64,000 nucleotides of DNA from Streptomyces sp. TS71-3. Its GTDB lineage: Bacteria > Actinomycetota > Actinomycetes > Streptomycetales > Streptomycetaceae. A program made the position numbers and the translations under genes. The notes under the pieces are model-generated. The model did not search any database and had not been told where the DNA came from. It saw only the letters and a list, made by a program, of their open reading frames with translations. Every line of letters starts with the position of its first letter. Position 1 is the stretch's first letter. The DNA lies in contig NZ_BNEL01000001.1 in the NCBI RefSeq assembly GCF_018327685.1, positions 248,001 through 312,000 of the forward strand, in the 5' to 3' direction. Positions 1 to 64,000 of this stretch are shown one piece after another.

Positions 1-987
1 CTCGCCGCGCCGCAGGCCGCGGAAGGCGATCAGGTGCCACATGGCGTACAGCCGGTCCGTGGCGACGAAGTCGAGGAAGGCACCGGTCTGTTCCGGCGTC
101 CAGACCATGACGGGCGAGGGCTTTTCTCCAGTCTGCTGCCACCGGGCGACCCGCTCGCCCGTCCACACCAGGGCCTTCGGTTTGCGGACCGGGTCGATCT
201 CGACGTGGGCCGCCGGGTTGAAGGTGATGATCTGCTGGCCGATCGCGTCGTTCAGGGCGGCGCGGAGTGTGGCCTTGATGTGCTGGCGCGTGGACGGGCC
301 GGTGACGCGGCGGAAGGGCGGCATTGCGTCGAGCGCGGCCTTCATGGCCTTGCGGCGGGCCCGGTTCTCCGCGCCCTTCCACGGCACGGTTGCCAACTCC
401 TGGACCGCCGCACGTCGCTGGGCGTTCTGCTCCAGGATCTCGGCATTGGCGTCGGTGATGGCGGTGAACATCTCACTGAGGTGGCTCACGCGGAGCCGGT
501 CGAGGCGCCGGTCGCCGATGTGGGGCTTGAGGTGCACGCGGACGTCGGTCTCGTAGCGGCTGATGCCCGACTTGCGGATGCGCTTGCCCGCAAGCCAGCG
601 ATCCAGCCACTCGGACACGGTGAGGCTGCCGACGAGGTCCTGACCGGCCTTCAGCCGCCGCCGGGTCTCCTCCACGTCCGGCAGCGGCAGCTTCTCGCCG
701 CTCACCTCGGCCAGCATCTCCGCGATCAGCTGGACGCCTTCGGAGTCGTCGGACTCGGCGAGCCCCATGAGGGCACGTACGTGGTCCAGACCGGCCTGGG
801 CGGCCTTGAGACTGCTGTACCCGCCACGGGCGAACGACCGACGGCTGCCGTCTTCGCGGGGCGGCAGCTCCTGGCGTATGGAGTAGGTGCAGTGGTTCCT
901 GCTGTTGCGTTTGGGACAGGAGGAGCCGAGTTCCCTGCCGGTCTTCGGGTCACGGCAGGAGCAGCGGCGGTAGGTGGAGCCCTTCAA
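1..987 (-). CDS. int: Tyrosine site-specific integrase, C-terminus cut by window edge
   Basis: Integrates and excises the element at the tRNA gene. The 329 visible residues are an open frame from a TTG start behind GGAGG. The protein begins MKGSTYRRCSCRDPKTG, an N-terminus typical of Streptomyces element integrases, with Cys residues in the first 30 positions. A SAM-like core-binding region follows. The last visible residues read WHLIAFRGLRRGE, which is box I with the first catalytic Arg. The HxxR and Tyr motifs lie beyond the edge. Its start overlaps the stop of the upstream XRE gene by four bases (TTGA), so the two are translationally coupled. The only uncertainty is the unseen C-terminus. 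Confidence 0.93.
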   Translation of the reverse strand, partial: MKGSTYRRCSCRDPKTGRELGSSCPKRNSRNHCTYSIRQELPPREDGSRRSFARGGYSSLKAAQAGLDHVRALMGLAESDDSEGVQLIAEMLAEVSGEKLPLPDVEETRRRLKAGQDLVGSLTVSEWLDRWLAGKRIRKSGISRYETDVRVHLKPHIGDRRLDRLRVSHLSEMFTAITDANAEILEQNAQRRAAVQELATVPWKGAENRARRKAMKAALDAMPPFRRVTGPSTRQHIKATLRAALNDAIGQQIITFNPAAHVEIDPVRKPKALVWTGERVARWQQTGEKPSPVMVWTPEQTGAFLDFVATDRLYAMWHLIAFRGLRRGE

Positions 988-1664
988 AGGCGGTCCTCCG
1001 GGGTGGTGTCGGCATTGCTTTCGGGCGTGTCGACGTCGCTTAGCGCTAGGGGCAAGTCGGGTGGGGCGGCGCCCTCTGCGCGGAGGTCGCGACGGAGGTG
1101 GCGGAGGCTGTACTTGGCGGAGATGGCCTGGTCGGCGTACTCGCTCCGCCTGCGTTCGACCTCCGCCTGCTCTGCGCGGCTGGTGGCCGTCTTGGCCGCG
1201 AACCGAGCCCGCTCTTCCTCTTCGCGTGCGGCGAGCGCGGTGCGTACGAGGCTGGCGTGGCGCTCGAAGTCGGGGACCAAGCCGGCGTCGTGGCCAGGAA
1301 CGTCCTGCTCACTGGTGAAGCGTCGCAGGGCGTCCCAGGTGGGTACGAGGTCCTGGAACGGGAGTTCCTGGGTCTGCTCGACGTAGCCGACGGGGAAGAT
1401 CAGGCAGATCGGGTACGTCTTCAGGGCGGCGGCCAGGACCATCACGTCCACCAGCGGAAGGCTGGCCCTGCGCCCGGACTCCATGTTGGCGATCACGTTG
1501 CGCGGGATCGGGTGCCCCAGCCGCTCGCACTGGTCCGCCAGGTCCTGGGCGCTCCACCCCATCTCCTTCCTTCTCCGCCGGATTTCACCGGCCACGTTGG
1601 CCTTGATCCGGTCCGCCCACTCGGGGACGTCGTCCTCATCAGCATCCACGCTGTGCTGTGTCAT
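984..1664 (-). CDS. XRE-family helix-turn-helix regulator next to integrase
   Basis: A 226-residue DNA-binding regulator. Residues about 25-80 form an XRE-type HTH (EIRRRRKEMGWSAQDLADQC, then NVIANMESGRR). The middle (about 125-185) is charged and probably coiled coil (AREEEERARFAAKTATSRAEQ). It lies directly upstream of int and overlaps it by four bases, so it probably controls integrase expression, as XRE repressors do in many tRNA-integrated elements. The ATG has no strong Shine-Dalgarno sequence, so a short leader is possible. It is transcribed away from the Xis-like gene at 1762, and the 97-bp gap between them must hold both promoters. Confidence 0.85.
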   Translation of the reverse strand: MTQHSVDADEDDVPEWADRIKANVAGEIRRRRKEMGWSAQDLADQCERLGHPIPRNVIANMESGRRASLPLVDVMVLAAALKTYPICLIFPVGYVEQTQELPFQDLVPTWDALRRFTSEQDVPGHDAGLVPDFERHASLVRTALAAREEEERARFAAKTATSRAEQAEVERRRSEYADQAISAKYSLRHLRRDLRAEGAAPPDLPLALSDVDTPESNADTTPEDRL

Positions 1665-1761
1665 GAAGACACATTAGCTTGGCCATCCTGGTTGGTAAGA
1701 CGCCTGGAGCCGGACGTGACGGGCACGTTCGCCGAGGGCTGTACCGAAAGGGGCGCTCCGT

Positions 1762-1992
1762 ATGCGCGATGACGCGACGGCCCGACGATCGAAGGGGATG
1801 AGCCGGGAGGAGCTGCTTGCCCTCCCCGTTGCTGTTGACCTGGAGACAAGCAACCGCGCTCTGGGTCTCGGACGGAGCAAGGGTTACGAGCTGGCGAAGC
1901 GGGGCGAGTACCCGTGCAAGGTGCTGCGGCTCGGCAACGCCTACCGGGTCGTGACCGCGGATCTGCTGGATCTGCTCGGGCTTGCGGCTTGA
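1762..1992 (+). CDS. Small AlpA/Xis-like HTH protein (putative excisionase)
   Basis: A 76-residue protein with a single winged-helix/MerR-like HTH: an ALGLGRSKGYELAKRGEYPC helix pair followed by VLRLGNAYRVVTADLL. This is the layout of excision directionality factors and AlpA-type regulators of actinobacterial elements. ATG 1762 has AAAGGGG nine bases upstream; ATG 1798 is an alternative giving 64 residues. It is divergent from the XRE-int pair. Excisionase is the most likely role from size and position, but a transcriptional activator of the replication/mobilization genes cannot be excluded. Confidence 0.75.
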   Translation: MRDDATARRSKGMSREELLALPVAVDLETSNRALGLGRSKGYELAKRGEYPCKVLRLGNAYRVVTADLLDLLGLAA

Positions 1993-2113
1993 AGGGGCGG
2001 CAACGTAGCAGATGGTTCTGCGCTGAGCTGACACAGAAGTGTTGGACTGTTGCCGGGCATGGGCGTACGGTCCGTGTTCCCTCGCGATGGCGTGCTGCCC
2101 GCGAGACAGGGAC

Positions 2114-2143
2114 GGGCCCCCGGCGCTGCAACGCCGGAGGCCC
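2114..2143 (+). promoter_or_regulatory. 12-bp hairpin in leader of DUF3631 gene
   Basis: An inverted repeat GGGCCCCCGGCG / CGCCGGAGGCCC (one mismatch) with loop CTGCAA lies about 80 bp before the GTG start of the DUF3631 gene. There is no T-run, so an RNA leader structure or protein site is more likely than a terminator. A shorter GGCGC/GCGCC repeat follows at about 2188-2202. Confidence 0.45.
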
Positions 2144-2223
2144 AGCAACCCCGAACGGCCCTGGAAGAACCAACCCGGCGGCAACGGCGCGTAAGGCGCC
2201 ACCGTCAGACGAGGAGCTGCCCC

Positions 2224-3526
2224 GTGCAACATACGGGAGCCGAATCCTGTCCCGATACCGGCAAGCACACCTGGCCGCCGGTCGCAGTCCCCGGCCAGCC
2301 CGGCCGCCACACCGGCGAAGTCATCATGCCCGCTGGCGAAGGGGCGCCTGACGCAGCTACGGCGGATCGGTCCGCTGAGGATGCATCGCCGGAGCCGGAG
2401 CCGGAGCCGGAGCCGACCGCCGGGTCATCGTTGCTGGACGAACTGCGCGCGCAGATAGCGAAGTTCGTGATTCTTCCCTCAGCAGAGGCCCTGGACGCCG
2501 TCACGCTGTGGGTGGCGGCGACACATCTGCAGCCCGCCTGGCAGCACGCACCCCGCCTCGCCGTGGTCGGGCCGGCGAAGCGGTGCGGCAAGTCGCGGCT
2601 GCTGGACGTGCTGACCGAGACGGTCCACGAGCCGATGCTCACCATCAACACCACACCGGCGGCGGTCTTCCGCTCGATCACCGCGGAGCCGCCCACTCTG
2701 CTGGTGGACGAGGCAGACACCATCTTCGGCACGCCGAAGCAGGCGGAGAAGAACGAGGAGATGCGCGGCCTGCTCAACGCAGGGCACCAGCGCAACCGCT
2801 ACGTCACGAGGGTCGTCGGCAACGACCACACCCCGCACCGGTTCGCCGCCTTCGCCATGGCGGCCCTGGCTGGGATCGGTGAGCTGCCCGACACGATCAT
2901 GGACCGATCGGTGGTGATCCGCATGCGCCGTCGCGCGGAGGGGGAGTACGTCAAGCCCTTCCGCTCTCGCCGCGACATCCCAGGGCTCCATGCCCTGCGC
3001 GATCGCATCGCCGCCTGGGCCCGGCCGCTGCTCGACGAGGCGGCGGATCTGGAGCCGGAGATGCCGGTGGAGGACCGGGCCGCCGACACCTGGGAGCCCC
3101 CTGGTCATCGTTGCCGACCTCGCCGCCGGATCCTGGCCCCGTCGCGCCCGCGAGGCGTGTGCGCGGATGGTGTCTGCGGAGATCGAGGCCGAGGAGGACC
3201 AGCCCGGCGAGGCCCGGATTCTCGCCGACATCCGCAGGGTCTTCGTCGCCCAGCGCGAGGTCGACAGCCTCTCCACGGATGAACTGCTGCACCATCTCCG
3301 GCAGAACGCCGAGAACCCGTGGGCGGAATGGGGACGCAACGGCCTGACCGCCCGCGACCTCGCGGCGATGCTGCGCCGATACGACATCAAGCCCGGCAAC
3401 GTCCGACTCACCGATGGAACCCAGCGCAAGGGCTACATGCGCAACAAGTTCCTCGACCCGTGGCGGCGCTACTGCCCCACCGTCCACGCGGTGGACGTCG
3501 AGCCCGCCGCCCCCACCTTGGGCTGA
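2224..3526 (+). pseudogene. DUF3631 P-loop protein, frameshifted in a C5 run
   Basis: Proteins with DUF3631 are common in Streptomyces integrative elements, usually between the regulator and mobilization genes; they have a helicase/ATPase-like core and unknown role. GTG 2224 follows GAGGAG by seven bases. The first frame has a Walker A-like GPAKRCGKSRLL, a Walker B-like TLLVDEADTIFG, and the start of the family hallmark ADTWEP. It then goes out of frame at the C run 3097-3101. One C fewer gives ADTWEPLVIVADLAAGSWP, and the rest reads open to TGA 3526. This is either a true +1 frameshift or a sequencing error. Corrected length is about 433 residues. Confidence 0.8.
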
Positions 3527-3894
3527 GAGCCAGCCTCCACCCAGGTGACCGTCCCTGCCGTCCCTGCCGTGATTCCGCAGATCAAACGGCATGCAGGCAG
3601 GACGGAAACCGAGGGCAAGACGGCAACGCGATCAAGACGACACGCGCCGCCCCCGCCGGCACCCTGCCCGGATCCGTCTTGTGCCGTCCCCGCACGTCCC
3701 CGCCGTATCGGCGCAGGTCAGGGCTCTGTCGGCCGGGACGGCACGAGGCAACGACGCCGTCCCGCTCGATACACGACCCCGCCAACGCCTCCGGTACGGC
3801 AGATCGAGGCCATGCCGTACCGACCCTGACCTGCGCTTGTAACGGTCAAGACGGCAAAGACGGATCACACCGCCAAACCTCAGGAGTATCCCGC
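3527..3894. other. Non-coding gap before DUF2637 gene, short repeats
   Basis: I see no convincing gene in these 368 bases. They contain repeated short words: CCGTCCCTGC twice in tandem near 3548-3568, and AAGACGGCAA near 3619 and 3848. They could hold an origin or regulatory leader, but nothing is specific enough to claim. Confidence 0.4.
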
Positions 3895-4746
3895 TTGCCC
3901 CACCTCTCCACGCCCACCTACCGGGACCGCCGCCCGGACGAAGGACGACCCAGGACGACCAAGCAGGCTGCTGAGCGGTACGCGCTCATCGCGGCGGGCG
4001 CTGTCATCGTCGGCCTCACCATCGGCGCGTTCTGGCTGTCCTATGCGCATCTTGCGGAGGTCGCCGGACAGCACGGACTCCACGGCTCTCCCACCCGACG
4101 CTGGGCCTGGCCTGCGACCCTGGACGCGTTCATCGTCGCAGGCGAACTTCTCATGCTCCGCGCGGGCCTGCGCCAGGTGACCGACGGGTGGGCGGTCGCC
4201 CTCACGGCCACCGGGTCGGTCGGTTCCATCGCGCTCAACGTGGCCGGGGTCAGCGGCGCAGGTGGTGCCGGAATCGTGCCGCTGCTCGACTACGTCGTCG
4301 CTGCTGTCCCGCCGACCGCCGCGCTGCTGGCCTTCGGTGTCCTGATGCGGCAGATCCACCAGCTCGTCGACCAACCAGCGGGCCATCCGGGCACCGATTC
4401 CGTCCAGGTAACGGAACCACCGGTCACCGCGCTCGCCGAGCCACCGGCTGAGCTCGTCCAGCCCACTGAGCCTCCGGCCGCCCACCCCCTCCAGGTGCCG
4501 GAACCACCTCTTGAGGTTGCGGAGAGCACGCGGCGCGGTGGCCGTCCGCCGAAAGCCACGGTCGAGGAGCTTGTCGAGATCGGCCGGATCACCCTCGCTG
4601 AGCACGGCACGCTCACCAGGTCCCTGCTCCGGAAGGCCGTCAAGGACAGGAACTTGACGATCGGCAGTGACCGGCTGACCGAGGTCATGAAGATCCTCCA
4701 GCCCGAAATCGAAGCCGCCGCCATGAGCGGTCCGGACAGCAGCTGA
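3895..4746 (+). CDS. DUF2637 membrane protein (Spd-like spread protein candidate)
   Basis: A 283-residue protein with four hydrophobic segments in its first half: about residues 25-53 (IAAGAVIVGLTIGAFWLSYA), 65-87, 95-115 and 120-145. This is the DUF2637 fold found next to plasmid transfer and spread genes in Streptomyces. A Pro/Glu-rich linker of repeated EPP units follows (about 155-205), then a C-terminal helical region beginning GGRPPKATVEEL that resembles a small DNA-binding or partner-binding domain. TTG 3895 was chosen because AGGAG lies eight bases upstream. It precedes the mob genes. A role in membrane steps of transfer is inferred from context only. Confidence 0.75.
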   Translation: MPHLSTPTYRDRRPDEGRPRTTKQAAERYALIAAGAVIVGLTIGAFWLSYAHLAEVAGQHGLHGSPTRRWAWPATLDAFIVAGELLMLRAGLRQVTDGWAVALTATGSVGSIALNVAGVSGAGGAGIVPLLDYVVAAVPPTAALLAFGVLMRQIHQLVDQPAGHPGTDSVQVTEPPVTALAEPPAELVQPTEPPAAHPLQVPEPPLEVAESTRRGGRPPKATVEELVEIGRITLAEHGTLTRSLLRKAVKDRNLTIGSDRLTEVMKILQPEIEAAAMSGPDSS

Positions 4747-4759
4747 CCGGAATTCCCAC

Positions 4760-4789
4760 GGGGTGACCGGAACCCCTTCCGGTCACCCC
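4760..4789. other. Perfect 13-bp inverted repeat upstream of mobC (oriT candidate)
   Basis: GGGGTGACCGGAA and its exact complement are separated by CCCC. The repeat lies in the 129-bp gap just upstream of the MobC-like and relaxase genes, where origins of transfer usually sit, and TGACCGGAA is repeated directly to its left (4744-4752). No T-run follows, which argues against an intrinsic terminator. Whether it is oriT is inference. Confidence 0.45.
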
Positions 4790-4875
4790 GGCCAGCCGGC
4801 CTCCGGCTCAGTCGCCCGGAGGCGCCAGCCACCAGAAACCCGCCAGCCTCCCCCACCCCTTCCGGAGAACCGTCC

Positions 4876-5607
4876 GTGACGCACCACCCACCCCGCCCCG
4901 ACCACACTCCCGACGAGCCGCTGTCGCTGACGAAGTCCCCTACGCTGCCGAGACGCCTGCGGCAGGCGTTCGGACGGGTGACCCCTGGCGGAGCCAGTAG
5001 TACCCCGAGTCCGACTGAAGGCCGGTCTTCGGGGGTCTCCGCCCCGGGGGTGGCGGAGACGGCCCGGCGCCAGGGGGTGCCGGGCAGGGAGGTCGGAGCC
5101 GAGGGCGGCCCCGACCTGGACGAGCTCCACGCCGTCCAGCAGCAGATCCTCCACCCCGCACCCGCCACCGAGCCCCCGGCAGGCGAGCGAGTACAGAGCA
5201 TCCAGCCGGCGATTCGCCGTTTCACCGGCACCAAGCGCACCGTCCGTGTCGGCCCGCTGCGATTCACCGGCGACGAGCAAGCCGCCCTCCAGGAGGCTGC
5301 CGCCGAGCACGGCTACAAAGGGGAATCCGGCTTCGCCGCCGACATCGTCGTCGCCTTCATCACCGGCCGGTTCACTGCCAACCTGCCGCTGTCCGAGGAC
5401 CGCCGACGCACCCACATGTTCCGCGCCCAGGTGCTGCGCGAACTCAACCGCATCGGCGTAAACGTCAACCAGATCGCCCGAGCCCTCAACAGCGACCTCA
5501 CCCCACCCGACATTCGTCACCGTCTCGACCAGCTGCACCACCTGCTGGAACTGATAGCCGAGGCCCTACGCGAACCCGCCGACCCCAGGAAAGACCGGGC
5601 CGCGTGA
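4876..5607 (+). CDS. MobC-like relaxosome accessory protein
   Basis: A 243-residue protein. The first 110 residues are Pro/Gly-rich and probably disordered. The conserved part (about 118-235) has the ribbon-helix-helix-like start TVRVGPLRFTGDEQAALQ, then LRELNRIGVNVNQIARALN, the signature of MobC/bacterial mobilization proteins. Such proteins bind oriT and help the relaxase load. GTG 4876 follows GGAGAA. Its stop overlaps the relaxase GTG by four bases (GTGA), so the pair is coupled. Confidence 0.85.
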   Translation: MTHHPPRPDHTPDEPLSLTKSPTLPRRLRQAFGRVTPGGASSTPSPTEGRSSGVSAPGVAETARRQGVPGREVGAEGGPDLDELHAVQQQILHPAPATEPPAGERVQSIQPAIRRFTGTKRTVRVGPLRFTGDEQAALQEAAAEHGYKGESGFAADIVVAFITGRFTANLPLSEDRRRTHMFRAQVLRELNRIGVNVNQIARALNSDLTPPDIRHRLDQLHHLLELIAEALREPADPRKDRAA

Positions 5608-7316
5608 TAGCCGCCATCAAACCGGCCGGAGCCAACACCCGCGGCCTACTCGCCTACCTCTACGGTCCCGGCCGTCACGACGAACACCTCGACCCGCACA
5701 TCGTCACGGGCTTCGTCATGCTCGGCATGCCCGACCCCGGCCGGAACCCCGACGCCACCCTCACCCAGCTCGCCCGCCACCTCGACGAGCCCGTACGGCT
5801 CCGCAACAGTGAGTTCGGAAAGAAGGTCACCGACCACGTCTGGCACTGCCCTGTCCGTGCAGCCCCCGAAGACCGTCACCTCTCCGACGCCGAGTGGGCC
5901 GACATCGCCCAGCGGATCGTCGAAGCCGCGGGCATCGCCCCGCCTGGCGATGACCTCGGCTGCCGGTGGATCGCCGTACGCCATGCCGACGACGACATCC
6001 ACATCCTTGCCACCACCGTCCGCGAAGACGGCCGTCGGCCCAAGCTCCACAACAGCGGCATCCGCGTAGGCGACGCCTGCCGCCAGATCGAGACCGACTA
6101 CGGCCTACGCCAACTGAAGAAGGGCGACCGCACCGCCGGACGCCGCCCCACCCAGGCCGAGATGCACAAGGCCGAACGCCTCGGCTGGGAGCAGACGAGC
6201 CGCGACTGGCTCCAGGACCGCATCCGTGCCGCCATCCCCCACGCCGGCAACACCGAGGAACTCCTCGCCTACCTCGAAGCCGACGGCATCGCGGTCAAAC
6301 CCCGCCGCGGACCCTCCGGAGACCTCCTCGGCTATGCCGCCGGCCGCCCCGGCGACCTCAACAAGGACGGCCAACAGATCTTCCACCCCGGCGGAAAGAT
6401 CGCTCCCGACCTCACCCTCCCCAAGCTCAAGGCCCGCCTGGACAGCACCGCGCCGGAGGAACACCCCACCGCCCGCCGAGAGCGGCCCACCACTCCCTGG
6501 CACCAGGCCACCGACGCCCTCGACACCTTCCACACCGGCATGGCCGACGAGACCCACGCCCAGGCCCACATCGTGGCGCTCGGCGAACTCATCGAGGCCA
6601 CCGCCCAGAAAGCCCCCGACCACCTCCGCGCCGACGTACATGCCGCCTCTCAGGTATTCGCCCGCGCCCGGCGCTCCCGGATCCGGGCCGAGAACCAGGC
6701 CGCCCGCACCCTGCGCCACGCCGCCCGCGACATCGCTCACACCGCCACCGGCCCCGACGGCAGCGCCTTGGCCGCCCTGCTTGCCGCCCTCGTCTGGGCC
6801 ACGATCGTCGCCGCCCGCTGGCGCGAGACGAGGAGCCACGTCCACCAGGCCGAAGCCGCCCGCAGGACCCTCCACCACCTCCAGAACGCCGCCGATCAGG
6901 CCCTCACGCCCGTCCTCGACAATCTCACCACCCGCCAGCCCACCGCACAGGCGCGGCGGACTCTCGCTCATGACGTACGCGCCGCCGTCCCCGACCACGC
7001 CGACCGCATCCTCACCGACCCCGCCTGGCCAGCCCTCGCCACCGTCCTTGCCGACGCCGAAGCCGGCGGCCACAAACCCCACCAACTCCTCAAGGAAGCC
7101 GCCGCCCAACGCGAACTCACGACCGCCCGCCGGCCCGCCCGTGTCCTGATCACCCGCATCCAGCACACCAGCCGCGACCCCGCACCAAACCCGCGCGCCG
7201 AAGCGGCCCGCAGGACCACGACAATGCGAGTGTCCACGACTGGCCCGAAGGCCGACGAGACTCAGCCCGCACCACCCGCGTTCCTCGCGGAACCGAAGCA
7301 CCGTCCGCGTGTGTGA
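5604..7316 (+). CDS. Relaxase/mobilization nuclease
   Basis: Nicks and carries the transferred DNA strand. The 570-residue protein begins MIAAIKPAGANTRGLLAYL, with motif regions at about 60-80 (DHVWHCPVRAAPEDRHLSDA) and the metal-binding His motif at about 126-137 (VRHADDDIHILATTV). The latter has HxDxxxH and a Leu where many relaxases carry a third His, as is common in the actinobacterial MobA-type family. The C-terminal half is Ala/Arg-rich and helical with one hydrophobic stretch near 390-405 (ALAALLAALVWATIVAARW). It overlaps mobC by four bases. It is the key mobilization gene of the element. Confidence 0.88.
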   Translation: MIAAIKPAGANTRGLLAYLYGPGRHDEHLDPHIVTGFVMLGMPDPGRNPDATLTQLARHLDEPVRLRNSEFGKKVTDHVWHCPVRAAPEDRHLSDAEWADIAQRIVEAAGIAPPGDDLGCRWIAVRHADDDIHILATTVREDGRRPKLHNSGIRVGDACRQIETDYGLRQLKKGDRTAGRRPTQAEMHKAERLGWEQTSRDWLQDRIRAAIPHAGNTEELLAYLEADGIAVKPRRGPSGDLLGYAAGRPGDLNKDGQQIFHPGGKIAPDLTLPKLKARLDSTAPEEHPTARRERPTTPWHQATDALDTFHTGMADETHAQAHIVALGELIEATAQKAPDHLRADVHAASQVFARARRSRIRAENQAARTLRHAARDIAHTATGPDGSALAALLAALVWATIVAARWRETRSHVHQAEAARRTLHHLQNAADQALTPVLDNLTTRQPTAQARRTLAHDVRAAVPDHADRILTDPAWPALATVLADAEAGGHKPHQLLKEAAAQRELTTARRPARVLITRIQHTSRDPAPNPRAEAARRTTTMRVSTTGPKADETQPAPPAFLAEPKHRPRV

Positions 7317-7469
7317 TGCAGCCAACTGATAGATCCACCAGGACAAATTGCGGCCCTCTCACGATCACGCATGAGCCTCCGGCGCCTTCTCTGGACAAGA
7401 GAGTTCACGGCAGGGGACGAAGGCGCTCATCCTCATCGCGCCCCGCGCCGCGGACCTACGCTGCCGCCC

Positions 7470-8018
7470 ATGAGCGAGATCGAGTACCGAAGCAGCGGCA
7501 CTCCGTTGGAAAGCTACGAACTCACCCGTAAAGACCACCGTGGCCAGAAGGAGAGCGAGGAGATCAGCGAGTGGGTTCAGCGACAGGTCGAAGAGGACGT
7601 CGCCAAGTGCCGAGCGGACCCGGCGAGGGCGGAGTGCCGCCGCCAGGCGTTCGAGGACGTCGCCAGGTTGATGCAGTCCTTCGAGAAGCGGGATCACGAG
7701 ATCATGCGGTGGCGGGTTCGGTTGTACTGCGGCCACATCATCGAGACCGAGGCGCACTACACGTACAGCGACCCCGTCTCCGCGGGTGCTTACAGCGAGA
7801 GGTGTCCCGAATGCGGCAGAGATAGCCTAACGATCGTCGCCTTCGAACCTCTCGGACTTCGCGCCGAACCGCCCGCACCTGCTGGCCCGCCGCCACCCGC
7901 GCCGCCGAAGAAGCCGACAAGGGCCGAACTTGAACGACGCGTCAGGGCGCTGGAGGAGGAGAACGCGCGTCTCCGTTCGCAGACGCCTGCACCCCAGTCA
8001 GTATCCAGAAAGCCGTAG
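7470..8018 (+). CDS. Hypothetical protein with zinc-ribbon-like Cys and C-terminal coiled coil
   Basis: Family not recognised. ATG 7470 was chosen over longer upstream starts because composition becomes codon-like there (182 residues). The first 75 residues are charged helical. Residues about 80-115 hold LYCGH and, some 30 residues later, CPECG, a possible zinc site. A Pro-rich linker precedes a short coiled coil (LERRVRALEEENARLRSQ) at the C-terminus. It lies between the relaxase and the cargo and is convergent with the NUDIX genes. A nucleic-acid or protein-binding role is possible but not shown. Confidence 0.6.
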   Translation: MSEIEYRSSGTPLESYELTRKDHRGQKESEEISEWVQRQVEEDVAKCRADPARAECRRQAFEDVARLMQSFEKRDHEIMRWRVRLYCGHIIETEAHYTYSDPVSAGAYSERCPECGRDSLTIVAFEPLGLRAEPPAPAGPPPPAPPKKPTRAELERRVRALEEENARLRSQTPAPQSVSRKP

Positions 8019-8061
8019 AGCTTTGTGCCCTCGGTAGCACCCCGCCGCGAGCTGGAGCGGC

Positions 8062-8475
8062 TCACACGGACAAGGCCCCGTCGAGGTACTCCTGTACCGG
8101 TTCGAACAGCCCGTAGGGCACATACTCCGGGATGTCTCCATGGGTGACCCAGGCAAGTTCGGCCAGCTCCTCGGTGTCTGCGACGTGAGCTGTGCCGCCC
8201 AGGATCTGGCAGGCGGTGTACGACATGAGGCGGCCCGTCTTCGGGTGAACGCGTTCGCCGAGCAGCTTGACCGCGGCCACGGTCAGCCCTGTCTCCTCCT
8301 GGGTCTCCCGTACGGCGGCGTCCTCGCGTTCCTCGCCGGGCTCGACCTCGCCGGCAGGGAACTGCCAGGAGAGCTGTCCCTCGCTCACGCGGCGGCGGAC
8401 CATGAGCACACGGCCTTCGTGCACGACGATGGCGGCGGCGATGCCCGGCCGCTCGTCCGCGTTCTGCTGCGTCAC
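8062..8475 (-). CDS. NUDIX hydrolase (second of pair)
   Basis: A 137-residue single-domain NUDIX protein. It has an intact NUDIX box, GEVEPGEEREDAAVRETQEE followed by TG, at about residues 43-65, preceded by the strand SWQFPAG. It hydrolyses a nucleoside diphosphate linked to another group; the substrate is unknown. GTG 8475 follows GGAGGA, and its GTGA overlaps the stop of the upstream NUDIX gene, so the two are coupled. It is the last gene of the minus-strand cargo set. Confidence 0.88.
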   Translation of the reverse strand: MTQQNADERPGIAAAIVVHEGRVLMVRRRVSEGQLSWQFPAGEVEPGEEREDAAVRETQEETGLTVAAVKLLGERVHPKTGRLMSYTACQILGGTAHVADTEELAELAWVTHGDIPEYVPYGLFEPVQEYLDGALSV

Positions 8476-9023
8476 GTCTGCTCCTCCAGGACGGCCAGGA
8501 CGGGTGGGAAGATCGTATCGACGGAGATGAAGCGGGACACCGCGTTTCTGGGGACCCACATCACGTCGATGTTCTCGGCGGCGTCCCTGTTGGTGGCTTC
8601 GCCGGCCAGGTACTCGCAGAGGAAGTACTCGCACAGGACGCCGGTCGCGGGGTGCAGGCGGTTCCCAAGGTGCTTCCGTGCCGCGCAGTGGACTCCGGTC
8701 TCGTCCAACGTCTCGCGCACCGTGGTGGTCTCTGCCCTGCCTCCTGGCTTGATGACCCCTGCCGGGAACTGCCAGGTGATCCCCGCGGCGTCGCTGTCCC
8801 GTCGGCAGACCAGGAGGACCTCGCTGTCGCGGACGACCACCGCGATGGCCACACGCAGAGCCTGCGCACCGGGTGGAATCGGGTCTGGCGGCGCCTGCTC
8901 CTTCGCCAGCAGGAGCGCGAAGCGCTGACGCGCAGCGGGCGGGGCCTGCTCGTGCGCAGTGTCGAGTAGTTGCTGCATCTCCCGGCGAGGCATGACAGAC
9001 GCGTCGGCGTGCCAGGCCGCCAC
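8472..9023 (-). CDS. NUDIX hydrolase with partial N-terminal HTH
   Basis: A 183-residue NUDIX protein. The box is GVIKPGGRAETTTVRETLDE then TG, so one of the usual paired Glu residues is Asp. The N-terminal 40 residues are helical (RREMQQLLDTAHEQAPP). The frame stays open upstream to about 9120 and encodes HTH-like RLGNEQFAAHLGIAVRTVAAW, a segment normally part of such proteins, but no ATG, GTG or TTG is available there. Either GTG 9023 is used, or the HTH belonged to a longer gene that lost its start through a small indel. It is coupled to the NUDIX gene downstream. Confidence 0.75.
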   Translation of the reverse strand: MAAWHADASVMPRREMQQLLDTAHEQAPPAARQRFALLLAKEQAPPDPIPPGAQALRVAIAVVVRDSEVLLVCRRDSDAAGITWQFPAGVIKPGGRAETTTVRETLDETGVHCAARKHLGNRLHPATGVLCEYFLCEYLAGEATNRDAAENIDVMWVPRNAVSRFISVDTIFPPVLAVLEEQT

Positions 9024-9203
9024 CGTCCTGACGGCGATGCCCAGGTGAGCGGCGAACTGTTCGTTGCCGAGTCGCAGGGCGGACTGCAGCAGGCACGCGC
9101 AGCCGGCCGATCCCGTCCCCGCTCAAAGACGGGACAGCCGCCCTCGGCGGTAGCAGATCACTGGAGGCGGCCCGTTGCGAGGACGGGCCGCCACGGCTCT
9201 AGG

Positions 9204-10268
9204 TGTTCTGTCCACGGAGGTTGGTGACGGACGCCACGGCTGAGCGATCTTGAAATAGGTGAGGGCCTTCTGGCTCGGTGTGGATTGCGACATCTGCACC
9301 GGCGACCAGAAAGGCCCTCGTGCCCCACCGTAATGCACCCCTGACCGAGACAGGACGACTGCGGCTGGCCCGCTGCGTCGTGGAAGACAACTGGCCCCTG
9401 CGCCGGGCCGCGGAACGCTTCCAGGTCTCGCCGACAACGGCACAGCGGTGGGCCGACCGCTACCGCAGGCTCGGCGAGGCGGGCATGACCGACCGCTCCA
9501 GCCGCCCGCACGCCAGCCCACGCCAGACGTCGACACGTACCGAGCGGCGGATCATCAAGGTGCGCGTACTGCGCCGCTGGGGCCCCGCACGGATCGCGAG
9601 CCTTCTGCGGCTGGCGCCCTCCACCGTGCACCGGGTACTCACCCGCTACGGCCTGGCCCGCCTCACGCATCTGGACCGGGCCACCGGCCGCGTCATACGC
9701 CGCTACGAACGCGCCAGGCCCGGCGAGCTCGTCCACGTCGACATCAAGAAGCTCGGCAATATCCCCGACGGTGGCGGCCACAAGATCCTTGGCCGCCAAG
9801 CGGGCCGCAAGACCCGCTCCGGCGCCGGCTACAGCTACCTGCACACCGCCGTCGACGACCACTCCCGCCTGGCCTACAGCGAGATTTTCACCGACGAGAA
9901 GAAAGAGACCGCCGTCGCCTTCTGGATCCGGGCGCAGGCGTTCTTCGCCTCGTGCGGGATCACCGTCGAGCGCGTGCTGACCGACAACGGCTCCTGCTAC
10001 AAGTCCCGTCTGTGGCGCGATGCCCTGGCGGCGGCCGGGATCACCCACAAGCGAACCCGGCCCTACCGACCCCAGACGAACGGCAAGGTCGAACGCTTCA
10101 ACCGCACCCTGCTCGATGAGTGGGCCTACGCCCGCCCTTACCGCTCAGAGCAGGAACGACGCGACGCCTTCCCTGACTGGCTGCACACCTACAATCACCA
10201 CCGCGGACACACCGCGCTGAAAGGCCAACCACCCGCCAGCCGCGTCCCCAACCTCACAGGGCAATACA
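9204..10268 (+). mobile_element. IS481-type insertion sequence, complete, 1065 bp
   Basis: The left end TGTTCTGTCCACGGAGGTTG and the complement of the right end, TGTATTGCCCTGTGAGGTTG, are imperfect terminal inverted repeats starting TGT. The element is flanked by a perfect 6-bp direct repeat TCTAGG (9198-9203 and 10269-10274), matching the NCTAGN target preference of the IS481 family. It carries one transposase gene. Removing it and one repeat copy joins the HAD gene to the NUDIX pair with a gap of roughly 150 bp, so it has split a same-strand gene set without hitting a reading frame. Confidence 0.92.
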
Positions 10269-10273
10269 TCTAG
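9320..10273 (+). CDS. IS481-family transposase
   Basis: A DDE transposase of 317 residues. GTG 9320 gives the family-typical start (PHRNAPLTETGRLRLARCVV). Two HTH segments follow (RAAERFQVSPTTAQRWADRY and RIASLLRLAPSTVHRVLTRY), then an rve-type catalytic core with HVDIKKLG, YLHTAVDDHSRLAYSEI, VLTDNGSCYKS and a final Glu in NGKVERFNRTLLDEW. The stop codon TAG (10271-10273) lies outside the inverted repeat, in the target-site duplication, so the insertion site itself supplies the stop. Confidence 0.92.
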   Translation: MPHRNAPLTETGRLRLARCVVEDNWPLRRAAERFQVSPTTAQRWADRYRRLGEAGMTDRSSRPHASPRQTSTRTERRIIKVRVLRRWGPARIASLLRLAPSTVHRVLTRYGLARLTHLDRATGRVIRRYERARPGELVHVDIKKLGNIPDGGGHKILGRQAGRKTRSGAGYSYLHTAVDDHSRLAYSEIFTDEKKETAVAFWIRAQAFFASCGITVERVLTDNGSCYKSRLWRDALAAAGITHKRTRPYRPQTNGKVERFNRTLLDEWAYARPYRSEQERRDAFPDWLHTYNHHRGHTALKGQPPASRVPNLTGQYI

Positions 10274-10291
10274 GCCGGGGGCAAGAACCCG

Positions 10292-10849
10292 CTATGCGGC
10301 AGTTGCCCGGGACGCCACACGGCCCAGGCCCACAGCCCAAAGCACCAATGTCAGCAGGTGCTCGGGAAGCAGACCGGTACGAGGCTCGGGCTGTACGAGC
10401 AGCGTGGGATTGCCCGTAGATGTCCGTCGGGCGGCCCAGTCGTGATCGAGGGCGGTGAAGTCGTCGTCGATCCAGACGACCGGGGCGTTGCCGAGCCAGG
10501 TGTCGACGGAGTCCCGCTTCCACAGGTAGCCGTCGGGGTGGCTGGTGGTGATGTTCGGGCGGGGTAGGTCGACGAAGGGCAGCGACGGAAGGCCGAGGAG
10601 CGGCCCGATGAGGGTGGTGGCGTCCTGGCGCCAGCTGGTGCACCAGACCGGGGTGACCAGGCCGGACCGGATCACGTCCATGAGCATGGGGCCGTGGACT
10701 GGGTTGAGCCAGACCGTGACCGGGTCGTCGGCCGTACGCCCGGCAGGGACGACGTCATGGCGAATGTGTGTCGCCGGGGTCGTCCCGTCGGCGGCGGGGA
10801 AGGGGATGAGGACGCCATCGATGTCGAGGAGCAAGTAGGGAGCGCGCAT
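10292..10849 (-). CDS. HAD-fold phosphatase of the RNA-repair-associated (SAK) type
   Basis: A 185-residue HAD protein. Motif I is LLLDIDGVLIPF (residues 6-17). A Ser/Thr step (VWCTSWR) follows, and the acidic motif IV is VVWIDDDFTALDHDW. The pattern resembles the 'HAD domain in Swiss Army Knife RNA repair proteins' family rather than metabolic HAD enzymes. ATG follows GGAGGA by four bases. It is preceded by the methyltransferase gene (47-bp gap) and was once followed by the NUDIX pair. Substrate unknown; a nucleotide or RNA 5'/3' phosphate is possible. Confidence 0.78.
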   Translation of the reverse strand: MRAPYLLLDIDGVLIPFPAADGTTPATHIRHDVVPAGRTADDPVTVWLNPVHGPMLMDVIRSGLVTPVWCTSWRQDATTLIGPLLGLPSLPFVDLPRPNITTSHPDGYLWKRDSVDTWLGNAPVVWIDDDFTALDHDWAARRTSTGNPTLLVQPEPRTGLLPEHLLTLVLWAVGLGRVASRATAA

Positions 10850-10896
10850 CGGTTCCTCCGAGGAGGGGCTGGGAGCGTGCGGTGCCGGACTATGGT

Positions 10897-11589
10897 TCAG
10901 GCCCTGCGGGCGGTGATGAGAAGCGTGGTCGGCCACTGGCCGAGCCGGACGTCGTGGAACTCCTGGGCCGAGGCGAGTACGAGTCCCGCGTGGTTCAGAT
11001 GCTTCTCCCAGCGGTCTGCGTCGAAGTCCCAGCGGGCAATGGGCAGGCGGGTGAGGTCGGGGAGCATGACGTAGTCCCGCTGGGGCCGGTCGCTGACAGA
11101 AGGACGCATGCCACGACGTCGGGGGTGCGGCACGGAGAAGGCGAGTGAGCAGCCGGGTTTGAGGTGCTGGGTGATGGCCGGGAATAGAAGTTCGGGCGCC
11201 ACGAGGCCGACTGCGCCGAAGACCGAGTAGATCGCGTCGAACTGCTCGCCGGACGCCTGGAGGTAGTGCAGGGCGTGGCCAGTGGTGAAGGCGAGGTTGG
11301 GCAGGCGTCCGTAGTGTGAGCGGGCGCGGCGGATCTGGAGGCCGACCAGGTCGACGGCAGTGACCTGGGCGTCGTGGTGGGTGGCGAGGTGGGCTGCATT
11401 GTGGCCGGGGCCGCAGCCAAGTTCGAGTATGTGTTTGCCACGCAGGTCCGGGCCGAGGAGCTCGGCGCCGGGGCCGCTGCCTGGGCGGGTGGTCCACTCC
11501 ATACGGGCCGATGCGGCGAGCGGTTCGGCGCGGCCGGACGCGGTGCGCTGGCGGGCGTGGACGTGCCATGGGGAAGCCTGGGCGAGCAC
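10897..11589 (-). CDS. Class I SAM-dependent methyltransferase
   Basis: A 230-residue Rossmann-fold methyltransferase. SAM motif I is ILELGCGPGHNAAHLA (about residues 54-69), followed by VTAVDLVGLQIRRAR, FDAIYSVFGAVG and LKPGCSLAFSVPHP. The first 45 residues resemble N-termini of small-molecule methyltransferases. The GTG start abuts the stop of the kinase-like gene directly, so the two are co-translated. The acceptor substrate cannot be read from sequence. A product modified by both kinase and methyltransferase is a reasonable inference. Confidence 0.82.
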   Translation of the reverse strand: MLAQASPWHVHARQRTASGRAEPLAASARMEWTTRPGSGPGAELLGPDLRGKHILELGCGPGHNAAHLATHHDAQVTAVDLVGLQIRRARSHYGRLPNLAFTTGHALHYLQASGEQFDAIYSVFGAVGLVAPELLFPAITQHLKPGCSLAFSVPHPRRRGMRPSVSDRPQRDYVMLPDLTRLPIARWDFDADRWEKHLNHAGLVLASAQEFHDVRLGQWPTTLLITARRA

Positions 11590-12501
11590 CTAGACCTCCA
11601 GGAGCTGTAGGACATCGGTCAGGTGTCGGCGTACGACCTTGATGTACGCGGGGTCGGTGGCCGGGTCGTTGATCCAGCGGATGGACTGCTCCATGAACCA
11701 CTCCACCGCCCACATGCGGTGCCAGCCCAACGCCCACCGCTCGGCGGGCAGGCCGCCCCGCTGGGCAAGGACGCCGGCGCTCCCGCCCTCGACGACGTAC
11801 TGATCGAGGAAGGCCCTCAGACGTACCGGATCGGGGTCTTCGATGGTGCCGTGCCAGCTAGCGAGGTCGAGGAGGCCAGGGCCGGTGAAGGCGCGGGCGA
11901 AGTCCAGGAGTCGCCAGCCGCGCTCACCGATGTGAAGGCTGGTGGGGTGGAACTCGGAGTGCACCCAGCCGAACGGTTCCAGCGTGGCCTCTGTCGCGCG
12001 TGCTCCGGCCGCCTGAGCGATCCGGTCGAGGGCGTCCTCGACGTCGTCCGCGTCCTGCCACCGTTCTGCCTTGCGGAGCTGATCGAGGTGATCCAGGGCC
12101 CGGCTGGGCAAGGCCCGCAAGCCTCCTCGGTCGAGGACGGGCAGAGCGGCGGCCTGGCGCGTGCGGTGCAGGACCACAGCTGCGGCTGCGCCGTCGAGGT
12201 CGTCGGCCTCGCGGATGGGCGTGCCGAGGTCTTCGAGGAGCATCCCGAGCCAGCCGTCCAGGACCGCGGAAGCGTGCAGTTCCGGTACCGGGACGCCGAG
12301 CTTGTGCGCCAGCCTGAGCGCCTGGGCCTCACCGTCGAACGGCCTCTGCGCGTACTTGAAGATCGCGGTGGTGCCGTCGGGGAAAGTCAGACGCTCCACG
12401 CCGGACATGGACCACACGCGGACCGCCGCTCGTTCGGGCTGAGGCTGGTCGGTGAGGGTGAGCAGGCTGCCGAGGAGTTCGGCATTGAGCTTCGCGTCCA
12501 T
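11590..12501 (-). CDS. APH-fold kinase-like protein with HSE in place of HxD
   Basis: A 303-residue aminoglycoside-phosphotransferase/choline-kinase-like protein. The N-lobe has AIFKYAQRPFDGEAQAL (ATP-binding Lys and Glu), the hinge is GMLLEDLGTP, and the catalytic loop reads GWVHSEFHPTSLH, with LLDFARAF as the metal motif. Typical members carry HGDxHxxN; here the catalytic Asp is Glu and the Asn is Ser. Activity may therefore differ or be lost. It sits in the minus-strand set between the hypothetical gene and the methyltransferase. An antibiotic-resistance role should not be assumed. Confidence 0.78.
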   Translation of the reverse strand: MDAKLNAELLGSLLTLTDQPQPERAAVRVWSMSGVERLTFPDGTTAIFKYAQRPFDGEAQALRLAHKLGVPVPELHASAVLDGWLGMLLEDLGTPIREADDLDGAAAAVVLHRTRQAAALPVLDRGGLRALPSRALDHLDQLRKAERWQDADDVEDALDRIAQAAGARATEATLEPFGWVHSEFHPTSLHIGERGWRLLDFARAFTGPGLLDLASWHGTIEDPDPVRLRAFLDQYVVEGGSAGVLAQRGGLPAERWALGWHRMWAVEWFMEQSIRWINDPATDPAYIKVVRRHLTDVLQLLEV

Positions 12502-12577
12502 GGGGGCTCCGATGCGGTTGGTGGTGTCCGGGGCGGGCGAGAGTGAGCCGGCCCGCCCCGGAGCCGGTCGGTGAGGG

Positions 12578-13330
12578 TTACGCGGCGGAGCTGGTCACGC
12601 GGTGGGCGTAGACCTGCTCGATCCACCCGGCCTTGAACTGGGTGAGGTCGTCACGGAAATTGGCCATCGACGCACCGTAGGGCGCGACGACGCCACCGGA
12701 CTGGTCCGGTACGGACTGGCAGCCGTGCACGAGCCGCCCGCCGAGGGCGGCGTGGGCCTTGATGGACTCGATGCGGCGGTGCTCGTTGAACCAACCGCCG
12801 TGATACACCTCGTCCAGCAGGCCGCCCATCTCGTCGTCCAGGTCGAAGACAACGGAGGTGGCGGCCGGGAAGAACCAGCACGGGCCGACGTTCGAGATGT
12901 GCCCGTCCAACTCGACCTTGTTCAGGGCCATGAACGTGGCCGCCTCGCGCAGCATCCGCAGGTGGGCGGCGGTGATCTGCGGCAGGCCGAGTCCGGCGAG
13001 GTGCTCGTCGCGGAAGAGGTACGCGTACACCTCGTACGCGGTGGCCAGGACCCGAGTCGCATCCGATGTGGACTCGCCGTGCTCCTTGATGAAGCCGAGG
13101 GCGAGCTGCTCGACCGCGCTCTCGGTCGTCTCGTCCACGTCCAGGAGCTGCGACTTGACCAGCTCCCAGTCGGCGACGAGCCAGGTGTTGGAGCCGAAGC
13201 GGAAGAAGTACTCGGCCGGTTCGATGGTGATGCGCCGGCCCTCGACCTGGATGCCGGGCAGGCGGCTCCAGCGCTCGTCGAAGGCGCTCGGCAGCTCGAC
13301 CGTGATGGCCGTGGCGTCGATGATGGTCAA
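12578..13330 (-). CDS. Hypothetical protein, first gene of the minus-strand cargo set
   Basis: Family not recognised. The 250-residue protein begins TTG behind GGAGAC and reads MTIIDATAITVELPSAFDER. It is soluble and acidic, with no signal peptide or membrane segment. Residues 30-60 hold aromatic-rich IEPAEYFFRFGSNTWLVADW. A helical middle (about 75-150) and DLDDEMGGLLDEVYHGGWFN follow. It is divergent from the XRE-TPR regulator across a gap with a tandem operator-like repeat. Being first in the set and adjacent to the regulator, it may be the characteristic component of the cargo system, possibly a substrate-binding or scaffold protein. Confidence 0.65.
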   Translation of the reverse strand: MTIIDATAITVELPSAFDERWSRLPGIQVEGRRITIEPAEYFFRFGSNTWLVADWELVKSQLLDVDETTESAVEQLALGFIKEHGESTSDATRVLATAYEVYAYLFRDEHLAGLGLPQITAAHLRMLREAATFMALNKVELDGHISNVGPCWFFPAATSVVFDLDDEMGGLLDEVYHGGWFNEHRRIESIKAHAALGGRLVHGCQSVPDQSGGVVAPYGASMANFRDDLTQFKAGWIEQVYAHRVTSSAA

Positions 13331-13522
13331 CGGTGTCTCCGTCTCTGTTCGCCCGGGTTCGGGCACAGCAATGCCCGGACCCGGAGCAGGTGCACGGAAC
13401 TTGGGGAGCCGCCCGGCCAAGTGAGGAGCCTGGATCACGGTCGGAGTCTGGAACCGTTCCGGGCGGCTGCCATTAAGTGAACCGGCCGTCACGCACTGTG
13501 GGTACGGTGAAGGGCACGCCAA

Positions 13523-13540
13523 GCGGTATACGCGGTATAC
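13523..13540. promoter_or_regulatory. Tandem GCGGTATAC repeats, operator candidate
   Basis: Two exact, adjacent 9-bp copies of GCGGTATAC lie 22 bp before the GTG of the XRE-TPR regulator and about 190 bp before the divergent hypothetical gene. Each contains the palindrome GTATAC. The position suits autoregulation by the adjacent HTH protein. Confidence 0.55.
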
Positions 13541-13561
13541 AGCTCCGGAACGGAGGCGATC

Positions 13562-14917
13562 GTGGCAGCACTGAGGAAGCCCAACCCCCGCCTGCGCGAG
13601 ACCATCGACGCCGTCGGCTGCACGTATGAGGCCCTGGCCAAGGACGTACGCCGCATTGCCGCCGAGAACGGCGAGATGCTCCAGACCAACAAGGCGGCCA
13701 TCTCCCACTGGGCCAACGGTGTCCGGCGCCCCACCGGCCGGACCGGCCATTACCTCGCCGAAGCGCTCTCGCGCCGTGCGGGTCGCACCATCACGCAAAC
13801 CGAGATCGGCCTTCAGGAGACCGAGTCCGCAACCGCCGCCGAGTCGGACCCGGTGATCGCCGCCACCGACCTCGGCCGTGCAGACGTCGAACGCCGCCGC
13901 TTCCTGGCTGTCGCCGCCTTCTCCACCGCTGGCGTCGCCATGCCTCTTGCGTACGACCACGAGGCGACCGCCCGTGTGCTCCGCGCCCGCACCGGCCGTA
14001 CCCTGGTCGGCGCGGAGGACGTCGAGGTAGTACGCCAGATCACGGCGGCCTTCAGCGCAGCCGACGAACGCCTGGGTGGCGGCCACGGCCTGACCACCGT
14101 CACGGCCTATCTCGCCGATACCGCAGCCCCCATGCTCCGCGCCCGATTCGCCAGCGAAGCGTTACGCCGAGCAGCCTTCGGCGCGGTCGCCGAACTCGCC
14201 TACCTTGCAGGCTGGAAGCACCACGACCTTGGCCAAGAAGGCGCGGCCCAGCGTTACTATCAGGTCGGCTATCAACTCGCCTGCGAAGCTGACCCACGCG
14301 GCCACGCCGCTTGGATGATGCGGGCCCTGGCCCACCAGGCCCTCAGCCTCAAGCAGCCGCACCACTGCGTCGACCTCGCGGAGGCCGCGCTCGCCAGCGG
14401 GCTCGGTCACATCGACGGCCAGACCGAGGCCCTGCTCCACATCACCCACGCCCGCGCCTACGCCTCCATCGGCGAGAGGCCCTCCGCCGCCCGAGCCCTC
14501 CTGGCCGCCGAGGACGCCCTGCTGCGTGAGGATGGCCCGCAGCCCAGCTACTCCCGTGTGAGTGGCCCGGCCGCCGGCACCGTCGCCAGCCACACCGCTC
14601 GCACGCTGACTGACCTCGCCGACCACGTCGGCACCGAACAGCAGCACCGTGACGCGCTCACCCGCTGGGACCCCGAGAAGTACAAGCGCGTTCACGCCCT
14701 CACCTACGCCGATCTTGGTGACAGCCTCGCTGCCCAGGCCCGAGCCGACGAAGCCGTTGCCGCCTGGTCACAGGCCCTGACCCTGATGGAGGGCATGACC
14801 TCCGACCGCACCCGCAAGGCGATCACCTCACTCCGTTCCACCCTCGCTGTCTACCAGCGTCGCAAAGTGCCTGGAGCCGCCGAACTTGCCCGCCATGCAC
14901 GCGAAGCACTGGCCTAA
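13562..14917 (+). CDS. XRE-type regulator with TPR-like repeats
   Basis: A 451-residue regulator of a Streptomyces-typical class. The N-terminal HTH (about 1-70) contains YEALAKDVRRIAAENGEM and AAISHWANGVRRP. A linker with RRRFLAVAAFSTAGVAMPLA (about 112-131) looks like a pseudo-Tat segment but is characteristic of this family. The remaining 300 residues are TPR-like helical pairs (AAQRYYQVGYQLACEA, DEAVAAWSQALTLME). GTG follows GGAGG by five bases. It probably senses a signal through its TPR domain and controls the divergent cargo set and its own NUDIX partner. Confidence 0.85.
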   Translation: MAALRKPNPRLRETIDAVGCTYEALAKDVRRIAAENGEMLQTNKAAISHWANGVRRPTGRTGHYLAEALSRRAGRTITQTEIGLQETESATAAESDPVIAATDLGRADVERRRFLAVAAFSTAGVAMPLAYDHEATARVLRARTGRTLVGAEDVEVVRQITAAFSAADERLGGGHGLTTVTAYLADTAAPMLRARFASEALRRAAFGAVAELAYLAGWKHHDLGQEGAAQRYYQVGYQLACEADPRGHAAWMMRALAHQALSLKQPHHCVDLAEAALASGLGHIDGQTEALLHITHARAYASIGERPSAARALLAAEDALLREDGPQPSYSRVSGPAAGTVASHTARTLTDLADHVGTEQQHRDALTRWDPEKYKRVHALTYADLGDSLAAQARADEAVAAWSQALTLMEGMTSDRTRKAITSLRSTLAVYQRRKVPGAAELARHAREALA

Positions 14918-14952
14918 GCTGCCCACCAACCGGCCGATGAAGGGACGTAACC

Positions 14953-15453
14953 GTGGCTCCGCGGACAACCGATCACCAGCCCAAAGCCCTGCCGCCCGCC
15001 CTCGAATCCATGACCCTGCTGGTTGCCGCGGTCATCGTTCACGACACGGCCACCAACCGAGTCGTCCTCATCCAGCGCAGTCAGAACGCCAAGTTCGCCC
15101 AGGGCATGTGGGACCTCCCCGTTGGCAAGAGCGAACCTGGTGAGCCCATTACCGAGACCGCTGTTCGGGAGCTGCACGAGGAGACCGGTCTGACTGTGAA
15201 GGCCGAGTCCCTGAAGGTGGCCCACATCATCCACGGGGCATGGGGCGTTGAGGCTCCCAATGGCTTCCTCACTGTCGTCTTCGCCGCCCACGAGTGGACC
15301 GGCGAACCCGAGAACCGCGAACCACGCAAGCACGCCCAGGTCTGTTGGGTGGACGCCGATGTAATCCCTCATGCCTTCGTGGGCACCACCGCCAGCGCCT
15401 TGACGTGCTATCTCGAGGACGGTGCCCAGGTCTCCCTCGATGGATGGTCCTGA
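14953..15453 (+). CDS. NUDIX hydrolase following the XRE-TPR gene
   Basis: A 166-residue NUDIX protein with an intact box GKSEPGEPITETAVRELHEE then TG (about residues 57-79) and preceding MWDLPVG. GTG start behind AAGGGA, 35 bp after the regulator gene, so probably the same transcript. It is the third NUDIX enzyme in the cargo, which suggests handling or detoxification of nucleotide derivatives. Exact substrate unknown. Confidence 0.88.
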   Translation: MAPRTTDHQPKALPPALESMTLLVAAVIVHDTATNRVVLIQRSQNAKFAQGMWDLPVGKSEPGEPITETAVRELHEETGLTVKAESLKVAHIIHGAWGVEAPNGFLTVVFAAHEWTGEPENREPRKHAQVCWVDADVIPHAFVGTTASALTCYLEDGAQVSLDGWS

Positions 15454-15548
15454 TGCGTCGGCCGACGTTGGAACGCCGAGTACAGCAGCCGGCTGACCAG
15501 CTTTCATTCGCTGGACGCGAGCCTCGAACCGAGAATCACGTGGGTCAC

Positions 15549-16533
15549 TGAGGTTTTCTCAACGAAGATCATTTCAAGATTCCGTTGAGGACGAGTGCGG
15601 CACGGGCGATGTCGCCGATCCGGCTGGGACTGAGCGAGACCTTCTTGAGCGCGCGCCAGCGTTCCTTGAGTTCGGCGGCTGCGCGTTCGCCGAGGGCGCG
15701 CAGATCTCTGATCAGGGTGTTCGTGGTTCGGGTATCGGTGTGGAGGGCTTGCTCAGATCTACCCTGGGGGCGGCGCACCGGGATGTGGATGCCGATTCCG
15801 GCGCCGATGTAACCCTTGTCGGCAAGAGTCGGCAAACCGTCGGCGGCGGCCTTGTACAGAACGGGCAGGACGTGGATACGGGCCGCTGTGATGTCGGGGG
15901 TGGAGCCGGGCTCGACATCGGAGACCCACAGCGGGGTGCCGTTCGGGGAGGACAGGAACTGCACGTTGCCGCCGAACGCCTTGTGCTTCTGGCTGAACCA
16001 CAGGTCGTTGCCGTTGTCGCGGACGCCGGCGAGACGGTCGGACTCGATGAGTGTGCCGTCCAAAATCACGTGCGTCATTCCTTCCCGCCGGCAGCGGTTC
16101 AGGACGTCGTGCAAGTCGGGGGCTTGGGCGGCCAGCGCGTCGATGCCTTCGTGGAGGTAGCGGTAGCCGGTGGCCTGGGAGACCCCGGCGTCGCGGGCCA
16201 GACAGTGCACGCACGCCTGTTCGCGGAACCAGCGCAGCACCAGCACGGCCTGACGGAACGGACCCAGCGCCCGCGACCCCCGCGGAGTGCCCAGCCGTCG
16301 CCGGTGGGCGGCCAGCAGTCGTGAAAGGTGATCCACGACATGGCGCGGAACATCGAGCGTGGCAACATAGGTGACCAACGTGAAGCCTCTGGTGGGTCGG
16401 ACGAGTTCTTGTGGTGAGACCTGTCCTACCAGGGGCTTTACGTCTGCTCACGACCAGGATGAGTTCGTCCGATCCACCCCGAGGCGAGCGGTTCACAACG
16501 CTTCGCGAAGATCATTTCTCTGAGAAAACCTCA
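15549..16533 (-). mobile_element. IS5-type insertion sequence, about 985 bp
   Basis: TGAGGTTTTCTCA (15549-15561) is repeated in exact inverted form at 16521-16533, marking the ends of a unit that carries one transposase gene. No target duplication is evident; flanks are CAC and CTC. Upstream of the transposase, an imperfect 18-bp inverted repeat (about 16391-16408 and 16464-16481, GGTGGGTCGGACGA type) may be a regulatory hairpin of the IS. It lies about 300 bp inside the right end of the host element. Confidence 0.8.
15569..16378 (-). CDS. IS5-family DDE transposase
   Basis: A 269-residue transposase. An N-terminal HTH (CLARDAGVSQATGYRYLHEG, about 60-79) is followed by a DDE_Tnp_4-type core: THVILDGTLIESDR, NDLWFSQKHKAFGGNVQFL, TPLWVSDVEPGSTPDITAAR, and TLADKGYIGAGIGI, then a C-terminal Glu/Arg-rich helix (ERAAAELKERWRALKKV). 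Length fits a complete single-frame enzyme. It is the only gene of the element at 15549-16533. Confidence 0.9.
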   Translation of the reverse strand: MVTYVATLDVPRHVVDHLSRLLAAHRRRLGTPRGSRALGPFRQAVLVLRWFREQACVHCLARDAGVSQATGYRYLHEGIDALAAQAPDLHDVLNRCRREGMTHVILDGTLIESDRLAGVRDNGNDLWFSQKHKAFGGNVQFLSSPNGTPLWVSDVEPGSTPDITAARIHVLPVLYKAAADGLPTLADKGYIGAGIGIHIPVRRPQGRSEQALHTDTRTTNTLIRDLRALGERAAAELKERWRALKKVSLSPSRIGDIARAALVLNGILK

Positions 16534-16844
16534 CTCGGCCATCTAGGCCGATAGTGTGGCACTGGATTAAGGGCCTGGCTAGCGAGTTGTCAGATGCCCA
16601 GGAGAAGCTCCGGGGTGAAGGGCGCAGAGCCGAGACGACGAGGGCCGCATCAAGTAGATGCAGAAGCAGCTAAAGCTCGACTCCTGACATTGTGCGAAGA
16701 GCCGGACTGCGTGAGCGATGCGTGAGCGGACGGGAACGCACCCGTTGGACACGGCGTCACGTCCGCAAGGTCGACAAGCCCTTGAGCAGGCAGAAAAGGA
16801 CCGAGCGTGAGTACACGATAATATCCGTCACGATCCTTCAGGCC
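16534..16844. other. Right-end region: possible gene relic and repeat pair before att
   Basis: No intact gene is seen in these 311 bases. From 16563 a short open stretch reads WIKGLASELSDAQEKLRGEG, coiled-coil-like, and soon goes out of frame, followed by MQKQLKLDS and a stop in another frame. This looks like a decayed C-terminus cut off by the IS. Nearer the att site lie the paired TGCGTGAGCG repeats annotated separately. Confidence 0.4.
16708..16728 (+). promoter_or_regulatory. Tandem TGCGTGAGCG repeats, integrase arm-site candidates
   Basis: Two exact TGCGTGAGCG copies with an 11-bp period lie about 120 bp inside the tRNA-derived end. One helical turn spacing next to att is typical of arm-type sites for tyrosine integrases or Xis. 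The link to this integrase is inferred. Confidence 0.45.
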
Positions 16845-16889
16845 CTCGTAATGCGTAGGTCTCGGGTTCGAATCCCGAAGGCGGCTCCA
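16845..16889 (+). other. Element right end: 3' fragment of tRNA-Thr(CGT)
   Basis: The fragment runs from the anticodon loop CTCGTAA through the variable region, the T arm (GGGTTCGAATCCC) and the acceptor strand AGGCGGCTCCA. The anticodon CGT reads ACG (Thr). The matching 5' half (GCCGCCT...) is absent, so this is the duplicated core left by integration and not a working tRNA. The functional tRNA should be at the other end of the element, left of the window. Confidence 0.85.
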
Positions 16890-16894
16890 AGATG

Positions 16895-16924
16895 AACCCC
16901 AGGTCGGTCCTCTGACCTGGGGTT
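16895..16924 (+). terminator. tRNA-type terminator after right att site
   Basis: AACCCCAGGTC and its exact complement enclose an 8-base loop, followed by a T-rich tail (GGTTTGCCTTTTG). The hairpin directly follows the CCA of the tRNA fragment, as in genuine tRNA genes, so the tRNA-downstream DNA was carried along. Confidence 0.75.
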
Positions 16925-17462
16925 TGCCTTTTGTCGTACCTTGAATTCCGGGTGAATCAGGCATCTGTGGTCTGTGCAGCGCAGTGCGTAGACCGCAGAT
17001 GCGGTTTCCAGAGGGTGGCTGTGCAGCTCTGGATCGGGTATCTGACCTGGTCTTCTGCCCATCTGGGACCGATCGTGCCGGGCATACGCGATGGATCGTG
17101 GTGGACAGACGTGCATGACGCTCCATCAGGACCCACCCATGCCGCGGTGGTGATGGGTGAGTTTGGTCGTCGTAGACGCGGAACGTGCCGCACGAGCCGA
17201 GCGGCTCCAGGGACCGGCTCGGGCGCGGCTGTTGCGCAGCGATTCGTACCGCCAACGGGCCCATACTGCATGACCCACACAGTCCGCTCGGCCGCGCGTG
17301 CGGGCTCCGGGGGTCTCGCGGCCGTCCGGTTCAACCACGGCAGCATGGCAACGCCGTGCCTCAGGCGTTGGGAGTGCAGGCGCCGCCTGTCCCGACCGGC
17401 AGGTCGTCGCCCCGTCTGGCGATGGCGGGATCGCCGGCGGTTCAGCTCGGGCGCTGCCGGAG
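16925..17462. other. Non-coding stretch between att fragment and vapC
   Basis: No supported gene in these 538 bases. They hold a 13-bp inverted repeat with one mismatch (GCATCTGTGGTCT at 16961-16973 against 16990-17002, 16-base loop). Open frames here lack Streptomyces codon bias. It may be decayed DNA of an earlier integrated element. Confidence 0.5.
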
Positions 17463-17885
17463 TCAGGTGCCGGGGGCCTCGAAGGTCTCGATCGTGCAGC
17501 GTGCTGCCCCGCTGCGCTCGATCCTGGCGTCGCTGGTGATCAGCGGAACGCCGAAGCTCTCGGCGAGGGCCACGTAATGCGCGTCGTATACGGAGAGGTT
17601 GTTCGACAGCTCGCGTACTCGCTGCCACAGGACCAGCGTGGGGTGCAGGTCGAGAGCGAGCGCCTGGTAATCGGTGATTGCCTTGAGGGCCTGTCTTTCC
17701 GTGATCTTCGGCTTGCCCCCTCGCCGGCCGCGGGACAGCCCGAAGGCCGCTGAGGTGATCTCGTAGTCCAGCAGGCCCGGCGCTGCGAGAGTATCGGCGC
17801 GGCCCACACGCTCACGGATCGCGGTTCCCGTCTTGCCGTGGTCGAGGAGGAAGTGCACAAGGCTGGAGCAGTCAATGACGATCAA
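17463..17885 (-). CDS. vapC: VapC-type PIN-domain toxin
   Basis: A 140-residue PIN-domain ribonuclease toxin. The fold's acidic residues are present: Asp5 in MIVIDCSSLV, Glu42 in LLDYEITSAA, Asp in SVYDAHYVALAE (about 100) and Asp in LITSDARI (about 117). The TTG start overlaps the VapB stop by four bases (TTGA), the usual coupled antitoxin-toxin order. VapC toxins cleave tRNA or rRNA and are neutralised by VapB. It lies between two tRNA-Thr att fragments, so it probably came with a former mobile element and stabilises the segment. Confidence 0.9.
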   Translation of the reverse strand: MIVIDCSSLVHFLLDHGKTGTAIRERVGRADTLAAPGLLDYEITSAAFGLSRGRRGGKPKITERQALKAITDYQALALDLHPTLVLWQRVRELSNNLSVYDAHYVALAESFGVPLITSDARIERSGAARCTIETFEAPGT

Positions 17886-18112
17886 CGTCGGTCCCGCCCG
17901 TCCTCGATGGCGTCGAGGATGTCGGCTGTACCGAGCTCGGTGTGGGTTTCACGCTCCAGGCGTGTGGCCATCTCCGCGAGGGTCGGCTTGACGGCCTCCC
18001 GGGCGAGCAGTTCCAGGGCGTACGCCTGAAGCGACTTGCCCGCCTGCGCGGCGCGGACTTTGAGGGCGTTGAGCGTGTCGTCCGGGACATCCCGGATCGT
18101 GATCGCGGTCAT
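17882..18112 (-). CDS. vapB: VapB-type (FitA-like) antitoxin
   Basis: A 76-residue ribbon-helix-helix antitoxin. The N-terminal RHH reads MTAITIRDVPDDTLNALKVR then AAQAGKSLQAYALELLAR, and the C-terminal tail (LERETHTELGTADILDAIED) is the toxin-binding part. It is first in the operon, expected to repress its own promoter and to neutralise the VapC encoded four bases into its stop. Confidence 0.88.
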   Translation of the reverse strand: MTAITIRDVPDDTLNALKVRAAQAGKSLQAYALELLAREAVKPTLAEMATRLERETHTELGTADILDAIEDGRDRR

Positions 18113-18225
18113 GCCTTCACTTTAGCATCGATGCAGGCGATATGCAGTCATCGTCGGCGCGGTGCAGCGCCTGGCGGCACAGCTCAACCCGCCGTGCGGC
18201 ATGGGGCAACGTGATCCCTCCCGGT

Positions 18226-18270
18226 CTCGTGATGTGTAGGTCCCGGGTTTCGAATCTCGAAGGCGGCTCC
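18226..18270 (+). other. Second, decayed tRNA-Thr(CGT) 3' fragment
   Basis: This 45-bp stretch aligns with 16845-16889 over its whole length, with a few substitutions and one extra T in the T loop (GGGTTTCGAATC). It also lacks a 5' half. The divergence shows an older integration scar or the original chromosomal boundary. The DNA between the two fragments (1.34 kb, with vapBC) is then the remnant of a second element. Confidence 0.8.
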
Positions 18271-18273
18271 GCG

Positions 18274-18310
18274 AAAGCCCAGGTCGCATGCATGGTGACC
18301 TGGGCTTTTT
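18274..18310. terminator. Bidirectional intrinsic terminator
   Basis: AAAGCCCAGGTC and its exact complement flank an 11-base loop and run into TTTTT. It follows the second tRNA fragment and also lies just downstream of the FMN reductase gene, so it can serve both directions. It resembles the hairpin at 16895, consistent with being the original tRNA-Thr terminator. Confidence 0.85.
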
Positions 18311-18365
18311 CTTGTCCGTCGGTCCCTTGGCCCCGGGAGGGCGTCGCGTGGCAGAGGGGGCAGGG

Positions 18366-18959
18366 TCAGGCGCCCGCGGCCGTGTCCGGCTCCTGGGTGC
18401 GGAGGGGGCGGAGGGCCGACTCGACGCGGACCATCTCGTCGAGCATCGCCTTTGCCGCGGACTTCATGACGTCGTTGGGGACGATGACCGAGTCGTCGTT
18501 GAGGAAGTTGCGGACGAACGGGATGGAGACCGCGTCGTTGAGCGGGATCATCTTGAGGGTGGTGACCACCTGCTTGATCATCTGGGCGGCGCGGGTGCCC
18601 GCGGAGACGCCGCCGTAGCTGACCAGGCCGACCGGCTTGTAGTGCCACTCGTTGTGCAGGTAGTCGATGGCGTTCTTCAGCTCGGCGTTGTAGCCGTAGT
18701 TGTACTCGGGCATGACGAAGAGGAAGCCGTCGGCCTCGGATATCTTCGCGCTCCAGTCGCGGGTGTGCTGGTGGATGTACTGGGCGAGCCGGGGGTGGTT
18801 TGGCTCGTTCATGAACGGCAGGTTCACCTCGGCCAGGTCCACCAGCTCGATGTCGTCGAAACCGCCGTGCTCCCTGGCCTCCGCCTCGATCCACTGGCCG
18901 ACGGGCAGCCCGACCCTGCCAGGACGGGTACTGGCGACGATGATCTTCAGGTTGGCCAT
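18366..18959 (-). CDS. NADPH-dependent FMN reductase family protein
   Basis: A 197-residue flavodoxin-like reductase. The FMN phosphate loop is IVASTRPGRVGLPVGQWI (residues 7-24); the second motif is GFLFVMPEYNYGYNAELKNA (about 78-97), followed by KPVGLVSYGGVSAGTRA. This is the complete family length. Members reduce FMN, quinones or azo compounds with NAD(P)H. It is the first normal chromosomal gene right of the integration scars and has its own terminator. Confidence 0.92.
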   Translation of the reverse strand: MANLKIIVASTRPGRVGLPVGQWIEAEAREHGGFDDIELVDLAEVNLPFMNEPNHPRLAQYIHQHTRDWSAKISEADGFLFVMPEYNYGYNAELKNAIDYLHNEWHYKPVGLVSYGGVSAGTRAAQMIKQVVTTLKMIPLNDAVSIPFVRNFLNDDSVIVPNDVMKSAAKAMLDEMVRVESALRPLRTQEPDTAAGA

Positions 18960-19170
18960 GATGTTCGCTCCGCGTGTGAGGTCGGCCGGGCGCCGTCTTC
19001 CGAGGCGTGTGCCCGGCCGGAGGGCGACGTGCTGGTTTCGGTGGAGCCCTCGAGCGTGGCTCGTCCGTCCGGTCTGCCCTGGTGGGAGCCGTATGGTCGG
19101 CGCCTGCCGAGTGCTTCCTCATGCACGATAATCACGCCGGATTTCTCCGCCTCCGGCAGGGTCGGGAGGG

Positions 19171-19731
19171 TTACGGCCGCCTTGCCTCGGCGACGCGCGT
19201 GAGTACGCGTGCCGTGCTCGCCAGGATCTCCGGCTCCGCGCGGCGCATGAACGTGCCGACCAGGCTGTCCGGGCCGTAGCGGGCGGTGATCTCGTCGATC
19301 CGGTCCAACGGGTTCGTGGGGGCGCCGTCCGGCGTCGTGTTCATGTCGCAGTGGCAGAGCGCGTCGGCCAGCCGGCTGTCGGGGCGCGGGAACGCCGCTT
19401 CCAGTTCGTCCCTCAGGCCCCGGGCCTCGGCCTCCATCCACGCGTGCGTGTGGTGCGCCACCAGGCACACCACCCGCTCATCGGCGTGCGCCACCCCTCG
19501 GAGGTACCGTGCGCCGTCGAGCGGGTGGAAACCGGTTCTGACGAGGTCCGGCGCGTAGCCGATGTCGTGGAGCACGGCGGCTGCCGTCAGCAGGCCGGCA
19601 TCCTGGCCGAGGATAGGCGTGAGCGTCCTCGCACGCTCGGCGACGCCCCGCGAGTGCGCCCAGCGGCGCGGCAGCGGGGCGGCGAGCAGCGACTCGGCCA
19701 GCGGGTAGGCCCACTCGGTCAGCGACGGCAC
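19171..19731 (-). CDS. HD-domain phosphohydrolase
   Basis: A 186-residue HD protein. The metal ligands are visible: HSRGVAERA (first His, about 27), the signature VLHDIGYAPD (about 53-62), LVAHHTHAW (about 90-98) and ALCHCDMNT with the final Asp. Members hydrolyse nucleotides or phosphate esters. No partner domain is present, so the substrate is unknown. It is downstream of a block of direct repeats and of the alpha/beta hydrolase gene on the same strand. Confidence 0.85.
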   Translation of the reverse strand: MPSLTEWAYPLAESLLAAPLPRRWAHSRGVAERARTLTPILGQDAGLLTAAAVLHDIGYAPDLVRTGFHPLDGARYLRGVAHADERVVCLVAHHTHAWMEAEARGLRDELEAAFPRPDSRLADALCHCDMNTTPDGAPTNPLDRIDEITARYGPDSLVGTFMRRAEPEILASTARVLTRVAEARRP

Positions 19732-19758
19732 GGCGGTCCTCTCCGTTCCGTGTCCATG

Positions 19759-19851
19759 GTCCGGTTCCCTCTGGAGGTCGACTTTCCTCTGGAGTCCGGT
19801 TCCGTGTGGAGTCCGGTTCCGTCTGGAGGTCGACTTTCCTCTGGAGTCCGG
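19759..19851. repeat. 41-bp direct repeats, 52-bp period
   Basis: A unit starting GTCCGGTTCC and ending TGGAGTCCGG occurs at 19759-19799 and again at 19811-19851 with one mismatch. Shorter TCCGG/GGAGTCCGG fragments continue to about 19890. The block lies between the HD hydrolase and the alpha/beta hydrolase genes. Confidence 0.85.
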
Positions 19852-19894
19852 CTCCCTCTGGACTCCGGCTTCCCCGGAGTCCGGCTCTCCTTCC

Positions 19895-20686
19895 TCAGCT
19901 CCCCGTCGTTCTCCGCATGTGCCTGAACGCCCACACCGCGAGGATGTCCGCGACGAACTCGGCGTCCTTCGGGGCGGTGAGGAGGTGGTCGGCGCCGTCC
20001 AGGGCGATGAAGCTCTTCGGGTGGAGGGCCGCGTCGAAGATGCGGCGGGCGTTGTCGACGCCCACGGTGTCGTCCGTGGGGGAGTGCATGACGAGCAGGG
20101 GGACGCCGAGCCGGGCTATGCGTTCCGCCTGGGGCTGGGCGGCGATGTCCGCCAGGAAGCTCCGGCTGATGCGGAACGTGCGGCCGGCGAGGCGGACCTC
20201 CGCCTCTCCGTCGCGTTCGATCGCGGTGGTCCGGTCGCCCAGCAGGTGCGTCACGTGGGCCGGGTCGGCCGGGGCGCCGATGGTGGCGACGGCCCGTGTC
20301 TCGGGGATGTCGTGCGCCGCCGCCAGGACCGCGGCGCCGCCCAGCGAGTGTCCTATGAGGAGGCTCGGCGCCTCGAACTCGCGTCGCAGGTGCGCCGACG
20401 CGGCGACCAGATCGCCCACGTTCGAGCTGAAGTCGGTGTTGCCGAAGTCGCCCCCGGACTGGCCCAGGCCCGTGAAGTCGAAGCGCAGGACGCCGATGCC
20501 GTGCCGGGTGAGGGCCCTGGAGATGCGTGAGGCCGCGACCGTGTCCTTGCCGCAGGTGAAGCAGTGCGCGAACAGTGCGAAGGAGTCGGGCTCCGTCGCG
20601 GGCAGTTCCAGCCGTCCGGCCAGGGGCGCCCCCTGCGATCCGGGGAACTCGATTCTCCTGTGCGTGGCCGCCGCGGGGCTCGGCAT
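19895..20686 (-). CDS. Alpha/beta hydrolase (serine esterase type)
   Basis: A 263-residue alpha/beta hydrolase. The oxyanion region is FALFAHCFTCGKDTVAA (about 35-51), the nucleophile elbow LLIGHSLGGAA (about 101-111), and the acid and His are in LLVMHSPTDDTV and ALDGADHLL. The FTCGKD sequence is typical of hydrolases that in other bacteria are fused to an OsmC domain; here the OsmC part is absent. ATG 20686 follows AGAGGA. An AhpD-like gene lies upstream on the same strand, suggesting a shared role in peroxide or lipid stress (inference). Confidence 0.85.
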   Translation of the reverse strand: MPSPAAATHRRIEFPGSQGAPLAGRLELPATEPDSFALFAHCFTCGKDTVAASRISRALTRHGIGVLRFDFTGLGQSGGDFGNTDFSSNVGDLVAASAHLRREFEAPSLLIGHSLGGAAVLAAAHDIPETRAVATIGAPADPAHVTHLLGDRTTAIERDGEAEVRLAGRTFRISRSFLADIAAQPQAERIARLGVPLLVMHSPTDDTVGVDNARRIFDAALHPKSFIALDGADHLLTAPKDAEFVADILAVWAFRHMRRTTGS

Positions 20687-20914
20687 GTGCTTCCTCTCTG
20701 GCTCGGCGCCGGCCCGGTTCCGTCGGGCTCGGACAGTTCGGCGCCGTCGGACAGCGCGTGTCCGGCGCATCACGCGGATGCGGGTCCGGTCGCGTTGTCC
20801 GACGGCGTTGTACGGCTGCATTGTGCGCGTCGGCGGGTGACTGGATGAGGCCGGGGCCGCGGGGTCGGCCACCGGGCGCCGGCCTCCCGGCGTCGCTGCC
20901 CCTCGGTGTCGATG

Positions 20915-21460
20915 TCAGTGCGTGTGCGGCGTCACGCGGGGGAAGTCGACGTCGGTGTCGACCAACTCGTTGAAGTAGTTGGTCAGGACGTTCAGGGCGA
21001 CGTTCGCGACGACCTCCGCGATCTCCGCGTCCGTGACGCCGGCCGCCCGCGCGGCCTCGATCGCCTGCTCCCCGCCCTGGCCGCGGCCTTCGAGGACGGT
21101 GTGGGCCAGGGTCAGGATGGCCTGGACGTGCGGGTCCTCGGACTTGGCCTCGCGGGCCGCCGCCAGCTCGGCCTCGCTGAGCTTGGCGAACTTGCCGCCG
21201 GTGAAGGTGTGGGCCGAGAGGCAGTAGGTGCAGCCGTTGAACTCGGCGGACAGGATGGAGATGCGCTCCCTGACGGGGAAGGGCAGCACGCCGCCGGCCA
21301 GGGCGCCGTTCAGGGCGTGGTAGCCCTTCACCGCGGCGGGGCTGTTGACCAGGGTCTTGAAGAGGTTGGGGACCGAGCCCAGCGCCTTCTTCGTCTCGTC
21401 GAGCTGCACGGCGGCCTTGCCGGTCGCGGTGGCCTGGTCGATCTGCGGGAGTCGTGACAT
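20915..21460 (-). CDS. AhpD/carboxymuconolactone decarboxylase-like protein
   Basis: A 181-residue protein of the AhpD-like fold with the redox pair FNGCTYCLSAHTFTG (about residues 75-89), the CxxC plus following His of alkylhydroperoxidase-like members. ATG 21460 follows GGAGAGGG. A consensus-like promoter lies at 21648-21676. It is divergent from a CGNR regulator that probably controls it. Expected role: thiol-dependent peroxide reduction or a related reaction. Confidence 0.88.
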   Translation of the reverse strand: MSRLPQIDQATATGKAAVQLDETKKALGSVPNLFKTLVNSPAAVKGYHALNGALAGGVLPFPVRERISILSAEFNGCTYCLSAHTFTGGKFAKLSEAELAAAREAKSEDPHVQAILTLAHTVLEGRGQGGEQAIEAARAAGVTDAEIAEVVANVALNVLTNYFNELVDTDVDFPRVTPHTH

Positions 21461-21647
21461 CGGGGTAACCCTCTCCATTCGTGCCGGCCGCCCATGCGGC
21501 CTGCTCTCTGACGTGTTCGGCGCGTTCGGTGCGTGCGGACGCGTTCGGTGCCTGTGGCTGCGCCGGCCCGGTCTCGTCCGCCTCCTCCTGCCTTGCTTTC
21601 GGAGGCTGGTGGCCGTCTAACGCTTGGGCCGCGTTCAACCGTTAGTG

Positions 21648-21676
21648 ACTATGGCATGGTCCTGGGCGACTGTCAA
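21648..21676 (-). promoter_or_regulatory. Sigma70-type promoter for AhpD-like gene
   Basis: On the minus strand, TTGACA is followed after 17 bases by CATAGT, pointing to the AhpD-like gene. The perfect -35 box is unusual for this GC-rich genome. The region also lies upstream of the divergent CGNR regulator. Confidence 0.6.
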
Positions 21677-21714
21677 ATGGTTGGAGAGAGAGAAAGCATT
21701 AGGGGTGAGGTACG

Positions 21715-22392
21715 GTGGAGTGCATGGGACAGAGTGAGACGGCCGTGGAGCTGCCGCTGCTGGGCGAGCCCCTTCCGGTCGAGCTGATGAACACGCTCCA
21801 CCTGAGCAGGCTCGGGGGGCCGTACGACGTGGTCGGGAACGCGTCGCAGGCGGCCGTGTGGGTCGACGCCGTCGCGCCACGCCTGCCAGTGGTCGTGGGC
21901 GGCGGGCAGGCGGCCGACGTGACGGGTCTGGGCGAGGCGGACGGAGGGCGGCTGCGCGCGTTGCGTGACGCCCTGCGCGTGCTGGCCGCGGAGGTCACCG
22001 GAGCGCCCCCGCAGTTCCTCTCGGACGCGGATCCGACGCGGCAGGAGGCGCTCGACACGGTGAACGGGCTCAGCGGCCTGGCCCGCGTCTGGCCGGAGAT
22101 GGCGTGGCCGGACGGCGCGGAGCCCGAGGCCGTGTTCGGCTCGACCGCCGGCTTCGGTGACCGCGTGGTGTCCCTGCTCGCCCGGCAGGCGGTCGACCTC
22201 TTCACGGGACCGGACCGGGCCCGGCTGCGGGCCTGCCTGGCACCCGGCTGCGACCGGTACTTCATCAAGCAGCACTCCCGCAGGGAGTGGTGCACCAGCG
22301 CCTGCGGCAACCGGGCGCGGGTGGCCCGCCACTACCGGCGGCACCACGGAGGCGCCGCGGAGTCGGGCGGCGCCGCCGCGCACCGGGGGTAG
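21715..22392 (+). CDS. CGNR zinc-finger (ABATE-type) regulator
   Basis: A 225-residue protein with an N-terminal ABATE-like sensing region (ELMNTLHLSRLGGPYDVVGN) and a C-terminal CGNR zinc finger: CLAPGCDRYFIKQHSRREWC then TSACGNRARVARHYRRH. Cys residues at the two CxxxxC-type positions and the CGNR motif are intact. This pair defines stress-linked transcriptional regulators. GTG 21715 or ATG 21724 may be the start; both have a purine-rich stretch. It is divergent from the AhpD-like gene, which is its probable target. Confidence 0.87.
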   Translation: MECMGQSETAVELPLLGEPLPVELMNTLHLSRLGGPYDVVGNASQAAVWVDAVAPRLPVVVGGGQAADVTGLGEADGGRLRALRDALRVLAAEVTGAPPQFLSDADPTRQEALDTVNGLSGLARVWPEMAWPDGAEPEAVFGSTAGFGDRVVSLLARQAVDLFTGPDRARLRACLAPGCDRYFIKQHSRREWCTSACGNRARVARHYRRHHGGAAESGGAAAHRG

Positions 22393-22450
22393 CGGCCGCG
22401 GCCAGGCGCGCCGGTTCCCGGCAGGGTGCGCCGGGGTCTCGGGCCGGTCG

Positions 22451-23149
22451 CTAGTCCGCCGTCAGGTCCGCGAAGCGCTGGGCCACCGTGTGCCAGGTCC
22501 TCGCGGATTCCGGTTCCGCGGCCAGGGCGTGGCGGTGGAGGGCCGCGCGGTCGGCGCCGTGGGCCGTGAGGCGGGCCTCGCCCCAGTTCGGGATGCGGTC
22601 GGCGCCGGCCTCCGGGTGGAACTGCACGCCCCACGCCGCCGGGCCGAGCCGGAACGCCTGGTGGGGGCAGTCGGCCGAGGACGCGAGCCACGTGGCGCCG
22701 GCCGGGAGGCGGGTGATCTGGTCGACGTGGTTCTGGATCGCCGTCACCTCCGGTGGCAGGCCGCCGAAGAGCGGGTCGTCCGAGGACTCCCGGCGCAGCG
22801 TCAGCCGGACGCTCCCGAACTCCGGCGTGCCGTGCGAGGGCTTCACCTCGCCGCCCGCGTGCTGTGCCAGCAACTGGCCGCCCAGGCAGATGCCGAAGTA
22901 CGGCACCGCGCGCTCCAGGGCCTCGTCCACCAGGCGCCGTACCGCCCGCAGCCAGGGGGCGCGCTCCTCGTCGTCCGGCATGAAGCCGCCGCCCAGCACG
23001 ATCAGCGCGTCGTGGGCGAGGCGTTCCGGCAGGCGTGCGCCCGCGTGCGGCTGGACCACCTCCTGAGCCAGCCCCGCTTCGGCGAGCCAGGGAGCCCAGC
23101 GGCCCGGACCGCCGTTCCTCGTGTTCTGCACCACCAGTGCCGTTGCCAC
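22451..23149 (-). CDS. Class I glutamine amidotransferase (GATase1-like)
   Basis: A 232-residue stand-alone amidotransferase-like protein. The nucleophile motif is YFGICLGGQLLAQHAGG (Cys about 87), with the catalytic His-Glu pair in WGVQFHPEAGADR. Similar lone proteins are annotated as GMP synthase-like glutamine amidotransferases or gamma-glutamyl hydrolases. No synthetase partner is nearby, so the acceptor is unknown. Confidence 0.87.
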   Translation of the reverse strand: MATALVVQNTRNGGPGRWAPWLAEAGLAQEVVQPHAGARLPERLAHDALIVLGGGFMPDDEERAPWLRAVRRLVDEALERAVPYFGICLGGQLLAQHAGGEVKPSHGTPEFGSVRLTLRRESSDDPLFGGLPPEVTAIQNHVDQITRLPAGATWLASSADCPHQAFRLGPAAWGVQFHPEAGADRIPNWGEARLTAHGADRAALHRHALAAEPESARTWHTVAQRFADLTAD

Positions 23150-23184
23150 GGTGTCAGCCTATGTGGGTGTCGGCTTCTGCTGGC

Positions 23185-23250
23185 GTTGGCGTTGGCGTTG
23201 GCGTTGGCGTTGGCGTTGGCGTCGGCGTCGGCGTCGGCGTCGGCGTTGGC
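23185..23250. repeat. Hexanucleotide repeat (GTTGGC/GTCGGC)11
   Basis: Six copies of GTTGGC, four of GTCGGC and one GTTGGC in perfect tandem. The repeat lies between the amidotransferase start and the MarR gene end. It is non-coding in the annotated strands and likely to vary in copy number. Confidence 0.95.
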
Positions 23251-23362
23251 CTCAGCCTCTCCCTCTGCCGGCGGTGGTGGCGGGACGCTCCGGTTCTCAT
23301 GCGCCTGGGTGCGCGCCGGCGTTCGCCAGGTGCGCCCCGGGCCTCGTTCGCCGAGGTGCGCG

Positions 23363-23959
23363 TCATTCGCTGCGATACGCGTCGATCACCCGCCTGATCA
23401 CCCTCGCCGTCGTGTCCAGTTCCTCCGGTGCGCAGTCGTGCAGGGCCTCGGCGAGCCAGCGCCGGCCGGTGGCCTGGGCGCGGTCGACCAGGTTCCGGCC
23501 GTCCTCGGTGACCGTGATCTGCCGTACGCGGTGGTCCCGGGGGTCCGTGAGGAAGGTGACGAGTCCCTGCTGTCCCAGGCGGCGTACCTCGCGGCTGACG
23601 TGGGAGGCGCGGACCATCAGGGCCTGGGCGAGTTCGCCCATCCGCATCGGTGCGGGCGCCGACGCGAGGGTGCGCAGCAGGGCGAGGGAGGCGCGGTCCA
23701 CCGGCACCTCCGCCTCCGTGCGCAGGCGTGTGTGGGCGCGTGGGCCCGCCATGGCGTAGGCGAGGTCGGCGAGGGAGCGGTACAGCTCGGCCGCCGCGGG
23801 GTCCGGGTCCGGGTGCGGTTCCGGTTGTTCGGTGTCGGGGGGTTCCGGAGGGCGTTGCCGTTCCCCTTCCTTGCGTTCCGGGTTCCTCTGCCCGCTTTCC
23901 GGCTGCACGCCGGACTCCGCCCCTGTCCCGGCACCGGCTCCGCCTTCGTCTTGGTCCAC
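23363..23959 (-). CDS. MarR-family regulator
   Basis: A 198-residue protein with about 55 disordered Glu/Pro-rich N-terminal residues, then a MarR winged helix: MRMGELAQALMVRASHVSRE then VRRLGQQGLVTFLTDPRDHR (wing) and VTEDGRNLVDRAQ. It is divergent from the P450 gene at 24292 across a 332-bp gap and probably controls it or itself in response to a small aromatic ligand. Confidence 0.87.
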   Translation of the reverse strand: MDQDEGGAGAGTGAESGVQPESGQRNPERKEGERQRPPEPPDTEQPEPHPDPDPAAAELYRSLADLAYAMAGPRAHTRLRTEAEVPVDRASLALLRTLASAPAPMRMGELAQALMVRASHVSREVRRLGQQGLVTFLTDPRDHRVRQITVTEDGRNLVDRAQATGRRWLAEALHDCAPEELDTTARVIRRVIDAYRSE

Positions 23960-24291
23960 CCGCCGATAGTGGCCTATGCGAGGGGCGTCTCCCAGTCACT
24001 TTCGCCGCGGACGCGGGCGAGCGGGCACCGGCGGGCACGGGCGGACGCCGATGGGCGCCGGCGGGGCCGCCGGACCCCGGCCGCTCCCGGTCCTGGTGAG
24101 GGCGCCGTCGTGTGGATCGAGCGCCGCGGCCGTGCATGGCCAGAAAGTTGCCCTATACACCTAGGCCCCCTTCTTCGCAGGTGATGGGAGTGTTACGTTC
24201 CGCTGAGGAAGTGCTTGCTTTTGTTAAGTAACGCACTCGCCCGGCAACCACCGTCCCTGGGAAACCCCCATCTGCTCCGGGAAGGAAGGCC
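23960..24291. other. Divergent promoter region of marR and P450 genes
   Basis: No gene is seen. The part near the P450 contains AGTGTTACG (about 24188) and, in inverted sense, AGTAACGCACT (about 24227), a possible operator for the MarR protein, and GGAAGGAAGG as the P450 ribosome site. The middle is plain GC-rich sequence. Confidence 0.4.
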
Positions 24292-25521
24292 ATGACCGAG
24301 ACCTCCACCACAGCCCCCGCGTCACCCCCCAAGTGGACCAACGAGCGCGCCGCCGGCTGCCCCTTCGACCCCTCCCCCTCACGGTCCCGGCTCCTCGCGA
24401 CGGAACCGGTGTCCAAGGTGACCCTGTGGAACGGCGTCACGGCCTGGCTGGTCAGCCGGCACGCCGACCAGGTCGCGCTGCTCAGGGACCCGCGCATCAG
24501 CGCCGACAGCGCCCACCCCGGGTTCCCGGTCACCAGCGCGGCGCAGGAGGTCTCGCGCACGCACAACCGCACGTTCATCGTCATGGACGAGCCCGAGCAC
24601 AACGCGGAACGCCGCAAGTTCACGGGGGAGTTCACGCTCCGGCGCATGCAGGCACTCAGGCCCCGGATCGAGGCGATCATCGACGAGCTGCTGGACGCGA
24701 TGGAGCAGGCGGGGCCGCCGGCCGACCTGGTCCAGGCGTTCGCGCTGCCGCTGCCGTCCCTGGTGATCTGCGAACTGCTGGGCGTGCCCTACGAGGACCA
24801 TGACTTCTTCCAGCGCGCCAGCTCCGTCCTGATCGACACCAAGAGCTCGGCCGAGGACGCGCTCACCGCCTCCAGGGAACTGGTCGGCTACCTGGCCGAC
24901 CTCGTCCGCGTCAAGGTCGACCGGCCCGGCGACGACCTGCTCAGCCGGCTCGCCACCGAGTACGTGGCCACGGGCAGGCGCACGACGGAGGACTGCGCCA
25001 AGGAGGCCAGGCTGCTCCTGGTGGCCGGGCACGAGACCACGGCCAACATGATCGCCCTCGGTACCTGCGCGCTGCTCCAGCGGCCGGACCAGCTGGCCGC
25101 CGTCCGCGACGGCGATCCGGCGCGGGTCGCGAACGCCGTGGAGGAACTGCTGCGTTACCTGACCATCACGCACATGGGGCGGCGGCGCGTCGCCCTCGCC
25201 GACGTCGAGGTGGGCGGGCAGGTCATCAAGGCCGGGGACGCGGTGATCTGCGCGACCGACGTGGGGAACCGGGATCCGGAGGTCTTCGAGGACCCCGACC
25301 GCCTCGACGTGGACCGCGCAACTCCGCGCCGGCACCTCGCGTTCGGGTCCGGGCCGCATCAGTGCCTCGGTCAGAACCTGGCCAGGATCGAACTGCAGCT
25401 TGCGTATCCGGCCCTTCTGCGACGGTTTCCCACGTTGCGGCTGGATCAGGCGGCGGAGGAGGTTTCGTACCGCACCGAGATGGTGGTGTACGGGGTGCAT
25501 GGGTTGCCGGTGGCGTGGTGA
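24292..25521 (+). CDS. Cytochrome P450 (CYP105-like)
   Basis: A 409-residue soluble bacterial P450 with all family landmarks: the I-helix oxygen motif VAGHETTAN (about 244-252), the K-helix ExxR in EELLRY (284-287) and the haem loop FGSGPHQCLGQ with Cys358. The start EWT/TNERAAGCPFDPS resembles CYP105-type enzymes. It oxidises a hydrophobic small molecule; the substrate is unknown. No ferredoxin gene follows, so electrons must come from elsewhere. Divergent from MarR. Confidence 0.93.
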   Translation: MTETSTTAPASPPKWTNERAAGCPFDPSPSRSRLLATEPVSKVTLWNGVTAWLVSRHADQVALLRDPRISADSAHPGFPVTSAAQEVSRTHNRTFIVMDEPEHNAERRKFTGEFTLRRMQALRPRIEAIIDELLDAMEQAGPPADLVQAFALPLPSLVICELLGVPYEDHDFFQRASSVLIDTKSSAEDALTASRELVGYLADLVRVKVDRPGDDLLSRLATEYVATGRRTTEDCAKEARLLLVAGHETTANMIALGTCALLQRPDQLAAVRDGDPARVANAVEELLRYLTITHMGRRRVALADVEVGGQVIKAGDAVICATDVGNRDPEVFEDPDRLDVDRATPRRHLAFGSGPHQCLGQNLARIELQLAYPALLRRFPTLRLDQAAEEVSYRTEMVVYGVHGLPVAW

Positions 25522-26063
25522 GGGGGCCGCTGACGCGGCCGGGGTGCCGGTGCCTGGTCTTCCGGCGGCGCCAGGGTGCGGGCTCGTCGTGGGTTTTGCG
25601 CAGTTCCCCGCGCCCCTTCAGTGGGCGCTTCGCGCCCGTCATTGGGTGGGTGGCGGTGGGTGGCAAGCAGTCGGTCTCGTCGTGGCTTGTCGCTCCCCCA
25701 CTGCCTTCAGGGCGTGGGAGGTGCCCCCATCCCCGCGCCCCTTCAGCGGGCGCTTCGCGCCCATCGGTGGCGCCCTCTAGGTGCGGGGCACCCCCCGCCC
25801 AGCGGCATCGCGAATGATCGGCCGGTTGTCGATTTTATTCATGCTCTGCGCCAGATATTGCGCTCAGAAGTCGACGATGGTTGAGTGTGCGCCGCACCGC
25901 AACCCCCGCTCGGCCTCGCGACCGCGGAGCGGGTGGCATGGACGGGGTAAGGCCGCATCAGGCCTCCCGCGGGCCCGGGACACTTTCGCCGGACGGTGTT
26001 CCGGGCTCTGCCCTGTCCACGGCCCGTCCGCACGGTGACCGTTGGACCTGCCCTCCCGGGGCC
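25522..26063. repeat. Gap with dispersed Streptomyces repeats
   Basis: No gene in these 542 bases. 25597-25640 is a minus-strand copy of the interspersed 'GGGGCGCGGGGAACTGCGC' family. 25691-25762 combines a second family (GCTCCCCCACTGCCTT...GGCGTGGGAGG) with part of the first and the repeated GGGCGCTTCGCGCCC hairpin. The rest is featureless. The repeats may act as terminators between the convergent P450 and lyase genes. Confidence 0.7.
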
Positions 26064-28748
26064 TTACCGCAGCGTGGCCGTCAGGCTCCGGCCGTAAGCG
26101 TGGCGGGTGGTGACCTCGACGCGGGTGCCGCCGGGGACGCGGTGGACGCCGACGCCGTCGTCCGCCGTGACCGTGCGCAGCGGCCTGCCGTGCACCGTGA
26201 TGGTGACCGTGTCCCGGTGCGTGGTCGGATCGCAGACGGCGAGCGAGAGCGCACCGTCACGGCCCTCCCGCAGCAGGACGGACGCCGGTCCGTCGACCGT
26301 GAGCCGCCGGCCCACCCGGTGCGTGCCGGGTACGAAGGCGTTGGCGGCGAGGAGGCCGAGGCCGGTGTGCTCGACGGCCTGGAGCCGGGGAGTGTTGGCG
26401 AGCACGGTCAGCGGTTCGTGCGCGTAGGCGCGCAGCCGCGCTTCGGTGGCGCCCGGCAGCAGCGCGTACGCCAGCGTGCCCTCGGGCGCGCCGGCGGTTT
26501 GCTCCACGCCGAGCCAGAAGACCTGCTTGGTGACCGAGGTCGCCGGGTTGGTGGTGTTGACGGCCTGCAGGCTCCGCGTGACGGTCTCCAAGGTTGCCGT
26601 CGGAGGCGCTGTCGGGGCCGGGGCCGGGTGGCCCGCGGCGCCGCCCCGGTTCCGGGGGCCGGTCAGGAAGGCGTAGCCGACGGCCGTGCGCCGGGTGTCG
26701 TTCGCGTACCGGAGCCAGGCGAGCGGGGCGCTGTGCCCGGCCGCCTGGGCTCCTGGGCCCGGCCAGGGCGTGCCGTCGGCGAACCGTCCCGTGAGGGCGA
26801 GCGTGTCCCCGGGTGCGGCGATGCGGCTGTCGACGGTGGTGGTCACCGCGCGCCCGGCCGGGTCGCCCACGCCCGCCGCGAGCACCACGATCTCGTCGTC
26901 GAGGAGGAACCACGACTTGGTGGCGGTGGCGTTCCGGTAGGCCACGAAGTCGCCGGGCAGCTCACCGGCCTGCTTCGCCGCCCAGGCGACGTCGTCGGAC
27001 TGGACGAGGCCGGCTGCCGCGAGGTCGCCGAGCGTGGCGCCGCCGGAGAAGGCGTTGGTGCCGCGCGGGAAGTAGACGTACGTGTTCTGCGACTCGGAGG
27101 ACGAGGTGAAGCCCGCGCCCGGGTTGTCGTACCACGCCGTGCCGTACAGCTCGGGCACCGTCTTGCGGGTCTCGACGGGTGCGGTGACACCGGCGAGGCG
27201 GTACGGCGGCACGACGGCGAAGTGAGCGGCGCCGTACGCCTCGGTCTGGTCCTGGCCGGAGAGGTAGAGGTAGTGCGCGCCGTCGCCCTGGAACCAGGGC
27301 ATCAGGTTCTCGCCGCTCATGTACTCGTACTTGCTGATCCGCTCGGAGCTGCGGGCGAGCGCGAACGCGAAGCCGGGCCGGTGGTGCACGGTGCGCTCCA
27401 TCGCGTGGAACGCGGCCGTGTACGACGCCTCCTTGAGGTCGTGGGCCGGCACGGAGGCGTCGGCGAGGATGTCGGCGTACCGGGCGATACTGACGGGGGA
27501 GACGAAGGTGGCCGGGTCGAGCGGGGCCTTCGTGGTGGCGTGAAGGTGCTTGACGTAGCCCCGCAGGGCGGTGGCGTCGGTGCCGGTGCTGTAGGCGGAG
27601 AGGTCCACGACCGCCTCCACGACGGTCGCGACGTCGCCGTAGCCGCTCTTGGAGCGTGACGCGCCGCGGCCCTTGACGGCCTCCATCATCCAGCCCTCGA
27701 AGATCAGCGGCGCGAATCCGTCCCTGACCCAGCCGCGCGCCACGGCCGCCGGGTCCGCGTCGCCGAGGTAGCCGGTGCCGTCCAGCAGCTTGACCGTCTG
27801 CACGACGCGGCTGAGCAGCCCGGTGCCGTACGTGCCGGTGTAGGCGACGGACGCGTGCTGGATGAAGGAGCCGTCCGCGTAGAAGCCGTCGGTGACACCG
27901 TGCTTCAGGTCGTACGGGTCGACGGTGGCGAGCACGGTGAGCTGGTCGGAGACCGCCTTGGAGATCCGCGCCGGGTCGTCGAGGACGGCGCCCTGGAGGA
28001 CCCGGTTGGTGGTGATGTCGGCGAGGTTGGCGCCGGTGTGGAACCGCGAGTCGAGGTCGACGTCGCCGTCCTTGCCGTTGCGGAGGTAGCCGTCCATCGC
28101 GGCGACGTAGGTGGCGGTGAGGTCGGGCCGGTAGCCGGCTAGCGTGTCCCGGAGCAGCACGAGCGCCTTGCTGACGTGCTGCGAGATCCCGATCTCCCAG
28201 TTGAACCAGTTGCCGTAGTAACCCTTCGACTGGTCCCCGTAGTACTCGTCGTACAGCCGGGCGAGGCCGTCGATGACCCGGCGCCGGGTGTCCTCGTCGC
28301 CGTACAGGACGTCACCCGCCGGGGGAGTAGGGCCCGGCGGCGTGCTGGTGGCGAGCGCGATCTCGTAGAGGTACTGGAACGACCTCGTCAGGTTGGAGTC
28401 GCTGGTGCCGAGCGGCACGCCCGTGAAGAGTGCGCCGTCACCCTCGGGCGTCAGCAGGGCCAGCCGGTCGCGGGCCGTCTTCTGGATCGCGGCGACCTTG
28501 GCGGCGACGTCGGGCCGGGCGTTGGACTCCTCGGTGCCGGCGAGCATGGCGACGGTGTTGGCCAGCACGGCGGCCTCGTCGCCGCCGGCCTCGTCGGCGG
28601 CCGCGGCGCCCCGCGGGCCGGTCGCGGCTCCCGGGGCACGTGAGGCTCCGGAGGCGGCCCAGGCGGGCCCGGCCCCGGCCACGGCCGAGAGCCCGGCCGC
28701 GGTGCCGAGGGACAGGACGGACAGCACGGCGCGGCGCGACGGCTCCAT
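26064..28748 (-). CDS. Polysaccharide lyase family 8 (hyaluronate/chondroitin/xanthan lyase type), Tat-exported
   Basis: An 894-residue secreted lyase that eliminates glycosidic bonds in uronic-acid polysaccharides. The N-terminus MEPSRRAVLSVLSLGTAAGL has a twin-Arg motif and an AWA-type cleavage region near residue 31. The alpha/alpha toroid carries the PL8 features NWFNWEIGISQHVSKAL and GSFIQHASVAYTGTYG (catalytic His and Tyr), with the Asn in the first. A beta-sandwich region (about 400-780) and a C-terminal domain follow. ATG 28748 follows GGGGAGCG. The specific glycan cannot be told from sequence. Confidence 0.93.
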   Translation of the reverse strand: MEPSRRAVLSVLSLGTAAGLSAVAGAGPAWAASGASRAPGAATGPRGAAAADEAGGDEAAVLANTVAMLAGTEESNARPDVAAKVAAIQKTARDRLALLTPEGDGALFTGVPLGTSDSNLTRSFQYLYEIALATSTPPGPTPPAGDVLYGDEDTRRRVIDGLARLYDEYYGDQSKGYYGNWFNWEIGISQHVSKALVLLRDTLAGYRPDLTATYVAAMDGYLRNGKDGDVDLDSRFHTGANLADITTNRVLQGAVLDDPARISKAVSDQLTVLATVDPYDLKHGVTDGFYADGSFIQHASVAYTGTYGTGLLSRVVQTVKLLDGTGYLGDADPAAVARGWVRDGFAPLIFEGWMMEAVKGRGASRSKSGYGDVATVVEAVVDLSAYSTGTDATALRGYVKHLHATTKAPLDPATFVSPVSIARYADILADASVPAHDLKEASYTAAFHAMERTVHHRPGFAFALARSSERISKYEYMSGENLMPWFQGDGAHYLYLSGQDQTEAYGAAHFAVVPPYRLAGVTAPVETRKTVPELYGTAWYDNPGAGFTSSSESQNTYVYFPRGTNAFSGGATLGDLAAAGLVQSDDVAWAAKQAGELPGDFVAYRNATATKSWFLLDDEIVVLAAGVGDPAGRAVTTTVDSRIAAPGDTLALTGRFADGTPWPGPGAQAAGHSAPLAWLRYANDTRRTAVGYAFLTGPRNRGGAAGHPAPAPTAPPTATLETVTRSLQAVNTTNPATSVTKQVFWLGVEQTAGAPEGTLAYALLPGATEARLRAYAHEPLTVLANTPRLQAVEHTGLGLLAANAFVPGTHRVGRRLTVDGPASVLLREGRDGALSLAVCDPTTHRDTVTITVHGRPLRTVTADDGVGVHRVPGGTRVEVTTRHAYGRSLTATLR

Positions 28749-29329
28749 GGACGCACGCTCCCCATGTCGGCGAGATGACCGGGCGGAACAACGGGTGAAG
28801 TGACGGGGTGAGGCGACGGGCGAAGTGGCGGGGTGAAATGACCGAAAGGCTCGCCGTATCCAAGCAATGCGTACTACAGGTGTCAATGAACCGCGCACGG
28901 CCGGTTGTTGGGGGCTGTTCCGGTACGGGGAGTGGGGCGCGCCTCGGGGCGCGGGGCCCGGTACGGCGCCTGGGGTGGGGTCCGCGACGGTGGCCATGGC
29001 ATAGCCCACGACGGTGGTCATGGCATAGCCCGCGACGGTGGTCATGGCGGAGCACGTGAGGCGGGCCATGGGCGGGGCGAGTGAGGGGGGCACACACCAT
29101 CTCGTCACATCGCCTCGCCGCCCTTCGTCAGTGCTGCGAGTCCGTGCAGCGGCCGTGCACACCGCGAGGCACACCACAAGCGCACACCACAAGGCGCACC
29201 ACAGGGACGAGCGCCTGCGCAGCGCTCACGACCCGCGAACCACGACCCACACCCACCGCGTGCTTGCGCGCGCCCGCGACCAGGCGGGTACCGCGCGCAT
29301 GCCCGGACACACAGGGAGAGCAGCGAACG
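28749..29329. other. Divergent region with short tandem repeats
   Basis: No gene in these 581 bases. 28794-28850 has loose repeats of GTGA(A)GTGACGGG type before the lyase gene. 28987-29058 has three 24-bp tandem units. Near 29170-29200, CGCACCACAAGG-type words recur. The last 15 bases carry the ribosome site of the AhpD-like gene. Confidence 0.5.
28987..29058. repeat. 24-bp tandem repeat, three copies
   Basis: Units start ACGGTGG(C/T)CATGGC at 28987, 29011 and 29035. The first two are nearly identical; the third diverges in its last half. They lie in the gap between the PL8 lyase and the AhpD-like gene. Confidence 0.9.
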
Positions 29330-29785
29330 ATGCGCGCACGTATGAAGAACCCCACGGAGGTCATCCCCGAGGCCATGCAGCCGATCCTGGCCCTGCTGAA
29401 GTCGGCCGGAACGGGCGGTGTGCCGCAGTCGACCCTCGAACTGGTGCATCTGCGCGCCAGCCAGATCAACGGGTGCGGCGTCTGCGTCTACGGCGGTGTG
29501 CAGAGCGCACGCAAGGCCGGCGTCGACGACGACAAGCTCACCGCCGTCGCGGCCTGGCGCGAGGCGCCCTTCTTCAGCGACGAGGAACGCGCGGCACTGG
29601 CGTTCGCCGAGGCCGTCACCCGCCTCGCGGACCGCCCGGACCCCGTTCCGGACGCCCTGTGGGACGAGATTACGCAGTACTACGACGAGCGGCAGATCTC
29701 GGCACTCGTCCTGATGATCGGCGTCACCAACGTCTTCAACCGCATGAACGCGACGACGAGGCAGGTCGCTGGCGCGACCTGGTAG
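29330..29785 (+). CDS. AhpD-like/carboxymuconolactone decarboxylase family protein
   Basis: A 151-residue AhpD-like protein with the redox motif INGCGVCVYGGVQSARKAGV (CxxC at about 48-51, but Tyr-Gly where many members have the following His). ATG 29330 follows GGAGAG. The C-terminal helix QISALVLMIGVTNVFNRM is family-typical. It is a second AhpD-like gene in the window, monocistronic. Confidence 0.86.
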   Translation: MRARMKNPTEVIPEAMQPILALLKSAGTGGVPQSTLELVHLRASQINGCGVCVYGGVQSARKAGVDDDKLTAVAAWREAPFFSDEERAALAFAEAVTRLADRPDPVPDALWDEITQYYDERQISALVLMIGVTNVFNRMNATTRQVAGATW

Positions 29786-30224
29786 CGCCTCGGCCTCACG
29801 GCCGCTTGTGCCCTGGTGCCGGTGGGGCCCGGCCGCCGACCTGCGCCCTGAACGGGCGGGGGGAACTGTGCGAGCGATCACCCACCGGCTGGTGGTCGAC
29901 CGCAACAACCCCTCCGCCCGGCGGCGTCCGACCGTCTCGTCAACCCAGGCAACGGCCCCCCGCGGCGCTCCCGTGCCGCCCCCGTACTGATATGCGTTCA
30001 CCTTCTTGACGTGTACGCACCAGAACCGTAATCATCGGGTCAACCAGAGAGCGCTCTCTGGCACCACCTCGGGTTGCCATGGCATCCCGGCGTCAAGAAG
30101 TGAACGTTCCCGGCCTCCGGAAGGTGGCCGGCCGGCGTCCCGATAAGGCCATCTCCCCACCCCCCACAAGGGTTCCGCCGGGGACACGCCGCGTGTCCCC
30201 GGCGAGCCCGCCCGCTCAGCGGGC
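29786..30224. other. Gap holding an orphan LacI-type promoter
   Basis: No gene is supported in these 439 bases. The notable content is the promoter/operator at 30006-30061 pointing rightwards into DNA that has no start of a sugar-related gene before the convergent MFS gene ends at 30225. Confidence 0.6.
30006..30061 (+). promoter_or_regulatory. Promoter with LacI-type operator, orphan
   Basis: TTGACG (30006-30011), 17 bases, TAATCA (30029-30034), then a perfect 18-bp palindrome (30044-30061) with core AGAGAGCGCTCTCT over the expected start site. Operators with a GAGCGCTC centre are known for LacI-type sugar repressors in Streptomyces, such as CebR. No matching glycoside hydrolase or transporter gene follows. 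Confidence 0.65.
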
Positions 30225-31580
30225 TCAGCTGGCCTCCTGCCTGCCGTGGCCGCATGAAGCCGCTGCCGCCGACCCGCCGACACTCGTACCGTCCGTTCCG
30301 TCGGTACCGTCCGTACGGGCCATGCCGTCCGTACGGGCCATGCCGTCCGTACCGTTCGCGCCGTCCGGCCCCGTCCGCCGGGCCCGCCACATGTGCCGGA
30401 GGTGCCGGACGAGCGCCAGCGCGCCCAGCACCGCGACGAGACCCGCCACCCCGCCCCAGCCCAGCAGGCCGTACGCCCGCACGCCGAGCCAGGAGCCCGC
30501 GCTGCCGCCCAGGAAGGCACAGGTCATGTAGGCGGTGTTGATGCGGCCGCGGGCCTCGGGGCGCAGGGCGAATATCCGCCCCTGGTTGGCGACCTGGCCG
30601 CTCTGCACGGCGACGTCGAGCACCAGCATGCCGACCGTCAGGATCACCAGACCCGCGATGCCGTGCAGCGTTCCGAAGGCCAGGATCCCCGCCGCCGCGA
30701 GCGTGCCCAGCAGGCAGACCAGCGTGACGGGATCGGGCCCGCCGCGGTCCACCCGCCGGCCCGCGATCGGGGTGCTGAACATGCTGCCCGCACCCACCAG
30801 CGCGATCAGGCCGACCACCGAGGACCCCATGCCGAAGGCCGGCCCGGTGACGTAGAGGGCCAGGCTGGTCCAGGCCGCGCTGAAGCCCGCGAACACCGCG
30901 GCCTGGTAGACGCAGGTGCGGCGCAGCGCCGGCTCCTCGCGCAGCAGCCGGAGCGACCCCGTCACCAGCCGCGGGTAGCGCTCGGAGGAGGTGGGGGCGG
31001 TCGCCGGCAGCGCGACGGCCATCACCGCGGCGAGGCCGAGCATCAGCGCCGCCGCCACGTAGTAGGGCGCCCGCCAGCCGAGCCACTCGCCGAGCGACCC
31101 GCTGAACGTCCTGGCCAGCAGGATGCCGCCGATCAGGCCGCTGAGCAGGGTGCCGGTCACCGCGCCCCGGCGGCCCTCGGACACCAGGCCCGCGGCCATC
31201 GGGATGATGACCTGCGGCACCACGGTGGCCGCGCCGATCACGGCGCTCGCGGCGACCAGCACCGCGAGGCCGGGCGCGCTGCCCGCCACGACCAGGCCGA
31301 GGCCGGTGATGCCGAGCAGGGCCGGGACCAGCCTGCGGTGCGCGATCCGGTCGCCGAGCGGCACGAGCAGGAAGATGCCGAGGGCGTACCCGAACTGCGA
31401 GGCGGTCACGGCGGACGCCGCCGCGCCCGGCGAGACGCCGAGCCCGTCGGCGATCAGGGGGCTGATGGCCTGCGGGAAGTAGATGTTGGCCACCCCGATG
31501 CCGCACGCCAGGGCGAGGATCAGGATGAGCCGGCGTCCCGGCGCGGCCGGGCCGGACGACGTTGCCTGGGGGTCACTCAA
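30225..31580 (-). CDS. MFS transporter (drug/metabolite efflux type)
   Basis: A 451-residue 12-TM major facilitator protein. The first helix is LILILALACGIGVANIYFPQ; motif A after TM2 reads VPLGDRIAHRRLVPA. TTG 31580 gives MSDPQATSSG; GTG 31601 is an alternative. The C-terminal tail contains tandem six-residue units GMARTD, encoded by an 18-bp DNA repeat, then TDGTDGTDG. An ACCG-N7-CGGT inverted repeat near 31727, upstream, resembles a TetR-type operator, but no TetR gene is adjacent. Confidence 0.88.
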   Translation of the reverse strand: MSDPQATSSGPAAPGRRLILILALACGIGVANIYFPQAISPLIADGLGVSPGAAASAVTASQFGYALGIFLLVPLGDRIAHRRLVPALLGITGLGLVVAGSAPGLAVLVAASAVIGAATVVPQVIIPMAAGLVSEGRRGAVTGTLLSGLIGGILLARTFSGSLGEWLGWRAPYYVAAALMLGLAAVMAVALPATAPTSSERYPRLVTGSLRLLREEPALRRTCVYQAAVFAGFSAAWTSLALYVTGPAFGMGSSVVGLIALVGAGSMFSTPIAGRRVDRGGPDPVTLVCLLGTLAAAGILAFGTLHGIAGLVILTVGMLVLDVAVQSGQVANQGRIFALRPEARGRINTAYMTCAFLGGSAGSWLGVRAYGLLGWGGVAGLVAVLGALALVRHLRHMWRARRTGPDGANGTDGMARTDGMARTDGTDGTDGTSVGGSAAAASCGHGRQEAS

Positions 31581-31912
31581 CTGCAAGCACCTGTGCAGCA
31601 CCTCACGCGTGGGGGCGGACGGGCCGGGACCGCGGGGGCCGCCGGGACCGGGGCAGCGGTGGCGGAACGGGCGCAACGCCGGGCCTGGAGCCGCCGGGCA
31701 CCGCTGTGACCATGACTGGTTGAATACCGTACCAGTCGGTTTCGTAAGCAGGTCATACCGGTCACATGGTGGACGGCACGGAGGTCTCAGCCCTCCTTGC
31801 CGCCTCCTTCCTCGCGCTTGCCGGGTGCGGACGGCGTTCACCGGCAAGCCCGACTACACGCCGCCTCCCCCCTCGCGCTCGCGGGGCGCGGGCGAGGCCG
31901 TCCGTCAGCCAC
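31581..31912. other. Non-coding gap between MFS and blaB genes
   Basis: I see no intact gene in these 332 bases. The stretch near 31725-31745 has the ACCG-N7-CGGT repeat noted for the MFS gene. A frame from 31766 begins with a short lipoprotein-like leader but continues as antisense of the next gene, so it is not called. Confidence 0.5.
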
Positions 31913-32866
31913 TCACTCGTCGAGCGCCGGCGCGCGCAGCGCGTTCACCGCCTGGCGGGCGGCCGCCCCGATGGCGGCGTCGGCGCGCGGGACCGTGACG
32001 TCGGTCCGCGCCGCGTGCGTGAAGACGGCGACGGCGACGGGGTGCTCGCCGGGGTAGCTGACGACGCCGATCTCGTTGCGCACGGCGCCGATGGTCCCCG
32101 TCTTCCCGGCGACCACGGCGGCGTCGGGGAAGCCGGAGCGCAGCCGGTGCGGCCAGAGCTGTGCGGTGAGCAGGCGGCGGGCGAAGTCCGACTGCCCGCG
32201 GGAGGCCGCCTCGCCCTGCCAGAGCCGGGTGAGCAGCCGGGTCATGTCCCTCGGCGTGGTGGCCGAGCCGAAGGCGGGGCTGAGCTCGCGGAAGGCCACG
32301 GGGACGTCGTTGTCGGCGAGCACCGAGAACGCCGCCGCCACGTCGTCCGTCCCGGTGTCCGCGAGCATGGTGCGCTGCACCTCGGCGTCGCCGCCGCGGA
32401 TGCGGGTGGCGGTCAGGCCGAGGTCCCGCAGCACGGCGTCCACGCTGTCCAGGCCGAGGCGTTCGAGGACGGCGTCGGCGGCGGCGTTGTCGGACACGGT
32501 GATCATCGAGGTGACGAGGTCGCGCCAGGACATGGTGACGGGGTCGGCGAGCGCGGAGATCCCGGTCGATCCCGGGGTGCGGCGCCCCGGCCGGACGGTG
32601 ACCGGCTGCCGGGGGTCCAGCTCGCCGGCGTCCACCGCCCGGCAGAACGCCACCAGGACGACGACCTTGTACACCGAGGCCATCACCACCGGCACGTCCG
32701 CGCCCACGCACACCTCCCGGCCCGCCGAGCGCGGTCCGTCGCCCCCGACGGGCCTGGCGTGCAGCCAGCCGCGGACACCGGCGTCCCGGAAGATCTCGCG
32801 GACGGCGGCTTCGGTGTCGGTGCCGGTGTCCCTATCGGTACCGGTACCGGTATCGGTGATCCTCAT
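31913..32866 (-). CDS. blaB: Cytoplasmic serine beta-lactamase-like protein (BlaB-type regulator candidate)
   Basis: A 317-residue penicillin-recognising-fold protein without signal peptide. The active-site motifs are present: SVYK in [12 protein letters not shown] (about 66-69), SDN in [10 protein letters not shown], and KTG in [12 protein letters not shown]. It follows the LysR gene on the same strand, overlapping it by 35 bases, and both face a class A beta-lactamase. This is the order blaB-blaA/blaL known from S. cacaoi, where BlaB and BlaA are both needed for beta-lactam induction of blaL. Assignment rests on that arrangement and the cytoplasmic location; a plain hydrolase is the alternative. 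Confidence 0.72.
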
Positions 32867-33896
32867 TCCGGGGTGGCCTCCTCGGCGACGGGTTCGGTTC
32901 GGCGGCCGAGGGGACGCGTTTCGCGGCCGCGGGGGAGCGGGCGGACACTCTGCCCGCGTCGTCCTCCTCTCCGTCCTCCTCTCCGGCGTCCGCTCCGGCC
33001 TCCCCTCCGTCCTCCACTCCGGCCCCCGAGGCCAGAGCCCGCAGGACGTCGGCGAGTTCGTCGACGATGCCCGCCGCGGCCGGCTCGCCGTAGGCGATCC
33101 GCACCCGGAACGGCACCGGTTCCCCGGCGAGGGGGAGCCGGCGCACATCGCCGCTGTCGAGGCCGGGGTCCGGCGTCAGGGCGAACGCGGCGCCCGTGGC
33201 GACCAGCGCGAGCGCGGCCGTGGGCCCGTCGACCTCGACCGGCCGCGGCGGGTGGCCGCGGCTCTCCAGCGTGTCGAGCAGCAGGTCGTGCGCGGCGGGC
33301 GCGTGCGCCCGGGGCGTGGTCGCCAGCTCCAGGTCGCGCAGCGCCCGCAACGCGACGGGTCCCCCGGTGCGCGCCGAGGGATGGGTGCGCGGCACGAGCA
33401 CCTCGGTCGGCAGCGCCACCACCGGGCCCGCTCGGGCGTCCTCCAGGACCGCCGGGTGCCCGGTGACCGCGATGTCCAGCGCCCCGGCGGAGACCGCGTC
33501 GACCAGGGAGACGGTGGGCCCCGTGGTCAGTGACGTGCGCCTGCCGGTGTGCCGGGCGGCGCGGGCCGCCAGCCGGGCGGCGGCGCGGGCGCCGAGCTCC
33601 GGCACGACCCCGACGCGCAGGGTCCTCGCCGCCTCGGCGTGCCGTGTCGCAGCCCGGTGCAGAGCGGCGGCGTCCTCCAGCAGGGTCCTGGAACGCGGCA
33701 GCAGGTCGCGCCCCGCGGCGGTCAGCGTCACCCCGCGCGGCCCCCGGTCGAACAGCGTGACCTCCAGATGGTCCTCAAGCCGCCGGAGCCCCTGGGAGAG
33801 CGGCGGCTGAGCCATGCCCAGCCGCCGTGCCGCCCTGCCGAAGTGCCGTTCCTCGGCGATGGTGACGAAGAAGTTCAGATAGCGCAGCAGGTCCAT
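32832..33896 (-). CDS. blaA: LysR-family regulator of the beta-lactamase (BlaA-type)
   Basis: A 354-residue LysR protein. The N-terminal HTH is typical: [20 protein letters not shown] then [20 protein letters not shown] (residues 3-40). The effector domain follows to about residue 285. The C-terminus is a low-complexity tail rich in Glu/Asp/Pro ending RYRYRYR, which is encoded by a short ACCGGT-type DNA repeat shared with the start of the downstream gene. ATG 33896 fits the family start. It is divergent from blaL, which it is expected to activate. Confidence 0.8.
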
Positions 33897-34002
33897 CGGT
33901 CGCCGACACCAGCCTTTGAACAGCATGCATATGTGATCGCGTATCGTAGCCCGCCTTCGTTCATATTTGCGCTATCGGTGGGCCGTTGCTGGACTGGTGC
34001 CC
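33897..34002. promoter_or_regulatory. blaA-blaL divergent control region
   Basis: The gap holds AT-rich T-N11-A candidates such as TATGTGATCGCGTA and TTCATATTTGCGCTA, the kind of site LysR proteins bind. It must contain both promoters. The exact boxes are not certain. Confidence 0.45.
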
Positions 34003-35160
34003 ATGACCGACTGCACTCCGGCCGGCGCCCGCGTCACGGCTCACGAGACCCCCGCCGCCCTCACACCGAAGGCCGGGGCGTCGCCGACGCCCAAGGTGTT
34101 GAAGGCCCACGCACCGACGGCCCACGAACCGACCCCCCAGGCCTCCGCGGACCATCCGCCGACTCCCTCTCGCCCCGACCCCCGCCCCCGCCCTCGCGGC
34201 GGATGGTCGCGCCGTGCCGCGCTGACCGGAGGCCTGGCGGGAGCCGGGGCCGTGCTCCTCGGGTGCGGCCCGGACCGGCCGGCGGCCTCCGACCCGGCAC
34301 CGACCCGATCCTCCCGCGCGGCAACGCCGTCCCGTGCGGCGACACCCTCCCCGGCCCCGTCCGCGATCGGGCGGGCGGAGGCCGAACTCGCCGCGCTGGA
34401 GGGCCGCTTCCGCGGGCGGATCGGGGTGTACGCCCTGGACACGGGCAACGGCAGCGAGGTGCGGCACCGGGCCGACGAGCGCTTCCTGATGTGCTCGACG
34501 TTCAAGCTGCTCGTCGCGGCGGCGATCCTGCGGACCGGGCGGGAACGGCCGGGCCTGCTGAAGAAGGTGGTCCACTTCAGGAGGTCCCAGCTCCTCGACA
34601 ACTCGCCGGTCACCGGGCGCCACCTCGACGACGGTATGACGGTGTCCGCGCTCTGCGCGGCAGCGATCACCCGCAGCGACAACACCGCGGCGAACCAGCT
34701 GCTGTCGATGGCGGGCGGACCCGCGGCCGTGACCCGCTTCCTACGGACCCTCGGCGACCCCGTGACCCGCCTCGACAGCGGAGAACCGGGCGTCAACGAA
34801 GCCGACGGCGTCCTCAACACCACCACCCCCGCACACATGGGCACGGACCTGCGCACCCTCACCCTCGGCCACGCCCTTCAACCGGACGACCGCGACCAGC
34901 TCCTCGCCTGGCTCGACGCCAACGTCACCGGCGCGAAGTCGATCAGGGCCGGACTCCCCGGCGGATGGCGCGTCGGCGACAAGACCGGCAGCGGCAACCA
35001 CGGGGAGACCAACGACGTCGCACTCATCCGCCCGCCCCACCGCGCCCCGCTGATCCTCAGCGTCTACACGGCACCGAAGGACCCCGACTCCACGGCGGGC
35101 CGGGCGACCATCGCCCAGGCCGCCCGGATCGTCGCCGGGGCGCTGGTCCCGGAGCGATGA
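34003..35160 (+). CDS. blaL: Class A beta-lactamase, Tat lipoprotein-type leader
   Basis: A 385-residue class A serine beta-lactamase that hydrolyses penicillins or cephalosporins outside the membrane. Motifs are CSTFK (Ser165-Lys168), SDN in ITRSDNTAAN, the Glu loop EPGVNEADG and KTG in VGDKTGSGNHG. The leader WSRRAALTGGLAGAGAVLLG then Cys has twin Arg and a lipobox. About 65 Pro-rich residues precede it if ATG 34003 is used, so a later start is possible. Divergent from blaA, with blaB beyond it. Confidence 0.9.
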   Translation: MTDCTPAGARVTAHETPAALTPKAGASPTPKVLKAHAPTAHEPTPQASADHPPTPSRPDPRPRPRGGWSRRAALTGGLAGAGAVLLGCGPDRPAASDPAPTRSSRAATPSRAATPSPAPSAIGRAEAELAALEGRFRGRIGVYALDTGNGSEVRHRADERFLMCSTFKLLVAAAILRTGRERPGLLKKVVHFRRSQLLDNSPVTGRHLDDGMTVSALCAAAITRSDNTAANQLLSMAGGPAAVTRFLRTLGDPVTRLDSGEPGVNEADGVLNTTTPAHMGTDLRTLTLGHALQPDDRDQLLAWLDANVTGAKSIRAGLPGGWRVGDKTGSGNHGETNDVALIRPPHRAPLILSVYTAPKDPDSTAGRATIAQAARIVAGALVPER

Positions 35161-35205
35161 GCCGGGCGACCCGCGCGCACCCAGGGGCGCGGGTGGCGCG
35201 GGGAC

Positions 35206-37041
35206 CTACTTGGCATCCGCATAGCACTCCACCACCGCCGTGGTGAACGTGAACCGCACCGGGCTCTCGCCGAACGTGAGCCGCCCCGCCTCGTCGGCCG
35301 CCTCCTGGATGGCGGCCGACACCCGCTCCGCCTCACCGGCGGGGCAGTGCACCATCACCTCGTCATGCTGGAAGAACACGATCTCGGCGGCGAGCGGGGA
35401 GCAGCGGCTGCGCAGCGCGGCGAGCATCAGCAGGGCCCAGTCGGCGGCGCTGCCCTGCACGACGAAGTTCCGGGTGAAGCGGCCCCGCGCACGCGCCGCC
35501 GCGGCCGGGCCGCCGGATCCGCGGCCCGGCCGCCCGCCGCCCGCCTCCCCGTCGCCGTCCGCCCCCTGCGACACCCCCGCACCGGACCCGTACGCCCCAC
35601 CGCGGAGCCCCTCCACACCGGAGAGCCCCGCCGGGCCGGGAGCCCCGGCCCCCGGCCAGCCGGCGGCGGGATCCGGCCCACCGTCCTCCTGGGGGATACC
35701 GGCCTCGTCGAGCCCCGCGGGCTCGCCGTCCGCGCCGGGCGGTGTCACGGGCGGGCAGGTGCGGCCGAGCCACGTGCGCACCAGGCGGCCCTCCTCGCCC
35801 GCGCGTGCCGCCTCGTCGACATAGGCGACGGCGGTGGGGAAGCGGCGGCGCAGGGCCGCGAGGTTCTTCAGGCCGTCACCGGACGTCTGGCCGTATATGG
35901 CGCCCAGCACCGCCAGCTTCGCCTTGCCGCGGTCACCGGCGAACGCGCGGTCCGACACCGACTGGTACAGGTCCGCGGGGCGGCTGGCGACCTCCATCAG
36001 GCCCTGGTCCCGTGAGATCGCCGCAAGCACGCGCGGCTCCAGCTGGTCGGCGTCCGCCACCACCAGCCGCCAGCCCGGGTCGGCGATCACCGCCCGGCGT
36101 ATCACCTTCGGGATCTGGAGGGCACCCCCGCCGTTGGTGACCCAGCGGCCGGAGACCGTGCCCCCGGGCAGGTACTCGGGGCGGAAGCGGCCCTCGCGCA
36201 CCCAGTCCTGGAGCCACGTCCAGCCGTGCGCCACCCAGATGCGGTACAGCTTCTTGTACTCCAGCAGCGGCCCGACCGCGGGGTGGTCCACCGACTCCAG
36301 CTCCCAGCGGCGCGTGGAGCGGACCTTGATGCCGGCCCGCGCGAACGCCTTCACCACCTCCGCGGGCAGATCCGGGCGCACCCGGTGCCCGAACGCCTCC
36401 GACACCCGCACCACGAGGTCGGCGAGCCGGCGCGGCTCACCGCCGCCCGCGTAGCGCTCGCCCAGCAGCTCGTGCAGCACGGCGCGGTGCACGTCCGCGC
36501 GCCACGGCATCCCCGCCGCGTGCATCTCCGCCGCCACCAGCATCCCCGCCGACTCCGCCGCCGTCAGCAGGTGCATCCGCTCGGGGTGCTCCGCGCGCGC
36601 GTGGCGGCGCTGCTGCTCCTGGTACACCTCCAGCAGCGCCGCCAGCGGGACGGGAACGGGCTCCGGCTCGAAGAGCGACGACTGCGCGCCGGGCGCCGCG
36701 GAACGCGGGGGAGGATCCGGGGGCACGGGGCCGCCGCGCAGCCGCGCCCAGGCCGCCGCCGCGGAGCGCGCCTCCCCGTGGCGGCCCTCGTGCCCGAGCA
36801 GCAGGGTCTCGGCGGCCTCGACGTCGTAGCAGCGCGGCACGCGCACGCCCGTGGCGAGCAGCCTCGGGTACACGTCGGCCGTGGACCGCCACACCCAGCG
36901 GGCCACCTCGCCGCGCGAACGGACGGCCTCGGCGAGGTCCGGCTCCTCGCGCACCGGGCCCGCGGGCAGCCCGCCGGGGCCGAGCGCGACGAGCTCGGCC
37001 CCGCCGCCCTCAAGGGGCGCCACCGCCCACCGTTCGGTCAT
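35206..37041 (-). CDS. Family A DNA polymerase-like protein (exonuclease/polymerase)
   Basis: A 611-residue protein with a degenerate 3'-5' exonuclease-like N-terminal half and a family A polymerase C-terminal half. Polymerase motif A is LVVADADQLEPRVLA, motif B RGKAKLAVLGAIYGQT and motif C FQHDEVMVHCPAGE. Between B and C lies a long Gly/Pro-rich insert (about 440-520). It is shorter than PolA and lacks the 5' nuclease. Such second polA-like genes are common in Streptomyces; a repair role is likely. ATG 37041 was chosen; a start 30 bases upstream is possible. Confidence 0.88.
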   Translation of the reverse strand: MTERWAVAPLEGGGAELVALGPGGLPAGPVREEPDLAEAVRSRGEVARWVWRSTADVYPRLLATGVRVPRCYDVEAAETLLLGHEGRHGEARSAAAAWARLRGGPVPPDPPPRSAAPGAQSSLFEPEPVPVPLAALLEVYQEQQRRHARAEHPERMHLLTAAESAGMLVAAEMHAAGMPWRADVHRAVLHELLGERYAGGGEPRRLADLVVRVSEAFGHRVRPDLPAEVVKAFARAGIKVRSTRRWELESVDHPAVGPLLEYKKLYRIWVAHGWTWLQDWVREGRFRPEYLPGGTVSGRWVTNGGGALQIPKVIRRAVIADPGWRLVVADADQLEPRVLAAISRDQGLMEVASRPADLYQSVSDRAFAGDRGKAKLAVLGAIYGQTSGDGLKNLAALRRRFPTAVAYVDEAARAGEEGRLVRTWLGRTCPPVTPPGADGEPAGLDEAGIPQEDGGPDPAAGWPGAGAPGPAGLSGVEGLRGGAYGSGAGVSQGADGDGEAGGGRPGRGSGGPAAAARARGRFTRNFVVQGSAADWALLMLAALRSRCSPLAAEIVFFQHDEVMVHCPAGEAERVSAAIQEAADEAGRLTFGESPVRFTFTTAVVECYADAK

Positions 37042-37382
37042 GCGATCGATTCTGGCAGCCCCCACTGACATTCCCCCGGATCCACCGCCGTTTCCCCGGA
37101 TCCACGGCCATTCCCCCCGGATCCACCGCCGGGCTGTAAGTCCAGGGACCACCGCCGGCCCGGCGGGTGGCCCGCGCATCTCCCGCGCCACGGTCCCGCC
37201 CCCGCTCCCGCCACGACCTGGACCGCCGCCGGTCCGCCGCCCGCGCGCCGCCGCCGGCGTCACCGCACCTTCACGATCGGCCCCGTCTTGTTCACACCGC
37301 CCCTGGTAGCTTGCTGCGGACCGCGGGATCACGGTGGTCCCGCAGCAAGGACACCACCACCAGCGCCAGCAAGGGGACACCA
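37042..37382. other. Divergent gap with GGATCC repeats
   Basis: No gene in these 341 bases. 37071-37132 contains three imperfect copies of CCCCGGATCCACCGCCG with periods of 20 and 21 bp. The rest is GC-rich and must contain the promoters of the polymerase-like and lipoprotein genes. Confidence 0.6.
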
Positions 37383-37916
37383 GTGACGTCGTCTTCTCTC
37401 TCCACACGGGTCAGGATCGGGGCCGTCATAGGCGGGCTCGCCGCCGCGCTCGTGCTGACCGGGTGCGGCAGCGGCGACGACAGCGGCGACGACGGCTCCA
37501 AGGGCGGCAGCGGCGGTGCCGACGCCGCCGGCACCTCGGCGCCCCCCTCGCCGTCCGCCTCGGCGTCGGGCAGCACCTCAGGCACCAGCGCCGGCGACTC
37601 CGGGAAGCCCACGAGCGGCGGCCTGGCGGGAAGCTGGCTCGCCACCAGCCAGGGCAAGGCCGTGGCCCTGGTGGTCAACGGCAAGGAGGCCGGGCTCTTC
37701 GACTCCGGCGGCAACACGTGCAGCGGCGCCACCGCCACCGACAGCGGCACGCAGGTGATCTCGCTGAAGTGCGCGAAGGGCGGCGACGGGCGCAGCCACG
37801 GCGTCGTCGACTCCGTCGACGGCACCACCCTCAAGATCAAGTGGGAGGGCCTCGGCGAGGAGACGTACACCAGGTCCAAGGACGGCCAGCTCCCCCAGGG
37901 CCTGCCGACCAACTGA
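37383..37916 (+). CDS. Putative secreted lipoprotein
   Basis: A 177-residue protein. The signal peptide RVRIGAVIGGLAAALVLTGC has a lipobox LTGC (Cys about 24). A Gly/Ser/Asp-rich linker (about 25-75) precedes a compact C-terminal domain with VALVVNGKEAGLFDSGGNTC and ISLKCAKG, whose two Cys may pair. GTG 37383 follows AAGGGG. No known function; small extracellular binding protein is a guess. Confidence 0.82.
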   Translation: MTSSSLSTRVRIGAVIGGLAAALVLTGCGSGDDSGDDGSKGGSGGADAAGTSAPPSPSASASGSTSGTSAGDSGKPTSGGLAGSWLATSQGKAVALVVNGKEAGLFDSGGNTCSGATATDSGTQVISLKCAKGGDGRSHGVVDSVDGTTLKIKWEGLGEETYTRSKDGQLPQGLPTN

Positions 37917-38041
37917 ATCGCGCACTGACCCCTGACGTCGACCCCTGACGTCCGACGTCGATCCCTGGCGTCCTCGAACCGGCCCGGGTTCGCCGACTCG
38001 CCGACGCCGTACGGGCTCCGTACGGGCCGCGGGCTGACCCT

Positions 38042-40351
38042 TCAGGGAAGTCTCGCGCCCTTCATGGGGAGTCGCGCGTCGCTGCCGGCGCGCAGCGCGT
38101 CCGACAGCTCGTCCAGCGCGTCGAGCAGCAGCCGGCCGCTGCTCAGCACGATGCCGTCCAGCGGGCGCTCGCCCGCGCCCGCTTCCTCCGTGCTCCCGGC
38201 ACCTGTGTCCGCGCCGCTCGCGTCCCCGGCACCAGCGTCCCCGCCGCTCGCGTCCCCGGCCCCCGGGTGCCCGCCGTCCCCGTCCTCACCCGCCGTCTCC
38301 AGGGCCGCGCGCACCCCGTCCCAGTGCGGTACGTGCCCTTCGCGCACCGCCTTGGCGCCCTTTTCCGCAGCCTTGCCCAGGGCGTCCGCCAGGCGCTCCG
38401 CCGCGGGCCACGGGTCGGCGTCGCGGGCCGGAGCGTGGGCCTCCATCAGCAGGGTGACCCGGCCCAGTTGCCCCACTGCACGGGCGGCGGCGTCGGCCGC
38501 GGTGCGGGACAGACCGCGCGCCCGCACCGGTTCGGTGCCGGCACGTTCCGCCGCCTCGCGCCATTCGATACGGGCGTCGCGAGCGGTCAGCAACGCCGTA
38601 CGGACCTCCGCGGAGCCGTGGCCGGCAGGGTTCCCGTAGCGGCCGACGACCTCGGCGGAGTACCGGAGGTTCGTGCCCAGCCAGTCCGCCAGCCTGCCGC
38701 GCAGCCGGGGCGTCTCCCAGTCCGGGTAGACCGCGTAGGCGAGCATCGCCAGCACCCCGCCGAGCAGGGTGAGCAGCACCCGCTGCGGAACGGTCTGCGT
38801 CCACTCCTCGCCGCCCATGCCCAGCAGGAAGACGACGTACGCGCCGATGCAGGCCTGCGACGCGAGCTGGCCGGTGCGCATCAGCAGGTACATCAGGCCC
38901 GCCGAGACCACGGCGAGCGTGCCCGCGAGCGGCGTGCCGGGCGCCGCGAGGCGCACCACGGCCGTGGCGAGCACGACGCCCACCAGGGTGCCGGCGAACC
39001 GTGCGACCGCCCGCGAGTAGGTCCCCGAGAAGTCGGGGCGCATCACCATGACGGCCGCCATGGGCGCCCAGTACCCGTGTCCGAGCGGCAGGGCGCTGCC
39101 GAGCAGGTAGCCCGCGGCCACCACCGCCGCCGCCCGCAGCGCGTGCCGCCTGATCTGCGAGCCGTGCCGTGCCTCGCGCCGCATCGCGCGCACCGCCTCC
39201 GGCACGAGACCGACCAGCCCCGGCCGCCGCAGCAGCCTGTCCCCGGCCTCCTGCCGCCCCCGCCGCCGGGAAGCGTGATCGCCGGTCCCGGCCTCCACCC
39301 CGGCCCGCCCGCCGGCCCCGTGCTCGGCCGCGGACCGGCCCCGGACCGGCAGCCCGTTGTGCCCGCGGACGCCGCCCGCGGCCTCCGCCAGGTCGTGCAG
39401 CAGGGTGCTCAGGCGGACGGCCGCGCGGCGGGCCGGGCCGGTCAGGATGGTGCCGGTGTCGGGGGTGGCGAACGCGGCCACCGCGTTCGGGGGCAGCTCG
39501 GCACGCCGGCCGTGCCGGATCGCGTCCGCCACGGCGTCCAGGATCGCGCCGGCGGCTGTCAGCAGCTCGTGCACCCGCTCCCGCTGCCGACCCGACTCGG
39601 CCGCGCCCACGGCGGGGTCGGCCAGCGCGGCCAGCACGGGGCGGATGCGTTCCGCGAGGCCGCGTGCGCCGTGCAGTTCGGCCGGGCGGGTGCGGGCCTG
39701 ACGGGGGGTGAGGGCGGCGGCGTCGCGGGCCTGCATCAGCGGCTTCGGGTCGAACGGAGCCTGCGGGTCGTCGCGCAACTCGCGCGCGTACTCCGCCTCG
39801 GACGCCAGCGCCCCCGCGAGGGCGTCCCGGTGCGCGCCCCACCGGCCCAGCGGGAGGAGCACCACGAGCGCCGCCTGCACCAGCCCGCCCAGGACCATCA
39901 CGCCGCCGTGCGCGGCGGCCTGCGCCACGGAGGTCGGCAGGGTGACGGTCACCAGCATGATCGCCACGTTGGTCGACGCGATGAAGCCCACCGTGGGCCC
40001 CGCGGCCCAGCTCAGCCCGGCGAGGAACGTCCACACCACCAGCAGCGCGAGGAACGCCGGGCGGTGGGTGACGGTCAGGTAGCCGAGGAAGGTGGAGATG
40101 CCGAGGCTGGTACCGGACGCGAACGCCAGCTCGGGGCGGGGGCGCCAGCTCCCCTGGAAGGTCGCGATGGCGGCCTGGAACGCGCCGAACGCCGAGCCGG
40201 CCGCGACCGCCGGGCCGAACGCCCACTGGCTGAAGGCGATCACGATCGCCAGCCCCAGGGCGCCGCGGGCCGCGACCAGCGGTTCGAGCCGCTTGCGTTC
40301 GATCGCCAGACCTGAGCGTCCGGTCTCCTTAAGCGCCCGTATCCAGCTCAC
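38042..40351 (-). CDS. FUSC-family (aromatic acid exporter-like) membrane protein
   Basis: A 769-residue membrane protein with two bundles of hydrophobic helices. The N-terminal bundle (about 20-180) includes ALGLAIVIAFSQWAFGPAVA, and the second (about 410-570) includes AAAVVAAGYLLGSALPLGHG. Long soluble regions follow each. This duplicated layout defines the FUSC family, linked to export of aromatic acids or similar compounds. Residues 690-740 are a low-complexity Gly/Asp/Ala stretch. GTG 40351 was chosen. No linked membrane-fusion gene is seen. Confidence 0.85.
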   Translation of the reverse strand: MSWIRALKETGRSGLAIERKRLEPLVAARGALGLAIVIAFSQWAFGPAVAAGSAFGAFQAAIATFQGSWRPRPELAFASGTSLGISTFLGYLTVTHRPAFLALLVVWTFLAGLSWAAGPTVGFIASTNVAIMLVTVTLPTSVAQAAAHGGVMVLGGLVQAALVVLLPLGRWGAHRDALAGALASEAEYARELRDDPQAPFDPKPLMQARDAAALTPRQARTRPAELHGARGLAERIRPVLAALADPAVGAAESGRQRERVHELLTAAGAILDAVADAIRHGRRAELPPNAVAAFATPDTGTILTGPARRAAVRLSTLLHDLAEAAGGVRGHNGLPVRGRSAAEHGAGGRAGVEAGTGDHASRRRGRQEAGDRLLRRPGLVGLVPEAVRAMRREARHGSQIRRHALRAAAVVAAGYLLGSALPLGHGYWAPMAAVMVMRPDFSGTYSRAVARFAGTLVGVVLATAVVRLAAPGTPLAGTLAVVSAGLMYLLMRTGQLASQACIGAYVVFLLGMGGEEWTQTVPQRVLLTLLGGVLAMLAYAVYPDWETPRLRGRLADWLGTNLRYSAEVVGRYGNPAGHGSAEVRTALLTARDARIEWREAAERAGTEPVRARGLSRTAADAAARAVGQLGRVTLLMEAHAPARDADPWPAAERLADALGKAAEKGAKAVREGHVPHWDGVRAALETAGEDGDGGHPGAGDASGGDAGAGDASGADTGAGSTEEAGAGERPLDGIVLSSGRLLLDALDELSDALRAGSDARLPMKGARLP

Positions 40352-40869
40352 GCCCGACAGGATAGGACGCCTGTTCAACCCCCCCCGGCCGACACTTTCC
40401 GAACGGGCACGCCCGCGCGGCCGCACGACCTGCAGCGTCCGCATCCCTGCGCCCCGCGCGCCTCACCGGATTCCGCTTCTCCCACGGGCCTCCCGACCGG
40501 CCGTCAGTTTCCGCCCGATCTCGTGGTGCGGGCCGGCTGCGCGGCCGACCCGTGCGGACCAGCCAGGGTGGAGCCCCCGCCCCCGACGTTCCGGGAGAGG
40601 CATCGAGTACGCACCGCGGGGCGGCCGGCGCGGAACGGCGGGTCGGTGCCGCGCCGCCGACCCGGCCGCGTGGTCGACGTAACCGTTCCGCATGGCACCC
40701 GTCCCGTTCCGCTTGTCTCCGCCGGCGCACCGCCTCCCGGGCTCCGCCCCGGGCCCCGCCGTTCGTTCCCACTCTTCACTTCTTGGCGCTTCTCTTCTGT
40801 TCTCTTCACTTCTCTCCGGATCGATCCGGATTCCCCACGATTCGTCAACCGCTCACGAAAGGGGACGGA
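40352..40869. other. Non-coding gap with pyrimidine-rich tract
   Basis: No supported gene in these 518 bases. 40777-40816 is a strongly pyrimidine-biased plus strand (CTCTTCACTTCTTGGCGCTT and repeats of the word TCTTCACTTCT). A CCTCCCGGGCTCCGCCCCGGG hairpin-like stretch precedes it. Confidence 0.45.
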
Positions 40870-41091
40870 GTGGGCAGTTCCATGGGCGGGATTGAGCCAG
40901 ATGACCGCGGTGGGGAAGACGGCGGAACAAGAACTGCCCCGTATTCGTCTTTCCAGCAGTGCATGTGTTTCCGCCAAGGGGAGCCGCCGAAGGGACCCTT
41001 GGAGCCGCGGTTTCCGCAAAGCAGGACTGCGCTCCCCGACTGGGGGAACGGGCACGAGAGCACCGTTAGTTCGGGTAACGGTCGACTGTAA
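40870..41091 (+). CDS. Possible small protein of the WhiJ-type cluster
   Basis: A candidate 73-residue protein from GTG 40870, five bases after AAGGGGACGGA. It begins MGSSMGGIEPDDRGGEDGGT and holds two Cys in QQCMCFRQG. Codon use is less GC3-biased than in neighbouring genes, so it may be foreign or not real. It precedes the DUF397 gene. Family not recognised. Confidence 0.3.
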   Translation: MGSSMGGIEPDDRGGEDGGTRTAPYSSFQQCMCFRQGEPPKGPLEPRFPQSRTALPDWGNGHESTVSSGNGRL

Positions 41092-41108
41092 TCAGCGGAA
41101 CACCGCGT

Positions 41109-41135
41109 GTGCACGTGCATCTGCGCATGCATCTG
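41109..41135 (+). promoter_or_regulatory. WhiJ-cluster operator candidate, copy 1
   Basis: A 27-bp motif: GTGCACG, then TGCATCTG, four bases, TGCATCTG. The TGCATCTG words repeat with a 12-bp period. It lies 116 bp before the DUF397 gene. The same motif, in the opposite orientation and with two mismatches, precedes the ATPase gene (42103-42129). Confidence 0.7.
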
Positions 41136-41250
41136 CAGGCAGCATATGCCCATGCGTTGGCCTGGGGACGCGGCTATGATCCGAAGCAGTTGACCGCTGC
41201 ATCAATCGCCATTATGGCCACCTGGCCACTGCACCACCTGGGAGCGACCT

Positions 41251-41493
41251 GTGCACCACGTGTACAACGGCATGGCGGCCACGGAGCTGTGCGGGGTGGC
41301 CTGGCAGAAGAGCAGGTACAGCAACTCCCAGGGGTCCTGCGTCGAGTTCGCCAGGTTGCCCGGCGGAGAAGTGGCCGTACGCAATTCCCGTGATCCCGAG
41401 GGGCCCGCGCTGGTCTATACGCGCGCCGAGATAGAAGCCATGCTCCTCGGCATCAAGGACGGTGAGTTCGACCACCTCATAGCGGGCCCCTGA
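41251..41493 (+). CDS. DUF397 protein
   Basis: An 80-residue DUF397 protein with the family pattern WQKSRYSNSQGSCVEFARLP then GEVAVRNSRDPEGPALVYTR and a C-terminal amphipathic end. DUF397 genes occur in many copies in Streptomyces, paired with XRE/DUF5753 regulators; in studied clusters the small protein modulates the regulator. GTG 41251. The ATPase gene is convergent and the regulator lies 0.8 kb right. Confidence 0.9.
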   Translation: MHHVYNGMAATELCGVAWQKSRYSNSQGSCVEFARLPGGEVAVRNSRDPEGPALVYTRAEIEAMLLGIKDGEFDHLIAGP

Positions 41494-41514
41494 TCCGTTT
41501 CGGTGACCGCACGC

Positions 41515-42003
41515 TCACAGATGAAACTGTGCCCAGACCACCTTCCCGTGCAGTGCGCCCGCAAGCGGATGCCATCCCCAGCCGTCGCTGAACGATTCGA
41601 CGAGAAACAATCCGCGGCCCGACTCCGCCGCCAGATCCCCGGCGTCCGGCGGGGTCGCAAGGGGACTCTCCGCGCTGGGGTCGCGCACCGCGCACACGAG
41701 CCGGGCGGTCCAGTGCATCAAATGAAGGCGCACGGGAGGTTCGTCCTCGCGCGGGGTGTCCGAAGGCAGCGCGTGCCGCAGGGCGTTGGTGACAAGCTCG
41801 GAGACGACCAGGCAGACGTCCTCGCAGCGGTCGCCCAGCTTCCAGTGGCCGAGCGTCCTGTCGGTGAAGTGCCGGGCCTCGCGCACCGCTTCGTACCGTG
41901 GGGGCAGGGCGCAGGAGGCGGCGCTGGAGGCGGACGCGGGGTCGACAGGAGGAAGCCCCTGCTTTAACGGATCGACGAGCATGGTCGATCTCTTCGTCCC
42001 CAT
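41515..42003 (-). CDS. ATP-binding (HATPase_c, anti-sigma-like) protein of WhiJ cluster
   Basis: A 162-residue GHKL ATPase-fold protein like those linked to WhiJ/AbaA-type loci. N box: CLVVSELVTNALRHA; later motifs GDLAAESGRGLFLVESFSDG. ATG 42003 was chosen because GGGAG lies eight bases before it and because the operator-like motif at 42103-42129 would otherwise fall inside the gene. Probably binds a partner regulator or phosphorylates it, by analogy with SpoIIAB-like proteins. Confidence 0.85.
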   Translation of the reverse strand: MGTKRSTMLVDPLKQGLPPVDPASASSAASCALPPRYEAVREARHFTDRTLGHWKLGDRCEDVCLVVSELVTNALRHALPSDTPREDEPPVRLHLMHWTARLVCAVRDPSAESPLATPPDAGDLAAESGRGLFLVESFSDGWGWHPLAGALHGKVVWAQFHL

Positions 42004-42102
42004 GCGAGGCACTCCCGTGATGAGCGGCCGTAGCGCTACTGCGGTGCTGCGGTGGTGCGCGTTGTGAAGCGGTGCGCGGACCATGGTTCCCAATGCCCCC
42101 AC

Positions 42103-42129
42103 CAGATGCAAGGGCAGATGCACGTGCAC
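42103..42129 (-). promoter_or_regulatory. WhiJ-cluster operator candidate, copy 2
   Basis: Read on the minus strand, this has GTGCACG followed by two TGCATCTG words with 12-bp period, matching 25 of 27 positions of 41109-41135. It lies 100 bp before the ATPase start. Shared by both genes, it is a probable binding site of the cluster's XRE regulator. Confidence 0.7.
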
Positions 42130-42304
42130 GCGCCTGGTATATAGGCCCCCGAGATGGTTCGCCCGCATTTCTTCTCGATGGCTTCTTGGCTGTACTTGTG
42201 CTGCGGTTTCGTGGATTCTCTGTTTCCGTAACCGGATGAGTACGGGGTGGAGCGTTTTAGTGGCAGACTTCGCTTCCTGAAGACGTTGTGGGAGGGCTGA
42301 CGAA

Positions 42305-43198
42305 GTGACCGCAGGAGAGTCTTGGGGCTACCCCCAGGCGTCGGGCGCCGGCGGGGGCTCCGTGGTCCGGCGCATCCTGCTGGGCTCACACCTGAGACGG
42401 CTGCGGGAGACCGGTGGCATCACCCGTGAGGCCGCCGGCTACTCGATCCGTGCCTCCGAATCGAAGATCAGCCGCATGGAGTTGGGTCGGGTGAGCTTCA
42501 AGGTGAGGGATGTAGAGGACCTGCTGACGCTCTACGGCGTCGCCGACGAGACCGAGCGAGAGGCGCTGCTCTCGCTGGTCAAGGAGGCCAACGTCGCGGG
42601 GTGGTGGCACAGCTATTCGGACGTGCTGCCCGGGTGGTTCCAGACCTATGTCGGGCTGGAGGGCGCCGCGTCACTCATCAGGCTGTACGAGGTGCAGTTC
42701 GTGCACGGACTCTTCCAGACGGAGGCGTACGTGCACGCCGTCGTGTCCCGCGGCAACGCGGAGGTGCAGCCGGCGGAGATCGAGCGCCGCGTCGCGCTCC
42801 GCCTGGAGCGGCAGAAGGTACTGGTCTCCGAGAACGCCCCGGACTTCCACGTCGTCCTCGACGAGGCGGCCCTCAGGCGCCCGTACGGCGGCCCCGAGGT
42901 GATGCGCGGCCAGCTCCAGCACCTCATAGAGGTCTCCGAGCGGCCCAACGTCACCCTCCAGGTGATGCCCTTCAGTGCCGGCGGGCACGCCGGGGAGTCC
43001 GGCTCGTTCGCCATGCTCAGCTTCCCCGAGTCCGACCTCTCCGACGTCGTCTACCTGGAGCAGCTCACCAGCGCGCTCTACCTCGACAAGAAGGAGGACG
43101 TCGAGCAGTACGAACGGGCCATGAGCGAGCTCCAGCACACGTCCCCGAACCCGGCCGAGACCCGGGACCTGCTCAGAGACCTCCTCAGACGGATCTGA
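42305..43198 (+). CDS. WhiJ-type XRE regulator with DUF5753 domain
   Basis: A 297-residue regulator. The XRE HTH covers about 25-85 (LGSHLRRLRETGGITREAAG then YSIRASESKISRMELGRVSF), and DUF5753 fills about 105-290 (PGWFQTYVGLEGAASLIRLY, LFQTEAYVHAVV, LQVMPFSAGGH). GTG 42305 follows GGAGGG by eight bases. With the DUF397 and ATPase genes it forms the common Streptomyces regulatory trio related to whiJ, involved in development or secondary metabolism in known cases. Confidence 0.9.
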   Translation: MTAGESWGYPQASGAGGGSVVRRILLGSHLRRLRETGGITREAAGYSIRASESKISRMELGRVSFKVRDVEDLLTLYGVADETEREALLSLVKEANVAGWWHSYSDVLPGWFQTYVGLEGAASLIRLYEVQFVHGLFQTEAYVHAVVSRGNAEVQPAEIERRVALRLERQKVLVSENAPDFHVVLDEAALRRPYGGPEVMRGQLQHLIEVSERPNVTLQVMPFSAGGHAGESGSFAMLSFPESDLSDVVYLEQLTSALYLDKKEDVEQYERAMSELQHTSPNPAETRDLLRDLLRRI

Positions 43199-43878
43199 GA
43201 GACCCGCCCCGTCCGGAACCACGAGGCCGTGAGGCCGCCGAGGCCGTGAGGCCACGAGGCTGCCACCGAGGCCACGAGGCGGACCCGAACGACCCGCCGC
43301 CGACCGGCGCCCCAGCGCCCCGTGCGCCGCATCCCGTGCCCCGCACCCCGCGCGCCGCATACGGCCGCGCCCCAGACCCCCGACGCCGACGTGCGGCCCC
43401 CGAGGCCCCCGGCATCGCCGCGCGAATCCGATTCCCCGACGCCCGTGCGCGAACCTGAGACTCCCTGGCTCAGAGTGACTCCGCAGCTCAGCGTGACCCC
43501 GCCCGGTGCGTGACCCCGCCCGCGCGCGACCCCCCAGACCCCCGACTCCCAGACCCCCGCCCCCCAGACCCCCGACGTCCAGCCGCCGACCCGAGACCAT
43601 CCGCCTCGCCTCCGCGTGCGCGCGACCCTCCCGGCCGGCGTGAGCGCGGGCCGGGGCCGCGGGCCCGAAACCGCCGCGAACTCGGCGGACCCGGAGACCC
43701 ACGCCCGCGATCGGCGCCCGGCAATGGGCTGGACACCGGCCCCGGCGAGGCCGACACTTTGTATACAAAGTGTCGTGACCTCCGATGACTCGCAGCCAAC
43801 TTCCGTGCACCGCACGTACCATGACCGGACATCGGCAGCCTGCACTCTGGAGAGATGCACTGCAAGTAAGGGGATCGC
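43199..43878. other. Repeat-rich gap upstream of aldehyde dehydrogenase
   Basis: No gene is supported in these 680 bases. 43221-43285 repeats GAGGCC(G/A)(T/C)GAG words. 43525-43590 repeats CAGACCCCCGAC. The last part holds the 24-bp palindrome at 43752 and the ribosome site AAGGGG of the dehydrogenase gene. Confidence 0.55.
43752..43775. promoter_or_regulatory. Perfect 24-bp palindrome, GntR-type operator candidate
   Basis: CGACACTTTGTA and its exact complement form an uninterrupted palindrome with core TTGTATACAA, 104 bp before the aldehyde dehydrogenase ATG. The TGTATACA core is typical of FadR-subfamily GntR operators. No GntR gene is in the immediate neighbourhood. Confidence 0.7.
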
Positions 43879-45336
43879 ATGTCCTTCTTCACCGACCTGG
43901 CCCGCCAGTACATCGACGGGGAGTGGCGGGACGGCAGCGGCTCCTGGGACAACATCGACGTCAACCCGTACAACGGTGAGAAACTCGCGTCGATCACGAT
44001 AGCCACCACGGGCGAACTCGACCTCGCCTACCGCGCGGCGCAGCGGGCCCAGAAGGAGTGGGCCGCCACCAATCCGTACAGCCGCAGGCTGGTCTTCGAG
44101 CGGGCGCTGCGCACCATCGAGGACCACGAGGACGAGATCACCGCCGCCATCGTCACCGAGCTGGGCAGCACGCGGCTGGGCGCCTCCTACGAGGTGCACC
44201 TCGCCATGGAGTTCCTCCGCGAGGCGATCCACCTGCCGCTGCGCGCCGAGGGCCGGCTGATCAGCTCGCCCGTGGACGGCAAGGAGAACCGCGTCTACCG
44301 CGCCCCGGTCGGCGTGGTCGGTGTGATCACCCCCTTCAACTTCCCCTTCCTGCTCGCCGTCAAGTCCGTCGCGCCCGCGCTCTCGCTGGGCAACGCCGTG
44401 GTGCTCAAGCCGCACGAGGAGGCGCCGGTCACCGGCGGGGCACTGGTGGCCAAGGTCTTCGAGGACGCCGGGCTCCCCGGCGGCCTGCTGAACGTCGTGA
44501 TCACCGATGTCGCCGAGATCGGCGACGCCATGATCGAGCACCCCGTGCCCAAGGTGATCTCCTTCAGCGGCACCGAGACCGTCGGCCGGCACGTCGCCAC
44601 CGTCTGCGCCGCCCACTTCAAGCACGCCATCCTCGAACTCGGTGGCAACAGCGCCCTCACCGTCCTCGACGACGCCGACGTCGACTACGCCGTGGACGCC
44701 GCCGTCTACAGCCGGTACGTTCACCAGGGCCAGGTCTGCATGGCCGCGAACCGCATCCTGGTGCACCGCACGCTGGAGGAGGAGTTCACGGCGAAGTTCG
44801 TCGCCAAGGTCAGGGCGCTCAAGGCCGGCGACCCCGCCGAGCCGGACACCGCGATCGGCCCGGTCATCAACTCCGCCCAGGCGGACGCGGTCGCCGCCGT
44901 CGTCGCCCAGGCCACCGCCGAGGGCGCCACCGTGCTGGTGAACGGCAGGATCAGCGGCAACCTGGTCGAGCCCATCGTGCTCAGCGGCCTGCCCGCCGAC
45001 TCCCCGGTCATGAAGCGGGAGATCTTCGGCCCCGTGGCGCTGCTCGTCCCGTTCGAGGACGAGGAGGAGGCGGTGCGGCTGGTGAACGGCAACCCGTACG
45101 GCCTGAGCGGTGCCGTGCACACCTCCGACGTCGAGCGCGGGGTGAACTTCGCCCGGCGGATCGACACGGGCATGGTCCACGTCAACGACGGCACCATCCA
45201 GGACGAGCCGGCGGTGGCCTTCGGCGGCGAGCAGCACTCGGGCCTCGGGCGGCTCAACGGCGAGCAGATGGTGGAGGCGTTCACCACGCAGAAGTGGATC
45301 TCCGTGCAGCACGGGCGGAGCGCGTTCCCGTTCTGA
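43879..45336 (+). CDS. Aldehyde dehydrogenase (benzaldehyde/vanillin dehydrogenase-like)
   Basis: A 485-residue NAD(P)-dependent aldehyde dehydrogenase. Cofactor and active-site landmarks: VITPFNFPFLLAVKSVAPAL, ISFSGTETVGRHVA, catalytic Glu253 in LELGGNSALTV and Cys287 in HQGQVCMAANR, and a late EIFGPVALLVPF. The VCMA context and start (FFTDLARQYIDGEW) resemble aromatic aldehyde dehydrogenases. ATG follows AAGGGG. It likely oxidises an aldehyde from amino-acid or aromatic catabolism, under the upstream palindrome. Confidence 0.92.
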   Translation: MSFFTDLARQYIDGEWRDGSGSWDNIDVNPYNGEKLASITIATTGELDLAYRAAQRAQKEWAATNPYSRRLVFERALRTIEDHEDEITAAIVTELGSTRLGASYEVHLAMEFLREAIHLPLRAEGRLISSPVDGKENRVYRAPVGVVGVITPFNFPFLLAVKSVAPALSLGNAVVLKPHEEAPVTGGALVAKVFEDAGLPGGLLNVVITDVAEIGDAMIEHPVPKVISFSGTETVGRHVATVCAAHFKHAILELGGNSALTVLDDADVDYAVDAAVYSRYVHQGQVCMAANRILVHRTLEEEFTAKFVAKVRALKAGDPAEPDTAIGPVINSAQADAVAAVVAQATAEGATVLVNGRISGNLVEPIVLSGLPADSPVMKREIFGPVALLVPFEDEEEAVRLVNGNPYGLSGAVHTSDVERGVNFARRIDTGMVHVNDGTIQDEPAVAFGGEQHSGLGRLNGEQMVEAFTTQKWISVQHGRSAFPF

Positions 45337-45420
45337 GCGCGTTCCCGCCAGGGTGCGTGACGGGCCGGTGTCAAAGCGGCCCACCGGGGACCGGGCGGGG
45401 CCGCGCCCTAGTCTTGGTCC

Positions 45421-46041
45421 ATGTCAGCGATCCGCCTGCTCGTCCTCGCCGCGGTCCGCCAGCACGGCAGGGCGCACGGCTACCAGGTCTACAACGACCT
45501 GGAGTTCTGGGGCGCCCACGAGTGGTCGACCGCCAAGCCGGGATCGATCTACCACGCGCTCAAGCAGATGGCGAAGCAGGGACTGCTGCACGCGCACGAG
45601 GACGCCCCGTCCACCGCGGGCGGCCCGCGGCGCACCGAGTACGAGATGACGGAGCGCGGCACCGAGACGTATCTGGAGCTGCTGCGCGAGTCCCTGGTCG
45701 CGTACGACCAGCGTCCGGACGCCCTCTCCTCCGCCCTGGGCTGCATGGTCGACCTGCCGCGCCGGGAGGTACTGGACCTGCTCACGGAACGCGTCCGGCG
45801 CATGGAGGAGTGGCGCACCGCGGTCCTGGAGCACTACGTCCCCGAGGACGGCCCGCAGAAGCTGGGCCACCTGGGCGAGCTGATGGACTTCTGGGTCCAC
45901 TCGGCGGACACCGGCGCCGCGTGGACCCGGGGCCTGATCTCCCGCATCGAGGCCGGCGCCTACACGTTCGCGGAAGAGGGCGAGCCGTTCGTCGGCGTCC
46001 TGGCGGAGGGCCAGAAGAACCCGTACGCGACGGGGACGTGA
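45421..46041 (+). CDS. PadR-family regulator
   Basis: A 206-residue PadR protein. The winged helix is SAIRLLVLAAVRQHGRAHGY then PGSIYHALKQMAKQGLLHAH and RTEYEMTERGTETYLELL, followed by the C-terminal Vir_act_alpha-type helices (LLTERVRRMEEWRTAVLEHY). It follows the dehydrogenase gene by 85 bp on the same strand. Such proteins repress transporters or detoxification genes in response to phenolics, which suits the neighbouring aromatic-type dehydrogenase. Confidence 0.88.
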   Translation: MSAIRLLVLAAVRQHGRAHGYQVYNDLEFWGAHEWSTAKPGSIYHALKQMAKQGLLHAHEDAPSTAGGPRRTEYEMTERGTETYLELLRESLVAYDQRPDALSSALGCMVDLPRREVLDLLTERVRRMEEWRTAVLEHYVPEDGPQKLGHLGELMDFWVHSADTGAAWTRGLISRIEAGAYTFAEEGEPFVGVLAEGQKNPYATGT

Positions 46042-46128
46042 GGACGTCCCTGATGATCCGCGGCTCCGCCGGGGCCCAAGGGGCGCGGGTCTGTGTTGAT
46101 TTCCGGCTCCGCCGCGTGGGCGCAGACA

Positions 46129-46505
46129 ACCACGGCGGACCGAGAGTCGACCGACGACCGCAAGGGGCGAGATAAGGGGCGCGGGGAACTGCGCGAGAAC
46201 CACGATGGACCGGCAGCGACCGACGACCGCAAGGGGCTGGCCCCGATAGGGGCGCGGGGAACTGCGCGAACAACCACGGCGGACCGGCAGCCAACCGACC
46301 ACCGCAAGGGGCTGGCCCCGATAGGGGCGCGGGGAACTGCGCGAACAACCACGGCGGACCGGCAGCGAACCGACGACCGCAAGGGGCTGGCCCCGATAGG
46401 GGCGCGGGGAACTGCGCGAACAACCACGGCGGACCGGCAGCCAACCGACCACCGCAAGGGGCTGGGCGCGATAGGGGCGCGGGGAACGGCGCAAGAAAAG
46501 GCAGG
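46129..46505. repeat. Minisatellite of 75-bp units
   Basis: Units starting GGGGCTGGCCCCGATAGGGG begin at 46233, 46308, 46383 and 46458, exactly 75 bp apart, preceded by a 69-bp partial unit at 46164 and another partial before it. Each unit contains one copy of the dispersed GGGGCGCGGGGAACTGCGC element. The GACGACCGCAA and GACCACCGCAA variants alternate. Located between the PadR gene and the convergent decarboxylase gene. Confidence 0.95.
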
Positions 46506-46529
46506 CGCGGGGGCCGACCACCGCCCCCC

Positions 46530-47945
46530 TCAGTGGTGGAACGACGTCGCCTTCGCCCGGTCATGCGTCAGCGGATGCGGCTGCGTCCGCAACTGCGGCA
46601 GCAGCGTCCCCAGATGATCCACGAAGAGATCCGCCAGCTCGGTGGAGAACCCGTTGCGGCACACGATGCGCAGGACCGCCAGGTCCTCGCGGTGCGGCGG
46701 GAACACATACGCCGGCACCAGCCAGCCATGCTCCCGCAGCCGCCGCGACACGTCGAAGACGTCGTACGCCGTCACCTCGGGCAGGGTCGTGAACGCGAAG
46801 ACCGGCAGCTCGTCGCCGCGGGTCAGCATCCGGAAGTCGCCCAGCGCCTCGATCCGGTCGGCGAGCGAGACGGCCACGCTCCGCGCGGTCTGCTGGACCA
46901 GCCGGTAGCCCTCCCAGCCCAGCCGCAGGAACGTGTAGTACTGCCCCACCACCTGCGCGCCCGGCCGGGAGAAGTTCAGCGCGAACGTGGGCATCTCGCC
47001 GCCCAGGTAGTTGACCCGGAAGACCAGGTCCTCGGGCAGGTCCTCCGCCGACCGCCACAGCGCCCACCCCAGGCCCGGGTAGACGAGGCCGTACTTGTGC
47101 CCGGAGGTGTTGATCGACGCCACCCTGGGCAGCCGGAAGTCCCAGACCAGGTCCTCGTCGAGGAAGGGCGCGATCATGGCGCCCGAGGCGCCGTCGACGT
47201 GCACCGGGATGTCCAGTCCCGTGCGCTCCTGGAGGTCGTCCAGGACGGCGCACAGCTCCTCCACCGGTTCGTAGGAGCCGTCGAAGGTCGACCCCAGGAT
47301 GGCGACCACCCCGATGGTGTTCTCGTCGCACAGCTCGGCGGCGGCCACCGGGTCGAGGTGGAAGCGGTCGCCCTCCATGGGCACCTGCCGCGCCTCCACC
47401 TCCCAGAAGTTGCAGAACTTCTCCCAGCAGACCTGCGCGTTGACGCCCATCACCAGGTTCGGCCGGCCGCCGGCCGCCGTCCCCGCCCGGTCACGGCGGT
47501 GCGTCCACCTCCGTTTGAACGCGAGCCCGGCGAGCATGCAGGCCTCGCTCGACCCCGTCGTCGAGCAGCCCACCGCGGCCGCCGGGTCCGGCGCGTGCCA
47601 GAGCCGGGCGAGCATGGCGACGCAGCGCTGCTCCAGCTCCGCCGTCCGGGGGTACTCGTCCTTGTCGATCATGTTCTTGTCCTGGCACTCCTGCATCAGC
47701 AGGCTGGCCTGCGGCTCCATCCAGGTGGTGACGAAGGTGGCCAGGTTGAGGCGGGAGTTGCCGTCGAGCATCAGCTCGTCGTGGACGAGGCGGTACGCGG
47801 TGATGGGAGGCAGCGGGGCGTCCGGGAGGCGATGCTTGGGCGGTGCCTCCGTCATCCCGCCGACCGGGTTGGCCTCCCCGTGGAACGGGTTGACCAGCAC
47901 GGGGCGGTGCGCCTCGGCGTGCTGGGGTGCGCGGTGCAGCGGCAT
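46530..47945 (-). CDS. gadB: Glutamate decarboxylase
   Basis: A 471-residue PLP-dependent decarboxylase converting glutamate to GABA with proton use. N-terminal PPITAYRLVHDELMLDGNSR and TTWMEPQASLLMQECQDKNM match the GadA/GadB family. The PLP pocket includes GCSTTGSSEACMLAGLAFKR, the His/Asp VHVDGASGAMIAPF, and the Schiff-base Lys in SINTSGHKYGLVYPG. Full length. ATG 47945 follows GAGGAGG. No glutamate/GABA antiporter gene is adjacent. Confidence 0.94.
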   Translation of the reverse strand: MPLHRAPQHAEAHRPVLVNPFHGEANPVGGMTEAPPKHRLPDAPLPPITAYRLVHDELMLDGNSRLNLATFVTTWMEPQASLLMQECQDKNMIDKDEYPRTAELEQRCVAMLARLWHAPDPAAAVGCSTTGSSEACMLAGLAFKRRWTHRRDRAGTAAGGRPNLVMGVNAQVCWEKFCNFWEVEARQVPMEGDRFHLDPVAAAELCDENTIGVVAILGSTFDGSYEPVEELCAVLDDLQERTGLDIPVHVDGASGAMIAPFLDEDLVWDFRLPRVASINTSGHKYGLVYPGLGWALWRSAEDLPEDLVFRVNYLGGEMPTFALNFSRPGAQVVGQYYTFLRLGWEGYRLVQQTARSVAVSLADRIEALGDFRMLTRGDELPVFAFTTLPEVTAYDVFDVSRRLREHGWLVPAYVFPPHREDLAVLRIVCRNGFSTELADLFVDHLGTLLPQLRTQPHPLTHDRAKATSFHH

Positions 47946-48060
47946 CGGGGGCCTCCTCGCCCGGCGCGGGGCCTGTCGGTCCTCTCGACGTGAGAATACG
48001 GACGATTCCGGCCCTCCGCCCGCCGAGCACGCACCTGGCCGGGGCACGGGGGAGGGTCCC

Positions 48061-48130
48061 GCGACGGGTGACGGGTGACGGGTGACGGGCGAGGGGCGAG
48101 GGGCGACGGGCGAGGGGCGACGGGCGACGG
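48061..48130. repeat. 7-bp tandem repeat, ten units
   Basis: Ten heptamers of GGGTGAC or GGGCGAG/GGGCGAC type in perfect phase, between the decarboxylase gene start and the tipA promoter. Length changes here would alter spacing to the promoter. Confidence 0.9.
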
Positions 48131-48186
48131 CGCGCGGCCCGGAGCACCGCGGAGGGGGCCGCGGGAAAGCCGGACCGCTCGCCGGC

Positions 48187-48217
48187 TTGCACCTCACGCG
48201 GCGTGAGGCGGCAGCCT
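48187..48217 (+). promoter_or_regulatory. tipA promoter with MerR-type operator
   Basis: TTGCAC (48187-48192) and CAGCCT (48212-48217) are separated by 19 bases, the stretched spacing of MerR-family promoters. The spacer holds the 17-bp palindrome CCTCACGC-G-GCGTGAGG (48192-48208). It closely resembles the known thiostrepton-inducible tipA promoter of S. lividans, which TipA activates by untwisting. Confidence 0.88.
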
Positions 48218-48246
48218 GGAGCGCGTACCGAAGGAAGGCGGAGGTC

Positions 48247-49032
48247 ATGAACGCAACGGGAGGGCACGGGACCGGCGGGTACTCCGTCGGCCAGGTCGCG
48301 TCCTTCGCCGGGGTCACGGTGCGGACGCTGCACCACTACGACGAGATCGGGCTGCTGGTGCCCGGTGGCCGCAGTACCGCCGGCCACCGCCGGTACGGCG
48401 ACGCCGATCTCGACAGGTTGCAGCAGATCCTCTTCTACCGGCAGCTCGGCTTCCCGCTCGACGAGGTCGCGGCGCTGCTCGACGACCCCGACGCGGACCC
48501 GTACGACCACCTGCGACGCCAGCACCGGCTGCTCACCGGCCGGATCGAGCGGCTGACGGAGATGGCCGCCGCCATCGCACAGGCCATGGAGGCACGGAAG
48601 ATGGGCATCAACCTCACCCCCGAGGAGAAGTTCGAGGTCTTCGGCGACTTCGACCCCGACGAGCACGCGGACGAGGTGCACGAGCGCTGGGGCGGTACGG
48701 AGGCGTACCGCGAGTCCCAGCGCAAGGCCGCCTCGTACACCAAGGAGGACTGGAAACGGATCACCGCCGAAGCGGACGCGATCGGCGACCGCTTCGTCGC
48801 GGCCATGGAGTCCGGCATCGCGCCGGAGTCCGATACGGCGATGGACATCGCGGAGGACCACCGGCAGGCCATCAGCCGGAACCACTACGCGTGCGACCAC
48901 CGGTTCCACGCCTGCCTCGGCGAGATGTACGTCGAGGACCGGCGCTTCACCGACAACATCGACAAGAGGAAGCCGGGCCTGGCCGCGTACATGCGGGCGG
49001 CGATCGTGGCGAACGCCGCACGGCACGGCTAA
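48247..49032 (+). CDS. tipA: TipA, thiopeptide-sensing MerR-family regulator
   Basis: A 261-residue protein (TipAL form). The N-terminal MerR HTH reads YSVGQVASFAGVTVRTLHHY then DEIGLLVPGGRSTAGHRRYG, with a coiled-coil linker to about residue 115. The C-terminal TipAS drug-binding domain begins MGINLTPEEKFEVFGDFDPD and contains the conserved Cys in NHYACDHRFHACLGEMYV that can bond thiopeptides. A second ribosome site (GGAGG, 48588-48592) precedes ATG 48601, so the short TipAS form can be made alone. Self-activating via the palindromic promoter just upstream. Confidence 0.93.
   Translation: MNATGGHGTGGYSVGQVASFAGVTVRTLHHYDEIGLLVPGGRSTAGHRRYGDADLDRLQQILFYRQLGFPLDEVAALLDDPDADPYDHLRRQHRLLTGRIERLTEMAAAIAQAMEARKMGINLTPEEKFEVFGDFDPDEHADEVHERWGGTEAYRESQRKAASYTKEDWKRITAEADAIGDRFVAAMESGIAPESDTAMDIAEDHRQAISRNHYACDHRFHACLGEMYVEDRRFTDNIDKRKPGLAAYMRAAIVANAARHG
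48601..49032 (+). CDS. tipA: TipAS, internal in-frame product of tipA
   Basis: The internal ATG 48601, eight bases after GGAGG, opens a 143-residue product identical to the antibiotic-binding half of TipA. In S. lividans TipAS is made in excess from the same transcript and sequesters thiopeptides. The sequence keeps the ribosome site, so the same arrangement is inferred. Confidence 0.7.
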   Translation: MGINLTPEEKFEVFGDFDPDEHADEVHERWGGTEAYRESQRKAASYTKEDWKRITAEADAIGDRFVAAMESGIAPESDTAMDIAEDHRQAISRNHYACDHRFHACLGEMYVEDRRFTDNIDKRKPGLAAYMRAAIVANAARHG

Positions 49033-49120
49033 GCGGGCAAGGCTAGCCCCGCACGGCTAGCCCCGCACGGCCGGGACCGCACAGCCGGGCCGGCCCACCA
49101 GGACGCCGGCCCAGCCAGGA

Positions 49121-49162
49121 CGGGGCGCACCCCCGGCCCGGTGAAGGCCAGGGTGCGCCCCG
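49121..49162. terminator. Terminator hairpin between tipA and MFS genes
   Basis: CGGGGCGCACCC and its exact complement are separated by 18 bases in the gap between convergent genes. No long T-run, but very GC-rich stems without T tails commonly terminate in Streptomyces. Confidence 0.5.
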
Positions 49163-49285
49163 TTCCGAGGCCCGCGGCGGCGGGAGGGGCCGTCCCTTGC
49201 CGCTCCCGCCGCCGCGGGCCCCTGCGCCGGCCCGAGCGCGCTCCCTCCGCCGGGGGAGCGACGCGCCTGGCCGGGGTGGCCCGGA

Positions 49286-51628
49286 CTACCAGGCGCCGTA
49301 GCCGAGTTCGATGTCGTGGTCGTCGACGGTGCGCCCGGTGACCGTCAGCGCGCTGCTGGCCGGCGGGTATCCGGCCGCCGTCAGGGTGTACGCCCCGCTG
49401 TCCAGGTCGGAGAAGGCGTACGCGCCGTCCGTCCCGGTGATCGTCGTACCGACCACGTTGCCGGCGGCGTCCGCCAGCGTCACCCGGGCGCCGCCCAGCG
49501 GGGCGCCCGCGCCGTGCACCGTGCCGCGCAGGTACGCCCCGGGCTGGAGCTCGACCTCGATCCGGGTGGTGCCGGTGCCGCTGATCTCGACGGGCCGGGC
49601 CAGCGGGCGGTGCTTGTCGGAGTTGACCGCGAGGGTCACCGTCCCCGGCGCCAGGCCGGCGATGCCGAACTCGCCCAGCACGTCGGTCTCGCCGGTGGCC
49701 AGCACGTCACCGCGCGCGTCGGCCACGATGACCACGGCCCCGCCGACCGGGGACCCGCTCTCCGCGGACCGCACCTCGCCCGCCAGGCCGCTCGTGCCGC
49801 TCATCAGGACGTCGAGGGTGACCGGCGCGTCGGCGACGACGACCGTGGTGGCCTGCGGCTGGTAGCCGTCGGCGGAGGCGATCAGCACGTACGAACCGGG
49901 CCCGGGGGCGTCCAGGCCGTAGGAGCCGCCGGCGTGCGTCACCGCCCGGCCGAGCTGGCGCCCGGTGAGCGAGATCAGCGTCACGGCCGCCCCGCGCACG
50001 GGCGTGCTCTCCGCGCTGCGGACGCGCCCGCCGACCCGGATCCCGGCGGCACCGGCACCGGCACCGGCGACGCCGTTCATGGCGGCGGCGAGCGGCTCCG
50101 CGGGCAGCGGGGCAAGCTCCGAGGCCACGGAGGCGGCGGGTACCGCGGCGCCGTCCGGGACGGCGGACGGGACCGCCGACGCGGGCGCGGGGGCCTGGGC
50201 CGGTGCGGCGGCCCGGCGGTGGCGCGGGATGAACGAGGCCAGCGCGGCGGCCAGCACCGCGGCACCGGCACCGATGGCCAGGACCGTGCGGAAGCCGTCC
50301 TGCGACGGCAGCGCGATGCCGCCGAAAGCGGTGGTCATCTGGGCCAGGATGACGCCCGCGATGGCGCTGGCGCTCGACGTTCCGATGGACCGCATCAGGG
50401 TGTTGAGGCTGTTCGCGGCGCCCGTCTCGGACGCCGGCACGGCACCCATGATCAGCGAGGGCATGGCGCCGTAGGTGAAGCCGATGCCGCCGCCGATGAC
50501 GCAGGAGACCAGCACCATCTGCCAGACCTCGTCCATCAGGACGATGTTCAGGCCGTAGCCGGCGGCCACGATCAGCGCGCCGACGATCAGGGTGACCTTC
50601 GGGCCCTTCGCCTTCGACAGGGCGGCGGAGACCGGCGCCAGGGCCAGCATCACCAGGCCGGACGGCGCCATGACCAGGCCCGCGGAGAGCAGGGACTGGC
50701 CCAGGCCGTAGCCGGTGGCCTTCGGCATCTGGAGGAGCTGCGGAAGGACCAGCGACATCGCGAACATCGCGAAGCCCAGAGCGATCGAGGCCAGGTTGGT
50801 GAACAGCACCTGGCGGCGGGCGGTGGTGCGCAGGTCGACCAGCGGATCCCTGGTGCGCAGCTCGAAGACGCCCCACACCAGCAGCACGATGACGGCCGCC
50901 CCGAACAGGCCGAGGGTGGTCGCGCTGCCCCAGCCCCAGTCGGCGCCCTTGGAGATCCCCAGCAGCAGGCAGACCAGACCCGCCGCCATCCCGATCGCGC
51001 CGAGCAGGTCGAAGCGCCCGCCGGTGCGCACCTTGGACTCGGGTACGAGGGCCACGACCAGCACGGTCGCGACGGCGCCCAGGCCGCCGGACGCCCAGAA
51101 CAGCACGTGCCAGTCGAAGTGCTCGGCGATGAGCGCGGCGGCGGGCAGGCCGAGCGCGCCGCCGACGCCGAGGGAGGCGCTCATCACGGCGGTGGCGGAG
51201 CCGAGGCGCTCGGCGGGGAGCTCGTCGCGCATGATGCTGATGCCGAGCGGGATCACACCGGCCGCCAGGCCCTGCAGGGCCCGCCCGACGATCATCGGGC
51301 CCAGCGTGTCGCTGAGCCCGGCGATGACCGAGCCGCCCACCAGCACCACCAGGCTGATCAGCAGCATCAGCCGCTTGCCGAACATGTCGCCGAGGCGCCC
51401 CATCATCGGGGTGGCGACGGCGGCGGCCAGCAGGGTGGCCGTGACGGCCCAGGCGGTGTCCGACGCGGGGGCGTTCAGGAGGTGGGGCAGCGCCGGGACG
51501 ATGGGTATGACCAGCGTCTGCATCGTCGCGACGACGATCCCGCCGAAGGCCAGGACCGGCACGACGGCGCTCGCCCGCGGTGCCGGGGACGCCCCCTCGT
51601 CGGGAACTCTGGGAAGGGCATCGGACAC
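49286..51628 (-). CDS. DHA2-type MFS exporter with C-terminal carboxypeptidase-regulatory-like domains
   Basis: A 780-residue fusion. Residues about 20-480 form a 14-TM drug exporter with motif A in GRLGDMFGKRLMLL and motif C-like GVGGALGLPAAALIA. After an Ala/Pro linker come three repeated beta-sandwich units of carboxypeptidase regulatory/CNA-B type: GRVRSAESTPVRGAAVTLIS, GEVRSAESGSPVGGAVVIVA and GTVHGAGAPLGGARVTLADA, each with a TD-x-x-G-x-Y/F-type follow-up. GTG 51628 follows GGAGG. It is divergent from a TetR repressor. The added domains are unusual for a transporter; their side of the membrane is uncertain. Confidence 0.9.
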   Translation of the reverse strand: MSDALPRVPDEGASPAPRASAVVPVLAFGGIVVATMQTLVIPIVPALPHLLNAPASDTAWAVTATLLAAAVATPMMGRLGDMFGKRLMLLISLVVLVGGSVIAGLSDTLGPMIVGRALQGLAAGVIPLGISIMRDELPAERLGSATAVMSASLGVGGALGLPAAALIAEHFDWHVLFWASGGLGAVATVLVVALVPESKVRTGGRFDLLGAIGMAAGLVCLLLGISKGADWGWGSATTLGLFGAAVIVLLVWGVFELRTRDPLVDLRTTARRQVLFTNLASIALGFAMFAMSLVLPQLLQMPKATGYGLGQSLLSAGLVMAPSGLVMLALAPVSAALSKAKGPKVTLIVGALIVAAGYGLNIVLMDEVWQMVLVSCVIGGGIGFTYGAMPSLIMGAVPASETGAANSLNTLMRSIGTSSASAIAGVILAQMTTAFGGIALPSQDGFRTVLAIGAGAAVLAAALASFIPRHRRAAAPAQAPAPASAVPSAVPDGAAVPAASVASELAPLPAEPLAAAMNGVAGAGAGAAGIRVGGRVRSAESTPVRGAAVTLISLTGRQLGRAVTHAGGSYGLDAPGPGSYVLIASADGYQPQATTVVVADAPVTLDVLMSGTSGLAGEVRSAESGSPVGGAVVIVADARGDVLATGETDVLGEFGIAGLAPGTVTLAVNSDKHRPLARPVEISGTGTTRIEVELQPGAYLRGTVHGAGAPLGGARVTLADAAGNVVGTTITGTDGAYAFSDLDSGAYTLTAAGYPPASSALTVTGRTVDDHDIELGYGAW

Positions 51629-51755
51629 GGTCGGCCTCCGTCGGGGGCAAGTCGGCTTGTCGGACACGGGATGTCCTGTCGGACATCGGGCTGTGCAGGT
51701 CTGCGGGTCGTCCGTGCGGGTGCTGCCGGGTCGTCCAGCGGCCGCCAGCCTCACA

Positions 51756-51792
51756 GAAAACGTTCCCGTTGCGCAAGTTTTCCCACTGGGAA
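51756..51792. promoter_or_regulatory. Operator candidates between MFS and TetR genes
   Basis: GAAAAC (51756-51761) pairs with GTTTTC (51777-51782), and overlapping it is the palindrome TTCCC-ACT-GGGAA (51780-51792), 32 bp before the TetR ATG. A TetR dimer could bind here and control both directions. Confidence 0.55.
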
Positions 51793-51823
51793 TTTCTACA
51801 CGGCTCCCGTATGCTCCGGCCTG

Positions 51824-52420
51824 ATGAGTTCTGGCCTGCGCGAACGGAAGAAGGCGGCGACCCGGCTGGCGTTGCACGACGCGGCGGTACGCCTCGCCGG
51901 CGAGCGCGGCGTCGAGAACCTCACCGTAGAGGCGATCGCGGACGCCGCCACCGTCTCGCGGCGCACCTTCTCCAACTACTTCGCCAGCAAGGAGCAGGCG
52001 CTGCTGCACCGGGACCGGGCCAGCGTCTCCAGGCTGGTCGACGCCGTCCGCGCCCGCCCCGCGCACGAACCGCCGGTGACCGCCCTGCTGCGCGCCGCGG
52101 AGCACGTCACCGCCGGGTACACCGCGGACCCCGCCAAGGAGGAGCGGTACTGGGAGCTGCGCCGCCACCCCGCGCTCCTCGCCGAGATCGTCGCCACCTA
52201 CGCCGCCGCGGAGGCGGACCTGGCCGAGGCGGTCGGCCGGCGCCTGCCCGCCGACGCGACGGATCCCCTGCGCGCCCGCGTCATCGCCGCGACGTTCCTC
52301 GCCGCCCTGCGCGTGGCCGGCCAGGCGGCCCTCGGCAACCACGACGCGAACTACGCGGACCGCCTGCGCCACGCCTTCACCCTCGCCCGGGAGGGCTTCA
52401 CGGGCGAGGCAACGAACTAG
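51824..52420 (+). CDS. TetR-family repressor
   Basis: A 198-residue TetR protein. The N-terminal HTH is GLRERKKAATRLALHDAAVR then NLTVEAIADAATVSRRTFSN YFASKEQALL (residues 4-60). The C-terminal ligand domain is all-helical. ATG 51824. It is divergent from the MFS fusion, the classic repressor-exporter pair, with palindromes in between. Confidence 0.92.
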   Translation: MSSGLRERKKAATRLALHDAAVRLAGERGVENLTVEAIADAATVSRRTFSNYFASKEQALLHRDRASVSRLVDAVRARPAHEPPVTALLRAAEHVTAGYTADPAKEERYWELRRHPALLAEIVATYAAAEADLAEAVGRRLPADATDPLRARVIAATFLAALRVAGQAALGNHDANYADRLRHAFTLAREGFTGEATN

Positions 52421-52772
52421 GACCTGTCTGACAATTCGCGTCGGATCAGCTGGGGCGCGGGGAACTGCGCGAACACCCACGACGGTGGGAGAGCCGGGAG
52501 TCGGCCGCAAGGGGCTGGGCACGGTCCCCGAGCGCACCGCGCACCCCGCACCGGAGGCGGATCCTCCGCACGACAGGGCGATCGCGCCGAGCCCACCCCG
52601 GCGCGCGCGCCGTCGAGGAGGACGCACGGCGCGAACACACCGCGCACCCGGCGTACGCGCACTCGCCCCCTATAAGGGTGGTGGAACCCGCCGGGTCCGA
52701 GGGGCGTTGATAACTTTGTCGGCGCACGCAGCGACGCACCGCCCGCCCCACCACCCACAGGAGCCCGGAACC
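52421..52772. other. Gap with one dispersed repeat and DedA leader
   Basis: No gene in these 352 bases. 52452-52480 is a plus-strand copy of the GGGGCGCGGGGAACTGCGC family. Near 52670, CCCCTATAAGGG is a small palindrome that may belong to the DedA promoter; ACAGGAG before GTG 52773 is its ribosome site. Confidence 0.55.
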
Positions 52773-53570
52773 GTGATGACGCTTGCGCTGGGACCGAGCT
52801 GGATGGATCCCAACCACCTGATCAACCAGTTCGGGATCTACGGCCTGCTGCTCGTCGTCTTCGCCGAGTCCGGCCTGCTCATCGGCTTCTTCCTGCCCGG
52901 TGACTCGCTGCTGTTCACGACCGGCCTGCTGATCACCACCGACCAGCTCCACTTCCCGCTCTGGGCGGCCTGCGCCCTGGTCGCGGTGGCCGCCGTCCTC
53001 GGCGACCAGGCGGGATACCTCTTCGGCAAGAAGGTCGGCCCCGCGCTCTTCAACCGCCCGGACTCCCGCCTCTTCAAGCAGGAGAACGTCGCCAAGGCCA
53101 ACGAGTTCTTCGCCAAGCACGGCCCGAAGTCCCTGGTCCTGGCCCGCTTCGTGCCCGTCGTCCGTACCTTCACGCCCATCATCGCGGGCGTGAGCGGCAT
53201 GCGTTACCGCCCCTTCCTCGGCTTCAACATCATCGGCGGCGTGCTGTGGGGCGCCGGGGTCACGCTGCTGGGCGCCTGGCTCGGCAAGCACGCGATCGTC
53301 CGGGACAACATCGAGGCGATGCTCGTCCTCGTCGTGCTGGTCTCGGTCGTGCCGATCGCGATCGAGTTCCTGCGGGCCCGCGCGAAGGCCCGCCGCGCGG
53401 CAGCCGAGTCCCCCGCCCCGGCCGCCGGCGCGCCCTACCCCGGCCCCGGGTACCCCGGCTCCCAGAACCCGGCCGAGGCCCGCATACCCTCCGGCGCCAC
53501 AGCGTCCTCGTACACCCGGCCCTCCGGCCCCCCGCCGTCCACGGGCCGCCGCCGCCACGCAAAGCGGTAA
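52773..53570 (+). CDS. DedA-family membrane protein
   Basis: A 265-residue DedA/VTT-domain protein, a likely lipid-related transporter. Features: LLLVVFAESGLLIGFFLPGD (re-entrant region with acidic residues), GDQAGYLFGKKVG, and the family signature LARFVPVVRTFTPIIAG followed by MRYRPFLGFNIIGGVLWG. About five hydrophobic helices. The C-terminal 55 residues are Pro/Gly-rich and probably cytoplasmic. GTG 52773 is favoured by AGGAG at nine bases; ATG 52776 is possible. Confidence 0.92.
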   Translation: MMTLALGPSWMDPNHLINQFGIYGLLLVVFAESGLLIGFFLPGDSLLFTTGLLITTDQLHFPLWAACALVAVAAVLGDQAGYLFGKKVGPALFNRPDSRLFKQENVAKANEFFAKHGPKSLVLARFVPVVRTFTPIIAGVSGMRYRPFLGFNIIGGVLWGAGVTLLGAWLGKHAIVRDNIEAMLVLVVLVSVVPIAIEFLRARAKARRAAAESPAPAAGAPYPGPGYPGSQNPAEARIPSGATASSYTRPSGPPPSTGRRRHAKR

Positions 53571-54006
53571 CGCCCCAACGGCCACCCGACGGCCCCGGGC
53601 CATCCCGGCCCCGGAAGGGGCGCGGGGAACTGCGCGAGCAACCACGATCCACCGGTGTTCCGGATACGACGGGGACTGCCCCTTCGGGCCGGTGGCGACG
53701 CGACGCTCTCGTCGCGGCCATCGGGGCGCAGCCCCGCCCTGAAGGGGCGTGGGGAACTGCGCGAGCAACCACGATCCACCGTTGGTCCGGAGACGACAGA
53801 ACCAGCCCCCACGGTCCGGTGGCGACGCGACGCCCTCGTCGTGGCTGATCGCTCCCCCACTGCCTTGAAGGCGTGGGAGGTACCCCCACCCCGCGCCCCT
53901 GCCTGGGCCGGGGCTGAGCCCCGAAAAGGCAGGCCGGGGGCGCCGGGGCAGCCGAGGGGCAGCCGGGGCAGACGGGAGAGACCGGGGCACCGGAAAACCG
54001 CGCGGC
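53571..54006. repeat. Gap filled by dispersed repeats
   Basis: No gene. 53615-53653 and 53743-53782 are two direct copies of the GGGGCGCGGGGAACTGCGC family, both extended by AGCAACCACGATCCACCG. GCGACGCGACGC(T/C)CTCGTCG also recurs (about 53696 and 53823). 53851-53900 is a copy of the GCTCCCCCACTGCCTT family. It separates convergent DedA and ThrE genes. Confidence 0.8.
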
Positions 54007-55692
54007 TCAGAAGCCGCGCGTCCGCTTCGCCGCCACCCTCCGATTCACCGAGGCCGGCACCCGGATCAGCATCCGGGACACCTCGGACCCCAGATTGACG
54101 CCGATCGCGATGGCCATCGAGAGCGCGACGGCGTTGGTGAGCGAGATGATCCCGCCCTCCGGGTCGTTCTCGGCGAAGCCGAGCAGCCCGAAGTACGTCG
54201 GCGACCCCGGCAGCAGCGGCCCGATCGCGGCCGTGGTGTACGGCAGCGCGGACGCGAACCGGTACCGCGAGAAGAGCTGCCCGAACAGCCCCACGAGACC
54301 GGCCGCCACGGCGGTCGAGACCACCGGTGACAGATGGCCGGTGTACACCATCGCCCCGTAGACCAGCCCGGCCACGCCCCCGTTCAGCACCACCATCACC
54401 ACCGTCGACCGCTCCTGCTGGAGCAGCACGGCGAACGCCAGCGCCACCCCCATGGCGCCGAGGATCTGGCAGAGCGGGCGGTCCGTCGCGCCCAGCGCCT
54501 GGTCCGGGTTGAGCTGGGCGCCCATCCGGATGCCGAAGTACAGCACCAGCAGCACCCCGACAACGATGGCGAAGAAGAAGTACATGACCTCCAGCAGCCG
54601 TGCCGAGGCGGTGATGTAGTAGCCGGTGAGCCCGTCCTGCACGCTCGCGACCAGCGCCCGCCCCGGCAGCAGCGCGAAGAGCCCACCGGTGATCACCGCG
54701 GAGATGTTCACGTCCGCGTGCAGCAGCGTGAGCGTGACGCCCAGGATCGGCGGTGGCATCGCCGCCATCGCGAACTGGTAGAACTCCGGCAGCCCGCGCC
54801 CCGCGCAGAGCCCGGCGAGCCGGTCGCCCAGCATGGCGCCCACCGCCGCCGCCACGAACACCACCGCGTCGCCGCCGAACATGATCGACGCGGAGCCCGA
54901 GAGCAGGCCGTTGGCCGCGGTCAGCGTCCAGGCCGGGAACGGATGGCGGTTGCGGCGGATCTCCGCGAGGCGCCGATAGGCCTCCTCCAGCGAGACATGG
55001 GTCTCCGGGTCGGTCAGGTCGTCGACCAGCCGGAACACCTTGGAGAGGCGGTTGTAGTCGGTGCACCGGCGGCGCACCGTGCGGGACGCGGTCACCGGGT
55101 CGTCCACCAGGGACGGCTGGTGCGTGATGGACAGCAGGGTGAAGGTGACGTTCGGCTCGCAGCGGTCCAGGCCGTAGCTGCGGCAGACGGCGAACATCGC
55201 CGCCTCCACGTCCTCCGCGCCCTCACCGCCCGCCAGCAGCAACTCCCCGATGCGCAGCGTCAGGTCGAGCACGCGCGGCACCGCGGGGCCGACGTCGTCC
55301 TCCACGAGCCTGTACGGGTTCTCCGGCGCGGGCCGCTCGGCCACCGGCATCCGCAGCATCGCGCGCATCCGGTCCTGCCACGGCAGCTCCCTGGTCAGCC
55401 GGATCAGGGGGAGGCCCGACGGCGGCGTGAACGCGGGGGGTGCCTTGCGGGCGCTGTAGGACTTCGGGGTGCTGAACGCCGAGCCCTCCCGGTCCCGGCG
55501 GGGCCCCGGCGGGACGAGGCCCTCCGGAACCGCGAACTCCGAGGTCGTACGCGGCTCGTCCTCGGGGGAGCGGGCGGGCGCTGGCACGCCCCCCGGCGAG
55601 GCGAACGCGCTCCTCGCCTCGTCCGAGAGCGGTTTGCGGTCCTCTGCACGGCCCGGGGGCCCGGCACCACCAGCTGAGCCCGAATCGGTCAC
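54007..55692 (-). CDS. ThrE-type threonine/serine exporter
   Basis: A 561-residue exporter with both ThrE halves in one chain. A disordered Pro/Arg-rich N-terminus of about 95 residues precedes a soluble domain (LTLRIGELLLAGGEGAEDVE, the family entry motif, about 140-160) and about ten hydrophobic helices. These include NGLLSGSASIMFGGDAVVFV and a second bundle from LLEVMYFFFAIVVGVLLVLY on. It exports small neutral amino acids by proton exchange in characterised relatives. GTG 55692 follows AAAGGGAAA. Confidence 0.9.
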   Translation of the reverse strand: MTDSGSAGGAGPPGRAEDRKPLSDEARSAFASPGGVPAPARSPEDEPRTTSEFAVPEGLVPPGPRRDREGSAFSTPKSYSARKAPPAFTPPSGLPLIRLTRELPWQDRMRAMLRMPVAERPAPENPYRLVEDDVGPAVPRVLDLTLRIGELLLAGGEGAEDVEAAMFAVCRSYGLDRCEPNVTFTLLSITHQPSLVDDPVTASRTVRRRCTDYNRLSKVFRLVDDLTDPETHVSLEEAYRRLAEIRRNRHPFPAWTLTAANGLLSGSASIMFGGDAVVFVAAAVGAMLGDRLAGLCAGRGLPEFYQFAMAAMPPPILGVTLTLLHADVNISAVITGGLFALLPGRALVASVQDGLTGYYITASARLLEVMYFFFAIVVGVLLVLYFGIRMGAQLNPDQALGATDRPLCQILGAMGVALAFAVLLQQERSTVVMVVLNGGVAGLVYGAMVYTGHLSPVVSTAVAAGLVGLFGQLFSRYRFASALPYTTAAIGPLLPGSPTYFGLLGFAENDPEGGIISLTNAVALSMAIAIGVNLGSEVSRMLIRVPASVNRRVAAKRTRGF

Positions 55693-56018
55693 CGGACTTT
55701 CCCTTTCTGTGCGCCTCAACCGGCGCGGCCCTCACGTACGTGGTCGCGCGCCGTTTGGGTTACCCACCCGATGGTTGCGGTAATGGGTGGATTTGGGTAT
55801 ATGGAGATCAAAAGTCGTACAGGATGTCGGATACGGGCACAGGTTTGGGTGGGAGCCGCAAAGCGGCCTCTGGCCTCGTACGGCTGCTCGTCGAACGCGC
55901 GCACGAAAAAACCGCGCGTCCCCCGTGTGGGGATCGCGCGGTTGTCTTCTGCTGCGGGTCTGACGGTGGCTGGCTGACCGGAGGTCAGTGACCGCCCTGG
56001 GCCAGTGACCGCCTCGGG
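55693..56018. other. Gap between ppa and thrE-like genes
   Basis: No gene in these 326 bases. The thrE-proximal part contains TTGGGTTACCCACCCGATGG and ATGGGTGGATTTGGGTATAT, which repeat a GGGTNNNC pattern and may be its control region. The ppa-proximal part holds the terminator at 55905-55942. Confidence 0.5.
55905..55942 (-). terminator. Intrinsic terminator of ppa
   Basis: On the minus strand ACCGCGCGATCCCC pairs with GGGGGACGCGCGGT (one bulge) and is followed directly by TTTTTT. It lies 77 bp after the ppa stop and is the clearest rho-independent terminator in the window. Confidence 0.9.
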
Positions 56019-56510
56019 TCAGTGACCGCCCTCTTCCTTGTACCGCTTGTAGGAGCGCTCGATCTCGGCCTCGGCCTCGGTGCGGCCCACCCAGTTGGCC
56101 CCCTCGACCGACTTTCCGGGCTCAAGGTCCTTGTAGACCTCGAAGAAGTGCTGGATCTCAAGGCGGTCGAACTCGGACACATGGTGGATGTCACGCAGGT
56201 GCTCGACCCGCGGGTCGGACGCCGGCACGCACAGCAGCTTGTCGTCGCCACCGGCCTCGTCCGTCATCCGGAACATGCCGATCGTGCGGCACTTGATGAG
56301 GCATCCCGGGAAGGTCGGCTCCTCCAGGAGGACCAGCGCGTCCAGCGGGTCGCCGTCCTCGCCGAGGGTGTTCTCGACGAAGCCGTAGTCCGCCGGGTAG
56401 CTGGTGGACGTGAAGAGGCGACGGTCCAAGCGGATGCGCCCGGTCTCGTGGTCCACCTCGTACTTGTTCCGCGAACCCTTCGGGATCTCGATCGTGACGT
56501 CGAACTCCAC
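56019..56510 (-). CDS. ppa: Inorganic pyrophosphatase (family I)
   Basis: A 163-residue hydrolase of pyrophosphate to phosphate. The start [20 protein letters not shown] matches Streptomyces Ppa; GTG 56510 has GGAGGAG just upstream and was preferred to ATG 56534. The metal-binding signature is [20 protein letters not shown], and [14 protein letters not shown] and [10 protein letters not shown] complete the active site. Divergent from dacB. Housekeeping. Confidence 0.96.
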
Positions 56511-56595
56511 CGGTGGCTCCTCCATGATCAGCACATACTTCTGATGGTTAAGTGTCCCTCACGCAGGTGTGTGATCGCGAAAGGGGCTGGTCGTC

Positions 56596-58170
56596 GTGCC
56601 GGAGCTGCCAGAGCCGGAACCGGGGCCCGGACCGTGGGCCCGGCTGCTCGCCAGGCGACCGGTTCTGCCGGCCGCGGCGCGGCTCGCGGATCTCGTGAAT
56701 CCCATGACCCTGAAGACCTGGCAGGTCACAGCGGGTGCGCTCGGGCTCGGCCTGATCGTGGCGGCCGGGGCCGTGCTCGCCGCGGGTCCCTGGGACTCCA
56801 GCGGTCAGCGTACGGCGGAGCGGAACTGGGCCAGCGGGCAGGGTCGCAGGGGTGGTGCAGATCACGGTCCCGGTGGTCCCTCAGGGGGGTCCGCGACGGC
56901 TCCGAGCGCCCCTCCCGTGCTCACGGCGCTGAGCATGCCGGAGGGCGGATCGGGGCACGCGGCCGCCGGCCGGCCGCCCACCGGGCCGTCCCTCGGCGCG
57001 CTCCTCGACCCGCTCCTCGCCGACGCGTCCCTCGGCCGCACCCGCACGGCGGCGGTCGTCGACGTGACCACCGGCAGGCGGGTCTACGACAAGGGGGCCG
57101 GCCAGGCGCTGACACCCGCGTCCACCACCAAGCTCGCCACCGCCGTCGCCGCGCTCTCCGAGGCCGGAGCCGACCACCGCATCAGCACCCGGGCCGTCCT
57201 TACGGGCGGGGAGGGCAAGGCCCCGGCGCGGGTGGTGCTCGTCGGCGGCGGCGACCCCACGCTGACCGCGCAGGACGGCACGCAGGGCGCCGCGAGCCTG
57301 CGCTCGCTCGCCACCGCCACCGCCCGCGCGCTGAGGTCCCGGCACATCGGCACGGTGTCCTTCGGCTACGACGACTCGCTCTACACCGGCCCGCGCCTGC
57401 ACCCCATCGGGCCGAACGAGAACCTGGCCCCCGTCACCGCGCTGACGGCCGACGAGGGCCGCCTCGACCACTCCGTCAGCGGCCCGGCACAGCGCTCCAC
57501 GGACCCCTCGGGCGACGCGGCCACCGCGTTCGCGGGCTTCCTGAAGCAGGAGGGGATCGCCGTACGGGGGAACCCGGCGCCGGCCCGGGCCGGGCGCGGG
57601 GCACGGCAGCTGGCCGCCGTGCAGTCCCCGCCGCTGTCGGCGCTGGTCGAGCGGATGCTGACGAACAGCGACAACGACATCGCCGAGGCGCTGGCCCGGC
57701 AGACCGCGCTGGCCGCCCGCAAGCCCGTGAGCTTCGCCGGCGGCGCGGCGGCCATCGGGGCGCGGCTCCACCGGTTGGGGCTGCCGGTGGCGGGGGCGCG
57801 GTTCAGGGACGGCAGCGGGCTGGACCGCGGCGACCGGCTGAGCGCGGGCCTGCTCACCGCGCTCCTCGCCGAGGCCGGCGCCCCGGACCGCCCCGAACTC
57901 CGCTCCGTCCTCACCGGGCTCCCGGTGGCCGGCTTCACGGGCACCCTGGAGCACCGCTACACGGACGGGGCCGATGCGGCGGGCACGGGCCTGGTCCGCG
58001 CCAAGACCGGCACGCTGACCGGGGTCAACACGCTCGCGGGCACCGTCGTCGACGCCGACGGCCGTGTCCTGGCCTTCGCCTTCATGACCGCAGGCGCGAC
58101 GTCCCCCGCGGCCACCCAGACCACCCTGGACCACCTGGCCACGGCGCTGGCGGGCTGCGGTTGCGCCTGA
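56596..58170 (+). CDS. dacB: D-alanyl-D-alanine carboxypeptidase/endopeptidase (PBP4/DacB)
   Basis: A 524-residue class C low-molecular-weight penicillin-binding protein acting on peptidoglycan. A cytoplasmic N-terminus and one membrane anchor (ALGLGLIVAAGAVLAA, about 48-63) precede a Gly/Pro-rich linker. The catalytic motifs are PASTTKLAT (SxxK, about 175), LTNSDNDIAEAL (SxN) and VRAKTGTLTGV (KTG). GTG 56596 follows AAAGGGG. Next to ppa and the tilS group, an order conserved in Streptomyces. Confidence 0.93.
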   Translation: MPELPEPEPGPGPWARLLARRPVLPAAARLADLVNPMTLKTWQVTAGALGLGLIVAAGAVLAAGPWDSSGQRTAERNWASGQGRRGGADHGPGGPSGGSATAPSAPPVLTALSMPEGGSGHAAAGRPPTGPSLGALLDPLLADASLGRTRTAAVVDVTTGRRVYDKGAGQALTPASTTKLATAVAALSEAGADHRISTRAVLTGGEGKAPARVVLVGGGDPTLTAQDGTQGAASLRSLATATARALRSRHIGTVSFGYDDSLYTGPRLHPIGPNENLAPVTALTADEGRLDHSVSGPAQRSTDPSGDAATAFAGFLKQEGIAVRGNPAPARAGRGARQLAAVQSPPLSALVERMLTNSDNDIAEALARQTALAARKPVSFAGGAAAIGARLHRLGLPVAGARFRDGSGLDRGDRLSAGLLTALLAEAGAPDRPELRSVLTGLPVAGFTGTLEHRYTDGADAAGTGLVRAKTGTLTGVNTLAGTVVDADGRVLAFAFMTAGATSPAATQTTLDHLATALAGCGCA

Positions 58171-58849
58171 CGGCGCGCGACCCCCTGCAACGGGTGCCCT
58201 CGCCCGGCTGGGCGGCCGTTTCCCGGGGGCTGGTGGGTGGGGGTGGAGGCGGCCTTTCCCCGTCCCGGGTGGGATCAGTGCTTGCCCGGCACCGCCCGGC
58301 TGCCGCACACCGTGGGCTGTGCCCACCCGTTCCGCCCCAGCGGAACGACTGCCCACAGCAGGGGAGGGCAGGCGGGATGCCGCCCCCAGTGGCCACCTCA
58401 GGCCCCACCGGGCCGCAGTCGCGTACGAGAGGGGAGGGGACGTGGGGGGATGTGCGCGCGCAGCGGCCGGCGCCAGGCCCAGGGAACCATCCGGACGACA
58501 GAAGGGCGCCGGACCGTGGGGGCACCTCCCAGGCCCTTCAGGCACTGGGGGAGTACATCCCCCCGCGGCCCCGCACCCACAACGAACCAGAACGCGCCCC
58601 ATAAGGGGCGCGGGGAACTGCGCAACAAACCGAGACGCACCCGCACACGCGCAAGCACGCCCCGCAGCCGAACCAGAAGGCGCCCGCAAGGGGCGCGGGG
58701 AACTGCGCAACAAACCCAGACGCACCCGCACCCGCCAAAGCACCCAGGCACCCGGAACAGACCGCACCCCCGGCACCCGGAACAGACCCACCCCCGGCCC
58801 CGCCCCGCGAGGACACCCGTTCCGCAACCCGAGCACGTACGGTTGATGC
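58171..58849. repeat. Gap with dispersed repeats
   Basis: No gene is supported in these 679 bases. 58517-58575 is a copy of the GCTCCCCCACTGCCTT family in the opposite orientation. 58603-58660 and 58688-58735 are two direct copies of the GGGGCGCGGGGAACTGCGC family, each followed by AACAAACC(G/C)AGACGCACCCGCA, about 85 bp apart. CACCCGGAACAGACC also repeats near 58748-58790. Confidence 0.75.
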
Positions 58850-59980
58850 ATGACGAGCATCGGTGGTCCGCAGATGGTCGACTGGAACCTCGCGGTGGCG
58901 ACCGCGACCCGTCTCGTGCGCCCAGGCCCCGAGGTGAGCCGCGACGAGGCCAGGGAGGTCGTCGCGGAGCTGCGCCGGCACGCCAGGGCGAGCGAGGAGC
59001 ACGTCCGCGGCTTCACGCGGCTGAGCGCCGACGCCGCCGCCGACACCCCGGTTCTCGTCGTCGACCGCCCGGGTTGGGTCCGGGCGAACGTCGCCGGCTT
59101 CCGCGAGATCCTCGCGCCCCTCCTGGACAAGATGCAGCAGCGCCGCGGCACGGGCCCCGGCGGCGTCGTCATGGGCGCGGTCGGCGGCAAGGTCACCGGC
59201 TTCGAGCTCGGCATGCTGCTGTCGTTCCTCTCCTCCCGTGTCCTCGGCCAGTACGAGACGTTCGCCCCCGTCAGCCGCGAGCTGCCCTCCGGGGCGAACG
59301 GCGGCGGCAGGCTCCTGCTGGTGGCGCCGAACATCGTGCACGTGGAGCGCGAGCTGGACGTCGCCCCCCACGACTTCCGCCTCTGGGTCTGCCTGCACGA
59401 GGAGACGCACCGCACGCAGTTCACCGCCGTGCCCTGGCTCCGCGACCACCTGGAGGGCGAGATCCAGGCGTTCCTCGCCGAGACCGAGGTCGACCCGATG
59501 ACGTTCCTGGAGCGCATCAGGGAGGCCGCCCAGTCCGTCGGGGGCGGGCGTCCGGAGGGCGAGGCGGACGGGTACGACGGCGGCCGCTCCCTGGTGGAGA
59601 TCGTCCAGACCCCCGCCCAGCGGGCGATCCTGAGCCGGCTGACCGCCGTGATGTCCCTCCTGGAGGGCCATGCGGACTACGTCATGGACGGCGTGGGCCC
59701 GGCGGTCGTCCCCTCCGTGGCCGAGATCCGGGAGAAGTTCCAGCAGCGCAGGGCGCGCGGCGCGTCCCGTCTCGACCAGGCACTGCGCAAGCTCCTCGGC
59801 CTCGACGCCAAGCTCCGCCAGTACCGCGACGGCGAGCGGTTCGTCCGGGCGGTCGTCGACGAGGTCGGCATGGACGGCTTCAACCGTGCGTGGACGTCCC
59901 CGAACACGCTTCCGACTAAGGCGGAGATCGCCAAACCGGCGGACTGGATCGCGCGGGTGCACCGCAGGGGCGACTCGTGA
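58850..59980 (+). CDS. Zinc-dependent metalloprotease (DUF2342/F420-associated type)
   Basis: A 376-residue protein with zincin motif LHEETHRTQFTAVPWLRDHL (HExxH, about 183-187) and a later Glu in MSLLEGHADYVMDG that likely completes the site. It belongs to the actinobacterial family annotated as coenzyme-F420-biosynthesis-associated zinc metalloproteases; the substrate is unknown. ATG 58850 is the first of two (also the one in GGPQMVDW). It lies between dacB and tilS, a conserved position in actinobacteria. Confidence 0.88.
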   Translation: MTSIGGPQMVDWNLAVATATRLVRPGPEVSRDEAREVVAELRRHARASEEHVRGFTRLSADAAADTPVLVVDRPGWVRANVAGFREILAPLLDKMQQRRGTGPGGVVMGAVGGKVTGFELGMLLSFLSSRVLGQYETFAPVSRELPSGANGGGRLLLVAPNIVHVERELDVAPHDFRLWVCLHEETHRTQFTAVPWLRDHLEGEIQAFLAETEVDPMTFLERIREAAQSVGGGRPEGEADGYDGGRSLVEIVQTPAQRAILSRLTAVMSLLEGHADYVMDGVGPAVVPSVAEIREKFQQRRARGASRLDQALRKLLGLDAKLRQYRDGERFVRAVVDEVGMDGFNRAWTSPNTLPTKAEIAKPADWIARVHRRGDS

Positions 59981-60253
59981 CCGGTATGCGCTGGGCCCGG
60001 CCGGGGGCAGAAGAACGCCCGGACAATCACCCGTCCGAGGGACCGTGGGTCATAGGCAGGCGTGCAATGCTCGGTGAACGGCTCGGTTCTGTCACCATCG
60101 ACACACTCTGAGTGACGGCACGGCCGGTGCGGGACGGCTGCGGCGATGCCCTCGGCACCACCAGCAGGAGCCTGCCGGCACCGCCACCGCCACTCAGTAA
60201 CCCGAGTGCCCGACACCGAGGCCCACCCTCGAACTTCACGAAGGGAACCGGAC

Positions 60254-61588
60254 ATGGGTCCCCATCCTGCGGTCGCGGCGATACGTTTGGCGGTCCGCCG
60301 CGTACTCCACGACGTCCTCTCCGAACACGCCGCCGTCCTCCAGGCCGGCGGAGCCCCCAGCGCGGGCTCCCGCCCGGACTCCGGACTCCGCGCACCAGCC
60401 GCCTCGCCCCGCTCCGCCCGTACCGACTCCGCGCCCACCCACGCTTCCCTCACCACCCCCGCGCCCGTAGGCACTGCCCCGGCGCCCGCTCCGGCCTTCG
60501 CGCCCCCCGCCGCCCGTGGCGCCGTTCCCGCGCCCTCCACCGTCCGGGGTGACGCCCTCACGCCCCCGGCAGCCTCGGGCGACGCCCTCGCGCCCGAGTC
60601 CGCCGTCGCCGCACAGGCCGCGGGCCGGCCCAGGCCGCTCGCCACCGCCGACCCCTTCGGCCCCCTCGCCCCCGGCGGCCCCCTCGTGCTGGTCGCCTGC
60701 TCCGGCGGCGCCGACTCCATGGCGCTGGCCTCCGCGCTCGCCTTCGAGGCGCCCAAGCTCGGCATCCGGGCCGGCGGCATCACCATCGACCACGGCCTCC
60801 AGGCCGGCTCCGACGCGCGTGCCGCCGAGGTCGCCGGCCGGCTCGCCGCCCTCGGCCTCGGCCCCGTCGAGGCGATCGCCGTCACCGTGGGCCCCGGCGC
60901 GGGCCCCGAGGCCGCCGCCCGGGACGCCCGCTACGCCGCCCTCGACGCCGCCGCCGAGCGGCACGGCGCCACCGCCGTCCTGCTCGGCCACACCCGCGAC
61001 GACCAGGCCGAGACGGTGCTGCTGGGCCTCGCCCGCGGCTCCGGCACCCGCTCGCTGTCCGGCATGGCCGCGGTCTCCGGTGACGCCGGCCGCTACCGCA
61101 GGCCGTTCCTCCACCTCGACCGGCAGACGGCCCGCCGCGCCTGCCTCGCCCAGTCCCTCCCCGTCTGGGACGACCCCCACAACACGGACCCCACCTTCAC
61201 CCGCTCCCGGCTCCGCCACGAGGGCCTGCCCGCCCTGGAGAAGGCCCTCGGCAAGGGCGTCGTGGAGGCACTCGCCCGCACCGCCCAGCTCTCCCGCGAC
61301 GACGCCGACGCCCTGGACGCCTGGGCCGACCAGGCCGAGGCGGCCGCGCGCGACGACGCCGGGCTGCTGGAGTGCGCCAAACTCCGCGTCCTGCCCGCGG
61401 CCGTGCGCCGCCGCGTGCTGCGCCGCGCGGCCATCGAGGCCGGCGCCCCCGCCGGCTCCCTCTTCGCCCGGCACATCGAGGAGATCGACCGCCTCATCAC
61501 CGGCTGGCGCGGGCAGGGGGCCATCAATCTCCCCGGCCGGGTCGTCGCCCAGCGGCAGGATGGCAGACTGGTTATCCGGCAAGGCTGA
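60254..61588 (+). CDS. tilS: tRNA(Ile)-lysidine synthetase with low-complexity insert
   Basis: Converts C34 of tRNA-Ile(CAU) to lysidine so it reads AUA. The 444-residue protein has the PP-loop [20 protein letters not shown] (SGGxDS) and [20 protein letters not shown], then the C-terminal tRNA-binding part. Between an N-terminal helix ([16 protein letters not shown], residues 7-22) and the PP-loop is an insert of about 100 Ala/Pro/Ser-rich residues (about 30-135), not typical of the family. ATG 60254. Followed by hpt and ftsH, a widely conserved order. Confidence 0.93.
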
Positions 61589-61665
61589 CGCGCGGCGCCC
61601 GCCCGCACCGCACACACAGCGGGGACCCCGGGGGGACGGCGGCAGCGGCTCGGACGACGAAAGTG

Positions 61666-62226
61666 ATGCGGGTGGACGCGAAAGACATGGGCACCGACCT
61701 CAAGTCGGTGCTCATCACCGAAGAAGAGATCCGCGCGAGGCTGGGGGAACTGGCCGCGAAGATCGACGACGCCTACGCGGGCAAGGACCTGCTGATCGTC
61801 GGCGTCCTCAAGGGCGCCGTGATGGTCATGGCGGACCTGGCCCGCGCGCTGTCCACCCCCGTGACGATGGACTGGATGGCCGTGTCGTCGTACGGCGCGG
61901 GCACCCAGTCCTCCGGTGTGGTGCGGATCCTCAAGGACCTCGACACCGACATCAAGGGCCGGCACGTCCTCATCGTCGAGGACATCATCGACTCGGGGCT
62001 GACGCTGTCCTGGCTCATCTCCAACCTCGGCTCGCGCGAGCCGGCCTCCCTCAAGGTGTGCACGCTGCTGCGCAAGCCGGAGGCGGCCAAGGTCGCGATC
62101 GACGTGGAGTGGGTCGGCTTCGACATCCCCAACGAGTTCGTCGTGGGCTACGGCCTGGACTACGCCGAGAAGTACCGGAACCTCTCCTTCGTCGGCACCC
62201 TGGCCCCGCACGTGTACGGCGGCTGA
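61666..62226 (+). CDS. hpt: Hypoxanthine phosphoribosyltransferase
   Basis: A 186-residue purine-salvage enzyme making IMP/GMP from hypoxanthine or guanine with PRPP. The PRPP motif is [17 protein letters not shown] (about 103-119), the N-terminal loop [18 protein letters not shown], and the base-contact end [20 protein letters not shown] is family-typical. ATG 61666 gives MRVDAKDMG, as in other Streptomyces; 77 bp after tilS, probably co-transcribed. Confidence 0.96.
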
Positions 62227-62447
62227 CCCGGTCCGAGGGCCCTCGCGGACGCCGGTGCCCGGCGGCTGTGACGTAGCCCGGACACAGGACGGGAACCCTC
62301 GTGGCGTTTGAGCCGTTGGAGCATGCGAAGACGGGAACGCCGGTCATACCCGGGAGCTACGGGTGACAATGCTGGGGTACCGTCCGAAGAACAGTTTTTA
62401 TCAAACTCACTATGGCAGGAGGGACGGGGCGGCACCGCTCCGTATGG

Positions 62448-64000
62448 ATGGACGTGAAGCGATACTTCCGTGGGCCGGTCATGTGGATCGTGCTGGCCGT
62501 CCTTGCCGTGGTCGTGTTGATGCAGGTCGTCGGTTCGTCCGGTGGCTACAAGACAGTGGACACCGGTCAGGTCGTACAGGCGATCGACAGGAACCAGGTA
62601 CAGCAGGCCAAACTCACCACTGGCGACGAGCAGACCATCAAGGCCCAGCTCAAGAACGGCCAGAAGGTAGAGGGCAGCAACAAGATCCAGTCGAGCTACA
62701 TCGGCGACCAGGGCAACGACCTGGCCAAGTCCCTGCAGGCCAAGTTCGAGGGCAAGCAGATTCCGGACGGCTATACGGTCTCGCCCTCGAAGCAGAACCC
62801 GTTCGTCGGGATCCTGCTCTCGCTGCTGCCGTTCGTGCTGATCGTCGTGGTCTTCCTGTTCCTGATGAACCAGATGCAGGGCGGCGGCTCCCGAGTGATG
62901 AACTTCGGGAAGTCCAAGGCCAAGCTGATCACCAAGGACACCCCGAAGACGACCTTCAATGACGTGGCCGGCTGCGACGAGGCCGTCGAGGAGCTCCAGG
63001 AGATCAAGGAGTTCCTCCAGGAGCCCGCCAAGTTCCAGGCCGTCGGCGCCAAGATCCCCAAGGGCGTGCTGCTCTACGGCTCGCCCGGTACCGGCAAGAC
63101 GCTCCTGGCGCGTGCCGTCGCGGGCGAGGCCGGCGTGCCGTTCTACTCGATCTCGGGTTCCGACTTCGTCGAGATGTTCGTGGGTGTCGGTGCCTCCCGG
63201 GTGCGTGACCTCTTCGAGCAGGCCAAGGCGAACGCCCCGGCCATCGTCTTCGTCGACGAGATCGACGCCGTCGGCCGGCACCGCGGCGCGGGCCTCGGCG
63301 GCGGCCACGACGAGCGCGAGCAGACGCTGAACCAACTCCTCGTCGAGATGGACGGCTTCGACGTCAAGGGCGGCGTGATCCTGATCGCGGCAACCAACCG
63401 GCCGGACATCCTGGACCCGGCGCTGCTGCGCCCGGGCCGGTTCGACCGTCAGATCGCCGTCGACCGCCCCGACATGCAGGGCCGTCTGGAGATCCTCAAG
63501 GTCCACCAGAAGGGCAAGCCGGTCGCGCCGGACGTGGACCTCTCGGCCGTCGCCCGCCGCACCCCCGGCTTCACCGGCGCCGACCTGAGCAACGTCCTCA
63601 ACGAGGCCGCGCTGCTCACCGCCCGCAGCAACCGCAAGCTGATCGACAACCAGATGCTGGACGAGGCGATCGACCGCGTCGTGGCGGGCCCGCAGAAGCG
63701 GACCAGGATCATGTCCGACAAGGAGAAGAAGATCACCGCGTACCACGAGGGCGGGCACGCCCTGGTCGCGGCGGCCTCACCCAACTCCGACCCGGTACAC
63801 AAGATCACGATCCTGTCCCGCGGCAGAGCCCTGGGGTACACGATGGTCCTCCCCGACGAGGACAAGTACTCCACGACTCGGAACGAGATGCTCGACCAGC
63901 TCGCCTACATGCTGGGGGGCCGGGCCGCGGAGGAGCTCGTCTTCCACGACCCGACCACCGGTGCGGCGAACGACATCGAGAAGGCCACCGCAACGGCCCG
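62448..64000 (+). CDS. ftsH: ATP-dependent zinc metalloprotease FtsH, C-terminus cut by window edge
   Basis: Membrane-anchored AAA protease degrading misfolded membrane and regulatory proteins. 517 residues are visible. Two TM segments: [17 protein letters not shown] (about 12-28) and [20 protein letters not shown] (about 120-139). AAA module: Walker A GSPGTGKT (211-218, Ser where GPPGTGKT is usual), Walker [15 protein letters not shown] motif [20 protein letters not shown]. The zinc site HEGGH follows. ATG 62448 gives [13 protein letters not shown]. The C-terminal coiled coil lies beyond the edge. Confidence 0.96.

Follow-up and report, generated by a model that had tools for sequence, protein, structure and literature searches.

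Pif of pSAM2, a NUDIX protein, exerts its effect in the recipient and prevents redundant exchange; several AICEs share a cluster that includes nud and xre genes (PMC3218068). The locus described here likewise has a NUDIX gene (H) next to an XRE-type regulator gene (G) on an integrative element, a likeness to Pif and the mdp-nud-xre cluster at the level of gene description. The passage on this cluster in the cited paper mentions no operon like that formed by genes A to D of our locus, and the element studied here is set apart from the mdp-nud-xre ICEs by its MobA/VirD2-type relaxase. A regulator of the same NCBIfam family as G (38-40% identity) is encoded, together with a divergent operon, on plasmids of S. 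venezuelae NRRL B-65442 (vnz_RS39065) and S. atratus NBC_00041. As in our locus, an operator-like sequence, GCGGTATATCGCGTATATACGG, lies shortly before the regulator gene, while the operon itself encodes KASIII, ACP, CoA-lyase and MaoC proteins (acyl/aldolase chemistry) instead of A-D. Among the titles and abstract openings searched, subscription papers being mostly outside reach, no publication names the A-D/G-H module.

All positions given here refer to the window, the 64-kb stretch of DNA that was analysed. A preliminary description had reported six tightly arranged minus-strand genes facing an XRE-TPR/NUDIX pair, and all of these open reading frames were verified at the coordinates it had given. 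Gene A (12578..13330, minus strand) heads the operon and encodes a 250-aa protein of a new family. It is followed on the same strand by gene B (11590..12501), which codes for a protein with an APH/choline-kinase fold, gene C (10897..11589), encoding a class I SAM-dependent methyltransferase (Pfam Methyltransf_25, E 2.2e-14), and gene D (10292..10849), encoding a SAK-type HAD protein (Pfam HAD_SAK_2, PF18143, 32.0 bits, cut-off 27.5). A and B are separated by 76 bases and C and D by 47, and B and C abut without a gap. On the plus strand, gene G (13562..14917) encodes an NsdA-family HTH-TPR regulator (NCBIfam NF053720, 351.9 bits, cut-off 75), with a match spanning residues 10-444 of 451. Gene H (14953..15453, plus strand), located 3' of G, encodes a NUDIX hydrolase (Pfam NUDIX, E 4.1e-20, 72.6 bits, cut-off 21.1). 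Downstream of D lie two further minus-strand genes that overlap by 4 bases, E (8472..9092), coding for an HTH-NUDIX protein (HTH recognised by eye), and F (8062..8475), its NUDIX partner. The D-E interval is occupied by an IS481-type insertion sequence (9199..10273; Pfam LZ_Tnp_IS481 and rve; transposase 9278-10273, plus strand) with imperfect repeats at its two termini, near 9199 and 10273 (18/25 bases matching). The start region of E is lost in the window, near this insertion.

Of 80 named Streptomyces loci, 77 have the genes A-B-C-D facing G-H complete and identically ordered, and 78 have H behind G; G was in pieces in seven and C in one. The order was also complete in 18/20 loci of a genus sample, a count that left out two A-bearing genomes, one with B apparently deleted (G011) and one in fragments (G120); at least four genomes are common to both sets. 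Presence of A correlated with that of B, C, D and G in 121 genomes (p 5e-16 to 3e-23; Fisher test, relatedness ignored), with gene-specific thresholds and with D hand-filtered among the matches listed (≥55% identity, ≥100 residues). A itself occurs in 71 of 392 Streptomyces genomes, and most copies are 85-92% identical and located at scattered genomic places. Median dN/dS values of 0.14-0.29 indicate that A-D, G and H are under purifying selection, the lowest being those of G and H (0.14-0.15). For each gene, 369-400 of the 400 pairs drawn were retained, namely those with dS >0.1 and unsaturated. D-C-B-A and the facing G-H form a conserved module that moved horizontally on mobile elements among Streptomyces species. 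The preliminary description had taken all six minus-strand genes together with G and H as one system, and this holds for A-D, G and H but not for E and F. In none of 100 other mapped loci (20 + 80 from the two overlapping sets, up to 10 kb on each side) were E and F found beside the module. No association of E with A was detected in the 121 genomes (A and E together in 4, A without E in 19, E without A in 8 and neither in 90; p 0.24), whereas F adjoins E in 12 of 12 E-bearing genomes, our own counted. Since they form a tandem pair of their own, the 5' end of E is missing near the IS and no association with A was seen, E and F were placed outside the module; they are a separate pair and unrelated passengers beside it. 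Gene-order recurrence, proposed earlier as a check, therefore gave a divided picture: A, B, C and mostly G are linked, but E/F are independent, and so in part are H, which occurs without A in 16 of 37 H-bearing genomes, and the wider HAD family of D. In one genome (G008), G-H is present without A-D but with the same operator, and in further genomes H occurs alone. The smallest form seen consists of A and C (three loci), in two of which a convergent gene for an MFS transporter lies alongside. D is absent from the A+C and A+B+C forms. The common form of the module encodes neither a transporter nor any known type of scaffold-building enzyme.

As anticipated in the preliminary description, A belongs to no recognised family: Pfam, NCBIfam and PADLOC gave no match. 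A is the most codon-biased gene. The structure of the 250-residue protein, recommended earlier for prediction, was modelled with confidence (pLDDT 90.6), but the model matched no fold in the PDB, and the status of A as a putative enzyme consequently rests only on conserved polar residues. A was also compared with HD-domain phosphohydrolases for the HD fold and HD signature, which gave no clear assignment. The predicted fold of B is that of the aminoglycoside phosphotransferase/choline kinase family, with drug kinases among its matches, although B has no match to Pfam APH. The catalytic motif of this family is HxDxxxxN. In B it is replaced by the motif HSEFHPTS, of which H181, S182, E183, H185, P186, T187 and S188 are invariant in 47 aligned sequences and F184 is kept in at least 90% of them. 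Because both catalytic residues, Asp and Asn, are substituted in 47/47 of these sequences, B may not be a kinase. A drug-inactivation or self-resistance cassette, in which B and C would modify an antibiotic, could draw on the fold of B and on C being a methyltransferase. With the motif altered throughout, no Pfam APH match and B absent from the smallest form, we consider such a role very unlikely.

The earlier lean towards nucleotide or RNA chemistry, or towards anti-phage defence, would have the HAD protein heal RNA ends, C methylate, B phosphorylate RNA or nucleotides and the NUDIX enzyme clean up. Mobile-element cargo slots often house defence genes, D scores above the HAD_SAK_2 cut-off and H is a NUDIX protein. 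Furthermore, CRISPR genes lie near distant relatives of C in two of five plasmid regions, hand-chosen from 27 matching records. However, the module matched PADLOC-DB at E ≤0.01 only with generic entries, mad2 (the methyltransferase part, C residues 49-166) and PDC-S07 (a generic NUDIX), and eight neighbouring or element proteins tried had no PADLOC match. No ligase or nuclease family was found in the module with Pfam and NCBIfam. Relatives of D often occur where the module is absent, being present in 100 of 121 genomes (E ≤1e-10) versus 23 with A, and D is, as described above, missing from the reduced forms. In its favour speaks only the name of the HAD family. RNA chemistry or defence has little support, and we regard it as unlikely.

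The gap between A and G contains the tandem operator GCGGTATAC GCGGTATAC (13523..13540, plus strand), separated by 21 bases from the G start. The operator-like repeats noted earlier in this gap were thus confirmed: the repeat is exact in the window, and GCGGTATAC is kept in 97 of 99 A-G gaps (98 loci and the window). With up to 3 mismatches allowed, chance alone predicts 0.09 such sites in the window, against two found, the second at 44284 with 3 mismatches. An operator-like repeat was present in two of eight other gaps, those of the S. atratus and S. venezuelae plasmids. It was absent near four further NsdA-family regulators (L184, L197, L198 and L199), so it is not common to all regulators of this family. 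The two closest G relatives examined (56% and 54%) also had no such repeat. On plasmids, G relatives face biosynthetic-type genes in three of five regions hand-chosen from 92 matching records; in the other two no such operon was present. G and H could also be viewed apart from A-D, as functions for element maintenance or conjugal immunity in which H, by analogy to Pif, would block the entry of a second element and G would regulate H, with A-D as ordinary cargo. The NUDIX nature of Pif and the nud/xre cluster of several AICEs (PMC3218068), the adjacency of G and H with the same operator in G008 and the low dN/dS of both genes are in line with this analogy. It leaves A-D unexplained, however, and the module, H included, is retained at loci where no mobility gene was called. 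We consider conjugal immunity distinctly unlikely.

The module is located in a 17.6-kb mobilizable element with a 43-bp tRNA-Thr direct repeat at both ends, in agreement with the earlier view of these genes as mobilizable cargo. One copy of the repeat (attL), some 0.8 kb beyond the left edge of the window, forms the 3' end of tRNA-Thr(CGT), and the other lies at 16845..16887 (attR). Between them are encoded a tyrosine integrase (1..987, minus strand, continuing left to about -626; PF00589, 63.8 bits for the full 537 aa, cut-off 27.1), a DUF3631 protein (3167..3526, plus strand; PF12307, 110.6 bits, the ORF covering profile positions 85-182 of 182, the second half only), a DUF2637 membrane protein (3895..4746, plus strand), MobC (5050..5607, plus strand; PF05713, 35.7 bits, cut-off 23.2) and the relaxase of MobA/VirD2 type (5604..7316, plus strand; PF03432, 37.2 bits, cut-off 24.6). 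A DDE transposase gene was called between H and attR (15569..16378, minus strand). Integrase, att repeats and an own relaxase with MobC are traits of an integrative mobilizable element (IME), and among the gene calls between the att sites no candidate for a mating-pair apparatus was seen. At two recurrent chromosomal sites, beside ychF and beside sodN (identities checked on one gene each), 26 loci carry the module. Fourteen of them have neither relaxase nor integrase, six have only an integrase, one only a relaxase and five both. Retention at these 14 loci would suit an addiction module, an operon kept because its loss does harm. But the loci were picked by the presence of A, so module loss is invisible in this count. 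Moreover, decayed copies are known (G064, G068 and G072), and no toxin or antitoxin family was found in the module with Pfam and NCBIfam. We regard addiction as very unlikely.

The cargo slot behind the relaxase was compared in elements belonging to a sister subtype, with a relaxase ∼49% identical to that of the window. The query relaxase was taken from a module-bearing element (L074) and 11 candidates were scored per genome. Seventeen places had a relaxase with ≥75% identity to the query. D lies within 2.6 kb in 12 of them, and in five the slot is filled by a different operon, namely a lasso-peptide cluster in one, a glycosyltransferase operon accompanied by an XRE gene in two and a methyltransferase operon together with a regulator of the NsdA family in two. 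In the lasso-peptide cluster, leader, cyclase and B2 protease exceed the NCBIfam cut-offs, and an NsdA-family protein is encoded on the opposite strand. This element (L198) is like that of the module in its type of mobilization block, its post-relaxase slot and its opposite-strand NsdA-family protein. It differs in having a leader peptide, a macrolactam cyclase, a PqqD-type protein and a B2 protease, none of which the module has. No family that defines a RiPP or lasso class was found among A-D, G and H (Pfam, NCBIfam), and the gaps between the genes of the common form could hardly accommodate a precursor peptide.

Modification of a small molecule, raised as an alternative in the preliminary description, fits these observations better than RNA chemistry or defence, given the lasso-peptide and glycosyltransferase operons in the sister-subtype slot, the biosynthetic-type genes facing G relatives in three of five regions and the MFS gene beside A+C in two of three loci. 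With slightly less than even confidence, we propose that D-C-B-A/G-H is a compact, horizontally moved operon for small-molecule biosynthesis or modification, carried as exchangeable cargo behind the IME relaxase. G would bind the tandem GCGGTWTAC site and keep both divergent promoters, its own and that of A, repressed until a signal arrives. A might be the founding enzyme or a carrier, C would methylate its product, and B would phosphorylate, or merely bind, an intermediate via its unusual active site. D may take off a phosphate, and H may clear a pyrophosphate-linked by-product or inducer. A bolder and rather doubtful extension is that A and C make a natural product or chemical signal by a new class of biosynthesis, and that a family of Streptomyces IMEs shuttles whole miniature biosynthetic clusters in the post-relaxase slot under NsdA-type regulators.

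The unit is under purifying selection, yet its head protein A matches neither a family nor a fold. If the module makes a compound, it would be a short, repeatedly transferred pathway, and expression in a laboratory host could reveal the product directly. Comparing cargo slots also provides an entry point to the possible exchange of small regulated pathways by the mobilizable elements of antibiotic producers.

The order D-C-B-A on the minus strand, facing G-H on the plus strand, was complete in 77 of 80 named Streptomyces loci, the best 80 of 169 stretches encoding a relative of A. Here, A is a 250-residue protein of no family, B has an APH/choline-kinase fold, C is a SAM methyltransferase, D a SAK-type HAD, G an NsdA-family HTH-TPR regulator and H a NUDIX hydrolase. 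In two of the exceptions H is missing at a contig end; the third lacks C and D. In the genus sample, which shares at least four genomes with the named set, the order was complete in 18 of 20 loci; one of the others had A and C only, the second A-D with a distant NsdA-family protein. Two more genomes that bear A, G011 and G120, have broken or fragmentary copies and for that reason were not included in this count. Gene A was present in 23 of the 121 sampled genomes, and in 71 of 392 in a larger genus sample.

Among the 121 genomes A occurred together with B (both 21, A only 2, B only 2), C (22, 1 and 0), D at ≥55% identity (22, 1 and 2) and G (20, 3 and 4), with Fisher p from 5e-16 to 3e-23, relatedness being ignored. 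H was linked more loosely (21 genomes with A, 16 without). Median dN/dS was 0.14-0.29 across the six genes. The six-gene mobile module A-D, G and H is real and conserved, and we found no published description of it. Decayed copies with fragments of B, C, D and H were seen in L188, L189 and L190 (genomes G072, G064 and G068). Synonymous divergence of gene A (12578-13330) and its orthologues is about half that of its neighbours and its GC3 is the highest (0.959), a codon pattern that suggests strong expression.

The preliminary description had taken eight genes as one system. Gene order and co-occurrence support this for the six module genes, but not for the HTH-NUDIX/NUDIX pair E/F (8062-9092, minus strand): in 100 other mapped loci (20 genus-sample plus 80, overlapping sets) it never adjoined the module. 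Twelve of the 121 genomes, that of the window included, carry E, in every case with F adjacent, and presence of E is not associated with that of A (both 4, A only 19, E only 8; p = 0.24). E/F are passengers outside the module. As a tandem pair they form a unit that recurs independently (L142-L153). The window copy of E is missing its 5' end close to an IS481-type element; between the break and the terminal repeat lie some 90 bases of other sequence.

The operator-like repeats described before the regulator proved to be conserved. The tandem GCGGTATACGCGGTATAC ends 21 bases upstream of the G start codon. GCGGTATAC was present in 97 of 99 A-G gaps (98 loci and the window) and GTATAC in all 99, the second half being most often GCGGTTTAC. 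Allowing up to two mismatches revealed no further copy in the window; allowing three revealed one, outside the element. With no other close copy there, the target of G is probably the A-G promoter pair rather than the transfer genes. In another genome, G and H occur as a pair that lacks A-D and still has an operator of this kind.

The region is bounded by a 43-bp direct repeat, present once as the 3' end of tRNA-Thr(CGT), some 0.8 kb to the left of the window, and once at 16845-16887. The 17.6 kb between them contain a tyrosine integrase, an XRE gene, a partial DUF3631 gene, a DUF2637 protein, MobC and a MobA/VirD2-type relaxase (median dN/dS 0.27). This is an integrative mobilizable element, with the genes as its cargo, as had been proposed; no mating apparatus of its own was found among the gene calls. 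The called DUF3631 ORF (3167-3526) starts only at mid-profile. Just outside attR (17463-18112), a PIN-domain gene shares four bases with a FitA-like ribbon-helix-helix gene, a layout like that of toxin-antitoxin pairs of the VapBC type.

We searched the 121 genomes for the relaxase of L074, a sister-subtype element that bears the module (its relaxase and that of the window are 49% identical). At ≥75% identity the search gave 17 places, two G064 pieces counted as one. D lay within 2.6 kb in 12. Five had no adjacent module, although G090 has one 1.3 Mb away. By gene calls, labelled by comparison with gene clusters, the full integrase-XRE-xis-DUF3631-MobC-relaxase row was present in L197, L198 and L199; L200 had no integrase within the fetched stretch and L201 a different kind. 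In L198, the slot behind the relaxase (8437-13885) holds a lasso-peptide cluster, with leader, macrolactam cyclase and B2 protease above NCBIfam cut-offs and a PqqD-type protein by Pfam; the opposite strand encodes an NsdA-family protein, of which the called ORF spans just profile positions 106-432. In the same slot, L200 (9586-15274) and L201 (2667-8891) carry an AAA-type kinase-like gene and a glycosyltransferase operon with an XRE gene. L197 (8183-12369) and L199 (979-5660) carry an NsdA-family regulator and a methyltransferase that face an operon encoding an ASCH protein (checked on L197) and a conserved 370-residue protein without Pfam match. In L199 other genes separate this cargo from the relaxase, about 5 kb away. 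The module is cargo, not element backbone.

In 39 of 99 loci (33 of 79 in the named set; L110 left out, some stretches stopping at contig ends), gene calls on the fetched stretch included no integrase, relaxase, MobC, xis or DUF3631. Loci at two recurrent chromosomal sites, one adjoining ychF and the other sodN, range from the full element to the bare module: among these 26 of the 79 loci, relaxase and integrase were present in 5, relaxase only in 1, integrase only in 6 and neither in 14. The module is able to outlive its mobility genes; how often it is lost is not readable here, because loci were picked by presence of A.

Reduced forms and relatives bear on function. Two loci of the divergent clade of A, one of them on pMDJK44.1 of S. 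alboflavus, carry only A and C; in both, A faces an NsdA-family regulator and C converges with an MFS gene. L042 likewise carries A and C but lacks the MFS gene. A plus C is the smallest form seen. Another plasmid carries A-B-C without D under an HTH-DUF5753 regulator. In L042 (9526-15364) A and C lie beside an MvdD-type ATP-grasp gene and a PCMT gene (both by profile) and a short peptide gene, a neighbourhood that looks like a graspetide cluster.

Five plasmid regions with distant relatives of C were opened. In two of them, genes for an APH kinase, an ABC transporter and the methyltransferase stand side by side, and in one case the methyltransferase is fused to a NUDIX domain; this cousin arrangement, with the fused protein, is in L133 (2003-6110, pMDJK44.1). 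Two lie near CRISPR genes, which would fit a role in RNA or defence chemistry, towards which the preliminary description had leaned; we consider this unlikely. Slightly less probable still is immunity like that of Pif, the NUDIX protein of pSAM2, blocking entry of a second element. Five regions around relatives of G were opened as well. In those from S. atratus and S. venezuelae, the relative faces the same fumarylacetoacetate-hydrolase-like/aldolase/KASIII/ACP/CoA-lyase/MaoC operon and an operator-like repeat is present; in one region it faces an epimerase gene, and in two nothing of a biosynthetic kind. In L140 (1-7365, S. venezuelae plasmid) and L139, the NsdA-family regulator faces the aldolase/KASIII/ACP/MaoC operon with operator-like GCGGTATATCGCGTATATACGG. 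Together, the A plus C forms and the neighbourhoods of C and G relatives favour, without proving, a small-molecule pathway. Our best, still tentative reading is that the module may be a small regulated operon for biosynthesis or modification.
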